Of a DNA stretch of 64,000 bases, positions 1 through 64,000 are shown in pieces. A program made the position numbers and the translations under genes. The notes beneath the pieces were generated by a model. The model was not told where the DNA came from and searched no databases. It saw only the letters and a program-made list of their open reading frames with translations. The stretch is from Ceratodon purpureus. Its lineage: Eukaryota > Streptophyta > Bryopsida > Pseudoditrichales > Ditrichaceae. The DNA lies in contig CM026424.1 in assembly GCA_014871385.1 (NCBI GenBank), positions 14,970,892 to 15,034,891 of the forward strand. The letters are read 5' to 3'. Within the stretch, counting starts at the first letter, position 1. The number at the start of each line of letters is the position of its first letter.

Positions 1-2172
1 CTCCTGCTCGCGATCCTTCGACCTGGTCACCCGCGGCTCTGATCCGCCCGCCTCTGCTGCTCGTGCCGCCTTGCGTCTAGCACTCCGTTCCGCCTTTGAC
101 TCCCTCTCCTGAGCCTCCAAAGACAACCGGGTAACGATCCGGGGCTTGGGAGAATTGGGCGATTTCGGGATCATATGTGCGGGAGGGGTTCCGGACGTCG
201 GAGTCTGAGTTTCAGTTCCGGTGGTCCTGACCGGAGAGCTCCCATGCGTCTCTGAGTCGGACTCGGAAATCGGAATCGGCTCCTTCCTTTTCCGCAACCT
301 CCGGAAATCACCGACAGTGTTCGGAGGGGAACCCGCTGCTGGCGTTCCGGTGGGAGTAGGCGTCACCGTTCCGGTCTTGGCTGTGGGTGAAGGAGTCAAT
401 CCCCCCTCCTGAGTTACTCGGGTCCGTCCGGGTGGTGAAATAGGTCGTCCCCATTCCGGTCCCGCTACCTCCCCTCGGTAATTCGCAATGATCACTTCCT
501 CTCCGAGTCGTGGAAGAACATCCGGCGGCACGGTCCGAGTCACCTGTTCCGAAACCGTCCTCTCCTCGATCCGCCTCTCGGTGACTGTCGTTCCGGTCAC
601 CTCCACCTGTCCTCTGGGGATCGCGCAGCTCTGCTGGACTGTACTGGTTCCGGGTGACGCCACTGGTGCTTGGTGTTCCCGGATCGCCTCCGCAATCGTC
701 CGATTTGTCATGGCGGCCTCTTCGACCGTCATCTGTTCTGCTGCTTGGAGGTTACTCCCTATCGGGGTTCGGAACCCCACTCCGCGAGATTCTCCTACCA
801 CGGCACGAGAGGGCGATCCGGGGAGCGGAAGACCCCGGCCAGCGACTACGAGACTGGGACTTCCGGTGCTCGGATTGAGCAGCTGCCGGACCTTCTTCAG
901 GATCATGTTCATCGAGTGCTCGCATTTGGAGAGGATCTTGATGATCTTCTGCTTGTCCTCGAAATCAGCCGGCTGCACTACGTTCTCATCAAACAGCCGG
1001 GCCTTGTTGATTACCGCTCCCGAACTTCCCACCAACTTCCGAAGCTCCCCCAAAGTCTCCTCCTGCTCGGCGTGGAACTTACGGATCTCGTCACTCTTTG
1101 CCGCCAGCTCCTTCGTCAGCTCCTGCAACTGAAGCTCCAGCCGCTTCTTCTCACTCCGGAGAGTTGGGGCATCCTTCAACAACTCCACTTCTCGGATCAC
1201 CTCTTCCGGTAAGCACCCTCCCAGCGCTGTACAGACCCTTCGGAACAGGGTTTCGATCCGATCATAAGAAGCTTGAGCCCGGTGAGTCTCCTCCCGAATC
1301 CCCCGAAACAGGTCCACCGGAAATCCCCGATCGGAACTGACCTCTCTCCGTTCCGGATCTCCCCGGGCCGTAGACGGCTCCGCATGTCGTGACGCAGGCT
1401 GCTCCGATCGCGATCTGGACTGAGCCCTAGTAGCGCCAGGGTTCGGAACCTCCCTCGTATCGTCCTCATCTTCCGAGTCCGTTGTATCCGAGGGCTCACC
1501 TCGCGGATCGGGTTCCATTCCGGGTGGAATCTCTGAGAAGTTGAGGCAGTTCTTCGCGTGCGTATACGTCTCGTCCTCCTTATCGGTCAGCAAGTCATAC
1601 GCATGGTAAAGGTGAAACAGGTAAGGGGAGAGTGGGGTCGGCTTCTTTCCGATCGTCGGAACCATCTTCTGCACCACTTCCGCCATGAGTGCAGCCCAAT
1701 TCACCGGACGTTCTCCTGTATACGCTCCGAGGATGGTATTCCCGACCGTAATGGTAACTTGTGCCGGTTTCTGCGGATACAGGATCGGAACGAGGAAAGC
1801 TAAGACCTGCCTCTGCCTCCTATCCTTGCAGGCGTCTATCTCGTATCCATTGTTTCTATGGATCTTCCCGTGGAACCTATCCTGCACGTACTGATCCGTC
1901 CGGGTCGCCCAAAGGAGTCCCTTCTGCTCGAAACCGTAAGCTTCCGCCCACTGTTCCGCATTCCACAGCGTGGGCTTGCCTCGGATCGTATTATCCCACC
2001 GGTTGTCCGGACCTTCCAGGACCTCCCTCACCATCACCTCACTCTTCAGTAACCACGGCCGTGCCAACAATCCCTCACACCTCATCCGAGTGAGGTCGGT
2101 GATCAGTTCCTCCATATCCGATTCCTTCACTGGAGTTCCGGGGCTAAGGACGCAACACTGCACGCGCGCCAT
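1..2172 (-). CDS. LTR-encoded protein, 3' LTR copy (C-terminus cut by window edge)
   Basis: Second copy of the open frame described at 9688-11883, starting at the equivalent ATG (2170-2172) and open to the window edge. As part of the 3' LTR it lies downstream of integrase on the genomic transcript. In the integrated element it could also be expressed from this LTR's own TATA box at 2324-2331. Function unknown; see the complete copy for domains. Confidence 0.7.
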   Translation of the reverse strand, partial: MARVQCCVLSPGTPVKESDMEELITDLTRMRCEGLLARPWLLKSEVMVREVLEGPDNRWDNTIRGKPTLWNAEQWAEAYGFEQKGLLWATRTDQYVQDRFHGKIHRNNGYEIDACKDRRQRQVLAFLVPILYPQKPAQVTITVGNTILGAYTGERPVNWAALMAEVVQKMVPTIGKKPTPLSPYLFHLYHAYDLLTDKEDETYTHAKNCLNFSEIPPGMEPDPRGEPSDTTDSEDEDDTREVPNPGATRAQSRSRSEQPASRHAEPSTARGDPERREVSSDRGFPVDLFRGIREETHRAQASYDRIETLFRRVCTALGGCLPEEVIREVELLKDAPTLRSEKKRLELQLQELTKELAAKSDEIRKFHAEQEETLGELRKLVGSSGAVINKARLFDENVVQPADFEDKQKIIKILSKCEHSMNMILKKVRQLLNPSTGSPSLVVAGRGLPLPGSPSRAVVGESRGVGFRTPIGSNLQAAEQMTVEEAAMTNRTIAEAIREHQAPVASPGTSTVQQSCAIPRGQVEVTGTTVTERRIEERTVSEQVTRTVPPDVLPRLGEEVIIANYRGEVAGPEWGRPISPPGRTRVTQEGGLTPSPTAKTGTVTPTPTGTPAAGSPPNTVGDFRRLRKRKEPIPISESDSETHGSSPVRTTGTETQTPTSGTPPAHMIPKSPNSPKPRIVTRLSLEAQERESKAERSARRKAARAAEAGGSEPRVTRSKDREQE

Positions 2173-2323
2173 CTCTACTCCTCACTTCTCTCCCTCTACG
2201 ATCCGACAGCAAGAAACCCGGCAATCCAACTGCCGGTGAATCGGAAAAGACAAAGACACCTCACCGCTCTTTCACTCTCTACTCCCAGTTCGCAAAAAGG
2301 AACTCCAAACCCTAACACCCTCG

Positions 2324-2331
2324 CTTATATA
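2324..2331 (-). promoter_or_regulatory. Candidate TATA box of the 3' LTR
   Basis: Minus-strand TATATAAG lies about 150 bases upstream of the LTR open frame's ATG. The identical box is at 12035-12042 in the other LTR. Assigned from sequence and position only. Confidence 0.55.
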
Positions 2332-2696
2332 CCCCAGGCATAATAAACGCTGTGGCGGCCCGTAATTGCAGCCGCCAACGTACCGGGGTAAACGCCTATC
2401 CGAGTCATGATGACTTCCGCGTCGCTTCGGATCCTTGACGCGGTTACAGTAACGGTCAGTACTCGGATCGTCCACCCGTTCCGTATCTTATCTTCCGAGT
2501 TTCCGAAATCCAGGTTCCGGGAACACTTCCTACGTTAACTGTTTTAACGTTTCTGGAGTATCCGATTTGCGTTAACTACTAATGCTGCTAGTGTCTGGCC
2601 AGTTTTTACCTAATTAACCAAAAAAATGAAAAATAAATGGAATACTTACGCCGGCTGGGGCTTTTCCGGTTTATTCTGAGTTTCTCGGATCCCACA

Positions 2697-2712
2697 TTAC
2701 CCCATTTTCAAA
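2697..2712 (-). other. Polypurine tract of the Ty3 element
   Basis: On the minus strand a purine-rich stretch (GAAAATGGGG, then TAA) directly abuts the 3' LTR start TGTGGG. This is where the plus-strand primer of reverse transcription would form. Confidence 0.6.
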
Positions 2713-2732
2713 TGTGAGAGTCCCCGCGAACA

Positions 2733-3659
2733 CTATTCTTCTTCCTCCCCTTCCGGGCTTTCGCTTCCTTCGGTGTCTGTGAACTCCTCAGGGTTGTAAT
2801 TCTTCACTCGGGATCCGTTCACCCGGGTTTCGAAGCTATTTCCCTGGAGGTCCGCCAGTTGTAATGATCCGTTCTCAAAGATCCGCGTAACCCGGTAAGG
2901 TCCCATCCATCTCGTATGTAACTTTCCCGGAAACTTTTGGTGCCGATTATCGTATAAGAGCACCAAGCCTCCTTCTATCACCTTATTGTCCTTAGGAATT
3001 CTTTTGTCGTAGGTCTCCTTACGTTTTGCCTGGACATCTACAGCCTGCTGTAGAGCGCCTCTCCTGACTTCTTCCAGATCCTGTAATGCCACGATCCGGT
3101 ACCCCGGATCCTCGACTCTCGTCCCGTGACGGGCAGCCATAACCCGTAAGGTTTCTACCTCCAGCTCCACTCCGTGAACTGCGGATTGTCCAAAGACTAG
3201 GAAGAACGGACTCTTACCCATGGTTTTCTTCTCACTGGTATTGTAGGCGTGTACAGCTGAAGGGAGCTTCCGATCCCAATCCGTCTTATGAGCCGAGACC
3301 ATCTTGTTCAGAATCTTTCCGACGATGCCATTAGCTCGTTCCGTCAGCCCATTCGCTTTCGGATTATAAGGGGTCGTCTTCCGGTGCTTGATGAGATACC
3401 GTTCCGTGATATTGATGATGACATCGTTCAGGAAATGTTTTCCCCGGTCACTCACCAGTTCTAACGGATGTCCAAATCTCATCATTATTTCTTCAAAGAG
3501 GAATGTGGCTGCGGCTGCGGCGTCATTCTTCACCGTTGCTCTTGCCTCTACCCATCTGGTCGCATAATCCGTAGCCAGGATAATGTATCTCCTCTTCCGG
3601 GCTGTGACCGGATTGATCGGTCCGATAAAGTCTATCCCCCATTTTTCAAACGGAGCCAA
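2733..3659 (-). CDS. Ty3 integrase core and C-terminal domain
   Basis: Integrates the reverse-transcribed element DNA. The catalytic D, D, E residues are seen in WGIDFIGP near the start, VSDRGKHF about residue 70 and NPKANGLTERANG about residue 105. A C-terminal GPY-like part (MGPYRVTRIFENGSLQL) follows, then an acidic tail rich in Glu. No chromodomain is visible. The frame is the same as that of pol upstream; only the stop at 3681-3683 separates them, and translation past it reads smoothly into the expected segment before WGIDF. The first in-frame Met is therefore probably not a true start: this is the 3' part of one pol polyprotein, interrupted by a nonsense change or expressed by stop-codon readthrough. 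Confidence 0.9.
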   Translation of the reverse strand: MAPFEKWGIDFIGPINPVTARKRRYIILATDYATRWVEARATVKNDAAAAATFLFEEIMMRFGHPLELVSDRGKHFLNDVIINITERYLIKHRKTTPYNPKANGLTERANGIVGKILNKMVSAHKTDWDRKLPSAVHAYNTSEKKTMGKSPFFLVFGQSAVHGVELEVETLRVMAARHGTRVEDPGYRIVALQDLEEVRRGALQQAVDVQAKRKETYDKRIPKDNKVIEGGLVLLYDNRHQKFPGKLHTRWMGPYRVTRIFENGSLQLADLQGNSFETRVNGSRVKNYNPEEFTDTEGSESPEGEEEE

Positions 3660-3680
3660 GGGAATAATGGGAGTGAGGGG

Positions 3681-6600
3681 CTAGTGGTTCCGGAACGAGG
3701 GTGCCCCGGTTCTTTGACATTGGTCACACTGCCCTACAAATTCCTTCACGTCCCGAGAGAGGTAAGGCCACCAATATCCGGCTGATCGGATCCGCTTGAT
3801 GGTTGTCTCCGAGGCGAAATGGCCGCCCGAGGGTCCGGCGTGTAAGGCCCTCATGACCTGCCTTCGTTCGGACCCCTCGAGGCACCTCCGTAATACATCA
3901 TCCGGTCCCATCCGGAAAAGTACCCCTCGGATCAGTGTGAAAGGAGCTACTGTATTCTGAAATACCATCTTCTCCTCCCGCGTAAATCCCTCCGGGTACC
4001 TCCGTTGTGTTAAATACTGGATAATCTCCGAATAATCGGATTCCTCCGTTCCGGAAATGTGAAATACCTCCGCCTCTTCCGGAAACTCATCCGGAAACGT
4101 GGCGGTGATATCCGAGACTGCTTCCGGGCCTCGCATCCTTGACAGGTAGTCAGCGTTGGCATTGGCCTTACCCGGTTTCACTACTACCTCGTAGTTGAAT
4201 TCCTGGAGCAGCAAGATCCATCGTGCAATACGCCCTGAGAGATCCGGTTTGTTCACCAAATACTTCAGGGAGTCATGATCCGTATGGAACACGATCTTGT
4301 ATCCGAGAAGGTAGTGTCGGAACTTCTTGCAGGCGTATACTACCGCCAAGGCTTCCCGTTCAGTGGTAGTATATTTTCGTTCCGCAAGGCTCATCTGCCT
4401 GCTAGCATAATAGATCGGATGCTCCTTCCGATCCTCCCCTTGCTGCCACAGAATCGCCCCTAGGCACCACCCGGAAGCGTCGATTGTCACATGGAATTCC
4501 TTCGACCAATCCGGTGCTGATAGGATCGGAGCGGTGGTCAGGGCCTTCTTCAGTTCCTCGAACGCCTGCTCTCTCCGTTCCGTCCACAAAAACTCTTCTT
4601 CCTTCTTCAACAGTTCCGTTAATGGGGCTGCCAATTTGGCATACGCAATAATAAACCTCCTGTAGTATCCGACGCATCCTAGGAATCCCCGGACCTCTCG
4701 GACGTTGGTGGGAGACACTAAAATAAGGATAGCTCGTACCTTATCCGAATCGACTTCCAACCCGTTCCGACTTACGATGTGCCCGAGAAGAATTCCGGAA
4801 ATCATCCCCATAAAACATTTTCCGGGGTGTAATTTCAGTCCGGTTTCCCTGCACCTCTGGAAGGTCCTTCGGAGGTACTCGAGATGTTCCTTCCACTTAC
4901 TGAACACCGCGAAGTCATCGATGAAGACTTCTAGAAAATGCCTCAAGAAATCTCGGAAAATATCCACCATCAGCCTTTGGAATGTTCCGGGAGCGTTACA
5001 CAGTCCGAAGGGCATTCGGTTGAAGGCGAACGTCCCCCATTCCGTGGTGAAGGTCGTCTTCAGCTGATCTTCTTCCCGGATCGACACCTGGTTGTAACCG
5101 GAAAATCCATCAAGAAAGCTGTAGCACTCCTGCCCTGCCACGTGATCGAGGATAATGTCCGTAAAAGGTAACGGAAAGTAACCCTTCTTTGTGGCCGCAT
5201 TCAGTTTCCGAAAATCTTGACAAACTCGGATCTTGACTTTCCCATCCGAGCCAACTTTCTTCGGAACGACGACTATGGGCGATACCCACTCGGAATTATT
5301 TACTGGATAAATGAATCCGGCTTTCAGGAGGCTATCGATCTCTTCCTTCACCATCAGAGAATACTTCGGATTGAGCCTGTACTGGCGTTGTCTGACCGGA
5401 ACCGATCCGTCAACCAAGTCTATATGATGTTGGCCGAGTTCCGGAGGTATTCCCTTGAGGTCGGATGGTGACCAAGCGAATACGTCTAAATATTCCTTTA
5501 GTAAATTCACATACTCCTTTCTCTGCTCCTTGCTCATGCTTCGCCCCAGCAGAAATGTCTTTCCGGGGGCTACTTCCACCTTCTCATAGTCGGATGGTTT
5601 CACAACGTTCTTGACTCGTTCCGATTCCTGTTCCTCTCCCTGATCCGTCCATGCGCTCCACACCCGGACAGGGGTGTCCGGATCGAGACCCATGGCGGGC
5701 AGGTTTCCCTCCTCGACCTGTTGTCGGAACCATTCGGCTGAGAGTGGGACACTTCCTTCTCCGAGAGAGCGATCCTCCAGTACCGGGAATTTCACGCGCT
5801 CCGGTGATGGTTGGGGTTGCTCACTGATCGGATTATGAAATCGGAAGTCATCCTCGGTAACTTCTGAGAACTGATTCACGAAATAACTAAATACTTCGTC
5901 ATCCTCCTCTTCCGGGTCGGACCAATCAGACGTATACCCATCCGAGCCACTGGTTTCCCCTAGATATCCATCCATCTTCCACGGAATCCGTTGATTGGTT
6001 TTTCCGAGTACGAACTCCTTGGCTCCCCAATCAACGAGGACTCGCGCCATGTATAGCCAGGGTCTTCCCAACAACATCGGGAAGGGACGGCCCGTACTAA
6101 CTCGGATTATCACGTAATTCAAGAGATAGGTTACCTCTCCGATCGTGGTCGGAACTTGGGACAACCTTCCCACGGGTTTAACTCTAGATTGATCCGCCAT
6201 TCGTAACACCTGATCGGTGGATTCGAACGAGGTGTATCCGAGTTCAAAGGCCGTATCCTCCAACATCAGGTTCACACCGGATCCTCCATCTACCGGAACT
6301 TTCGGGATAGCACATCCTTCTATTAGCACCGTCAGTTCCGGGGCTCCGTGATCCTCAACCTGTAAGAAATTAGTAGCTACAGACGGAAGCTTCACCCCTC
6401 GGCGCCTCCGCTTCGTCCATGCCTCTCGGATTACCTTCTGGTAATTCACATTGTCATGTAGCAACTGTCCAATCGTGACATTTGCCTTGAGGGATTTGAT
6501 GTCCCCAAGAATATCATACTCGTCCACTCTAGGATCGGAAGGAATAACCACCGGAACGTCATCAAACCGGACCGAGGGCTTGGTGATCTTCCGGGCAGGG

Positions 6601-6878
6601 GGATCCGTGAGTTCTTTCCGAACTTCCTCGCTGATATCTTCCGGAAGGTTCCCTCCTTCCACCCCATTTTCCGCTCTTGGACGGTCATTTTCTTCTGGTA
6701 AAGCTCTGGTTACCGTAGAGGGTTCGGATCCCGAATCCGAATCCACTCTCCTGGATCTCACCCTCCTTCTGGTCTTCCGGGACTTCGGAAGATCCGGTTC
6801 CTGGGCACGTTCTCCAGCGGAACTACGGGTTGATATTCTGTGTACTGGTACTTCCGCGCCCTCCTGTAGTTCCGTCAC
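3681..6878 (-). CDS. Ty3 pol: protease, reverse transcriptase, RNase H, integrase zinc finger
   Basis: Polyprotein of about 1065 codons that copies element RNA into DNA. Visible in order: an acidic/basic leader (~1-150); an aspartic protease with PVDGGSGVNLM (~195); reverse transcriptase with the KVRVCQDFRKLN-like block and the FIDDF active-site box (usual YxDD in a variant form, ~690); RNase H with HVTIDASGWCLGA and HTDHDSLKYL; and the integrase H2C2 zinc finger (HAGPSGGHF ... CDQCQ) at the end. The frame is that of gag, with only one TGA (6885-6887) between them and no ATG immediately after it, so expression by readthrough of the gag stop is the simplest model. The frame closes at TAG 3681-3683, just before the integrase core. 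Confidence 0.95.
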   Translation of the reverse strand: MTELQEGAEVPVHRISTRSSAGERAQEPDLPKSRKTRRRVRSRRVDSDSGSEPSTVTRALPEENDRPRAENGVEGGNLPEDISEEVRKELTDPPARKITKPSVRFDDVPVVIPSDPRVDEYDILGDIKSLKANVTIGQLLHDNVNYQKVIREAWTKRRRRGVKLPSVATNFLQVEDHGAPELTVLIEGCAIPKVPVDGGSGVNLMLEDTAFELGYTSFESTDQVLRMADQSRVKPVGRLSQVPTTIGEVTYLLNYVIIRVSTGRPFPMLLGRPWLYMARVLVDWGAKEFVLGKTNQRIPWKMDGYLGETSGSDGYTSDWSDPEEEDDEVFSYFVNQFSEVTEDDFRFHNPISEQPQPSPERVKFPVLEDRSLGEGSVPLSAEWFRQQVEEGNLPAMGLDPDTPVRVWSAWTDQGEEQESERVKNVVKPSDYEKVEVAPGKTFLLGRSMSKEQRKEYVNLLKEYLDVFAWSPSDLKGIPPELGQHHIDLVDGSVPVRQRQYRLNPKYSLMVKEEIDSLLKAGFIYPVNNSEWVSPIVVVPKKVGSDGKVKIRVCQDFRKLNAATKKGYFPLPFTDIILDHVAGQECYSFLDGFSGYNQVSIREEDQLKTTFTTEWGTFAFNRMPFGLCNAPGTFQRLMVDIFRDFLRHFLEVFIDDFAVFSKWKEHLEYLRRTFQRCRETGLKLHPGKCFMGMISGILLGHIVSRNGLEVDSDKVRAILILVSPTNVREVRGFLGCVGYYRRFIIAYAKLAAPLTELLKKEEEFLWTERREQAFEELKKALTTAPILSAPDWSKEFHVTIDASGWCLGAILWQQGEDRKEHPIYYASRQMSLAERKYTTTEREALAVVYACKKFRHYLLGYKIVFHTDHDSLKYLVNKPDLSGRIARWILLLQEFNYEVVVKPGKANANADYLSRMRGPEAVSDITATFPDEFPEEAEVFHISGTEESDYSEIIQYLTQRRYPEGFTREEKMVFQNTVAPFTLIRGVLFRMGPDDVLRRCLEGSERRQVMRALHAGPSGGHFASETTIKRIRSAGYWWPYLSRDVKEFVGQCDQCQRTGAPSFRNH

Positions 6879-6884
6879 GAACCG

Positions 6885-8555
6885 TCATTTGTCCGGATTC
6901 TCTATCCCACCCGAGTGACCGTAGTTTAGCCCAGTCATCTCTCTCGGAGGGACCTCCACCTGTTTGAAAGTTGGGCGGGGTTGTGCCGGTTTGGCACACT
7001 GAGGAGCCGTATGACCGTACTCTCCGCAATTTTGGCACGGAAGGATCCGCGGTGCTCCCTGCCCCTGTCGCTCAAACGGACAATTAGGCGCGTAATGATC
7101 CGGGCTCCCACAGTTAAAGCAGTACCCGTGGGTCGGCTTCTGGTACATCGGCCTACCCGGAACGTTCTGTGGGATCCGGTATCCGGCGGGAGGACGAGCT
7201 ATCTGGATCGGAGCTTTCCCTCGCCCGTAAGTGGTCTGAACCTGATACACAGGTTGGTACTCCTCCATCTGAAACTCCTCCTCTTCCGGATAGGCAAAGT
7301 ATACCTCTTCTTCCGGATGGACGTAGTGAATTCGTTTCTGGCGGGGTTCAGTACACTCCGGAGGATAATGTCCTTGCTTTCCGCAGTTAGCACACCACAC
7401 ATTAGCTCTGCTGGTTGGAATCATCTTACGAGGTTTCCGATTCTCGGAAAGGTGGACGTTGAGTTCGGCAATCGATTCTCGGATCTCCTTCATCTCCTTC
7501 ATGACCTTCCGAGAATCGTCATCCTCCACCTTCACCTGGATCAACTCTCGGTTCCGTCTAGGCCGGGAGTCTCTACTGGAACCGCCTCGGCGTTTCGAGG
7601 CTCCCCTGGAGTCCTCTTCCGACTGATCGGAACTGGATGAAGTGGAATCGCTCTTACTGGTAGAGTCGGAATCTTCCGAGGAGGACTCGTGCCTCCGCCG
7701 GCGCTCTCTCTCCTTCCGGATCTTCTTGCCCCGCTTCTCGGTATGCTTCAGAGACTTCCGTAGAGATTGGGCTGAGTTCTCATAGTTCTGAGCCGCTTCC
7801 ACGGCTTCCTGAAGTGTGGCGGGACGGGTTTGTCGGATCTGAAACCCCATCTCCTCCGGGAATCCGGCGACAAACCATTCCACTTGTACGCTCGGAGCTA
7901 TGGCTGTAGTGAGTTTCTGTATGAGCGCCTTTACTCTCTGACTGTACTTCCGTACTGACTCGGAAGATCTCATCGTCATTCGACTCAGCTTTCCGAGTGC
8001 GCGAGCTTCTCCTCCGGCCTCACGGAACGTACGTCGGAACAAGGTCACGAAACTGGTCCAGTCGTTACGTGTACGTTCCGGAACGTCTTGGTACCACTGG
8101 AGAGCTTCTCCCTTCAGAAGACCTTGGAATATTCTTCTCTTCGCATCCGGATCTTCCTGATTGGCCAGAGCGATGGACTCGAACTCACAGAGCCATTCGT
8201 CTACGTCTTGACTTCCGTCTCCTTTGAATCTGTTGTACTTCAGTCGGGTAGAGGGCGCCATTGGGTTGTCTTCCTCGTCTTCTTCCTCTTCCTCGGTCTC
8301 CTCTTCTACTCCTGCGTCGGCTTCGACTTCGTCAGCTACGACTTCTTCTTCTTCCGGATCTGGAGCTGTACCCGGTCCGGCTGCGGAGGTTCCGGCCAAC
8401 GATACCACGATTACGTCTCCTTCTCGTTCTACAGCAGTCTGGATCCGGGGAAGTAGGTTCGTCCCCGGTAGATCGTGTACCAAAACTCTTCCCCTCTTCT
8501 GTAGCAACCGAGTGGATCTTCTTCCCCCTAACTCTTCCGGTTGCGCCCCAACCAT
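6885..8555 (-). CDS. Ty3 gag with three CCHC zinc knuckles
   Basis: Structural protein that forms the retrotransposon particle and binds genomic RNA. The first ATG in the frame is at 8555; open sequence extends upstream to the primer site but without an ATG. After an acidic segment (residues ~60-100) a retrotransposon-gag domain is seen (LKYNRFKGDGSQDVDEWL through VRKYSQRVKALIQKL), then a Ser/Arg-rich basic stretch, and three knuckles: CANCGKQGHYPPEC, CFNCGSPDHYAPNC and CQNCGEYGHTAPQC. The frame ends at TGA 6885-6887, followed directly by CGG, and the same frame then continues as pol. The knuckles and single frame are typical of Ty3 elements; the TGA-CGG junction is unusual and is reported separately. 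Confidence 0.93.
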   Translation of the reverse strand: MVGAQPEELGGRRSTRLLQKRGRVLVHDLPGTNLLPRIQTAVEREGDVIVVSLAGTSAAGPGTAPDPEEEEVVADEVEADAGVEEETEEEEEDEEDNPMAPSTRLKYNRFKGDGSQDVDEWLCEFESIALANQEDPDAKRRIFQGLLKGEALQWYQDVPERTRNDWTSFVTLFRRTFREAGGEARALGKLSRMTMRSSESVRKYSQRVKALIQKLTTAIAPSVQVEWFVAGFPEEMGFQIRQTRPATLQEAVEAAQNYENSAQSLRKSLKHTEKRGKKIRKERERRRRHESSSEDSDSTSKSDSTSSSSDQSEEDSRGASKRRGGSSRDSRPRRNRELIQVKVEDDDSRKVMKEMKEIRESIAELNVHLSENRKPRKMIPTSRANVWCANCGKQGHYPPECTEPRQKRIHYVHPEEEVYFAYPEEEEFQMEEYQPVYQVQTTYGRGKAPIQIARPPAGYRIPQNVPGRPMYQKPTHGYCFNCGSPDHYAPNCPFERQGQGAPRILPCQNCGEYGHTAPQCAKPAQPRPTFKQVEVPPREMTGLNYGHSGGIENPDK

Positions 8556-8725
8556 GGAAGAGATTGGGAATTCTTCTTCCGATTCCTCGGAAGGCAAGAT
8601 CTGTACGTAAGACTTCCGACTACAGCATACCCACCTAAATGAAGCCTTCACGGTCTGACTCCACTTTTCTTCAAATCTGCGCTCACTTATCTTTCGAGTA
8701 TCCACCTGGTTCACAGCTTATCGAG

Positions 8726-8743
8726 TCCCCGGCAGCGGCGCCA
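8726..8743 (-). other. Primer binding site, tRNA-Asp
   Basis: Minus-strand TGGCGCCGCTGCCGGGGA matches the complement of the 3' end of plant tRNA-Asp(GUC) as I recall it, with one difference (C for T at the ninth base). It lies 10 bases after the 5' LTR end at 8754, the normal place for minus-strand DNA priming, and fixes both the orientation and the LTR boundary. Confidence 0.85.
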
Positions 8744-9687
8744 GATTTTTACGTGTCGGAACACGGAAATGCAACTAACATCCGGATAGCGCTCTAATTG
8801 AGCGTAAACTTCCGTACTGTCACTAGGTTCCGAGTATCGTCCAGGGATTCAATAGTGTTTCACCAAGTAGTTACTTCTAATCGTTCCGAGCCTTGCCACT
8901 GCTCGGATAGTGTCTTCGGAACGTAACTCCCGAACTATCTCCTTCTCTATTCTTCTCTCATTAGGTGTTTCGTCCACAAACCCCAACGTCTCGGATCAGT
9001 TACCGTCTCACAACTGTCCTAGAATACTCTGGCCAGCAGGTCACACAAACGATCCTCTCCGATCCGTGGGACTACAACGACAAACCAATCCGGATCTGGG
9101 AGAACCAGGATCCGATTATCCCTAGGCGACCCGTACCACGTTCCGACTCCCCCTCTCACTGTGCACGGAACCTCTTCAGAAGTTCAGGGAGCCCGACCAA
9201 GTAGTTCTTGATCCGCTTCGACCCTAGCGACGGCTATTCCGTAGGAGGTTGATTTGGGGACGGAACAGTGAGGCTTCACTCCTACGACAATCCGCTAAAT
9301 CTTTCCGCTCAATCCCATTTCCTTTCCGGTTCGGGTCTCGTCGCAACTCCCATCACCTTCCTATCCGAGCTACAGCGGAACTCCCATATCCTTCCCGGAT
9401 CATTCACACTTAGCGGGAAATCACGCACAGTACTTACAAAACACAAATACTTTACTGATAAGGAATATAGGGGGAAAACATGCAAAACGAAGACCCGGAT
9501 CACCTCGCCTGCCTGGTTTAAGTAAGCAGGGTTTTCCACAAAAGCGGCGGCGCCGGTAGTTCAATCAAAACCCTAATCCCTAACTACCTACCTAGAATTC
9601 TACTTTACGATTAGGACGGATCTCCCGATCCGGAATCTACTCCTATAAATCCGGAAAGTTACGACAAGTGGCAGTGAGAGGAATCTA

Positions 9688-11883
9688 TCACTTCTTTGTC
9701 TTCTTGTGGCTCTCCTGCTCGCGATCCTTCGACCTGGTCACCCGCGGCTCTGATCCGCCCGCCTCTGCTGCTCGTGCCGCCTTGCGTCTAGCACTCCGTT
9801 CCGCCTTTGACTCCCTCTCCTGAGCCTCCAAAGACAACCGGGTAACGATCCGGGGCTTGGGAGAATTGGGCGATTTCGGGATCATATGTGCGGGAGGGGT
9901 TCCGGACGTCGGAGTCTGAGTTTCAGTTCCGGTGGTCCTGACCGGAGAGCTCCCATGCGTCTCTGAGTCGGACTCGGAAATCGGAATCGGCTCCTTCCTT
10001 TTCCGCAACCTCCGGAAATCACCGACAGTGTTCGGAGGGGAACCCGCTGCTGGCGTTCCGGTGGGAGTAGGCGTCACCGTTCCGGTCTTGGCTGTGGGTG
10101 AAGGAGTCAATCCCCCCTCCTGAGTTACTCGGGTCCGTCCGGGTGGTGAAATAGGTCGTCCCCATTCCGGTCCCGCTACCTCCCCTCGGTAATTCGCAAT
10201 GATCACTTCCTCTCCGAGTCGTGGAAGAACATCCGGCGGCACGGTCCGAGTCACCTGTTCCGAAACCGTCCTCTCCTCGATCCGCCTCTCGGTGACTGTC
10301 GTTCCGGTCACCTCCACCTGTCCTCTGGGGATCGCGCAGCTCTGCTGGACTGTACTGGTTCCGGGTGACGCCACTGGTGCTTGGTGTTCCCGGATCGCCT
10401 CCGCAATCGTCCGATTTGTCATGGCGGCCTCTTCGACCGTCATCTGTTCTGCTGCTTGGAGGTTACTCCCTATCGGGGTTCGGAACCCCACTCCGCGAGA
10501 TTCTCCTACCACGGCACGAGAGGGCGATCCGGGGAGCGGAAGACCCCGGCCAGCGACTACGAGACTGGGACTTCCGGTGCTCGGATTGAGCAGCTGCCGG
10601 ACCTTCTTCAGGATCATGTTCATCGAGTGCTCGCATTTGGAGAGGATCTTGATGATCTTCTGCTTGTCCTCGAAATCAGCCGGCTGCACTACGTTCTCAT
10701 CAAACAGCCGGGCCTTGTTGATTACCGCTCCCGAACTTCCCACCAACTTCCGAAGCTCCCCCAAAGTCTCCTCCTGCTCGGCGTGGAACTTACGGATCTC
10801 GTCACTCTTTGCCGCCAGCTCCTTCGTCAGCTCCTGCAACTGAAGCTCCAGCCGCTTCTTCTCACTCCGGAGAGTTGGGGCATCCTTCAACAACTCCACT
10901 TCTCGGATCACCTCTTCCGGTAAGCACCCTCCCAGCGCTGTACAGACCCTTCGGAACAGGGTTTCGATCCGATCATAAGAAGCTTGAGCCCGGTGAGTCT
11001 CCTCCCGAATCCCCCGAAACAGGTCCACCGGAAATCCCCGATCGGAACTGACCTCTCTCCGTTCCGGATCTCCCCGGGCCGTAGACGGCTCCGCATGTCG
11101 TGACGCAGGCTGCTCCGATCGCGATCTGGACTGAGCCCTAGTAGCGCCAGGGTTCGGAACCTCCCTCGTATCGTCCTCATCTTCCGAGTCCGTTGTATCC
11201 GAGGGCTCACCTCGCGGATCGGGTTCCATTCCGGGCGGAATCTCTGAGAAGTTGAGGCAGTTCTTCGCGTGCGTATACGTCTCGTCCTCCTTATCGGTCA
11301 GCAAGTCATACGCATGGTAAAGGTGAAACAGGTAAGGGGAGAGTGGGGTCGGCTTCTTTCCGATCGTCGGAACCATCTTCTGCACCACTTCCGCCATGAG
11401 TGCAGCCCAATTCACCGGACGTTCTCCTGTATACGCTCCGAGGATGGTATTCCCGACCGTAATGGTAACTTGTGCCGGTTTCTGCGGATACAGGATCGGA
11501 ACGAGGAAAGCTAAGACCTGCCTCTGCCTCCTATCCTTGCAGGCGTCTATCTCGTATCCATTGTTTCTATGGATCTTCCCGTGGAACCTATCCTGCACGT
11601 ACTGATCCGTCCGGGTCGCCCAAAGGAGTCCCTTCTGCTCGAAACCGTAAGCTTCCGCCCACTGTTCCGCATTCCACAGCGTGGGCTTGCCTCGGATCGT
11701 ATTATCCCACCGGTTGTCCGGACCTTCCAGGACCTCCCTCACCATCACCTCACTCTTCAGTAACCACGGCCGTGCCAACAATCCCTCACACCTCATCCGA
11801 GTGAGGTCGGTGATCAGTTCCTCCATATCCGATTCCTTCACTGGAGTTCCGGGGCTAAGGACGCAACACTGCACGCGCGCCAT
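9688..11883 (-). CDS. LTR-encoded protein of unknown function, 731 aa
   Basis: Intact frame from a true ATG (11881-11883) inside the 5' LTR, about 150 bases after a TATA box, so it would be the first frame on the genomic RNA. I do not recognise a named family with confidence. Visible parts: a globular N-terminal half (~1-215), in which QRQVLAFLVPILYPQKP and VTVGN-type stretches recall proteins carried by other seedless-plant retroelements as far as I remember; an acidic stretch (DTTDSEDEDD, ~230); a predicted coiled coil (~345-400, KKRLELQLQELTKELAAK); a Pro/Ser/Thr-rich region; and a Lys/Arg-rich tail that could act as a nuclear signal. No zinc knuckle, protease, signal peptide or membrane segment is seen. 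It might be an extra gag-like or regulatory factor. Confidence 0.75.
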   Translation of the reverse strand: MARVQCCVLSPGTPVKESDMEELITDLTRMRCEGLLARPWLLKSEVMVREVLEGPDNRWDNTIRGKPTLWNAEQWAEAYGFEQKGLLWATRTDQYVQDRFHGKIHRNNGYEIDACKDRRQRQVLAFLVPILYPQKPAQVTITVGNTILGAYTGERPVNWAALMAEVVQKMVPTIGKKPTPLSPYLFHLYHAYDLLTDKEDETYTHAKNCLNFSEIPPGMEPDPRGEPSDTTDSEDEDDTREVPNPGATRAQSRSRSEQPASRHAEPSTARGDPERREVSSDRGFPVDLFRGIREETHRAQASYDRIETLFRRVCTALGGCLPEEVIREVELLKDAPTLRSEKKRLELQLQELTKELAAKSDEIRKFHAEQEETLGELRKLVGSSGAVINKARLFDENVVQPADFEDKQKIIKILSKCEHSMNMILKKVRQLLNPSTGSPSLVVAGRGLPLPGSPSRAVVGESRGVGFRTPIGSNLQAAEQMTVEEAAMTNRTIAEAIREHQAPVASPGTSTVQQSCAIPRGQVEVTGTTVTERRIEERTVSEQVTRTVPPDVLPRLGEEVIIANYRGEVAGPEWGRPISPPGRTRVTQEGGLTPSPTAKTGTVTPTPTGTPAAGSPPNTVGDFRRLRKRKEPIPISESDSETHGSSPVRTTGTETQTPTSGTPPAHMIPKSPNSPKPRIVTRLSLEAQERESKAERSARRKAARAAEAGGSEPRVTRSKDREQESHKKTKK

Positions 11884-12034
11884 CTCTACTCCTCACTTCT
11901 CTCCCTCTACGATCCGACAGCAAGAAACCCGGCAATCCAACTGCCGGTGAATCGGAAAAGACAAAGACACCTCACCGCTCTTTCACTCTCTACTCCCAGT
12001 TCGCAAAAAGGAACTCCAAACCCTAACACCCTCG

Positions 12035-12042
12035 CTTATATA
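12035..12042 (-). promoter_or_regulatory. TATA box of the 5' LTR promoter
   Basis: Minus-strand TATATAAG, same as at 2324-2331. Initiation about 30 bases downstream (near 12005) would put nearly the whole LTR open frame in the R-U5 part of the transcript. Confidence 0.55.
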
Positions 12043-12407
12043 CCCCAGGCATAATAAACGCTGTGGCGGCCCGTAATTGCAGCCGCCAACGTACCGGGGT
12101 AAACGCCTATCCGAGTCATGATGACTTCCGCGTCGCTTCGGATCCTTGACGCGGTTACAGTAACGGTCAGTACTCGGATCGTCCACCCGTTCCGTATCTT
12201 ATCTTCCGAGTTTCCGAAATCCAGGTTCCGGGAACACTTCCTACGTTAACTGTTTTAACGTTTCTGGAGTATCCGATTTGCGTTAACTACTAATGCTGCT
12301 AGTGTCTGGCCAGTTTTTACCTAATTAACCAAAAAAATGAAAAATAAATGGAATACTTACGCCGGCTGGGGCTTTTCCGGTTTATTCTGAGTTTCTCGGA
12401 TCCCACA

Positions 12408-15400
12408 ACTCCTTAGGAGTAAGAACGTAATTTGCTGCAGGTTTGAGCATTCTGGCTGGATTTTTCGGGTCCCTTACCATCCACAGATGTGGATGTACCC
12501 CCTCCCTTTCCATATCCCTCCTCACCTTCACGCTATCTTTCTCTTTAAATCCACATATAGTCTTTAAAATGTTTTCCGAGAAATTTTTCTCGCAATGCAT
12601 TATGTCCAACGAGTTCCTGATTTCTAAATGCTGCGTTCAAAACCAAAAAAAATTGGTTAAAACTAATGTCTATAATTATAATGTGTCCATTGTATCACTG
12701 GCTCGCTAAGTTTTATACATGACCACGGCTCATTCCAGTTCAGCAGACAACGTTATCAATTCCCACACACTGTTCGGTCGATTTCTAGTGCTAGCCTGAA
12801 GTAGGGTTATTACGTACATAATCGGAGGAGAACTGTCTCAGAAATCACTACTGATTTTTCCTTCTAAACTATTTTTACCCAGGTACAATCGATTGCAGAG
12901 TACGTACCCGAGAACGCATACTATATGATGACTGCACACCGTATTGTGGCACTTATCCGGGACTTCTGTTCTTAAGCGATACGTCTAGTATACATTACGT
13001 GTTACCATGTTCATTTTTAAGATACTACACACCGAGGTTTGATTACTTTAGCGACTTATGTGCTTCAATTAAATGTGACCTCTAATACCAACAGCCACGG
13101 TCCTCCCGTTGAACTGTCTAGTATCATGTTCACGTTAAAAACGAATACTGCGTTGGCAGACATTCACTAGCATATATAGTATTGTTCAGTTTACCGCAAT
13201 TTAACAAGGGCGTTGTAATCTATGGTTTCAATATCTTAGGTATGATTGTTTAAAAAAAAATATACAAGAAATTAATCACAATTACTAACGATAATGCAAT
13301 TGTTAGTACAAACACTCAGAAAGTAAAAGTCTGTTGGATGTGCCATTCACCTCCCAATACGGTAACTCGTAAAAAATACTCCACCTCTTCATGCCATAGA
13401 TCTTCGATGGATCAGTTTCTTTTTCTCTCTTTCTTTTCGATGAGGTACCGTTGGGATGGTTCGGTGCAGCGCTGTCTTGTTGGAATGACGTTGACGCAAA
13501 ACAGGAGCTCCTCCTCTGTGTAGCACCTTCGTTGTCATTAGATCTTTTTCTCTTTCTTTTCGAAGAGCTTCTGCTGGAATTCCCTTTCAAGTCTGTTTGC
13601 TGAGATGCCATGTTACCTTCTTTTCCTGATATGATAAATAGGTACAAGCAGTCAATGTTCCACCAAGTTCCTTCTATATAGCATGTATCCATCAGAAACC
13701 ATATTAACAAAATGGAAGGGGAGTTTCAGAATTACCTTGTCTGGATAAATAAGCACGGTACTTTAGGAATGCCGTTTTCTGCTCGGCAGGAGACTTCGTA
13801 ACAGGACTGCCCCTATTTTCTGACCGGCCCCCGAACACTCTATCGAACTGCGGAGACCTGAGGGTTGATGAAGAGGCAGCCATCTGCGTGAGTCCCGGTA
13901 CATAATTTTGCGAGACTCATACGCGTATGTCCCCCGAAGCTGCTCCCCACATGGAGGACAGGCGGTGTATCCTTGATGAGCAGCTCCTGAAACTGTACCG
14001 TACCCCGGGAAGTCGTGTGTAGAGTATAGAACTGCTGCTCTTAACTTGACAACACGTTCCCCTTCCGGCTTCAAAACGTCATAAGCGGCCACTCCTTTCC
14101 AGAGATCCTTCATCTCCTCTATCAACGGCCTCATCCACACGTCGAAATACTGAAAAGGAACCTGCGACCTTCCTGGAATCAGTAGAGTCAGTAACGTAAA
14201 GAATTTTTTAGTAATCAGCCATGGCGGTAGGTTCAGTAACGTCGCAATGACTGGCCATGCAGACCAACTCGACTTGTGCTGTTTGAAAGGACAAATACCA
14301 TCGCACGATATTTGTAGTCGAACATCCGTGTCCTCAGTCCCAAAACCCATGGTGTCGCACACCTCCGGACTCATGGCATCCATTTTCTTCCATGCGATAG
14401 AATCAGCGGGGTACCTCACTTTACCATCTTTGCTGGCGTTTTCCTTGTGCCAGCGGAGCAGCTTAGACAGAGCAGGAATTCTTAGAAACCTCTGCAACCT
14501 GGGCGTGACGGGAAAAAATCTTAATACCTTGAGAGGCCGTGTTCTATTTACCATGTCGCGATACCTAGGGGAGTCGCAAACTGGGCACCGGTCCAGACCT
14601 TTTGTCTCCTCGTCGTCGAAGAGAACGCAACGAGTAGGGCAGCCTTCGATGTTCTTAAAGTCTAACCCTAGGCGATTGGTGAGAGCCTTTGCCTGGTACA
14701 GAGACCCAGGTAAACAGTTATCAGGAGGCAAGAGACATTTAATCGTTGCAAATATATCATCTGCTGCCTTACTGGTTATTCCCGAGTGTGTGGCCACAAG
14801 ATTCACGACCATCACTGTTGCACCCAATTTCGACGTAGAGGTTCCGTTGTATAGTAACCGCATGGCGTCTTCGAGTGATTTTGCATCTTGCGCCCGCTCA
14901 TTCTCCAAACGCTCTCTACTTCTTTCATCTTGCCAAGAGTCGTCACTGTAGTGAGGGGCGCTACCGGTATGAGCATGTGTAGCACCACATTCGACATCAT
15001 TAGGGAAGGTGGTTCCGTCGTGTGTACCCTGTGCCTCTTCTGTATTCGTTCCAGTGAAGTACTCTGCTCCTTTTGTTGCATGAACATCCTTATCAATGTT
15101 TGGTCTGTCGTCTTCATTGATACCAGTGATGTCATCAGTTGTTTGCAAAGCTGTCATCGCTATCTCGTTGAGTGTGTTCTCCGTAGCTGCTGCTTCCTCC
15201 ACCTGCTGATAGATGTCTTGTAGCATATCTCGCATGTGTAGACCATTATCATGCTCTCGTGGCGCTCTCAGTGCTTCAGCAATCTTCTCCGCAGAATCCC
15301 GCTCCCACTCCTCATCGGAAGAGTCAGGGTCATGTGGCCCTCTCCAAGTTCGGCAGTCGGGTGATCTCCCGAATTTAATTAGGTGTCTCTCAATTTCTGT

Positions 15401-15556
15401 AATGACGATAGCGCGCCCGGTTCCTCTATGGTGAAGACATGGACAGGGAATCTTTGAAAACCCGTACCGCGACGCTCTTTCTTTGTCTCGTAACCAAAGC
15501 TTGTTATCTCTATCTCTAACCCTTCGCGGGTCAGATAGAGGTAACTTCTCAGACAT
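12408..15556 (-). pseudogene. CACTA transposase, tnp2 type, broken by LTR insertion and a frameshift
   Basis: Would cut and join CACTA ends. The first coding exon starts at ATG 15556 (directly after a possible acceptor) and runs to ~13736. It shows an N-terminal C-x-C/H domain, RCPVCDSPRY, LRFFPVTPRLQRF, a RYPADSIAWKKMDA block and TLLIPGRSQVP, all tnp2 landmarks. Near 13875 the frame shifts by one base, since the other frame continues through QFDRVFGGRSE to a good donor. A second exon (~13634-13345) has a Ser/Lys-rich linker and RWSIFYELPYW. A third (~12613-12408) has LDIMHCEKNFSENIL and runs straight into the Ty3 LTR, so the last residues before the stop are LTR-derived. The rest of the gene lies left of the retrotransposon, outside the window. 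Confidence 0.85.
12614..13344 (-). other. Intron of the CACTA tnp2 gene
   Basis: About 730 bases of AT-rich sequence between the ELPYW exon and the LDIMHCEKN exon. No coding potential was seen on either strand. The exact donor is unclear because the best phase-consistent GT lies inside the ELPYW block. Confidence 0.5.
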
Positions 15557-16839
15557 ACTGCAGAAGAAAAACATTCATGTATTAGTAAACTGTACTTTTA
15601 GTGCTTCGGTCTGTCTTTAACGTTCGACAATAACCTTGACACTATTAAAACATAGATTACTCTCCCCCAAAAAATCTATGTCATTCAGAGGAACGGGTTT
15701 GAAATCATGAAATTCTTATGCTTTGATCTCGACTAGTCATAGCGTATCTGAAACATGACATAAAAATTGACACGTATTCAGAAAGGATTTTATAACATTT
15801 ATAAGAAGGTCCTAGAGCAACACTTCACCTGGAAGCACAAGTCTCATTCACATCTCCGTTCTTCTGCGGATGACTTCAAATAAATTCAGAATCGGTGGTT
15901 GTATCCTTCTTATCTTGAATCCAGTTCTGTAACTGAAACTGACCTCTCCTGTTGCACTATGACTTCTGTGGCAAGTTTTCGAAGGAGGATGGTGCACACA
16001 GTCAGCTAGTGTACATTCAAACAGTACAAACACTATGTTAAAACGTATCTTTACTTCGATAAGGGCAATAGAACAGCACTTACGGATGCCTACGCTAATT
16101 TTAGGTTAACGACCATGCCACTGACCACAAACAGTCGTGAACCCTAATCACACCACCATCAAACATAAACTCAAACAAGCAATTACAGTATTAAATTACA
16201 AAGCAGAGTGCAGTTCAACAGTGGCGTCTGAATTCGAAAACAACCTCTTTGTCAATTCACTTCACAAAATTCATGAGTTCACAAAACTTCAATCAACTAT
16301 TCCATAGAGCAGGTGAGAGATGGTACCTTTCCTCACATCCTGAAGTTCCCATGTGACTCCGCACCCTGTTTCCAGGTCCAGACTGGCGGCATTCACGATT
16401 GTGGGGTGTCAATCGTAATATAATAAGAGCTTACCACATACAAGAAATGGTTAGGCGAGTACAGTCAGATGGAAGATTGACGGCTTGATCTACAATGCGA
16501 GAGGAACAAGAAGGTGAAGACGGAGATACCGCAAATGGATATACAGCTGTTCTATGCGTCTGATAACTGGATGTGTTGAGTCTGTAAATCATAAAAGTTT
16601 CTAAATCCACTGCCAATTAACTTGCAGTTGTCACAGTCTTGAGGAGGGTTAACGTACCTTAGGTCGAAGAGTATGCGGAAACGATGAGAGTCCACTCTTG
16701 TAATCTTCTTCGCGACGACGTCGTTCCTTTGCTGCGCACAATTTACTTCCTACGCTGATAGTCGCTTTGAATTCTTCTACCTACAGCAAAGCACTCTTCG
16801 TTTCCTGCATCTTTGGGAGAGAAAGTGAACGTTGTAGGC
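15557..16839. promoter_or_regulatory. Divergent promoter region between the two CACTA genes
   Basis: About 1.3 kb separating the minus-strand tnp2 start and the plus-strand TnpA-type start. No convincing frames are seen. It may hold leader exons, because the tnp2 ATG sits next to a possible splice acceptor (pyrimidine-rich, then CAG) at 15558-15560. No motif beyond that could be assigned. Confidence 0.4.
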
Positions 16840-18694
16840 ATGTCCCGGAAGAGAGTCAGTGAGGATTGTGACGGAGATGATTATGATGCAATAGAATCAG
16901 AGGATAATGAGGAGCTTCCCAATGAGTACGAGATGGAGCGTGCTGCGATCATAACACATAACCAGGCATACTTACAGCCGTGTGTTGATGCCGCTAACGC
17001 ATTGTGAGAGGCTTTATATACCACAAACCCTAGAGCGTCTGAGCTTCTGACCGTAGATGTCCGCCACGTGTGTTTTTCTGCGGTTCTGATATAATTTCGT
17101 TGGATGAGTGTGTTCTGTAAATGTTTGCGTTGGGATTTGTTTCGGCTTTACTAGACTCAGCATCGTATTGTTCAACATTTGTTCATCTAATGTATAGGTA
17201 TTGTTTCTTCACAGGAATTGCGGTCTCGTTCAGCAGCGCCCGAAGAATCGAAAGGGGCGGGACCCTGGCAGAGAAGTTCCTCAGCGTAGGAGCGAACGCC
17301 TGGAAAAATCCGCCGTAGAGGAGCGGAGGCATGCCTCTTCTTCAAACGATGAGGCCAACATTGATGACGACGTCGCTGTTAACGGAGGTAGTTCGAACGA
17401 TGCTGACCTATCAGGTAACGTTTTGTTATGCCAGACGACAGCCAGCTCTAATTTTACGTGATTTCGGCTGTGGGTTTTCGTTGTTTTTTACTCCAGTTTT
17501 GCTTACTTGTGGGAAAACCTTGGGTTACATTATCGGGATGACGTTCCTGACTTCCACATGCTTTATAGCACTCATATGTTGTTCTTAAAGATTGTCTTTA
17601 TTCCCAAGCGAAACGCGCTGTAGGGTTCTGTGATTGTCCTGTGTTACAGTATCAACGAAGTAATCGTAAAATGTCAGTATGTTACAAGTTTGCATCATGT
17701 GTTTGATACAGACTACAGACAGAGAGATGTTCCATACGACACAGCAGAGAATATGGGTCGTTACCGAAGGAAAAACTGTACTGCCGAGAATCCGCAGCAT
17801 ACTTCTAGGGTTCCTAAACCAAGGAAAGACACAGATTCTCAAGGCGGAGTCAATGCGCACGACAGTATTGGTTCGGGGAGAGGATCTGGGCGAGGTACTC
17901 GTTTCCCTGGAGGCAATCAATTGCCGTCTTCGTCGTCATTGCCAAACTCGACGCCCACGACTTACACATGGGTACCTATTCCCCAGAATCAGTCTGGCAC
18001 GGAATATTTTAATCTCGCAGGTAGTGTGCCAGTAGGGGGGTGTCATGGGAATTGACAATTCCTTCCCACACCGCATAACCCTAACGTCATTCTAAATCAA
18101 GATGGGGCAATGTTAATGAACCAGAGCAGTGCAGCTTCATTGTCCACTTCGATCAAGGCGGAATCTCTAAAACGTAGAGAACGGAGAGCAAACAAAAGGG
18201 AAGCGGAGGATAGTGCGAGGAAAAGAGAGAAGAGTGGCTTGAGACCTTTCGTAGTGGAAGTTAAACCAGACGGACTGATTGACAGCAGCTGCGATGGTCA
18301 TTTGAAATGGCAAGAAAACATTCGAGATGTGACTCCTCGAATTCTCGACATGAGCGTTATCAGGTACGACGATCAAAATGAAAGTTCCAAAACTAGACTT
18401 CGTGACAGTCTGAGGTGTAAATTTGAGTTTGTAGGGAACGAGGTATCAGACAAGTCTTTGGACACGATGATAAAAACGTGGCTGAGAAAGGACCGGGAAC
18501 GCATGAAAAGAATCCATGGTGGAAAATCAGAGGCTCCTCAGCGATACACCGATAATTAGTGGGATTCGATGAGGAAGTATTGGGGATCTCCTTCTTCAAA
18601 AGTGCTGTCAAACAAAATGGCAGAGACGAGGAAGAAGGTTCAAAACAATCCTAGAGTAGGTCGTCTGGGTTATGCCGGAAAAAAAGCGAAACTG
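16840..18694 (+). pseudogene. CACTA TnpA-like (Transposase_24 type) gene, 5' part, with an in-frame TAG
   Basis: Accessory CACTA protein that in known systems binds subterminal repeats. Exons inferred with matching phases: 16840 to ~17003 (acidic start MSRKRVSED), 17215-17414, 17712-18020 (Ser/Gly/Arg-rich), and 18102-18694 carrying the Transposase_24 core (RPFVVEVKPDG, IRDVTPRILD, FVGNEV...). In this core a TAG at 18557-18559 stops the frame, but the same frame goes on with WDSMRKYWGSP...SNKMAETRKK, the expected continuation (W..YW then the N-R motif), to a GT at 18695. The stop is therefore a nonsense change in a real exon. The gene resumes at 35122 beyond the inserted MULE. Confidence 0.75.
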
Positions 18695-18834
18695 GTTAGT
18701 ATCTGATATTTTCATGCATTCAATGAATGATTAGTTTATAACTCAACGACTTTTGCTATGAATGAGATAAATTAAACAGGCATAGCATTGTTTATCACAG
18801 AAAGGCTTGTAACAGTTTTATTACTTCTGGTTGA

Positions 18835-18846
18835 TCGTGTAATAGG
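18835..18846. repeat. Left target-site duplication of the MULE
   Basis: TCGTGTAATAGG, repeated exactly at 35111-35122. Twelve bases match; MULE duplications are usually 8-11 bases, so one or more end bases may match by chance. Confidence 0.85.
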
Positions 18847-19040
18847 GGGGAAAGTTAGCATGTGAGCGGAGAGCGGAGAGCGGAGAGCAGAGAGCAGAGA
18901 ATGGAGAGCAGAGATTTGACATTTAGCCAAATTTTTTAAAGCAAAGTAAACCCTATAACCGTGGAAAAAAACTAAAAAAAGGTATGGTTTTTTTACTTTT
19001 TTTAGTAAAGGAGCGTATTCCCGTGGAATTCAGGGATATG
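18847..19040. repeat. Left terminal inverted repeat of the MULE
   Basis: Starts GGGGAAAGTTAGCATGTGAG, then about seven AGAGC(G/A)G heptamers. Further in, CCGTGGAAT and TCAGGGATATG (~19020-19043) recur inverted near 34880-34915. Similarity to the right end is imperfect and interrupted. Confidence 0.75.
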
Positions 19041-19224
19041 TCTGGTAAAAATTTTCTTACGTTTTATTTTTTCGGTACAAATTAGGGCTGATGTCATGAT
19101 GACGTCATCCATTCAATCCTTTAGATTTGGTCCCTTATTGGATCTAGATAGAAGTATTCCAGCATCATGTTCTTAGATCAGAACATTAAATATTGAATAG
19201 AAAAGTAAAGGAAAAAAAAAATCA

Positions 19225-19302
19225 CAAAAGCTAAAGTTTATGGTCTGAAACCTTAAACTTTATGGTCTGAAAGCTAAAGTTTATGGTCTGGAACACTAAA
19301 TT
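19225..19302. repeat. Short tandem repeats, TTTATGGTCTGAAA-type
   Basis: Three diverged copies of about 23 bases built on CTAAAGTTTATGGTCTGAAA, in the subterminal, gene-free 19.04-19.5 kb part of the MULE. Possibly protein-binding subterminal repeats. Confidence 0.5.
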
Positions 19303-19518
19303 TTGAGCATTTATTTTATAACATTTCACTCTTCGTGTTATATTTTGAGCTTCACAGTTGGCGTTTCATCCTTTACATAACCCGAGACGAATTGGAAATG
19401 AGAAACATAACTACTTTAAGATGTTTGGAGTAGAGTAGACGAAGGAATAGGCAATGAACTCCAATTCAATCAAATCAAATCAAATGCAAACAATGAAAGA
19501 CCGAAGCCTCGTTCAAAC

Positions 19519-22500
19519 TCACAATATGCTAGAATCACTACTTCCACCCTCAGAACTAGATGACTCGGAATCTCCTTCTACCGCCTCGTCATCGACGAAT
19601 ATCAGAGCCCTAGGATCAAAAGTAGTTGGCCGACTAGGAACATATGTGAGGGCTCCAGATTGAAACGCCTGTGCTAAGTCCTCCGCGTACTCCGGAAGTA
19701 CAAAAGGCTGTATCGGGCTGGAATGAAGACGCCACGATGGAGTGGACACTGATGTTGGCCCACGTGGCGGTGTTGCCGAAACTACTCTGCAATAGAAAAC
19801 CGATTGTGGTTAGATTGAATACGTAGAGGTGCAAAGAGAAGAAATGCTTGGAGAATTTGAACAAAGAATAGAAGACTTACACCACTTATCAGGTCTTCTT
19901 GCTCTCTTTGGAGGCGCTTCGTCTGCTGCTGCCGGCCTAGGATGTTTAGGAGGGCCCATGGCAGATGACGTAGCCATATACGGTTTGAGAAGGGCGTTGA
20001 AGATGGCTTCGTCCTCCTCACAAGCTATAATATGACGACCAATACTCTGGCAAGCCTTGAGGGAGGCACCTGAAAACACGTAGCATAGATAAGTAGTGAG
20101 TTCCTGTGGAGAAAATCAGAGGATTGGAAATGCAGAAACTGTTATTGGAGGATTACCTGTTCCCGCCGACCACTCGAAGACTATGTCACCGGGCTTGGTC
20201 ATCTCCTCAATGATGCCCTGCATCATCTCAGGGGCTTTCTCCCTCGGGCCTCTCCACGGCACCTCTCCATTCATGAGCTGCGTGTTTAGCTGGGTGAAGT
20301 TAAGAATGGCATCACTCTCGGTAACGTGGAGGTCGTTGTGAACGACATCGGATTTCTTCGTTTGAAATGAAAACTTGGATGGGGGGGTACCACCACGAAT
20401 GAAGACGCGCACCCAGAATCGAAGAGACTGCGAGAAACAACAATGTGTAAGTGCAATTAAGAAGATAACTTAGTAGAATTCAAAGACAAGCAAAGATTAT
20501 GATGTACATACCAAGGAGCCGGGCATCGTTGGGTGAGCCAAGCCTAGTCCATTGAAGCCCCACCAGTCTCGGTGCTGCACGAAGCCATCCTCAGCAGCAA
20601 CTTCGGAAATCTTCGAAGCGAGACGTTGGTCGTTGTTGTGGATGATGCAGAGAGCACCATCAAACTGCAAGAAATGTCTTGCGAATTCGAAGAGGTCATC
20701 CAAATAATCCTTGCCGCGTTTGTTCCAAGGCGGAGGGACGTAGGCGGGATTGGATATGGTGGGGACCGGAAGATTCTCAGGAATGTCGGCAATGATCAAG
20801 TCGAATCCCAAGTGATTCTCCAGTTGGCATCTCTCAGGAACTCGGCTGTCGCGGCCTCCTCCAAACTTGAATAAAGAAGAAATCAGAGTTAGAAAATATA
20901 AGGATTACAGAATATCAGAATTCAAGGGAAAGAATGAAATAACGAATCATACCATTCGAATGATGTCTAGAGCCTTGTTCCATTCGGGATCGCCACCAAC
21001 GTCTTCAAGTTCCTTGTGTCGGGATAGAACCAAAGGCACAGAGGAGTTGATGACATAAACCTGAGAGGAATTGAGAGTTCCAGCCGAAGAGGTACTCTGT
21101 GGGAATGTCTTGGCTTTTCTCTGCTCGAGGAGACTTCTGGTGACCTCGGAAGCACTGATCGAGGAAGGAGCCGGCGAAGAAGCTGGAGTAGGCTTCGTAA
21201 CGACAATACCTGGAGAGGGCTCTGGTTCATTCTGTTTTGGCTGGGAAGACGCCGCACCGGTTTGCTGTGATGCCTCCGACTTAGAACGAAGAGATTTCAG
21301 TCGCCTCCCTCTTCCTTTCTTTGGTGGAGGAGCGGAAGATTGATCCTCCTGTCCTTCGTCTTCGTCTGCACCATCGAAGGAGGCTTCCACCACCACCTCA
21401 CCGGCATCGTGTAGCATCTTGACGTCCGCCTCCGAGTCAATAGTGAAACCACCAATACAATCAAGATACCAGCATCCAGCATCCAGGTGAGCAGCTTTGT
21501 ACCTTTTTATCTGCTGGGGGGAGTACATACATTGGTCCGATGTTGTCTGCGTCCAAAGCTTGAAGTACTTGGGGAGCTGCTGAACGCTGATGGCCCCCTT
21601 CAAAATAAGCTCTCGCTTGAAGTACCTAAGGGAAGACATATAGAAGGTAAGTATTTGCAATGAAAATTATGAAATGGAAATGCGATTAAGTTACTTCACG
21701 TACCGGTAAGTAACCCGCTTCACAACTTCAGCGGTTCCAGGGAATTTTGCGAAGTCGGACTTCTTGTCGAAGTGGTTAACAGCCTTTTTTCCAATGAACG
21801 TAGGGAAGGCCTTGTCCCACAAGAGAATACGTGAACTCTCGACAAAATCGCCCGGCTGTTGGACATCAGGAAATGCCATCCAATTGATGTCGAGGTTCTC
21901 CCTTTTGATTATGTCCTCGACTTCGTAAATGACGGCTTCCTCCAACTGTAATACAAAAATCATATAAGTTGCAACCAAGAAGGTATACGGTAAAAAAACA
22001 AGGGAATAATGAATCGGAAAGGATTTCGTATGGAACTTACCCCAGCCCAGAATGAGGCTTTGTTCAACCATGGGTCCAGTTCGGTGTCTTTGAATTCAGA
22101 TGGCAGAAATCTGTAAGACGTTCGAGCACTCGGGGATGAGTTCCACCACTTCAACCAACGAGCCTTGTATTTGGCCTCAACGGCCGCTGGAACAAACCTC
22201 TGAAGCTTTTCGAGCGACATCTCAGGCTTATTATTGAGACTGTAATGGCGATTGATCTGCAAGAAGCACCGAAGATTTTAAAAGGATTAATACAGAAATT
22301 ATTGAAGTCGAACGAAACAGTGAATCGAACAATGTCCAGTGAGTCACCTCATTGAGGAAGTCGTCACCATTCTTGGGATTTGCGATAGCCAAGTACTTGG
22401 TAAAGTCCTTCTTCTTGATGGCTTCGACCATTCTATCCATTGCCTCATTCATGACATCCCAAACTGCACTTGCAGACTGCTCATTCTCGGGTGTCTTCTT

Positions 22501-23497
22501 GCGGTAGGTAGTGGCTGCTTCATCGGAGGCCGCAGCGAGTTCCCGCTATAGAAAGAGAAGTAAGCATTAGGAAATTCCATGGGTATTGAAAAATAAGAAG
22601 CAAATAGAGAGAGGAGGTAGGACTTACTCGGTACAGAAATGCGATGAAAACTTTAGTTGTTAAGGGAAACCAGGAGGGATTAGGTGGCTTGTTCTTCAGA
22701 CATGCGTCATACTCCTGAGGACTGAGGAGGTCTTTAAATTCCTCCAGCTTCATCATTCCGAAAGAGCGGATTCGAAATAGTTTGGCGGGGAGATTACTCT
22801 TCACGTAGTCATTCTCAGTCGACCTGAAAATAAACCACATTACGTATGATGAATAATGGAGATGAGATAAAGTAACAAATGGAATAAGAGGAACAAATGG
22901 AACAAGTACTTACCAGTTGATGTCATGCATTGCGTGAAGAAGATTGCCCACATGGCCACGGGGGTCGAGGACTATGCAGTGCACAGATATGTGCCATGAC
23001 GGGTCGTCTGCATGATGCTTGTTGATATGACGAAGCCATGCTGAGAGGCGATGGTTACCTTCCCAGACAAAAAACATCTTCCCCGAGAATCGCGACCACT
23101 CCTCGTCACTTTGAAGCTCAGATTCAAAGGCATCATTCGCGTCCCTCCATAATGGGCTCCATCTAGCGATGACATCATCCGTAACATCTCTTGTCTGCTC
23201 TTCGTTGTTGTACATGGAGATGTACATGACGCGGTCGCCATCTCTATACCCCTTCACGAACTCCCGCTCCAAATGCTGTACCCCCACTTCGCCAACTGGT
23301 CTAACCTTTGCCATTGGGATCATCCTGCACAGGGGAACTGTCATTCGGGACTTCTGCGATGGCCTGATCCTGAGCTTGTTGATGACGGCGTTGGAGTCAA
23401 TCTTGTATTGGGATTGATGTTCCAATTCCCCTTCCGTAGCAGTCTTCAAGTTTATCGGACAAGATGGTTTCACCAACACATCTTGTGTTTGCGTAAC
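19519..23497 (-). CDS. ParB/Srx-like domain plus N4/N6-type DNA methyltransferase-like protein, MULE cargo
   Basis: Ten exons join in phase without a stop: 23497-22914, 22823-22628, 22545-22348, 22256-22041, 21945-21704, 21625-20953, 20865-20512, 20427-20157, 20069-19881, 19784-19519; about 1062 codons plus an unresolved N-terminus. The first exon has a ParB/sulfiredoxin-like fold signature (VRPVGEVGVQHLEREF ... VWEGNHRLSAWLRHI). The middle ~550 residues are unknown, with a KKGRGRR basic patch. The C-terminal third matches the pfam01555-type order: FDLIIADIP (motif IV place), then KAPEMMQGIIEEMTKPGDIV and EWSAGTGASLKACQSIGR (motif I, SAM site), IACEED. The expected DPPY is DIPE, so catalysis is doubtful. 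The tail is Asp/Glu/Ser-rich. This domain pairing is known from bacterial and phage genes. I infer capture by the MULE. Confidence 0.8.
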
Positions 23498-23642
23498 CTG
23501 CGAGGGGGTGCGCAAATTAGGAAAACAAGCACAATCGAAGAAAGTCAAGCAAAGTAGACAAGTATGTAAAAGAAAGTAACAATATATCTTCATACTGTCA
23601 TCTCTCTTTTAACAACTCAATCAACAATCGTGATTGATAAAA

Positions 23643-24289
23643 CTATCTACGTGAGGATCGACTATAGTACTCCTTAGACTGTCTACAGTTCCAGTGACGG
23701 CGCCTCCTCCAAAATCGCCTGGTCTGTTGGACAGGGCACGGCAGAATTGCCGGCAGAGCAAAGACGACATGGGCTGGCCTCCTGACTCTAATCGGCGACG
23801 AAGGAGAGGGTGGAGACATCGGCGGAGAGCCCTGTGGAGGAGACGTGGGCATATAGCCCGGGGAAGTTGGCTCATACACCGGGGATGTAGGCATGTACAC
23901 TGGAGAGGTAGGCATGTACACTGGAGAGGTAGGCATGTACTGAGGAGAGTGGACCTCGAGAGGTCCACTTTCCACACCAACAGGGTTGGCTACATCACAG
24001 GTACAGTAGTACTGATCAAATGAATCCGATAGATCGGAAACATTGATCACAGAAATGGGAGAAGTAGCAGACATCTCAGGAGCATCAGAAGATACCTAGA
24101 GTAGAGGAAATGAAGTAAGGATTAACTTCCATATTTAAAAGAGAAGAAAACAAAGATGGGTATAAGCCGAATAGAACTCAAATTCATAAACATAAGAAAG
24201 CAATATAAATTGAGAATTGAATAAAATACCTCAGTTTCTGCAGGCGTCGGGTCTTGACGTTCACTTCCCAGATGATCTCCGTCAGAGTC
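23643..24289 (-). CDS. Upstream exons with RNA polymerase II CTD-like heptads (probable N-terminus of the ParB/methyltransferase gene)
   Basis: Exon 24289-24230 (GDHLGSERQDPTPAETE) has clean acceptor and donor and joins in phase to 24095-23643. The latter contains ATG 24074 and five consecutive heptads at 23939-23835: YMPTSPV three times, YEPTSPG and YMPTSPP. These resemble the YSPTSPS repeats of the largest Pol II subunit. A Pro/Ser run and an Arg-rich end follow, then a stop at 23643. I found no good donor in phase with the next exon at 23497, so the link to the methyltransferase gene is inferred from strand, proximity and spacing. It might instead be a separate protein of about 143 aa (from ATG 24074). 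Confidence 0.6.
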
Positions 24290-24439
24290 CTTAATCACAA
24301 ACAATGTTATAAGTATTTGAAATACAACAACTACGAAGTAACAAACCACATCCGCGACATGGCTCCCAAGAAGACCCTAATAACTCATCAATACTTATTG
24401 AAATCATCATCATTTATCGTGAGCGAGTCCATTTTAATG

Positions 24440-27110
24440 AACCAAATAATTCTAAGAAAAAAAAAAAAAAACAAAAATTCAAAAATCCCCAAAAGGACCC
24501 CCACCCTCGCGGCCTACTGTCGTCAACGACACTAGGTTTGCGGGTTTTAATTTTTTTGAATTTAAAAAAAAAAAACATTAAAAAAACGTTAACCATCCAA
24601 ACCGAACTGAAATCATGGTAATTTCAAATAAGCAATATCCATTTTAATGAATCAAATAATTCAAAAAAAATAAACAAAAAAACAAAAATTAACAAATCCC
24701 CAAATGGACCCCCACCCTCGCGGCCTACTGTCGTCAACGACAGTAGGTTTGCGGGGTTTAATTTTTTGGAATTTTTAAAAAAAAAACATTATAAAAACGT
24801 TAACCATCGAGACCGAACTGAAATCATGGTAATTTCAAATAAGCAATATCCATTTTAATGAATCAAATAATTCAAAAAAAATAAACAAAAAAACAAAAAT
24901 TAACAAATCCCCAAATGGACCCCCACCCTCGCGGCCTACTGTTGTCAACGACAGTAGGTTTGCGGGGTTTAATTTTTTGGAATTTTTAAAAAAAAAACAT
25001 TATAAAAACGTTAACCATCGAGACCGAACTGAAATCATGGTAATTTCAAATAAGCAATATCCATTTTAATGAATCAAATAATTCAAAAAAAATAAAATAA
25101 AAAACAAAACTTAACAAATCCCCAAATGGACCCCCACCCTCGCGGCCTACTGTCGTCAACGACAGTAGGTTTGCGGGGTTTTAATTTTTTGAAATTTTAA
25201 AAAAATAACATTATAAAAACGTTAACCATCGAGACCGAACTGAAATCATGGTAATTTCAAATAAGCAATATCCATTTTAATGAATCAAATAATTCAAAAA
25301 AAATAAAATAAAAAACAAAACTTAACAAATCCCCAAATGGACCCCCACCCTCGCGGCCTACTGTCGTCAACGACAGTAGGTTTGCGGGGTTTTAATTTTT
25401 TGAAATTTTAAAAAAAAAACATTATAAAAACGTTAACCATCGAGACCGAACTGAAATCATGGTAATTTCAAATAAGCAATATCCATTTTAATGAATCAAA
25501 TAATTCAAAAAAAAATAAAATAAAAAACAAAACTTAACAAATCCCCAAATGGACCCCCACCCTCGCGGCCTACTGTCGTCAACGACAGTAGGTTTGCGGG
25601 GTTTTAATTTTTTGAAATTTTAAAAAAAAAACATTATAAAAACGTTAACCATCGAGACCGAACTGAAATCATGGTAATTTCAAATAAGCAATATCCATTT
25701 TAATGAATCAAATAATTCAAAAAAAAATAAAATAAAAAACAAAACTTAACAAATCCCCAAATGGACCCCCACCCTCGCGGCCTACTGTCGTCAACGACAG
25801 TAGGTTTGCGGGGTTTTAATTTTTTGAAATTTTAAAAAAAAAACATTATAAAAACGTTAACCATCGAGACCGAACTGAAATCATGGTAATTTCAAATAAG
25901 CAATATCCATTTTAATGAATCAAATAATTCAAAAAAAATAAAAAAAAAAACAAAAATTAACAAATCCCCAAATGGACCCCCACCCTGGCGGCCTACTGTC
26001 GTCAACGACAGTAGGTTTGCGGGGTTTAATTTTTTGGAATTTTTAACAAAAAAACATTATAAAAACGTGAACCATCGAAACCGAATTGAAATTATCATCA
26101 TTTCAAAGAGCAAAATCCATTTTAATGAACAAAAAAGCTCAAATTAAAGAAAAAAGGAACAAAATCTTCAAAATCCCCAAATGGACCCCTACCCTCCCGG
26201 CCTACTGTCGTTGACGACAGTAGGTTTGCGGGTTTTAATTTTTTGGAATTTTTAAAAAAAAAACATTATAAAAACGTTAACCATCGAAACCAAACTGAAA
26301 TCATGGTAATTTCAAATAAGCAATATCCATTTTAATGAATCAAATAAGTCAAAGAAAATAAAATAAAAAACAAAAATTAACAAATCCCCAAATGGACCCC
26401 CACCCTCGCGGCCTACTGTCGTCAACGACAGTAGGTTTGCGGGGTTTAATTTTTTTGAATTTTTAACAAAAAAACATTATAAAAACGTTAACCATCGAAA
26501 CCGAATTGAAATTATCATCATTTCAAAGAGCAAAATCCATTTTAATGAATCAAATAATTCAAAAAAAATAAAAATAAAAACAAAAATAAACAAATCCCCA
26601 AATGGACCCCCACCCTCGCGGCCTACTGTCGTCAACGACAGTAGGTTTGCGGGGTTTAATTTTTTGGAATTTTAAAAAAAAAAACATTATAAAAACGTTA
26701 ACCATCGAAACCGAACTGAAATCATGGTAATTTCAAATAAGCAATATCCATTTTAATGAATCAAATAATTCAAAAAAAATAAAAAAAAAAACAAAAATCA
26801 ACAAATCCCCAAATGGACCCCCACCCTCGCGGCCTACTGTCGTCAACGACAGTAGGTTTGCGGGGCATTTTTTTTTTTAATTTATAAAAAAACCCATTAA
26901 AAAGCATACACCAATTAAAAAGCATTCACATTTAAATCAATAATTACTGAGGAAAACCACGTTAAATTATCATGAAAAATCATAGAAAAGAAAAAATAAA
27001 AGACATATTGCAAAAATCCCCAAACTCCCCCCCACCCTCGCGGCCTACTGTCGTTGACGACAGTAGGTTTGCGGGGAATATGTTTTTAAAATTTATAAAA
27101 TTAATAACAT
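24440..27110. repeat. Tandem array: about 13 units of ~210 bp, each with a 24-bp palindrome
   Basis: The palindrome CCTACTGTCGT-CA-ACGACAGTAGG recurs near 24512 (one mismatch), 24724, 24933 (one mismatch), 25145, 25357, 25569, 25781, 25992, 26200, 26412, 26622, 26832 and 27041, spacing 208-213 bases. The two-base centre is CA in eleven copies and TG at 26200 and 27041. It sits in a GC-rich island (CCCCCACCCTCGCGG ... TTTGCGGGG) inside otherwise A/T-rich spacer with A-tracts. The outermost units are diverged and the central ones nearly identical, as expected from unequal exchange. No frames or spacers of CRISPR type are present. Confidence 0.95.
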
Positions 27111-27861
27111 TAAAATACGTATACCATTCCAATTTCAGATTTCAAGGAACTAATTGCCTTCACTTTTTTATTATACTTTTCACACAATTAGCAAATTTAA
27201 CCTAAAGAATTAATGTTGGTGATTACAAGCTCAAAGCAGCAGAACAACACACACTCAAATTCAAATCCGGAATGTCGAAAACACTCAATGTCGAGACAGA
27301 TCTTAGATTCGGAATAAACATATGTCAAAAAATACCATTAAAATACGTATACTATTTCAAAAAAATTCAGATTTTCATTAAGGCTTTGTGAGCATAATCG
27401 CATCCAATTAACACAAAAATTTAAAGAAGAAACACACATGAAAACTCTGCAAACTCATTGCCATGCCCAGATTGACCAACACTCACAGCTCGTAACGAGC
27501 AATGCGATCCATCTAACCAGCTGCAGCGCAAGAATCTGCAAGACCCAAAATCCGCCCACTCCAAAACTCGAAAACAGATCACAAATACTGAAGATGAACA
27601 AACACTAGGCAAGATATCAATAAGAACCCCAAAACGAAGCTTCGGCCCTCGGGAGGCCACTCACTGCGGATGGACAGTCCCAAGCCGCGAGGCACCGAGA
27701 ACAAACCAAATGAGATAAACCAGCACTCATCAAAAAAGAAATGAGAGGGAACCCTTGAAGCAAGCCCCCGGCCTCGCACTCCCTCCCTAACCTTCTCTCA
27801 GACCCGCCCCTTCGAAAACCCATCATTCCAGTTTCAAACCCCAGTCCAAAATTCAAACCCA
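27111..27861. other. Gene-free stretch of the MULE
   Basis: AT-rich, then mixed composition. Short frames on the minus strand at 27421-27862 overlap one another in different frames and show no domain, so none is called. Confidence 0.5.
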
Positions 27862-28016
27862 TGTACCAGATTCAAACCCCCGTACGACCTTGACACTCAT
27901 TACCCCGTACGAACTTAACAAATTCAAACCCCCGTACGACAATCACACATTCAAGCCTCCGTACGACCTTAACATTCATTACCCCGTACGCCCTCAACAC
28001 ATTCAAACTCAACAAG
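27862..28016. repeat. Iterated CGTACG palindrome block
   Basis: Five CGTACG hexamers at 27881, 27906, 27933, 27960 and 27985, spaced 25-27 bases, embedded in repeats of the form TTCAAACCCCCGTACGACCT. It lies just past the 3' end of the minus-strand charged gene and next to the big array. Confidence 0.8.
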
Positions 28017-29091
28017 GACAAATATGCGAGCGTGCATTTAGTCCGTGGCAGCTTCGTACCTCCTCCAAGTCCGTTGCAGGTTCGACCTGGTCATCTTCTT
28101 CCTCCTCGTCCTCGACCGGGACCTGCTCCTCGCCTCCACTCCTCTGCTCGTCTTCGCTCTGAGGCAAATCCCTCTGCACGACCACTCCCCCTCCCCGTCG
28201 ACCTTCGAACCCCAGGTTCTCGACGTCCATCCCTGCTCCTCTTCCAGCTGCAGCCTCAGCAGCGTCCTCGCCTTGATCCGCTGGTACCCGCCCTGCCCTC
28301 GCCCCTTCCCTCCCCGCCATAGCTCGGCCTCCTTCCCCTGCTTGAAGGATTCCCTCCCTAGCTCTCCTCGACTCCACCCGCAAGTGCTCCAGAACGTTAT
28401 CCTCCCCAACACAAAGGTATCCAGCCGATCCTCTCCCCTCCTTACTTCTTTCCTCGCTTTTTGAATACTACATTTAAATAGTATGAATCAGAACCAATGC
28501 AGCATTTTGACTTGAAGCTTAGCCTTCAACTTATTCATATTACAATTACAATATTCTAATATAATATCTTATATCTAACTCGAATACAACAAAGAGTCAT
28601 AAAAATCACATCAGTCATGTTCAAAATCGTTTAGATATACTTACCTCGTTGGAATTAAAATACTGATCATATTGAGAATCCGCCCCCCTTGTCGAAGAGT
28701 CATTAAACATGATTGATGGCTGCGGTGACTCTTCTCTTTGACTACAATTAAACTCTAATTCATCCGTCATCTCGTCTCGTTCAACCCTACTTGATACTTT
28801 TTCTTGATCGTGCTCCTGATTCTCGTTGACGGTGTCCTCTAAAATCTCCTCCTTTACCTCCACTATAGAGTCTAGGATGAGTTTACGAATGCTACAAAAC
28901 TTTAAGGCTACAGGCACACCCGCTCCTCTCCTCTTCAATGGTGCACTGAAGCGATCATCCTTCAAATCTACCTTCTTTCGTGATGCTCTCCTCTTCCTCG
29001 CTCTCCTATTCGTAAAATCAGTCTTACATGGTTTTCTTCTCGGTTTAGGAGTGACATGAGTGGAGGGAGTAGACCCTCCACTATCCTTCAT
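28009..29091 (-). CDS. Charged protein of unknown function, MULE cargo, two or more exons
   Basis: Exon 1 runs from ATG 29091 to 28645 and ends at a strong GTAAGT donor. It is rich in Lys/Arg (KPRRKPCK, RRARKRRASRKK) and then in Glu/Asp (VEVKEEILEDTVNENQEH). A probable second exon starts near 28401 in phase and codes for an Arg/Ala/Gly-rich then very acidic segment (EDEEEEDDQVEP), with a possible GT donor near 28060. If no further exon follows, the frame ends at 28009. No known domain is seen. The composition suits a nuclear, nucleic-acid or chromatin-contacting factor, but that is only inference. The second exon's acceptor is weak. Confidence 0.5.
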
Positions 29092-29220
29092 GTGTCTAAG
29101 TAAGCTAATGACCCTCCTCACAATAAAGGACACTATAGAACTTCAGCTCTGCTTATATACTGATCAATCCTAGCTACTGCTGAACAACCCCTCCTATCAT
29201 AATAATAATGATCACTGACA

Positions 29221-29675
29221 TGCATTAGGAGCAGTTTGGGGTCTCCAACGGGCCTTTTCCATGCTTTCCGTGCCAAAGTTTTGGGCATGCCCGTGCACTT
29301 TACCTGCTGGCACCAACTGTGCCAGCAGGTCGCCAAATGCTGCCAGCAGTGACAGCAGTTGGCATTTGGGGGGTCCAGCCAATCGCTTCCCTTCCCCACC
29401 CCACCCCACCCCACCCCCCCATTGGACAATATAAGCAGTAATGACACTGTCACCGACCGTGTGCCCACTGCTATCACCCCATTGGACAGTACCGGATCCT
29501 GTTGTCAGCGGATCCTCCTGTCAGCGAATCCTGCTGTCAGCGAGGCGAATTTTGTTGTCAGCGGGCAGGATATCGACCAATGAGATTTCGAAGAGAAGTG
29601 TCAGCGGGCAGGAAGCTCACCTAATCCGGGCTGTCTTACAAGGCCCGTTGGAGACCTGATTTTTCCCCTAATGTA
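29221..29675. repeat. Foldback, MITE-like insertion inside the MULE
   Basis: A perfect 17-base inverted repeat, GGTCTCCAACGGGCCTT at 29240-29256 and its complement at 29640-29656, extends outward to TGCATTAGG / CCTAATGTA. The interior has further short inverted GCCAGCAG motifs, a C-rich CCCCACC run and repeated CTGTCAGCG words. It has no frame with support. No clear target duplication was found. Confidence 0.6.
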
Positions 29676-30141
29676 CCTCTAAAAAAGGTCTCTGACATTG
29701 TACAACTAAAGATAAATGAATTTTGAATTAAAGTACATGTGCGAATAAATATAATTAAAATTTATCGAAAATTCAATAAAATCTTCACTTAAATAGAATT
29801 GATGACAAAGGGTCACCCATCACTGAGGCCTGGCCATGAGTCCTAGAACGAAAGACGGCTAGAGCTAATCCTAGATATGCTGTCTTCCACAAAAAATTAA
29901 GCCACGATCTAAAGTGCTACTGACATGAGTTAATATAAGTGTACTTAAATTCTCATTACGGCGCCAGGGTTAACTAACTTTGTCACTTATATTCTAACTA
30001 ACTTCCGTTACTCGTGATTCAGATTTATTACCTAAGGTACAACTAGATCTGTATATAATCATTGTACTCGAAGTCATCAGTCTCTCATTCTTCTGCACCT
30101 TCAGTCGTTTAGTGTCTTATCCCCACACTCTACGTTTCACA
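29676..30141 (+). promoter_or_regulatory. Upstream region of the MULE transposase gene
   Basis: About 470 AT-rich bases before the transposase ATG. TATATAAT at 30051-30058 is a plausible TATA-like box, ~85 bases upstream of the start codon. A pyrimidine-rich leader follows. No other element was recognised. Confidence 0.4.
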
Positions 30142-33100
30142 ATGGCGTACGTGGCTCCGCGAGAAGTCCAAGGCACAGTCGTCCTGTATGCTCACGGCCT
30201 CGGAGTCCCTCTCTCTTTTCAGACCAGTGCCGATGGTATGGCTAGCGTGTCCTCCCAACACCTAAGTATGAGATTCACTTTTAGAGAGGATACAATCAGG
30301 GTCGAGGAGGAGATTTTTGACGAGATAACAACTGAAGTCACTCACACTCTAGGTCAGTTGTCAGAGAGGGGTGAAGATGGAATTCTGTATTGGCACTTGT
30401 ATCCTGGAACATATAGAGTTTATGGACTTACAGAGTCGCAGATGCAGACGTCTACTGAGATTCTGACTTCCCGCCGCTCCTCTACTTGCACTGTTGAAAC
30501 TCCGCTTCCTCGTCACGTGAAGGTCAAGGTAGAGTCTGGCGTGGATGCTACTCTTCATACTCCGGTCATCTCCCTCTCTTCAGATGAAGAAACTAGTCCT
30601 CCTATTTCGTCCCCTCTTGTCACAGAGGACGCTGCAGAGTCTAGGCCCCCAGTCCCCCCTCCAGAAAAGTGCTCCACTTCCTCTCAAATTTCAGGTTATA
30701 GTACTATCAGTATTGTCGATTCACTTCGCAAACTTGCCGAGAGACCTGGTAGTAAGAACGTTCTGAAGAAACTGAACTACTCTAGAATGCGTCACGAGAG
30801 AGTAGGGTACCTGCCTGCCGTTTTTGATGGACCAGTTCTATTCGAATTACCCCCTGCGGCATTAGGAGCATCGCGGTCGCAGGCAAAGTCCATGCAGGGA
30901 ATGGACAAACGATACGACGGCCACTTCTGGACCAAGACCATCACCACCAACATCACCAACGACTTAGGGCTGTCTTTCCGGTCCTCCACCTGTGTCGGAT
31001 GGCTGCGCTGCATCAACAAAGACTGCCCATTCCTGGAACGCCGCCCCCGGATTCGTGATGTGAACGAGACTGACTTCGACGGCTGCACACTTCAAGCCTT
31101 CAGTGTCAACCTGTCACCACCAAAAGATTCCACGGTTGTATGCAAGGTATGCAAAGAACCCCCCGCCTGCATTGCTACCTGTGGGGCCCGTATTTTTTAC
31201 GTGTCTGGTACAGTCAACCAAACGAGGGCGTGTATCCATCTTGGAACTCACGATCACCCTGTTAAGGTTGGCGACTACAGAGATTCAAAGGATGAGATCA
31301 ATAGTTTGATCTCAGAACAGGTCGAGAATACACCTGGAGCAACAAAGAGCTCTGTGGTGCTGGAGGCGAGCAAGGTTCTTATCGGGAATTACTTGCTACA
31401 GCCAGAGGACGCACCTCCCAAGAAACTCACCATGGAAGAGCTTATTCCAGTCCTTGACAGGTGCAAGGACATGGCATCTCCGAACATTCGCAACAAGGTA
31501 ATGTCATTCCGTCAGTTGAGAAATTATGGAGTTATGGATGCCATAACAAAGCTGCGTGGACTCAGTCTCTGGGCATATGTCCAAGAGAACAAATTCCCTG
31601 GCCAAGGAAAAGATCTGGACAAGGTCTTCCTCTTCAAGATGTCGGAAGTGGGTCCCGGAAGCGGTGTCGACCTCGTGTCCAGGATGCAGCCCGGCGGTGA
31701 TCTCGAGAATGCCTGGGTGATGTTTGACCACGTCAAGCGGGTACGCGATTGGACCACGTTGGCATGCCACGTGTACGACTCCACGTACTGCCGGGTCATG
31801 ACGATTGCTACCTGTGACATGATGTCCGAGGACTGCGATGCCCAGATCCTGTTTTGGAGAAACCTAAATGCTGTCATGGAGAGGAATGGCGTTGCAGCGC
31901 CAAACTTCAAGGGCTTCATGGCGGACAGCGCACAGGCCAACTGGAATGCAGTACGGATCGTGTACGGGACAGGGAACAAGGAAGACCGCATGGAGGATCG
32001 GGAGAGGACCTGCCTATTTCATTGGACGCAGTCCATGGTCAATAATACTGAGAAGTACATCCCTGAAGAACTGTGGGAGCAACACAAGAAAATGTGCCAG
32101 CAATACCGGGCAGCGAAAACAATGGAGGAGGCGGATACTCTCTACCTCGCAATCAAAGGTTGGTGGGTTTCTACTGGAGCTGTCTCAGAGAAGGCCCTAG
32201 CTAGATTGGACCTCTGGCTTTGTTTCTGGCACTTCCGATTTCGCCAATGGGGCGGCTTCATGACTGAGGTACCTTTTTTTTCCTTACTCGTTCACTCCGT
32301 TTTCTACTTCGCAGTTACCCCACCGCACTGAATGCCGAACCACATCTAACCAGTACTACCCTTGAATGTACAGAAATTTACTGAGGATGAACTTGCAGAA
32401 ATGCCTACGTGTAACCTTGCTGAAACTGTTCACAGCAAATGGCTTCAGTCCTCTGGTAACAAGTGCGCCGACCTCTACGTGGCTACAGTTGATGACTACG
32501 TTCGGGCATTTCTTCAAGTTGTCAACTTCTACCAGTTTCTGAAAGGGGAAGTTGGAGGGACGGGTCCATCCAAGAAGGAACTGAAGCTACGAGCGGCAGA
32601 GCGCAGAGCGAAGTTCACAGGGAGACCGCATGTGCTTAAAGACCCCATGTTAGAGATGCCTGGAGCAGAGGAGTTCTGCACACGTCTGCCACGCCTAGCT
32701 GGAGAGGAAGTGTTCGGATCCATGAAGCGGAAGCCCGACCTACCCCTTGGAGCTGAGGAAGAATCTCACCGTCCGGACAAGGTAAACTACTCCCATCCAA
32801 AAGCACCTGGTCGTAATGTCAGGGCTCGCATCTCCCAGATGCCCATCATTGTCGAGGATGACACCGAAGATGACACGCAGGTCGACGAAGGCCAGTCTCC
32901 TACAGAGGTTGCCGTGACAATTCCAGAGACCCCACGAAACGAGATCGGGATCCGCCAGGTGAATGCAGTTCAGGAGTCCAAGGTTGACGTCAAGGAATGG
33001 CACATTGCAAGATTGTTGAAGACTTCTGCAAAGTGCTGCTGGGCCCAGAGAGCTGTCACTAAGAAGAAATGTACGGAGAGAATTGTGAGGAACGTGAACG

Positions 33101-33867
33101 CTACTGCTGCACCTACCTACACAGGAGTTTGGACCAACATCCGCCGGAATACTTCGGAGAGGACGGAATTCTTCTTCTGTTCTGACGACATCGAAAGGTG
33201 CGTGAAGGGCTCAAGGCGCAAGTGGGTTGCTAAGTACTCTGCAACCCAGGAGATGCCTCCAATTCCAGCCGTCTGGCCTGTCAAGCTCGGGACAAACCTG
33301 AACATCACAGAAATTCGTGCACTAGAGGCGGCTGGATTCCAGCTCCCGGAGAAGAAGCCGGTCTCCCCACGTCGCCTCTTCTCCTCCGCTCCGCCACCTG
33401 CAAATCTAAGTTCCTTGCCAGTTCCTACAGATGCTGACCGCTACCCAGGCAAGAGAGACGGGAAGATGGTGAAGCGCACTGCCACTCGCCCTAATCCGCC
33501 GCAGCGACTCTCCATGGGCTCCTCCGACACCCTGAGAGCTCGCCTCCGTTCTATCACCATGATACCTCATCCTGGCCATGGTTGCATCATAGGGTTGGAT
33601 TCCGGCATTCCACCTAATGTCTCTCACTACCAGATCACCATCAGCTCCAACCCTGGTTGCAGTTGCCCAGCATTTCGGAAGACCATGACTAAGTTTCGTG
33701 GGCGGGTCCAATTCTCCTACTGTAAGCACGTTTATTTCATCCTATTGAAGGTTTGCAACCGCGATCCCGACGATGACCTTTTCATCCACGCGCCTACCTA
33801 TAGCTTCAACGAGGTCAAGATACTTCTCGAAAGCGGAATTCTGACACACCCTTCAGCAAGAAACTAG
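30142..33867 (+). CDS. Mutator-like (MULE) transposase, two exons, 1206 aa
   Basis: Catalyses excision and insertion of the element. Exons 30142-32268 and 32374-33867 join in phase across a 105-base GT-AG intron (GAG|GTACCT ... TACAG|AAA). The N-terminus (~1-170) is novel and Ser/Thr/Pro-rich. A zinc-finger region with C-x-x-C pairs ending in HLGTHDH (~270-385) recalls the FLYWCH/WRKY-type fingers of MULEs. The RNase H-like DDE core has WVMFDHVKR, GFMADSAQANW and the CLFHW pair. The C-terminus has a SWIM finger with C-x-C (PGCSCPAF) and CKH about 25 residues later. No stop or frameshift is visible, so the protein may be active. The first in-frame ATG is at 30142; the frame is open ten codons further upstream without another ATG. 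Confidence 0.88.
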
Positions 33868-34168
33868 GGGGCAGGCTACTTTTAGTCCATGTTCTTTCAC
33901 GTGGACGGTGGCAACTAGGTTGCAAAGTAATTGCTATTTGAATTATTCTCTGTATCGAATTAGCAAAACATATTTGTATTGTTTTTTTTAATATATAGAG
34001 TCCCACTATTCACATTGATTGACACGCCTAGTAATTGGTCCAACTAATAATGCAATGCATGTCACATTACTATATTCGACCACTTGTACCCTTCACCCCG
34101 TTAAGCACGGAAATATTATAGTAAATCATCACTTTAATTCAACCAAGAAACTGCTGCAAATAGCTATT

Positions 34169-34612
34169 TCATTCCCTGTACTTAATGCGTTTAGTTTTGC
34201 CCTTTGCATGCTCAGCATATCTACCAATATCAGACTCTTGTACTTGAGAAACTACATTCTTGTCCATTTTGGGCACTCCCAAACCTAGGTAGGGACGTTT
34301 CAATAATGGACCACTCCCACTTGACCCTTTAACTGCGTCCCTCGAATAAGTCCCGGGTGGGATCTTCCCAACCTTAGAGTATGCATGAGCTGGCAGCGGC
34401 TTCTCCACCTCGTCCTCAACAACTATGATCTCCCTAGGATCTCGTAACACTGAAGGGTCTGTTCCCAACTCCACTCCAACATCCACGACTTCCGGAAGTG
34501 TAAGTGCTTCGCCACATCCAAATAGCTCGTCTTCCCCCTCAACCTCCACGTAAGGTTGAAACGGGCACACAACATCACCAAGGGAAACAGAAACCACCTC
34601 GATGTCCTCCAT
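34169..34612 (-). CDS. Small acidic protein of unknown function, 147 aa, MULE cargo
   Basis: Uninterrupted frame from ATG 34612 (MEDIEVVSVSLGDVV) to a stop at 34169, lying between the transposase gene (convergent) and the right TIR. The N-terminal half is acidic (EVEGEDELF, VVEDEVEKP); the C-terminal half is basic with KGKTKRIKYRE at the end. No domain is recognised. Its place just inside the element end and its codon-like composition argue for a real gene that could use the TIR as promoter. An alternative is a chance frame, since the length is modest. Confidence 0.5.
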   Translation of the reverse strand: MEDIEVVSVSLGDVVCPFQPYVEVEGEDELFGCGEALTLPEVVDVGVELGTDPSVLRDPREIIVVEDEVEKPLPAHAYSKVGKIPPGTYSRDAVKGSSGSGPLLKRPYLGLGVPKMDKNVVSQVQESDIGRYAEHAKGKTKRIKYRE

Positions 34613-34879
34613 AATCGAGGATCGGTACAAAACAGAAGTGTCCCTTACACAAAACGAAAAGAATGCGGAAATGAAGAAGACATTCCTCTCACCTTGAACT
34701 TAAATATCTTAAGGCATTGACTTGGCGCCCTAAGATCACGGACATGGCACCAGACACCAACATTCATCAGACGGGATGGGATCAATAACAAGCAGAAATT
34801 TACAGGAATGCGTCAAATTTACTATCCACCACCAAAAATATTTAAAACAATAAAACGGTAATAGGATCAAAATGTCATA

Positions 34880-35110
34880 TATTTCCCTGAATATTTGAAA
34901 AAATTCCACGGTCATAGGTCTTAAATTCAGCTTTTAATAGGTAACAGTCGGGGAATATTCTCATAATATTCCAGTTTTCTAATTTTAGTGTCTAATTTTA
35001 GTAAATAAAGTACTGTTTTTAGATTTCAGACTTCATTTTCTGCTCTCCGCTCTCCAAATCTCCGCTCTCTGCTCTCCGCTCTCCGCTCTCCGCTCGCATA
35101 CAAGTCTCCC
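34880..35110. repeat. Right terminal inverted repeat of the MULE
   Basis: Read on the minus strand it starts GGGAGACTTGTATGCGAGCG and continues with AGAGCGG/AGAGCAG heptamers, interrupted near 35050 by a GATTTGG step. Further in lies a CCGTGGAAT ... TCAGGGAAATAT segment matching the left end. The 34613-34880 stretch before it is AT-rich without genes. Confidence 0.75.
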
Positions 35111-35122
35111 TCGTGTAATAGG
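35111..35122. repeat. Right target-site duplication of the MULE
   Basis: TCGTGTAATAGG, identical to 18835-18846. It includes the splice acceptor (TAATAG|G) of the next CACTA exon. Confidence 0.85.
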
Positions 35123-37894
35123 AAATGAAGAAGCAGGAACAATCTGTTGGACTAGTGGATGCGTCAGGAGAGGTTAAGAACGCAGACGACAATACTGAAA
35201 GCATAGTAAGTACAAGACTCAATTCTGGCTTCATTAACAGTGTAATCCCCTGCTTTTTTTCCATTAAACTGTAAATCGTATGTTCAAGTGATACTGAATA
35301 CTACGTTTTAATGAAGTACGTATAGTATGTAGAAGAAAAAGCACAGACTTGTTTCAATCATCTTTTTTCAGGTTTAAACATGCGAAAATAAGAAGCACTA
35401 ACGTCATAAGCTATGGAACTCTTGTGTACATCTATCTTTTATAGTAAGTTCCTTTGTAATGATATTCAATTTTTGTTTGATTTATTTTTGACAAAGTACA
35501 TTATTGTTTTGAGGACGTCGTAAATGTTTTGTGTTCGTAACATGTAATACTGTTAATGTATTAAAACCTACAGGAAATGCAGAAGAAGAGTTCACAACGG
35601 CTGTCTGCGATAAAGAGGAATCAGGTGGAGACAAACCGAAGACTAGAGGATGTTATGAAAAACAACAACGACTTCCAGTCAATGCTAATGCAGTCGATGC
35701 AATCAATGCAGTCTACAATCAGTACTTTCTGTCGATCTAATGCTGTAGAAACCGGTCACTTGCCCCGTGCAGTGAACCCTGCTGTTGGAGATACATCCAA
35801 CGCACACACTGATTGTGGAGTAGTTGCCACTAATTCTGGGGATATCGGTAAGACTGAGCAATGGTGGGATGACATATGCGGTAAATCAGATGAAGAGTAG
35901 CAGAGAAGCTCGGTATGTAGAACCGCACCGAAGAGAACTAAACTCTCCCTAGCGGCGCAGGTAATCCAATCCTGATGTCTTAATGGTTTTTCATGTTATA
36001 GTTGTAGACTCAATTACATGTCATGCTCGTTGGGAGTAGTGTCTTTCAGGTAGTGTTATGGTTGGGGATATGCATATTTGGGGTAGTTGACCGATTTCGC
36101 GTGGAATTGTGTATCCTTTATCTGCTGCGGGCCTGTAAGTGTACTATGTCCTCTTGTAACCATTCTTTGTTATTTAATTACTAGACCATGTTCATTACCG
36201 ATTTACAAGTAAGTGAATATGTGATTAGCAATTCTTTATTAGCTAATTTTGTACATGACAACACACTCTTGTTTCGTATGCCATATTTCGTTCCTGTTCA
36301 TCAATGAGGAATCTGATTATATTTGAAATAATCGGCATGTATACTACCGGAGTTGTTATCTAGATGTATGAGAATTCTTCATATGCCTTCCAGCATAAGT
36401 TATACAAACTCGTCTGATATGGGAAGTTTCTGACATGTGAGTTTTTCAGGAACGACTTGTTACCAGTCGAAGTGGATCGCCGATTAGAGGGGTGAAAAAA
36501 ATAGATGTAAAGGTAATGTCTTTACTTAAATATTTTACAGTTCATTCCTACCGAGTTTGAACTCCAATTCCGGAGTAGACTGTGAAAGGAAGACATTGTT
36601 GTGACATGTACAAGACGAGTGTTAACTATTCTTTGAAGGTAGTTTACAGTGTCATTTTTTCCATCCCTGTTGTTTATCTGGAGATGGCACGCTTACGTTA
36701 TTTTTTCATGTTATAGCTTCAGTAGGACTCTCTGCACTATATGCACAAGACCGTCTGCTGCGTTTTATATGTTGTTCCAAATTTTGATATGCTGTATGCT
36801 TCTCACATATCATAATTGTTATGTGTACTTGATTTGTTTGTCCGGTATCATACTCATTACATTGTATTATTATGTTAATTTGATAACATATATAATGTCA
36901 TCAATGTGATTGCAGGCTGATAACCACACTGTGCAAGAGGTGGAGAAGAACAGAACTGCACCGGTAAGGAACCGTTTTACTTAACTGTAACAGTATTTAG
37001 AGAGTTTATTCGTTTCATGTGTAAGTAATGTACATCGTCGATGTAAAAGGGGGTAGGTTACAAAGTCTTTGTCCCGAATATGACTGAACTTAGAAAGGTG
37101 AGGATGCTTCTTAAGATAAACTTTATCCCTATATTCGTCTTTTTATGAAACCTAATTTCATTGAGTACTACTCAACTTTGAAAGACCTCTCTCGTCGTCC
37201 AGTTTGTTCGTTCATGTAACCTCTGCGTCTGTGAGGAATGTGTCATTACATTTACTTATATAAGAAATCACACACTGATTTCTGGTTTGTATTCATTAAA
37301 CATTCGTTACATATTCCACGGTATTCTTCTCATGACAACATTGCAGTAGCAGACGATGGTTCCAGAAATTGTAATATATTATCTTTCTCCAGTTTGTCCT
37401 CTTTCTCTTAATTTTCAGTGTCGACAATGATACTCGATGAGATTCCACTAACCAAAACACTGTTTCGATGCAGAAAGAGAAGAACACGGGATGCGATTCG
37501 GAATTTCAAAAACGTAAGGAGAAAGAGGTATGCACGTACTGTAACAGCCTCTAAATATTTAAAGTTCATGTAGTTCTTTGAATTCTAGATTCAACTGTAT
37601 TTACATCTTCAATTTGTATTACTTTTACAGATCGAAATTGAAGACTTCGTCTGGTTAGCGGACGCTTCCAATAGATCTGCTGCAGTGGCAACCGGAAGTG
37701 TGATTGCATTAGGAGGGAACGGGCTTTTCCATCATTGTCCCATCCCTCCTCAATTTCTACGTATCAATTTACATTCGGTTGCAGTGAATAAGCCATTAAT
37801 GGTGCCGGTAGAGGAAGCGGACCAACGAAATCTGGAAGACGCGTTGGGATCAAGTGTTCTTTGGCCCAAGGCATTAACCTTCAGGAACGACTGA
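35122..37894 (+). CDS. CACTA TnpA-like gene, 3' part
   Basis: Continues the gene interrupted at 18694. Exons with good borders: 35122-35205 (EMKKQEQSVG...), 35574 to ~35847 or to the stop at 35900 (Gln/Met-rich, QSMLMQSMQSMQS), then short exons near 36451-36511 (ERLVTSRSGSP), 36915-36962 (ADNHTVQEVEKN), 37474-37527 (KEKNTGCDSEF) and the terminal exon ~37632-37894. The last exon is typical of the TnpA C-terminus: VWLADASNRSAAVATGSVIA, VNKPLMVPVEEA, LEDALGSSVLWPKAL. Phase between the middle exons was not fully resolved near 35900-35950, where a TAG occurs. The many very short exons are as expected for this family. Confidence 0.65.
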
Positions 37895-39016
37895 ACATGC
37901 TTCCTCTGATGTCTTTCGGGTGATCAACGAATAACGTATGCGATGGAGGTGGACCAGGCATCCGAGTTGACGAAACTTCGCAGGAGAAGAAGAGTACAAT
38001 GCAAGTCGGATTTGAAAAAGGTCAGATAATCGTATGTACGGAGTTTCAGTTCTTACAATTTTTGAAAGATTGTGTTAGCTTTACACCACTCTGAAGTGGT
38101 TTATTGTCTGTATATAAGCATTTCTGAAACGGAAACTACTTTTTCCCGAGAAATGAAAACGCAGCTTTGACTGCAATTTGGTATCGAGAACCAATTCTTG
38201 CAAAAAACACTGAATTGACACGTGGAAGAATTCAGTTCACAAAAATTATTGAATACGACCGGGTTTTCTACAGTATATTAATTAGCATGGAGACCCTCTC
38301 TGGGCTACACGTGCGGGATCAATAGAGTTTATCCTCAACTAGGTCAACAGAAAGACCAACGCATTCCAATGCGGCTCACCTGCCACGTTGTGCTGTCGGA
38401 CCCGTTGAAATAGGCTTTCTAACCATAAATCGACCTCCATGCGGACATGACGTATGAGGAAAGTACCTCCAGTGAACATTAAAACAATGTACAGGTGCTG
38501 AACATCACTGATCTCACAGTGAATATGCGCATGGTAGAAGAAATATATATGAAATCAACGTGGCGAAATGAACACAGCTTGAACATTCCGAACAGGCAGT
38601 CTCTGCGTGAATCTCGTTTACTCTCGAAGTGAATTTGGTCCTAAATGACCGAAGACAGGGAATGACGGGTCCAGGAAGACGATGAAGGCCTGTGTCATTT
38701 ACTGGCCCAACGTGTCTGCAATGACTCCAACCAATGTCATTTATTTCGTCCTCTTGGACTGGATTCTTACTAGTGTCCTCATCCTTGCATGACAATGCTT
38801 ATAGAATGGGAAGCACATAAAACAAACTCCAATGCAACCTTCCAAGGCCTCAAAACAATCGATGACTGCTCGAAACAACTCACTGCCATATCCGTCTCAA
38901 CTATAAGGTTTCATGAGAACGCCATCCAACACTCCGTTAATGTATCACCTCTCAAAGTGTTCAATGTGGTCGATTTGATATAAATTTATGCTCTGAATAA
39001 GCCTGGTGGATGTAAA
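37895..39016. other. Right side of the CACTA element and flank, no gene called
   Basis: After the TnpA stop there is ~380 bases to the guessed element end at 38276, then ~740 bases of ordinary sequence. A 93-codon minus-strand frame at 38514-38795 has no recognisable domain and is not called, although it could be a last exon of the gene at 39017. Confidence 0.4.
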
Positions 39017-40216
39017 TTACCTGGCTGTGAATATGTACGTGTCAGCAGGGCCCAACTTGAAAGACTCGTCAGCTCTGAAGCCATCTCCTCCGCAACTCTG
39101 GTACCCTAGAAACTCATGAAGTTGGAAACGAACTCGCCCCACCAGTTTGAGCCCAGTCGACAGCGCAAGTTCTTCCAGCTTCCACTCATCGTAAGGTTGC
39201 CCCAGCTTATGCCTCACATGCACCTGGCCTCCAGGTAATAACATCTCCTTCGCATTTGCGAAGAAATCACGCACAAGCTCCCGATGCTTCCTGAAGTTCA
39301 CAATGTCCACACGTACTAATTCGATGTATTACTAGATCGGCACTGAATGATGTCGAAAGCCTTGAAATTCACCCAATTAACCTTAATTTAATGAAGGCAA
39401 TCTCAAATTTGGGCAGCTTCCTATATATAAAAGTGGTTATTTGGAAAGTCACACGGAAAGGGTTCGGTTTAGGTGTGTCATTATATGTGTAGGTCACTTG
39501 TTCTAATGGCTGAACCACTCACTTTCCAGCTCAAAACTTCAGAATTGTACATCATACACCATACATTTAACGTAATACCTAGCCATCTTTACAGAATTGA
39601 TCCTTCTCCTCGAAAGTGGCACATGGCACATCTCAGAATGGAACACATCATTCCGAATCTGACAAAAATGAGGTCAACTTGGTCGTTGAGCTTTGTGCTT
39701 ATAGTTTGAGCTTAGAAATTGGCAAGAGGGCGCTTACTTTAACACACGGGCATCGCTTTCTTTCCCAAGGAAGCCAGCGTGGGGGAAATTGAAGATGATG
39801 TAATGGAAGAGCGACAAGTGAAACCCGCTCAGGAGATACTTCTGTTGGACGGCCATCTTGCAGGCATCAAAACCGTGGAAGACCAGTGCTCCGCGGTGCA
39901 TCAAGTTAATCGTGTTCCACTCGGACATCCGCCCGTATTTCTTCAGCAACTCGTCTGCTCGCAACAATCTCCAATCACAAACTCGGATACACAGGCAAGC
40001 CATGGATACCTTTCAAAAGCGAGACAAAAATGTTATACCTTTTGAGTCGAGGGATGTGGCCATCATGTTGGTGGCAGCACCAAAAGCATTGCCCAGAGAC
40101 GCAGAAAAGGAGAAGTTCCCCTCCCCAACTAACAAGATGAGATGCTGGTTGGAGTAGCATGATATCCACCTCGGCTCTTGAAACATGGGCCCGTTTCTTG
40201 ACCATTGAAAGTCCAT
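39017..40216 (-). CDS. DUF2431 / Bmt5-like Rossmann methyltransferase, copy 1
   Basis: Family related to yeast Bmt5, which methylates uracil N3 in 25S rRNA; plants carry several copies whose substrates are mostly unproven. Three exons join in phase: 40216-40039, 39954-39738, 39290-39017. The start is ATG 40216. The SAM-site block HLILLVGEGNFSFSASLG is followed by ATSLDSK; exon 2 has the family block IIFNFPHAGFLGKE; exon 3 has KHRELVRDFFANAKEMLLPGGQVHV and the C-terminal FLGYQSCGGDGFRADESF. Total ~223 residues, the normal size for a single DUF2431 domain. All expected blocks are present, so it is likely functional. A GT right at the stop (CAG|GTAATT) leaves room for a further exon, as in the second copy. 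Confidence 0.88.
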
Positions 40217-40778
40217 ACCAGCCTCACCACGGTAGCTTTGAAGCAAAACCTGAACACCATCAAGAGCACAAGGGTTGTTTCGTCAAACCACCTTCTGCAT
40301 AATAATCAACACCATTATGCTACCGTTACGAAGTTGTAAAGCTTCCAAGAGTACAACTGAACCGGCTGTACCTTAGTGTGGTCTATATGTGGAGCTTAGA
40401 CCTCTGTCGATCAAATTTTAAAGAATCAAGCGTCTGCAGAGCTCATTTAGAGTTCTAGACACGACGAGAAATCTTTACCGACAGTTGTTACTCAAAACCT
40501 TTCACTTCGTCGCCAATCTGCTGGTGCAATTGAAAGCTTCCTGCAACTAACCTATTGATGCTAAGATCCAGAAAGACTCAGTTGTCGGTAGATCGATCGA
40601 AGCAGAGCTCGGAGACATTCAAGTGGGTGCAAGGAGAGGACGTTTTCACAGCCATTTTCCTGGAGCTATCTAAGGTTGCCGATGTAACCGATCGATAGAT
40701 CGGTGACTTTCGATGTAGGGATGTTTGTAGTCTAAGTAATTTAAGTGTGTTGAGTCACCGGCATGATGATAACAGTAA
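40217..40778. promoter_or_regulatory. Upstream region of DUF2431 copy 1
   Basis: About 560 bases before the start codon, with no frame or clear TATA box. It ends at the MITE at 40779. Confidence 0.35.
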
Positions 40779-40897
40779 GAGCATCCACACCGGTCCGCAA
40801 CAAGCCGGGACCGGGCTTCATTTTCAGGGATGCCATTGGTTGACACCCCTGAAAATGAAGCCCGGTCCCGGCTTGCTGCGGACCGGTGTGGATGCTC
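40779..40897. mobile_element. Foldback MITE, Tourist/Harbinger-like, TAA target duplication
   Basis: A 119-base element that is almost entirely one inverted repeat. GAGCATCCACACCGGTCCGC on the left returns as its complement at the right end, with arms of ~51 bases (two to three small differences) around a loop of ~17. It is flanked by TAA on both sides (40776-40778 and 40898-40900). Size, GAGCATCC start and TAA duplication fit the Tourist class moved by PIF/Harbinger transposases. Transcripts would fold into a long hairpin. Confidence 0.9.
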
Positions 40898-41844
40898 TAA
40901 GTTTGTTTAGTGAGTACTGTTCAAATGTACTTTGTGAGTGTTGTTTAGTGCGTAGGGTGGACAAAGTCAATTTGGAAGTGCGAGCCTGTTTGATATATAT
41001 TAAGTCTGATATCTTTGCTTCTCGCGCACTGAATTGGGATTGGAGTTATGATAGTGGGTCGTGTGTGAAGGTTGTAGGTTTTCTGTTGTTGAGTTGTGAA
41101 GTTTGTTAGAGTTATTCTACTGTTGTAGAACATTTACTCTTCTTTAATGTTTGAGTTCTAGTAAGGAGGTGTTGAGTTGAATCACCACCATAGTCCACCC
41201 AACTATGGTGGGGTCCTTGGACCTTTTCGTATGAGTACCTCAAAGCCCTTTGAAGTTTGACAGATACCATATGTGGTATTTTCAAGGCACTAGTGACTAG
41301 CTAAGAACTAACATAGTATATCACTAAAGTCTCCATAGTGCATTCCTAAAAGGGGAGAGTAGTATTGTCACAATGTCCTCTTGTCCAGTAGGCATTGGAT
41401 CATTGGTATTACAAACGAACACTTTATTTACGTCAGCTTTTTGCTAAAAAGGGACTAGAGTTAAATAAATATCCACTATAACAAAGTGTATCTATAGCCA
41501 AAGGACAAAAGGATTTCCATGTCAAAATATTGACTTCAGAAATTGAAGAACCTCAATATGAAGGCACAAATATTTGGGTTTCTCTCATGTAGATGGTCCA
41601 AAACCCACATAACATCAACCACTCACTACGCCAATCCAATTAGGAGGTACGGTATAGCTTTCAATCTACTCAAGGTGTACATTTTAGATTGAGTGGTGCT
41701 AGATACGTCCATAGGTTTTACTTCCAAAATTCATAACTCTTTCAATTTAAATCCAAAATCAATGATTCCACTTGATTCAAATCCCACATACTTTGCACAT
41801 TTTCCAAAATTGTTTGACTATCTGCGGTTTGTGAGCCACTTATG

Positions 41845-42151
41845 GTAGAGCGTCCAAAAATGGCGCAGTGCCAAAAATGGAGCTCTAGTCATCTTCTATC
41901 AGAGGTACATAATAGCTTCCCCACCCAACAGTATCATGTACTGATGGAAAACATTATAGGGTGTGCGCCATTTTAGAAACACCTATGAATCCATCTTCAA
42001 AATTCATAACTAATTGTAGAAGAATCCAAAAATGATGATTCCACTTGCTCCAACTTTTTAATTAGTTTCCCCATGCATGAAAAATATTTGCACTGCTAAT
42101 TTCGCAGTAGATTCTCCAGGTTGAAATTTGCGCCATTATTGGACGCTCTAC
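41845..42151. repeat. 307-base inverted-repeat element (MITE-like)
   Basis: GTAGAGCGTCCAAAAATGGCGC at 41845-41866 returns inverted at 42130-42151 with one mismatch (22 bases). No coding content. A target duplication is not obvious. Confidence 0.6.
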
Positions 42152-42445
42152 TATACTACAAGGGCTGTTCATCATTCTCTCTACAAAAAGCTCCAAGTCT
42201 GGCAGTTTCTTTATATTACATTCTCTTTTAATCGCAGAATACTATCTGACGTGTTTATTTGGTAGCATACCAAGGCATCATACCAAGTTAATTAGCCTCC
42301 TTTGATGATATTCTCCATCTTTCCAGAATTTCCCACAGCCGCAAGTTTCCTGTGAGTGATAACTTACACCAGACTCCAGTTGCCTTAACAGAATTTCTTG
42401 TACAAAAGTTTCGTTCTACTTGGTAAATTAATTACATCTCAAAAC

Positions 42446-42499
42446 TGACATGAAGTAAGGACCTGTAAGGTATGACATGGAGTAAGGACCTGTAAGGTA
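42446..42499. repeat. 27-bp tandem duplication
   Basis: Two copies of a 27-base unit beginning TGACATGAAGTAAGG, differing at one base (A/G). Confidence 0.9.
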
Positions 42500-42541
42500 T
42501 GCTGCCCTAAAACCACCACACCCCGAAAATGGTTTGTTTGA

Positions 42542-42673
42542 CTTGAGATACATCAACCTTCAGCTTGAGATACATCAACCTTCAGCTTGAGATACATCAA
42601 CCTTCAGCTTGAGATACATCAACCTTCAGCTTGAGATACATCAACCTTCAGCTTGAGATACATCAACCTTCAG
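42542..42673. repeat. Minisatellite, six copies of a 22-bp unit
   Basis: Six successive copies of a 22-base unit (CTTGAGATACATCAACCTTC followed by AG) that look identical, followed by a partial copy (CTTGAGA). No spacers, so not CRISPR. Confidence 0.95.
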
Positions 42674-44426
42674 CTTGAGATGTAAAACCGCATTGTCAGT
42701 CATGATTTTGAGGACTAATTTGCATACTAGTCACCTTACTATTGGGTGAACTCTGACAATCATGTTGTTTTAGGTTAGATGCTGAGCAAATTTAGGACTA
42801 GTATTATTACTCATAGGAAAGTCAAAGTTAGAAATGAGTCATAGATTACTTTGCACTTTGAGATTTTCTATAAAATTGAGAATTGCAAATTTCATGATGC
42901 AAATTTTTGCATTCATCGTGAAATCTTGTTTCAAAGGCTAGAAGCCTAGAATATCTTTGGCCCAGGATTTTTGAGCTTCTATTACCTATATACACGGTTT
43001 TAGGACAACCAACCATTTAATAGAAGGTGGTACTTTCATATCTTTAAATTCTTCGAAGGAGGGGCTGCAAGAAGTCTAAATTTAAAAAATTTGGTCATGA
43101 AATTCTCTTATTCAAAATGGTTGAATTTACAAACAACAACAATATAGCAAGTGCATACAAAGAAAGTAAAACCTCATCTCAACACTTAACCCCCAAATGC
43201 CTGAGCCTATGACCACGGAAATAGACTTTGACTTTGGATGCTCTATTTTGCTACTATAAATAATGTAAAATATGAATTTTAGACTTTTCTTAGCTAGATA
43301 CACATGTTATCTACAAGAAATAATTTTATCAAAATTAAATGTTTCAAAATGTAATTAATATAAATTTTCAAATCAAAACAAACAAAGAAAATTCATATCA
43401 AATATAGGTTATACTAAAAAATTATGAAATATTTACCATAGATGAATATGACAACCAAAAACCTTATGTTGGTTACCGTGCTGAAAAATTATGTTTTAAT
43501 TCAAAAATATGATGAAAAAACCTAAAACCGTGGAAAATCAAGAAGTAGCCACGGTTATACCCCTTCATCTTAAACCAGCTATAATTCACTCAATTTTAGG
43601 TATTTTTCAAAATTTTAAATTGGACTGGAAAATAGATTTGCCAAACTAAATTTCGTTAGTTTACCTCAACTGCAAAAAAGATCATCCCGATAGTCAAAAT
43701 TGTGTTTCAGCTGTCTGTATCAAGGAGTTTTTGAATACACACACGGTATTGATCTTTTTGACTTTAAGGAGGCACCAAAATTCATGAAATTATTATTTTG
43801 AGAATTTTTTAATGAGGTTAGATAGATCTCTCTCAACTTTACCACGTGAAAAAAAATGGATGAAAAATTGTCATTTGGATGACAGTTATGGAACTTGGAA
43901 AAATGAAAACGACCTGTTTTTGGTCGTTTAGGCGTTTAGGGGTTAAAGTACTAAAGAATGCTTTAATCTACTACATATTGTACCAAAAACAAGTAAAGCC
44001 CACCTATCTGGTTTCCTTGAAATAGTCACTTTAAAAATTAAAAAAATCTTCTACAACAAATGAGTTCAAAGTTCTAGCAGTAGTTAATTTGCAAAGACTC
44101 AAAATAGATACAACCTCAATTCCATTAAGTAAGCGCTTGTTTTTGAAAAAGCTGTAGTTGAGAATTTGAATAGGCCTGCATAATCGAAAAGAAGGAAAAA
44201 AAGTTGGTTCTAAAGTAAGAAGTGACGAAGAGAAGGGAAACTACTCTAAATCATGATTGTAATTTGTACTGTGTGGCAAGAGTAACCAAATTGTTCCAGG
44301 GCAGGAAAAGCACAAGTACTTGCACTCTTTATGACCAAATACAAAATAGCATGTGAATTAACGCCAATTTCACATAATGGAGGTTCATACAAAAATTTAC
44401 TGTCACCAAGTTCAGCTGGCTTACAC

Positions 44427-45914
44427 TCATTTTTGTAGTTCCTTCCTCAATCGTCCAGACTTGTTCATCAGTTGTACCACCGACCTCAGAGTCTCCAAAG
44501 TCCTCAACTTCTTCGTGCCCAGCTTCAATATCAGGTTCTCCAAACGGGCCACTTCGTCTGCTACAACTCGATGTAATGGAGTCACCTCCGATGCACGAAG
44601 CTTGCGAATCGCCCTCTCTTTGAGAGCCTTGACCTGCACTAGCTTGTCAAGACTCAACATTTTGGAAAGAGCTTCATCCTTCAACTTGCTTGCACATTGC
44701 TCTGTGTTGCTGCATCACATCAGACTCTCAATCAGTTACAATCGTAAGAGATCGAGAAGCTAGCTAGCTTGACCTGATGCATGCATTTGAGGAAATGATC
44801 ATGACCTGGCTGTGAATATGTAGGTGTCAGCTTTCCCCAACTTGAATGTGCTTCCAGCTTTGGAGCCTTGACCGCGGCGATTACGGTACCCTGGAAATTG
44901 TTCCTGATGGAACGGAACTCGCTTCAAAAGTGTGAGTCCACCGGATTCGGCTTGCTCTTCCAGCAGCCAGCCATCATAGGGGTGACCCAGCTTGTGCGAG
45001 ACGTGGACCTGGCCTTCAGGTAACAACATCTCCTTCGCATTCGCAAAGAACAGTCGCACGAGCTCCTTATGCTTCCTGGTTTTGACAGAAAATCGACATG
45101 AACCAAACATGGCATTCTTCTAACTACAACATCAATTCCATTAAAACAGAGAATAGCTGAGTCATAGGTGAGTTGATAAGAAGGAAAGATGATAGATTCT
45201 TGAGTTGAAAGTGATTAAGGGAAGGGAGATGTACTACTCTAGGTATGGCAAGACAAAGTAGTTGAATGGTTAGAATTTGGCACATGTATAAACAACGCAA
45301 CCACTTGCACTTGATGCAAAGCGGCACATGGAATAACATCAATCAAACGGGATAGAGGTTCTAGTGACAATTGATTTAATAAGACAGCAATAGGACAGAA
45401 AAATACGCCATCATTGTTGGATGGTGTTCTCCGCGCCACAAATACCCAGCATGAGGGAAATTGAAAACGATGCGATGAAGGCCGGTAAAACGGAATTGAT
45501 GTTGTAAAGACATGTAGCAGGCATCGAAACTATGCAACACGAGTGCACCGCGGCGAGCCAGGTTAGATGTGTTCAACTCCGCATTCGTTCCATACTTTAT
45601 CAGTAAGTCACCTGCTCCAGCCAATTCCCAACTGGATTAAGATGCATACGCCAATCAAACTGCACAGTAACATTATAAAGAAACAGTCCTAGGTTCTGCA
45701 CAAGACTAAATAAACCACAGCATAGTTCAATATGTGTACCTTTGGAGTCGAGAGATGTGGCCACTATGTTGGTGGCAGAACCAAACGCAGTGGCCAGAGA
45801 TGAAGCGAAGGAGAAATCTCCCTCTCCGACTAACAAAATCAGCTGCTGGTTAGAATAATGTGATATCCTCTTGGCTTCCAGTATCTCATGTCCAGTCACC
45901 GGGACGTTATCCAT
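44427..45914 (-). CDS. DUF2431 / Bmt5-like methyltransferase, copy 2, possible C-terminal extension
   Basis: Same family and strand as the gene at 39-40.2 kb. Exon 1 45914-45740 (start ATG 45914, LILLVGEGDFSFASSLATAFG), exon 2 from 45611 (GDLLIKYGTN ... IVFNFPHAGYL), exon 3 45075 to ~44801 (KHKELVRLFFANAKEMLLP ... GYRNRRGQGSKAG). The end of exon 2 is less clear than in copy 1: the segment after FNFPHAG differs, and the best in-phase GT follows AGY directly, skipping about ten residues. Exon 3 either stops at 44799 or splices (CAG|GTCATG) to an exon 44709-44427. That exon codes ~93 residues of Leu/Lys/Glu-rich, coiled-coil-like sequence (DEVARLENLILKLGTKKLR) and stops cleanly. Codes for a ~210 or ~300 aa protein. 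Confidence 0.75.
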
Positions 45915-48587
45915 GTTTGGCTTCAGATTAATGTTCTGCAGACAAGATTGGTCATACTTAGTCACTAACGGATAACTTCTTCAGTGCTTACAGAGGATAT
46001 GCAGGAAAATACGGTAATATGTACCTCGGAGAATGCAAGTAGTAACTCAAACCTCGTAACTGATGAAGTAGTAGCATAGCCCGCTTGATCACTTCAAGCT
46101 GGGTTCATCACCGAATGCATATTCGATACTCCAATTGATCTTTCAGCTGCCATGAGTCCAATGGATTGATCGACACCGACATGTATCACTCTGAAACCTT
46201 GGAAAAATGTCTGCTCGGACCTGTAGCAAGTATGCTAGTGACATGCATACTTGTTGAGAATTCGCCATGGCTCAGGAAGTCACATGATCGCCGAAGCGAA
46301 GCTCGATCAGATTTAATTCGAAAATTATAGTACTGACAGTACATTTACGTGCATTAGAAAACGTCTTTTGAAGTACAGTACTGGATCACTGAAATCATGG
46401 TTCATTAAGCTTGAGCCTCAAAGTCGGCTTACAAAGTAATGTGACGTTGTGGGCTATGCCAAGCTTCCCTGAGACCTAAATTAGACTTCTGCTCTCCTGG
46501 AAGTTGTCAGCTGGCTTTTCACATCTCCTACACCTAAACATGTGTTTGCTCTTCAGATGTGATGATTTGGACAGTGAATATTTCGTGATTTCTGATTAGT
46601 ACAATACAACAGAGTTCACTAAACCTTAAATTGATTGAATTGGTGTTATTTCATGGTGTTATTTCATTGGTGATATATATATTGATGATTTTGTTGTGCT
46701 ATTTTGTATGGAGTCAAGTACATTGCAAGATATAGTGTCCCCTATGCAAGCATTTTTTTGTCCCATAAAGTTTGTCCACTTCTTGTACTACTCCTTAAAA
46801 ATTCAATTGTTCAAGGCCAATGAATTCCCACACAAGATATTGCATATATGATTAATAAAGTCAATATGATTGAGTTGATCAATTTTTCTATGTTATTCGC
46901 CGATTCAAGAGAAACAAACTTATTGGAAATTAATCAACATAAATATAATAAGGAATACATGAATCAATGAAGAAATGACATAGCTCTCTTAAACATTGAT
47001 TTTTGTGTATTGTTTGAGTGGTAGGAAATCAGTAGGAACCCATTCCACCCCAAAGCACACTTTTCAAGAAGTCTATTTTACAACTTCTTTAACAATGAGT
47101 GTTGTAATCATTATGCGTTGTTCATTGGTGAGAATGACATGTTTGATTGATTGAGTATTGCATCTTACCATCTAAAGTTGAGTGGAATTTTGTTCAATGT
47201 TTTGCAAGTATTTGTATAACGCACAATAATTAAGTTTCAATGCTTTCATCCACTATTAAAAATTTGAGTTTTTGGTGATGTCTTACGTGATGTCCTCAAA
47301 AACTTGTAGACGTTGACAGTAAGCTCTTGCAAGTGCAGAAAACATGAAGACATCTCTGTGTCTAAGAAGTCTCGAGGTAATTTGAGAGGGTAAAAAGTGT
47401 GCCATGTGGGTGCCACGTCGACGACACATTAGCACCAAGTGGACGGGCAATGCCACATGGCGATGAATTTCATCATGATGTGGACTTTTACGTGGTCCTG
47501 CAAAATCTATTGTGGCGGCACCAAAATCCAACGTGGTCTCAAGAAAATCTGATGTGGACCAGGGGAAAATGACGTAGTTTGCCACGTCAGCATAGTTTTA
47601 GGAGGTATTATATTCAAATCATGTTTATATTAGACATCACATAAGATATGAGCATTTTTTGCAAGCCATCTAAGATGGTTTTTGGGATATCTTAAGCGAT
47701 GTCTTGTGAAGTGTATGCGCGTCTGCCGTGACATTGCCTAAGACAAGGTGCTCTTGTTTTGTACTGGAAGATGTTTTAGAGGATATTTTTGAGAATGTTT
47801 AATATGATGTTCTAGAGGATTTTTTAGAGGATGTTGTAGAGGATATTTGAGACAATGTTTAAAAGGATGTTTGAGAGGATTCGATTGCACAGTTTCCTAG
47901 AAAAGATCCCCACGTCTTGTAGACCGTGTCTTACAAGAAATCCATTCCTATACTTAGACCAATTCAAAATTAACTTCATGAAAAGTTTAGAATGATTTAA
48001 TTTTTCTTTCATATCCACTCAAAATTAACTTCATGATAATCTTAGAGTAATTCCAAGGGCTAATATATATAAGGTGTGACAATTTATTCCACTTATGAGA
48101 TTTTGTCAACTTGTAATTATTCCAATGAATTCACAACCAATATGAGTATACATGACATATTGATTTTTCTAACATTATAAAATAGTGATAATGATGCAGA
48201 CTGTAGGCACAAGATATCCCTTAAAGGATAATCTGCCACATTTGGACTTTCCTAGAATTTGTGCATGTACTTGTAAATTCAATTTAAATCAAGATTTTCT
48301 GAAACTTTTATTGAAAAAATGCTATTTCGAGAGCTTTGTGTGGGGTTTTTTTAATTTATATCTCCAATGTAGGGACCAAAAGTTATGATGCTCTGAACTT
48401 CAAATGCTGCTTCTTGGGCAGCTAAAGCAACATAGTATCCTATGAGGAGGCTTGAGAATGTTTGACTTTTTCGGACGGCATATCCCCCACATGGACCACT
48501 TTGAGTGTAGGCCAGCTATAGGAACCAAAATATGCAGGGTTTAGTAAAAGATTTGGGGTGAATGATGAGAGAAGATGGGCTGTATAA
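45915..48587. other. Gene-free stretch
   Basis: About 2.7 kb. No supported frame. At 47.35-47.6 kb there is a cluster of CACGTGG/CCACGT-like words, and at 47.77-47.88 kb a run of diverged AGAGGATGTTTTAGAGGATAT-type repeats. The rest is AT-rich plant intergenic sequence. Confidence 0.5.
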
Positions 48588-49099
48588 GGCCGTTACCACA
48601 CCAAGGGCAGGCAGTTCAAATCGATGCCTCCCATTGGGCCAGCCGACCTGCCACACACCACACTAGTGGCAGGCAGGTGGCTGGCACCATGAAGTGGCGG
48701 TGTGCACAAAGCTCCTCACACTACCAGGGAAAACCCACTGGTAGTGAGACCTTTTGTGTCTACCTCATCCTAAACTGGGTCCACCATGTGATCTCCCCAC
48801 TCCTCCTCTGCTGCAGACCTGTGACTGTCGACTCTGACTCCGACCCACACTCTTGCACACGGCCTTCACTCCGCCCACACTTTGCACTTGCACTCCGCAT
48901 CCTTCCGCTGCACCTGCTCCACACCCATCCACTCCGCATGCGCCCTTCTTGGCAGCTAGTAGATTGCAAGACGGAGCACCTGCGATCACACCCGCCCTCT
49001 CTGTAGACGTGCACTCTGAAACCCCACCCACTTGTTTTCAATTTTCTCAATTGTGTTTTGGTTTGTTTTTTGTTGCATTGAATAGACTCGCAGGGGACA

Positions 49100-50799
49100 A
49101 TGCGTGACTCCAACGGTTCTACTCTGCCGCCAATGCCCGCCGACTTTCACTCGCAGCTTCCTATGATGACCCCGCCTCCATTTTTCCAAGGATTCACAGG
49201 TTCACCAAATCAAATGTCCTTCATGTTTCCGCATACCTTCATGCCCCATGTTCATGGTGTTGGATTTCCACCTCCTGTCCAAGGTAGTCCTTCCGCCCCC
49301 ATCGACCTCACTGAGCAATCCAAGCCAGCCAAGAAACGCAGGGTTGTGAAGAAAAAAAAGGAAGGAGTCAAGATGGATGTTACAAAAGAGGAGCTTGAGC
49401 TTCTAAAGCATGTTGGCCCATGGAAAGATCACTGGGTCATACAACTCATCACCATTCGGGCTGACATGCATAACACATTCAGTGCTCCACCAAAACAAGG
49501 TATTGTTTTCCTTCAATTCTCCTCTACTTTATTTCATAGAAACAAATCATGGTTGTCGAGGACATTGTTAGGTATTGCAGGTGAGGAGTTTGAATGCACC
49601 TGAGCTCATTGACATCATCTGCTGGAGATCACTCGACATCGCTTGTTGCTTGTGAGATAAACTGTGCCACTTTTCTCAAATTTAACTCTTCAGTTATCAC
49701 TAAACAATATGTGAATTAGATCGAATCAGCTCAGAAGATTGCTGAAGCTTTTTCTACATATCCATTGTGGGAATGGTAATCTTTGTGGGAATGGTGATTT
49801 CAGCATTTGCAGAGTATGGTCATGGGTCATGTGCATTGAGTTGTAGGAGTCCATTTTGCCAATGCACATTGCAATGTGATTGTTTTGCAGCATGCATTTC
49901 TGTTGGTTACTAGTAAATGCACATCTGCCATGTGGTTGTTGTGTTTCATGTATTAAGTTGTGTTTAAGGTGTTAAGCATTTGTGATGAGTTACTGGTAAA
50001 TGCACATGAAACATTGTGGGTTCTCTGTTTCATGTGTTATGATGGCATTTGTGATGAGTTACTGGTTGTGTAAAATTTAGTTGATTAGGTGCTTTTTCTG
50101 TTCTGATTTCACAGTTCATGTGCAGATGTATGCATTCTAGGTGCTCTGGTTATTTTGGTGAATGCACTTGACAGAGGAGCTAATTTGCTCAAATATGTTA
50201 CTAATGCATCCCCTGTTGGCATTTTTGCAGAGACAGGTTGATTGAGGCTATGGAAAGTGCTAGGTGAATCTGCTCATGTGAAACATATGCTGGATTTGTG
50301 TGCACGTGCAGGTGTGGATAACTGGTCTCGATTGCAATATACCAAGCTTGGTTCCATGTGCCCGGATTTCACAAAGGACAGTGAAGCCTGCCGAAAGAAA
50401 TGGACTGCTATCTACAACGACTATAAGGAGGACAAGGCCATGAACGCAAAGGCAGGTTCACACAGATCAGAGAAGTGCCGTTGGTATCAGCTCGTGGATG
50501 AGTTTACACATGACAGGGCGAATGTGGTCTCGCATGCACATGCGAGCGCTGCAAATCCAGATGGGCCCAAGTTCACAGCCACATCCGACACATTCACAAC
50601 AGAGGAACAAAGCAAGGAGAGTACATCCAAATCTCCTGAACCTAAGCGAAAGGAAGAAATTTTTTTGGAACGTTGCATTGGTGAGATAAGAGAGAGTAGT
50701 AAAAGTCTGATGGAAGGAATGAAGGCCAGTGATGACATGAAGATGGCTTTACTGCTAAGCATGCAGCAAACAATGCAGAAGTTAGTAGAGAAGCTCTAG
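49100..50799 (+). CDS. PIF/Harbinger ORF1: Myb/SANT (trihelix)-like DNA-binding protein
   Basis: Partner protein that in this superfamily helps the transposase bind the ends. Exon 1 49100-49499 has a Pro/Phe-rich start, a KKRRVVKKKKEG basic patch and the beginning of the SANT domain (EELELLKHVGPWKDHW). A GT at 49500 and the pyrimidine-rich tract ending TTTTTGCAG at 50230 suggest an intron. Exon 2 carries the rest of the trihelix (NWSRLQYTKLG, EACRKKWTAIYNDYKED, RWYQLVDEF), then an acidic linker and a Met/Gln-rich C-terminal helix. In the exon 2 frame a TGA lies just after that acceptor (50239-50241), so either the true acceptor is a few bases later or the copy has decayed. The join is uncertain. 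Confidence 0.7.
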
Positions 50800-50818
50800 G
50801 TAGTTGCTCTATCAGTTA

Positions 50819-52252
50819 TCATGCTCTGGAAAAGTTTCTGCAATACATGCCTTGGCCTTGGCCATCCAAAGACTCTTTGATGATTGCATTCCTTCTTGCA
50901 CAAAGCTCTTGAACAGTTTTCCCTCCTGTGCCCATTGCAATTTGAAACTGTTTTGCACATTCTTGCTTCATGTATTCTAGGGTCTCTCTATAGTTCTCAT
51001 CAATGCGTGCCAAGCTTTGTAGTGCGTGGTTTGCGACGGCCAATCTCTCTTGTGTGGATGTCCCTACTTGTCTAATCTCTCTTGTGTGGATGTCCCTACT
51101 TGTCTAGTGGTGGATACACCGTTGTGCACTTCGTCCGTTGCCTCCTGCATCCACTCAGTTTTCCAAAAACTATCCCCAAATATGATGCAAATGTTATGCA
51201 ACACCAAGCATGTGCTCACAAGTGCAGGGACATTCTTCAAATGCACATCAACTCTCTTTAACAGGATGCGCCACCTGCCCTTGAGCATCCCAAATGCTCT
51301 CTCTACGCTCATGCGTATGGAGCTTTGTACAAAATTCCAGTGGAGGCTCCTCTCTTGACAAGCCGTCTTTGTGGCCCCTGAACGGTGCCAACATCCAAGG
51401 GCGACAAGGATATGCAGCATCATCAAGTAGCGCGTACGGTGAGAGTCTTCCGCTCTCGCAGAACTGCCCAATATCAGTTCTCCTCCACAAGTTGGCATCA
51501 TGCATCGAGCCTACCCAACCTATGTCAAAATCCCAAAACAAGCATTTACTAGAAACCACCCCTTGCAAGAGGATAGAGTGGAATCCCTTACGGTTGTAGT
51601 AATCTGCGGCGTGTAGTTGGGGCGCTACAATGGGAATGTGGGAGCCATCCACGGCCCCCACCACATACGGTATGTTGTGAATGTTTTGAAACTCTTGTGC
51701 AAATTTCTCCATAACGCTAACTGAAGGCCATCTGATGAACCTCTTCAGCAAAACGGATTTCACGGCTCCACAGAATTGAGAGACAGCAAGTTGACTTGTA
51801 AAAAGACCAATTCTATACAAATCTGTGATGGTTTGCATTGAATTACTTGTCGCTAATCTGGATATGGCTACGGCAATCTTCACTTGAAGAGGAACTGCAA
51901 GTCGCATGCTCGTATCTTGCCGCATCATGACGGGTGCAAGGGTGCTACACAAATATTCAAATGTCAACACATCCATACGCATTCGCCCTTTGAACTTCCT
52001 CGCGTTAAATGACCCCAACAAATTTTGATCGGTGAATCCAGACTAATGTAAGCCTCTGTCATGTGCCCACATACGTCTTGGGCGCGCTACAAGAAGTCTC
52101 TTAAATCCTCGCAGTGCTAATGTCATGAAACATAGCTGTTGCCACTGCCACACAAGAACCGCGCTCTGATCCGTTGACATACTCTCCAAGATGACGAACA
52201 AAGAGCATTGGAAAACAAACAGAATCATGAGCCTCTGACCCTCGGCGTCCAT
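50819..52252 (-). pseudogene. PIF/Harbinger DDE transposase, inactivated
   Basis: Shows the Harbinger landmarks in order: RMRMDVLTFEYLC, the ISRLAT block, the first catalytic D in VVGAVDGSHIPI, the second in GSMHDANLW, and the E in VERAFGMLKGRWRIL. Breaks: an in-frame TAG at 52043-52045, between RPRRMWAHDRG and the rest; a one-base frameshift near 51345, between the LLDDAAYP segment and the VERAFG segment; and a 32-bp tandem duplication at 51042-51105, which shifts the frame before the C-terminal part (YRETLEYMKQECAKQF ... to 50819). The gene lies tail-to-tail with ORF1. Confidence 0.88.
51042..51105. repeat. 32-bp tandem duplication inside the Harbinger transposase
   Basis: Two exact copies of a 32-base unit beginning AATCTCTCTTGTGTGGATGT. 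Because 32 is not a multiple of three it disrupts the reading frame of the transposase C-terminus. Confidence 0.95.
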
Positions 52253-52599
52253 GTTTGAAATCTAGGGAGGGTTTTCTGCAAATCCTAGCTAAACATAAGG
52301 GACTGCAAGACAAATCGAAATGGTGAAAATCAGCCTTGGACTCTTTCTGTGACGCAGAGAGCAGGGGCAAGTTGGTTTGCAAAAGAGAAGCTGATGAGCC
52401 TGGGCCCTAGAGCAACCTTCACATGTTTGGGCTACCAGTCCAAGTCGCTTGACTTTGCCAGCAAGGATATCTGTTGGGGATCCTCTTTGCCGCCCGTGTG
52501 GTTGTGCTGGATCACTCTATCATGACATGGCACCAAGGGCTAGGCACAACCATAGCCTGCACCCACTTTTAGCCTGCCCTTGGTGTGGTAACTGGCTAA

Positions 52600-55024
52600 A
52601 AAACTTTGTTAGTGTGAGTGAGGGCGAGGTCAGCAAATGGTGGGGCCAATTCATCACAAACAGGGTTCATAAAGGGCTTGAACATGGAGAGGATCTACAA
52701 AATTGTACATGAAATAAAGACTTGAGCGAAACAGCAAGGGGGGGTCGGGAGAGGGATGGGGTCAAGGAGTGCTTAGTGAACAGAGAGCGAATTAGAAGGG
52801 GCTTTGGTCGGGAGAAGGAGAAGATAGGAGGTGTTGAGTAGAGAGTGAGTAAGGTCGCTCACACATTCTGCTGGCTATAGCACGCAGCGCGAGAAATAGC
52901 ATCAAACATCTCCCTTCATGACCCTCCGTGTAGGCAGGGGTGACTTTTTTAAGAGCCACTTGGTAGGGACTTAAATTTGGAGGTAGGGAAGCTATATTTG
53001 TATAGATTGATGTGTTGGCAGAGCTAGTTGGATAAATGTTTCGTGTATATTCAAGTAAATCCTTGTGTAATTTCAAGTTGATTGTATGTATTCAAGTAAA
53101 TCCAAAATTCCAAAGGAGAAGTTTTTTACTTTTCTGCCAGCAAGATGTGAGAACCAAATCCAGAGTCTACCGCAAGCAGCCGCGGGGTGCCTGCACCTAT
53201 TGTAGGATGTGTAAACCAGCCTAGGAGGAAAGAGGCGGTGATGTTGGGAGAGGGAGGAAATTGAAGGGTGCTGAGTGGGTAGTGAGTGGGTAGTGAGTGG
53301 GGTAGAAAAGTGAATAGTGATGGGTTGAGGGATAGTGGGTAGATAGTTGTTTGAAAGATTTTTGAGTACCGCAAGGCAGGAATAGAGAATCCGGTTGTTG
53401 AGACCCGAGGGGGTGGTTAGGGGCTTTTCTTTGAAGCCCCTATCCTTCCCTTCAATTTTTATTGGAAATCATTGTTTTCTATTTTCATTGTGTATTGTTG
53501 ATTTTTATTTTTGAAAATCTTATGAATCTCAAGTATACATAGAGCCATGTAATCACCGTTTGGATCATCTTGTTTGTGCAAATTGAATTTTCTAAAATTT
53601 AGGAAGCAAATACCATAGATGTGTTGTAGAATCTCTCCTTTGAGTTAGTATTTCACAAATATTACAATCATGTATAACATTTTTCTTCGATAGACATATA
53701 CTTGACATTGCCAAGTTTTTGAACACGCAAAACCTCCAAATTGTGAGGTCAACAAATGCTATAATCTTTTAATTTGTATTATCAAAAATAGTAAAGAACA
53801 TTTGACACGTTTTGAATATCATGTCCTCTAAGATTCTACCGTAAAATCCAAAAAAAAACTTTTAAAAAAAATTTAAAAAAAATTTAAAATTTAAAAAAAA
53901 ATATTAAAAAAAAAAAAACTTCCCTACCCCTAAGGGTGGGTGGGCGGGACATCCCTTTACAGGACAGCTTTTATCACCTTCCTCACCAAATTTCATTCTC
54001 AATCAGCCCATTCTCAATTCAAACCTAATCAAATCTGTACACTCTCTTGTGATTCCAAATTACCAGTATAGACACATAGTGCTTTTCACCAAAGAATTCT
54101 CAATCAACACACTACTTACAATATAGTAGTGTTTGACAAAACAATCCAAATAATAGAGAAAAGTTTGTCTTAAAACTGACAATACAAGATCAAACACAAA
54201 ATAGTTTGAGTCTCCAGAAATCTTCTCATCCCTTGAATGTTGGTGTAGTAAAGTAAGAAAAATCCAGAGGTAAAGGACCTCACTTGTCCCCATAAACACA
54301 ACCAAAACCACAGTTAGGATTATGTTTGTAGACAAGGTGTCAACAGCCCTTTACAGCTTGTTATTGCAATCACAAGAAAAATCAAACCCTACACCAAACA
54401 TACAAATCAAAGGGAGAGATGAAAGAATCTAATTGCAATCATAAATTGGAAGACCTGAGTAATAGTAGTTCCACCAAACTCAGCCATGTTGCACTTTGCT
54501 TCAGCTCCACACCACCATATACCAAAACTTCACAAGCTCTAAAAATATCTCACACAAGTAAACAGATGCATATGGCCAAGAAACTCCCATGGTTTTAAAC
54601 CCTCAAAGAAGTTTCTAGAGATTCACTTGTTTATTATATGGACAGGAATAGCCTCGCTGGTCCAATCATCTCTGACCCTTAGATGAAGGTTAACCTAGAT
54701 CAAATGGTCATAAATTAGTGACTTGCTAGAGTAAAGTTCAAGCTTGTAGTAAGCCCCAAGTAAAGTAAGCTTCAAGTTTGGAGTAACTACCACTAAGCTA
54801 TGTGTAAGGGAGGTGGGTGGGTTTCACTATTTTACACCTTATTCAGCATATCATGCCATAATAAAGTGACTATGTAATTGCTTGCAAAGTTTTACAAGTA
54901 ATGTGCAAATTTATTTTGCAAGCCTACAGAACTGAAGAGTGCAACTTCTGTCTGAATCATTGTAATAAAAACCTTATTTAGAAAATAAATTCTAAATTAG
55001 ATACGGGTATAAGATCTTCCCAAT

Positions 55025-55070
<46 letters not shown>

Positions 55071-57350
55071 ACCATTTTCTTTTTGAATGGCAATATGGAG
55101 ACTTTTGGGATTAAAATTGTCAAAGAATTTTAGAGGTTAAGACTCACACTCAATGAGTTTTTTGTTATGTTTATGTTCTTCATCTTAACCTAGGAAATTG
55201 CACTAATTTGAAAAGCAAGCAATTAAAGGATGAATTCCACGTTCTACGTGAATTCCTATGTGTCTAAGCCACATGCGAAAGAACAATTATAATTTGATTG
55301 CAATGAATTTAGAGACAATCCGTAAAAACCATTCTAACGTTAATCTTCAATAATTATTGCTTACAATAATGATGTAGCTTTCATGGTATCACCGACACTA
55401 ATCTCCAATTAAAGAGTCACCATGTTAGATTAACCGTAAATCCCTCCATTCCCCACTCCTCTTCGATACATCGAAATGGCAGAAATCTGTCATAAGACAA
55501 TCAAACCGTAGATTGATTCAGGTCACCTATTGCTATTGCCAGTTGACATCGGGAAGTAGGTCCTTAACCACGTCGTCTATATGCAAGTCCTAAGTCATCC
55601 GGCACCTAAAGCACCTGAGAGATGTGAGATATCTAAGTGACGGAACGTAAGGAAAGAGCTCAAGGGACCTCAAATGAATGGCGGAGATTGACTATGAAAT
55701 TGCGTGATTTACAACAATGATCCACGTAGTCGAGAGTGGAGAATTCGGGAAGCCCATTTACCTGGGCTACTGCAGGAGTCAAATAGGGGCCCATGGCATT
55801 GTCCGGTGTGACACTTTTGCCAGGAATGACCCGGCTTTTACGCGTTCTCTCTCTCTCTCTAAAAGTGGCGCGGTGGGGAGAAAGCACAATAAAGTGGACC
55901 AAAAAAGTGCTTAACTATTTGTCAGTTTCAGCCATTTTGCAAAAATTGCACAAAAGTGATGGAAAGATGTAATTGAAGTCAATTATTTTTGCTAATATAG
56001 ATTCTCAACTTGTTTTTCTACAACTTGGAAAAGTTTTGTGCAAAGTAGACACTTTAAAGTTATTGTATGAGGGCTTTAAATCCAAGCAAAGTGAATGCGG
56101 TCATTTGAAAAAGTGGCTAGAAAATAATCAAAAACTATCTAAAAATGACTTTTGATGAAGTGGTGCCCTCTGTATGTTTAAAAGGTATTCTAAAATAGTC
56201 AATTCATATACCGTTATCATTAATTGGTTTAGGGTTCCAAAAGTACCGCAAGGATGTTTTTTTAGAGGGTCACTTCCGTAGTACTTTTTGTGAATTTTTT
56301 TTCACCAAACATTGTTTTTTAAATCTAAAAAAACATCCTCTAAAGACAATAGATGGCACCAAATGAAGAAATTAAGACTTTGGAAAAGTTCATTTTTATG
56401 ATTTAGAACTAGTGGTCAAATTAAATTTCAACTGAAGATATTTTTCATATGAAGATGCCCGTAATATACCTTGTGACACCTTAGAAAGTGACTGAAATGC
56501 TCAAAAACTACACCAAAATGCTCAAAATCAGCTTTGAGCTTTAAAAAACAGCACACTTCGTATTCACTTCCTAGTGATCACATGTTACACAATGTGAATA
56601 TATTATTCAGTGCGATGCGTGTTTCAGCTGCTGGCGAATCTGTACATGCTATCCATACTGCACATCGGCAAAGTCTTCTGGAGGAGCAAATGCTGTAGCC
56701 CTGTCTGTTTCTCATCATTGATCTGGCAGCTAAAGCTCTGCTGCATCGCAGCAACTATCAGCTGATGGAAGCAATGGAATTTCCGTACCGCGTGATCCAC
56801 AATTCAAGAATTTGACAGGGGCTCTATATTTGAGACTATTGGTGCCTTCTTTCAAGACAACTCATTCAGCTGTGATGGAGAAAATGTGATTGACAAGGTT
56901 TTCAACCATAGAGTATGGTATGGAGGTAAAAATGAAGCTATTGCTTCAGGAGCCGGAAAAATAATGCAAAATTTGATGGAAGGTGCTCTGTGAAAAGCAT
57001 ACTCCGGCTGATGTAACAATCCACTTTAGAGTGGAACAAATGAATTGCTTGCACGCAAAATAAGTGGCAAGTTTGTTGATACAAATGACTCGCTCATCGC
57101 CAGCCTGTCCATGTTCAGGTGTAGGGGATCTAAATCTTATTTTACGACCATCCTCTACAATGTGTAGGACCGTACTAAATCTTTCTAATTTGCGATAAAA
57201 ATCACTTATCCTTCCCTCGAAGACCACCACCCGCGTGCGCGGGCAGATCGGTAGGATACCAGGGACAATATTTTCTAAATTGTTTGTCGAAGGGTTATCA
57301 AATCACTAAGAAAAAAATCATGTCGATCGTAGTTCAAAGATGGTCACGGT
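52600..57350. other. Gene-free stretch with simple repeats
   Basis: About 4.7 kb. GTGGGTAGTGAGT-type short repeats at 53.27-53.31 kb, A-rich runs at 53.85-53.92 kb, and the long A-tract at 55029-55078. A stretch at 56.65-56.98 kb reads as short coding-like pieces in more than one frame (for example FETIGAFFQDNSFSCDGEN) but is not identifiable; it may be a worn gene fragment. Otherwise no gene is seen. Confidence 0.5.
55029..55078 (+). repeat. 50-base A-tract
   Basis: Uninterrupted run of 50 adenines. It could mark the 3' end of a retroposed sequence on the plus strand, but no LINE, SINE or cDNA body was recognised upstream. Confidence 0.9.
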
Positions 57351-59181
57351 CTAGGGAGAGATTCGGACCCACTGGGCCTTCCCAGGAATCCCATTCACCA
57401 CAACAAACAGCATGTAATACTGCGAAGGGGCGACATAGCTGTTCGGTGGCGATGACACCAGAACAGTCGAAACGCTGGATTTTCCCCACTTTCCGCCGCC
57501 TCTTTGGTTGTCCCATTGATTGTTCCCTCGGCCGCCTCTCTGATCGCCCCCTTGATTGCCCCCTCGGCCGCCAAAGAGTACCGTTTTGAGCTTGATCTGG
57601 CGCTGTCCCATAGAATACGTGTGGGTGACGAAGGGAGCGCTGTTTAAGTTACACTCCACAACGAAGTCATTTTTCTTGAGACCACGTCCTAGACTTAAAA
57701 AGCTTACAAAGTAGTCACGCCCATATGTCATCTTCTTCGGCCAAAATGTAAGTACCGGCTTCTGGGCAAGGTAGCTGCAGGAAGAAAACATAAAAATTAG
57801 GGTCACAATCACTGATTTGTCACTATGATCAAACAAATGGATTACTAAACACTTAAGGCTCCCAATAAAGATGATCGGAAACAATGGTGGGAGGATTCGG
57901 AGTTTACTTAAGGCTGAGATAAGGTGGAGAGAAAGCCTCCACACGCAACTCGGTGGGAAACGGCGTATCATTGAAAGTGTAATACTGATGCGTATTACTC
58001 CCCGCCAACAAAACTCTCCCATCAGTCAACAAATTCGCAGTAGAATGATACACACGCGCGATGGTCGTCGGCGCCAGCAACTGAAACCGATTCGCCGGAT
58101 CATTAGTCGCGTACAAGCACGGCTGGAACGCGGGCTGGCTGGCATATCCCCACCCCTGCGACCCAACCTGCGCGCCGTTGATAATCAAAACCTTTCCGTC
58201 GGGGAGCAGCACCATGTCGCCCATGGTCCTCGCTACTGGCATGTCCTCCATCGCCCAGGTCGGCGCGGTGTCCGTCACCACCATCCGGCCACAGCTCTTC
58301 TGTGCAGGCTTGCCCTTGTTCATGCTTCCGCTGGAACCGCCGCAGATCAATACCTCGGCAATCTGGAACCCATTCTCGTACGAAAGCGGGAGGAGCGTCA
58401 TGGATCCCGCTGCTGGGTAGTTCCGCGTCTGGCCAGGCATTGTTGGATAGTTTCGAAGGATAACGCCCGTGTTGTAGTTGAGGAGGCATGAGTCGCGCGC
58501 GGCGAAGATCCAGAGGTTGCCGTCTGGGAGGATGGTGATGTAAGGGTACAAGTTGTCTTTGCCGGGCATGAGGAGCGGGAGGTCGAATTTGCCTTCTGTC
58601 GGGGTTCGCTTGGGGACGAATTCATAGCTAGGAGCGCCCGCACCACCGACGACGATCTGCCTTTGGCCATCGGGGAGGATATGATTGGAGGCGTACCATC
58701 GTCCTATGGTGAGTTCGGTGGAGTTGTCCTCAACCCAGTCGCAGGAGCCACCCGGGGCGCACGGGACGAGGGTACGGATCTTCTTACGACCTTCGAAATC
58801 GCCGCCGGTCTGCACGAGCCTACCATCTGCCATGAACGCGCCGGAACTGCACCAGGTGTCGGTAAGTATGAAGAGCGGGCGGACAGTGTTGGTGAGCGGG
58901 TCGAACATCACGGAGTGCGCGGAGCAGTCAACTTTCAGCAAACGCTCCAAAGGTTGGTTACGACAAAGCCCATTTGCAAGGGAGATTTGGGACGCGCCGA
59001 TGTTGGTGCGGTCGAGCATAATGGCGGTGTCATAGCGGGTCACCGCCGTGTGCATTGAAGAAATGCCGGCATTACCCAGCAACAGCTGCCAGGAGCCACT
59101 CTGCGCATCTACTGAACATCCCAAACATACCAAAACCACTACTATCACCACTAAACCACTAAAATTCCTCAACCCTGTCAT
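57351..59181 (-). CDS. Glyoxal oxidase-like secreted copper-radical oxidase
   Basis: Oxidises aldehydes to acids with release of hydrogen peroxide, probably in the cell wall. Exons 59181-57908 and 57774-57351 join in phase (TTAA|GTAAAC ... CTGCAG|C), giving 565 aa, the usual size. A signal peptide is seen (MTGLRNFSGLVVIVVVLVCLGCSVDA). Expected copper-radical residues are all present: Cys in TDTWCSSGAF, Tyr in GRWYASNHI, Tyr-His in ARVYHSTANLL, and His in FVTHTYSMGQR. The body is the kelch-like propeller, followed by the DUF1929 domain. Odd feature: a Gly/Arg/Asn-rich insert of ~30 residues (GGRGGNQGGDQRGGRGNNQW) between FVTHTYSMGQRQIKL and the final PPNSYVAPSQYYMLFVV strand. The frame is open 23 codons upstream of the chosen ATG; that ATG is preferred because it starts the signal peptide. 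Confidence 0.95.
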
Positions 59182-59435
59182 CTTTCCGGTTGAGTAAATA
59201 GAATGTAAACCCTCGAGTATGAACTCCAAATGAAGCACAAACACTGCCACTGAAACCGACGAGGTTCCAGTACACTCTTCTTAGTACTACTTTCTGCAAC
59301 CAAATTCCTTCACTGGCAACACAGTGATGGATTAAATGGATTATCTGAGCATGGTGGTGTATCCCAAGGCCCAGCGACCGGAATGAGACTCCCGAATGGA
59401 GCACATATGGCACTGAAGCCCAAAGGAAATGGGAG

Positions 59436-59444
59436 CTTATATAA
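59436..59444 (-). promoter_or_regulatory. Candidate TATA box of the glyoxal oxidase gene
   Basis: Minus-strand TTATATAAG about 255 bases upstream of the ATG, implying a leader of ~225 bases. Position and sequence only. Confidence 0.45.
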
Positions 59445-62400
59445 CTTAGCCATGTACTCATGAGCCTGAATATGTGCAGCGCCAAGCGCGCCTCAAAGCC
59501 AGCCAGCCAAGCTGCTTTCGAATACCATCCTTTTGCAATTTTTGAAGCTACAGTGCCTTACCGCTTTTGAAGGCCGAGCTGGTGCGGAGAAGTTGGAATC
59601 GGTTCCAGGCTATCGCTAGCTGTAGATTGCGTTTGTTATTGTGGTCATGAGGCAGCTTGGAGGATTGTGGTGATATGGCTGCATGTTCGCACACTACTAT
59701 CAATAACTTGTCAACGACCACAATTTAGCATTCCTTGCGTGGTCACGCTTCTAGCGTTCCTCCTTTCTTTCCTTTTACCTCTTGGCAATTCTCTCGCGCT
59801 ACATGCCAAACATTTTCTAGGAGTAAAATAACTCGTCCATATAAAGCAATTATATATTATTAGACACCCTTCGAAACTACGTGACGTGGTGACATCACAC
59901 CATGGAGCTGCAGTTTCGAAGCGTCTCGTCGAACATCATTCATATCGACGACGATGATTCTGCTTGACATGAAACACTCATAATTATTGTGTGTTTGTAG
60001 CAGTCACCATAGTGCTATGGCAACTCCTGGGGTTTGTGGCAAAAAAGCCTGATGTACCGGTACTTCTCATCCCAGGTAGCACTGTTGGTCAACTGGGTAA
60101 GTTGGTATTTCCAGTTTGGCGTTAACGGTTGCAGGTAGAGGAAACATTCAGTCGATGTCATTGGATAAGTTTGTGCTGCTACAGTTCTCGGAACAGTTGC
60201 AGTGCCGAAGAACATGCTGCTTCGTACATCATAGAATGTGGATTTGACGGTAAAGTTTACACCTACTACAACCTGGTGGACACTCTTGTGAGCTCATGTT
60301 GATGAGCTCAGCGATGACCGATGTGCTTCTCAAGTGAATCACCAACTCGGTGTTGGTGCACGACTCAATTCGGTCGTTCTGATGAGAGTCACGTTTGAGT
60401 TACGAAAAAACAAAGTGTGTATATTGGGAATGTTTTGTACTCACTTCTGTTCTAATATTGTTTTCATATGAAATTGATGATGTGGAATATCTTTGGAAAT
60501 GGGATTTTGACAACTAAATAGTCTTGTTGGGAATTGGAAATTTTTGGAATTGCTGCACTGATGAAAGTATAGTTGCTGAAGTTTTGATTCTGTCCATGTG
60601 ACTAGTGTTGTTGATATTATCATCAGTAATTTATTATAACTTTGGAAACTCAAAATTTGAAAAAAAAAAAATGAATTCTATTACAATATAAGTATTAATA
60701 TTTTTGGAATAAAATCACTTGGAGTCAATTAGACTCTGATGCAATTTTGATGTGGTATTGTTCATGAAAATATTGTAATATTTAAATCTATATCATCTTT
60801 TTTATAAGTTCATGTTTGAATTAAAGTCAATTCAAATTTGGTTTAGTCGAACCTTTTTAATATTTCTAAATTTGTATATTTTATGAATAATATATTCCAT
60901 TTACACAACATCAAATATAATTCGATGAGTTTTCTACTGAATATGTTTGATGGTAAAAACTTTATGAATGAAGATATTTGAATAAAAATTGATTAATTTT
61001 AAATTTTAAAATTTATTAAAATCAAAAATAATCTATCTAATATCCAATACATGTGTTAAGTGGTTAAGCTGTTAAGGGTCAAAGGCTGAACAATATTATA
61101 TATTCATCTTCTTTCATACTAAATATGGCTTCTAGTATCACATTGAATATTTGACATAATTTTGATTGTTACATAAATTGTAATGAACATTGATCTACTA
61201 TACTTTAGATATTGGGTAGAGCTCATTAGATCATATAAAAGGTGAATTGAGCTATTTCAATGCTAAGATGCTCCTGTAAGAATATATAGAAGTAATTCAT
61301 GCTACACCTAAATCATTATATCAATGTGCATCTAAAATAACAACATTAGATGGGTAAGCCACTCAAATCGTGTTCATTTTTAATTTCACCCACATCCAAT
61401 ACACACGATTCAATGACAAAACTCATGTTTTTTTTAAAGGTGATCATAAATTTATGAAAACTAATCTAAACATGATTGATATTAGAGTCAATTGTACAAT
61501 GTAAAGGTATCTGGTATTTGATTTTGATATTATGGATTTTCATTGAACACAATCTTAATTTCTCACTCTATATAGTTAATAAATAAATAATTGTGGTGGT
61601 CTTTCCATGTAGAATGTGCAAGAACTTGATGGTTTCTAAATTCAACAACAAATAGTTTTAGAAAACTAGTTTTGTAGATGAAATGAAAGCAAAATTAGTT
61701 TTCCTTGAGTTTAGAGGCCTCCGAGCTCTTACACACCCAATATAATTATACCACCAAGATCTTCCTTGCCTCCCAACTATTTGGAGTAAAAAATTAATTT
61801 TCAAATAAAACCAAACTCATGTTATCTTTAAAAATTTCGGATATACTTTAAAAACTCAAGGTGACTTTAAAAATAATTCTATTAAGTGGATTCATAATTT
61901 GAAAATGGCTTCCATGGGTGTTAAAATATAGGCGTGCTAAATTTATATCAAAACATTAAAAAAATATAAGTAAAAATAAGGGTTTAAAACAGGGATGGGA
62001 ACTGCAACCTTAATCGTGCTCAATTTTCATTCATGCATCAGTTTGGTGGAAAGTTGCCACTGTGGTCAGACATGTTCATTCTAGACTTCCCTTTATTTGG
62101 TGAGGTGCAATTTAGGAGGAGATATTGCAGACATGATATGAAGGCTCCTGATTTTGGAAATCATTTGCCATCCACTATCACTGTTTCATCAGGTAGAATC
62201 TCTGTCATAGTAAATCTTTTTAAAATTAAATCTAAGATTATTACGATTTACATGTTCAGAAAGGGCAACAAGTCATTTGTAGAAAGAATTTTACTCGCTG
62301 AGCTCCAAGTCCAGTAAGTCTGCTGCCTTTGGCTACCGTATTGACGCTGCTCGGTAATTCCTCAGAAATTCATCCTCCAGGATAAGTTGGTAACTTGGTA

Positions 62401-63553
62401 CCATTATTTCCATATTCCCCAAGGGAATGAGAATTTCCTGTTTATTGATCATATGCAATAAAATTAATTAAAACTTTAAGTTTACGTAAGAAGTTTATAT
62501 TTGAAGTCCAAGGGAATGGAGAGTTCTCATTGATGGGTAGCCTTGGTACTGTCGAGAGAGAGGACTCTGGTTTTTAAAAGGAAATGGGAGTGAATTAAGT
62601 GACTTTTTGTCAAGTATTTTGAATCTATGTCGTAGTGGTATTTGTTACTTGGTATTGAGTTTGTACCAAGGAGAAGTTGGGTAAAAGTTTAGGGTTTTTT
62701 TTTTTATCGGTCAGTGAAGTTTAGTAATGGTGACTATAGATAATGTTTTTCTTTGGCTCCAATACAACATATATTGGAAAATTCATGACAAATTTTTATT
62801 CCAAAGACTAATTGCAAATTTTGAGTCAAGAACTACGACTTTGAAGCCACAATATTTACATTCATAAACACAACCACAAAAATTTTGAACTCATTTCATT
62901 TACTCAACCACAGTATATGGCGATCTTAGTGTACTCTCTAGAGAATTCAGGGAATGAAATTAACTCACCCCTTACAAAAACTCCCAGTCTCAGAAGTACC
63001 TCCAGTATCTTCTAATGGTTACCTTGCAGGGAAATGTACTTGGAAAAAATTCACGTATACCTTGGCGTCATGACTTCCCATACAGGTATCCACTTTCCCC
63101 ATGGTGTATATTTTAGTCTGGTTGTAGCAAGAAGCGTCTTACAATGAGACAAAACAGCCTCGTAAGCCCTCTACCTATCCTGCAACTCATGATACTGCCG
63201 AGTACGTTGGTATGAAATAGGCTGATTCCAAAAATACGCCCGATGACAGAGTCAGAGGAACGATCGGCTACAGCTATTTTTCTTCGTAGTTCAAAATTTT
63301 GGACGATCCTCCCTACTATGTTAGAACATCCTGGAGGAAGAACGTCATACTTTCTGGGCAGCATTAAGCGGACCGAAACAAAGAGCACAGCCATCCTTCA
63401 ATCTTCATAGGACACCGTAGAACCAGATTATGTCACTTCTTGACATAGATTACATGAGAGATATGGCACTCTTCAATCAAAATGACTCTTCCTCAAGGAT
63501 GTGTAACATACACATCGACTAACGCGGGATTAGAAAATAAATTTCTGGGCTTA
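59445..63553. other. Gene-free, very AT-rich stretch
   Basis: About 4.1 kb. Small frames at 60015-60215 (minus), 62033-62317 (plus) and 63113-63394 (minus) have no recognisable domain, splice context or composition to support them. 60.6-62.0 kb is particularly A/T-rich. Confidence 0.5.
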
Positions 63554-64000
63554 CTACATGTATCCACCACTAGATTTTCCTCTTTTCCTTGCTCCATATT
63601 CTGTCAATGTTCCACATCGCTTGCAGGCCTGAAGAGAAAGAAACACAAGTCAAACCCAACAAAACTTTGCAGCGGCCGTACTAATCTGTAACGCTGATGA
63701 ATGTCAATGATGGAGGATTAGTTTCATTTTGTATTACAACTATATTCCAAAGACAACTCATGTACGAACGGGATCAATATTACTAGAAATGGAAGTCTTT
63801 AAATGCAGCATTTGACATGCAATACATTAGACACATGCTAGGAGGTAAAGAGAAAATTTCATGAACGGGAAGGAACAGACCTGAGCAGCAGAACCAATGA
63901 ACTTACTACACCCTGTACACATCTGGTGACCTTTTCCTACTTTAACGTGAACTTGTGGTGATTTTCTTCCAGGTGATCTGCCAGAAAGATTGTTCAACTC
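63554..64000 (-). CDS. 3' end of a CxxC (zinc-ribbon-like) protein gene, enters from the right edge
   Basis: Two terminal exons: from the window edge to 63881, ending CAG|GTCTGTT, and 63628-63554, after a strong pyrimidine tract and CAG (TCTTTCTCTTCAG|GCC). They join in phase and stop at TAG 63554-63556. The last ~65 residues show GRKSPQVHVKVGKGHQMCTG, then CSKFIGSAAQ, then ACKRCGTLTEYGARKRGKSS. The two C-x-x-C pairs (CTGC and CKRC, ~11 residues between) could bind one zinc. The family is not recognised. The rest lies outside the window. Confidence 0.65.

Follow-up and report, generated by a model that had tools for sequence, protein, structure and literature searches.

A moss Mutator-like transposon family with an accessory gene that joins a ParB/sulfiredoxin-like fold to a DNA-methyltransferase fold, and with an array of palindromes

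What does a transposon of the moss Ceratodon purpureus do with a gene that appears to join a ParB-like domain to a DNA methyltransferase? The sequence-only reading of the window, by which we mean the whole 64-kb stretch of contig CM026424.1 that was analysed, placed such a gene inside a Mutator-like element (MULE) and suggested that a transposon bringing its own DNA-modifying protein could escape silencing. This raises the questions of whether gene and transposon belong together, whether the protein can be an active methyltransferase, and what on the element it might act on.

The MULE boundaries are real, and they are wider than the 19519-23497 to which they had been assigned: one element spans 18847-35112 of the window, with terminal inverted repeats (TIRs), a target-site duplication (TSD) of 9-10 bp and a transposase of IS256/MULE fold inside it (Table 1). 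Inverted arms of 41 nt, at 18860-18900 and 35059-35099, are 95% complementary. GTGTAATAG starts at 18837 and 35113 and at no third place on either strand of the 64-kb window; the base that follows it, G, matches at both ends, giving a TSD of 9-10 bp. Four copies were read end to end, three of which have TSDs (ACGTGCTCTT, GTTGGCTGAT and CCGAGAATAC); in the fourth, L030, the left TIR was not recognised. Two copies besides that of the window are 97-99% alike in both the transposase and the gene of interest (hereafter the ParB-MTase gene) and carry perfect 10-bp TSDs, and thus the family has recently been mobile; it also looks autonomous.

Joined, the two transposase exons give 1206 aa free of stops, with the fold of an IS256/MULE-type DDE transposase. 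Downstream of the catalytic core, a candidate SWIM zinc finger scores 15.3 bits against a cut-off of 19.6, and a Pfam search with 63 transposase members matched 21 families, none of them a MULE model, with Transposase_mut reached by 2 of the 63 (best E 0.034). The transposase of ISCth4, which we take to be a member of the IS256 family, is prokaryotic, whereas the present element resides in a eukaryote; we know of no ParB-MTase partner of ISCth4. One transposase relative (L001, 42%) lies on a 4.1-kb contig binned as a cyanobacterium, which is probably eukaryotic contamination, perhaps from a moss. Elsewhere in the window there are a CACTA-type Transposase_21 gene (13763-15574, minus strand, 162.8 bits), a DDE_Tnp_4 transposase, presumably of PIF/Harbinger type (51248-52042, minus, 60.1 bits), a glyoxal oxidase-like gene (57904-59280, minus, 323.9 bits) and retrotransposon-like polyprotein reading frames (2733-8717, within 482-11892), of Ty3 type by eye; an identical 216-aa reading frame at 482 and 10193 indicates a stretch duplicated about 9.7 kb apart.

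Table 1. Features of the MULE, in window coordinates.
Feature	Position	Strand	Remark
Left TSD, GTGTAATAGG, 9-10 bp	18837-18846		register from copies
Left TIR, GGGGAAAGTTAGCATGTGAGCGGAGAGCGG...	18847-18914	+	
ParB-MTase exon 10	19519-19784	-	acidic C-terminus, stop
ParB-MTase exon 9	19881-20069	-	MTase after motif I; motif II ASLKACQSIGRHIIACEED
ParB-MTase exon 8	20157-20427	-	MTase, SAM-binding motif I DIVFEWSAGT
ParB-MTase exon 7	20512-20865	-	MTase, position of catalytic motif IV
Motif IV position	20761-20790	-	ADIPENLPVP in place of DPPY/DPPW/NPPY; by alignment
ParB-MTase exon 6	20953-21625	-	linker, low complexity
ParB-MTase exon 5	21704-21945	-	
ParB-MTase exon 4	22041-22256	-	
ParB-MTase exon 3	22348-22545	-	
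ParB-MTase exon 2	22628-22823	-	
ParB-MTase exon 1	22914-23497	-	ParB/sulfiredoxin-fold domain, model residues about 49-194
GNHR motif	23048-23059	-	near-invariant Arg
Small gene, last exon	23643-24095	-	heptads YMPTSPV, Arg-rich tail; alike in copies to frame end
Small gene, middle exon	24230-24289	-	in phase with own last exon and with ParB exon 1
Tandem array, 211-bp unit, 11.7 copies	24428-26892		in predicted first small-gene intron, 24290-28644
24-bp palindrome, CCTACTGTCGT-CA/TG-ACGACAGTAGG	24513-27067		13 copies, 2 with one arm mismatch
Small gene, first exon	28645-29091	-	basic, NLS-like; diverges together with array
Transposase exon 1	30142-32268	+	N-terminal beta-grasp, GCM-type zinc region, IS256/MULE-type RNase H fold
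Transposase exon 2	32374-33867	+	SWIM-like zinc finger
Small conserved ORF (MEDIEVV...)	34169-34612	-	beside right end
Right TIR	35042-35112	-	
Right TSD	35113-35122		

The ten exons of the ParB-MTase gene, on the minus strand at 19519-23497, keep their reading phase as had been proposed: all introns are GT-AG, the last junction uses the second of two adjacent AG acceptors, and the exons join into one open frame of 1062 aa, with VWEGNHR at residue 144 and EWSAGTG at residue 906. The spliced protein is a coherent prediction. Its N-terminal domain, claimed to be ParB/Srx-like, is recognised by fold, and sequence profiles miss it. Exon 1 modelled alone takes the common alpha+beta fold of ParB and sulfiredoxin; the Foldseek E-values are weak (best 0.05), and KorB and ParB are among the fold matches. 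R150 of the GNHR motif, which would correspond to the conserved active-site arginine, is at least 90% conserved in 65 sequences. No ParB match was found by sequence in Pfam, PHROGs or NCBIfam at E<=10, none for the 65 ParB-exon members in Pfam at E<=1, and none for the ParB-exon profile among PDB sequences at E<=10. Judged by the predicted structure, the domain belongs to the ParB/sulfiredoxin superfamily.

The C-terminal part does match methyltransferase profiles. The window protein reaches 27.4 bits with PF01555 (N6/N4 DNA methyltransferases; cut-off 26.7) in exons 8-9, over profile positions 163-218 of 221; PHROG DNA methyltransferases match down to 3.7e-11, and the best match among PDB sequences is DpnA at 1e-4. 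All of these matches fall in exons 8-9, around motif I. In L053 and L055, from other subfamilies, and in copy L042, methyltransferase profiles are matched once exons 8 and 9 are joined: L042 scores 35.6 bits with PF01555, above the cut-off, and L053 (25.6) and L055 (26.1), each with one or two junction residues supplied, fall just below it. Left unspliced, the MTase exons of L053 and L054 gave no methyltransferase match in Pfam or PHROG. The SAM site is largely kept: among the window and 20 chosen copies, the second G of AGT in motif I is present in 15 of 21, and the acidic pair of motif II is E and then E or D in all 21; motif I reads DLTAGT in L053, L054 and L055.

Motif IV is another matter. 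Since the profile matches are limited to the C-terminal third, its placement rests on alignment with five phage enzymes, whose DPPY (DIPY in Lrm1) stands opposite DIPE in exon 7 of the window. Where (D/N/S)PP(Y/F/W) marks the catalytic motif, the window thus reads ADIPE. Of the 21 sequences made up by the window and the 20 copies, all have the D and 20 have the third-place P, and the fourth residue is E in 19, K in 2 and aromatic in none; L053, L054 and L055 read AQVPD, AEFPD and ADFPD. The aromatic of a DPPY-type motif is therefore absent from all 24 sequences (window, 20 chosen copies, three other subfamilies). Read from sequence, the protein retains a methyltransferase fold and most of the SAM site but lacks the usual catalytic tetrad; it would be classed as an N6/N4 methyltransferase by its fold, without the motif expected of an active enzyme, although the missing DPPY is no proof of inactivity. 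It is conceivable that the protein is an active N4C or N6A enzyme, working through a non-canonical catalytic motif and marking the DNA of its own element, as the retained fold and SAM motifs would allow, and the Lrm1 enzyme shares the DIP form, but as DIPY; bdelloid rotifers, moreover, are described as using a bacterial-type N4C mark (PMC8885841). We regard this as distinctly unlikely, given the absent aromatic and a first acid that varies between D, Q, E and D (window, L053, L054 and L055). The proposal that the transposon carries a DNA-modifying protein thus stands as to fold and SAM site and becomes doubtful as to modification, and the idea that the element methylates itself is weakened by the aromatic missing from every sequence.

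Is the gene a passenger or a part of the transposon? Exon 7 was searched in the 362.5-Mb genome, and all 150 places scored (the best 150 of 1611 candidates) match, at 63-100% identity, 113 of them free of stops; an ordinary host gene was rejected, as these 150 places are one repeat family. The copies are transposon copies wherever this was checked. MTase exons occur in 20 of 20 chosen copies and the ParB exon in 17 of 20. For the transposase piece, the best 150 of 1815 candidates were scored, and 34 of the 150 have an exon 7 no more than 25 kb away in the divergent orientation expected (both partners among the best 150 listed). By transposase identity, again among the best 150 listed, such pairing is found for 29 of the 37 places that are at least 95% identical, 5 of the 15 at 88-94% and 0 of the 98 below 88%, the last figure carrying little weight because both sets are the best 150 matches listed. 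Four further close pairs stand in other arrangements among the matches listed. On a separate count, 96 of the 150 listed exon 7 places lie on C6, a sequence of 110,524,308 bases; considering that the sex chromosomes of C. purpureus measure 110.5 and 112.2 Mb (PMC9273592), C6 is probably a sex chromosome.

More distant relatives were sought 4-14 kb upstream of one transposase each from the 84%, 80% and 75% identity groups, and a diverged ParB-MTase gene was found in all three sampled subfamilies, with exon 1 at 37-42% and exon matches of 21-57%, mostly 30-42%, identity. The suggestion that the gene might have arrived recently does not survive this result. In L053, of the 80% group, the exons lie on both strands, ParB and MTase exons opposite each other (0.5-2.4 kb plus, 9.2-10.0 kb minus), and exons 6-8 fall within one 447-aa open frame; this may be a rearranged copy or a split gene. 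An exon-wise search returned 64 ParB-exon homologues among 96 candidates, the weakest at 7e-20. The full-length protein gave no match at E<=1 among 7993 scored candidates, because the database presumably holds unspliced reading frames. A transposase (P0050) and a ParB exon (P0148) have the same longest contig, of 674632 bases, the only length found in both lists; a single contig from another source may thus carry the two genes. Against viral and prokaryote collections, the spliced protein found no match, and a pattern search returned 66 and 231 stretches, with no relative among them.

That the gene is under selection had been offered as one of two possibilities, and here the data agree. Median dN/dS, taken over pairs with dS 0.05-0.8 that share branches and come from a set leaning to intact copies, is lowest in exon 1 (0.21, 69 pairs) and exons 2-5 (0.22, 162 pairs) and higher in exon 6 (0.40, 164 pairs), exons 7-9 (0.41, 196 pairs) and exon 10 (0.34, 160 pairs). 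Every median is well below 1, which supports purifying selection. In copy L029, the synonymous distance to the window is 1.42 in exon 1 and 0.10 in exons 7-9, and because this distance differs so strongly between exons of one copy, elements seem to swap parts. MULEs often carry fragments of host genes, and that habit is the case for a fragment caught passively, in Pack-MULE style. Recent capture or Pack-MULE cargo was nevertheless rejected on the presence of the gene across subfamilies and on its dN/dS; with the gene under purifying selection and present in three other sampled subfamilies, and no low-copy version among the 150 top-scoring places listed, passive capture is highly improbable. 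The data support instead an integral accessory gene of the MULE family.

The element holds two further components that the sequence-only reading missed. First, there is a second, small accessory gene, whose first two exons and own last exon give 319 aa. The same two exons also join ParB exon 1 in phase and without stops; it is possible that the two genes have these 5' exons in common through alternative splicing. The heptads YMPTSPV of the last exon (23875-23940, minus strand) recur in other copies in varying number, and to our eye resemble the RNA polymerase II CTD (YSPTSPS). Second, the predicted first intron of this gene contains a tandem array in which a palindrome of layout 11+2+11 recurs, with copies in the 211-bp array and just past its end. 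The final unit has decayed and departs from the consensus at 77 of its 197 flanking positions, but both of its palindrome arms are perfect. Genome-wide, the 24-bp palindrome has 1802 sites (0 for the reversed, uncomplemented control), and the core that the window has in common with the 75% group, TACTGYCGTYAACGRCAGTA, matches 1479 times forward and 1685 times in reverse (control 0). The core persists in two other arrays whose units can otherwise hardly be aligned: L030 has a different 202-bp unit that retains CCTACTGTC-6-GACAGTAGG, and the unit of L054, in the 75% group, has GGTACTGCCGTCAACGGCAGTACC, in which the inner 20 bases are those of the window except for two changes that pair across the dyad. 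L042 and L053 have other palindromes, unlike that of the window; mononucleotide shuffling equalled the L042 palindrome in 2 of 400 trials and never equalled those of the other seven units. Where two elements agree at 97-99% in transposase and ParB-MTase gene, agreement is 72-77% in the array and 80-88% in the first exon of the small gene; array and exon change together, by exchange or co-evolution.

Such a pattern suggests that the palindrome is most likely read by a DNA-binding protein encoded by the element. There are three candidates for this reader: the ParB-MTase protein, the small basic protein and the transposase. If the palindromes were operators of the divergent genes, the protein would be a transcriptional autoregulator in the manner of KorB/ParB; the KorB and ParB fold matches and the position of the sites between divergent transcription units fit this, but simple repression would hardly call for a dozen operators, and we find it decidedly improbable.

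We propose, with a probability of about 0.5, that the ParB-MTase product is an accessory protein that acts on the DNA of its own element; it would bind DNA and SAM, probably without methylating, and its role would most likely be VANC-like anti-silencing or autoregulation. A ParB/sulfiredoxin-fold domain and a beta-class-type DNA-methyltransferase fold, joined in one protein, would most likely be recruited, either directly or in company with the small basic protein, to the array of palindromes in the adjacent intron; there, by analogy with what VANC does for VANDAL MULEs, the protein may shield the element from silencing or set its expression. An unlikely but more specific version is a ParB/parS-like system, in which the palindrome arrays would be loading sites for a ParB-fold protein that has a SAM-sensing pseudo-methyltransferase, spreads or clamps over the element, and insulates the copy from silencing, protein and palindrome changing together between subfamilies. 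A different role altogether, which we hold doubtful, is that of a transposition cofactor with no part in silencing: the ParB/Srx domain would be a nickase or NTPase for cutting, pairing or targeting, and the array an internal assembly site. The ParB-MTase gene and the transposase do remain together, and this reading stays alive because DNase or NTPase activity is described for ParB domains elsewhere, and nickase activity for a ParB-methylase fusion, the bacterial Bce_0392, whose ParB domain nicks nonspecifically (PMC5512222). However, a transposase of IS256-type fold would not necessarily need a partner, and some 3 kb or more separate the array, which sits in a predicted intron, from the transposase gene and from each of the TIRs.

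How, then, does the proposed accessory protein compare with known systems? The fusion of a ParB/Srx domain to an adenine-type methyltransferase is that of bacterial and phage ParB-methylases of the Bce_0392 type (as described in the portions consulted of PMC5512222), and in phage vB_Kpn_F14 a ParB/Srx gene is adjacent to an adenine-type methyltransferase; unlike the Bce_0392 type, the moss gene lacks DPPY, has introns and resides in a eukaryotic DNA transposon. Retrotransposons that carry DNMTs are likewise eukaryotic transposons with a DNA methyltransferase, but theirs are C5 enzymes (so far as described in the text seen of PMC5890265), whereas here an N4/N6-type fold is joined to ParB in a MULE. 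TET/JBP genes in fungal DNA transposons and SET genes in Phytophthora HarbingerS and MuDR elements are, similarly, epigenetic-modification genes carried as cargo; that cargo is a dioxygenase or a histone methyltransferase, in contrast to a ParB/Srx domain with a DNA-methyltransferase fold, and no MuDR or MULE is among the TET carriers in the sections seen of PMC12730594. Within the search terms used, no report of a ParB-MTase fusion in transposons was found in the literature searched. The present fusion widens the range of DNA-handling and epigenetic proteins kept by eukaryotic transposons as long-term cargo, and with many copies and several subfamilies differing in accessory protein and palindrome array, the family offers a test bed for the well-defined question of whether such a protein is an active methyltransferase or a pseudoenzyme that senses SAM.

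The closest parallel is with Arabidopsis VANDAL MULEs and their VANC proteins, a comparison already drawn by the sequence-only reading and made stronger by the palindrome array. Both combine a MULE with an accessory gene, both have an accessory protein more variable than the transposase, and both bear motifs in tandem repeats of introns or non-coding parts that vary between related elements; VANC21 motifs lie in such repeats, also within VANC21 and VANB21 introns (all as far as described in the excerpts of PMC5735166). Compared by description, VANC proteins differ in having DUF1985/DUF287 regions and YAGTATTAY-type motifs, where the moss element has a ParB/Srx-MTase fusion and a 24-bp dyad (same source), and the likeness would be one of working principle rather than of VANC membership. 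A long-kept gene together with a palindrome array suggests a home-made system by which the transposon handles or protects its own DNA. If the array is the target of the protein, it would represent an independent parallel, in a moss, to VANDAL anti-silencing.
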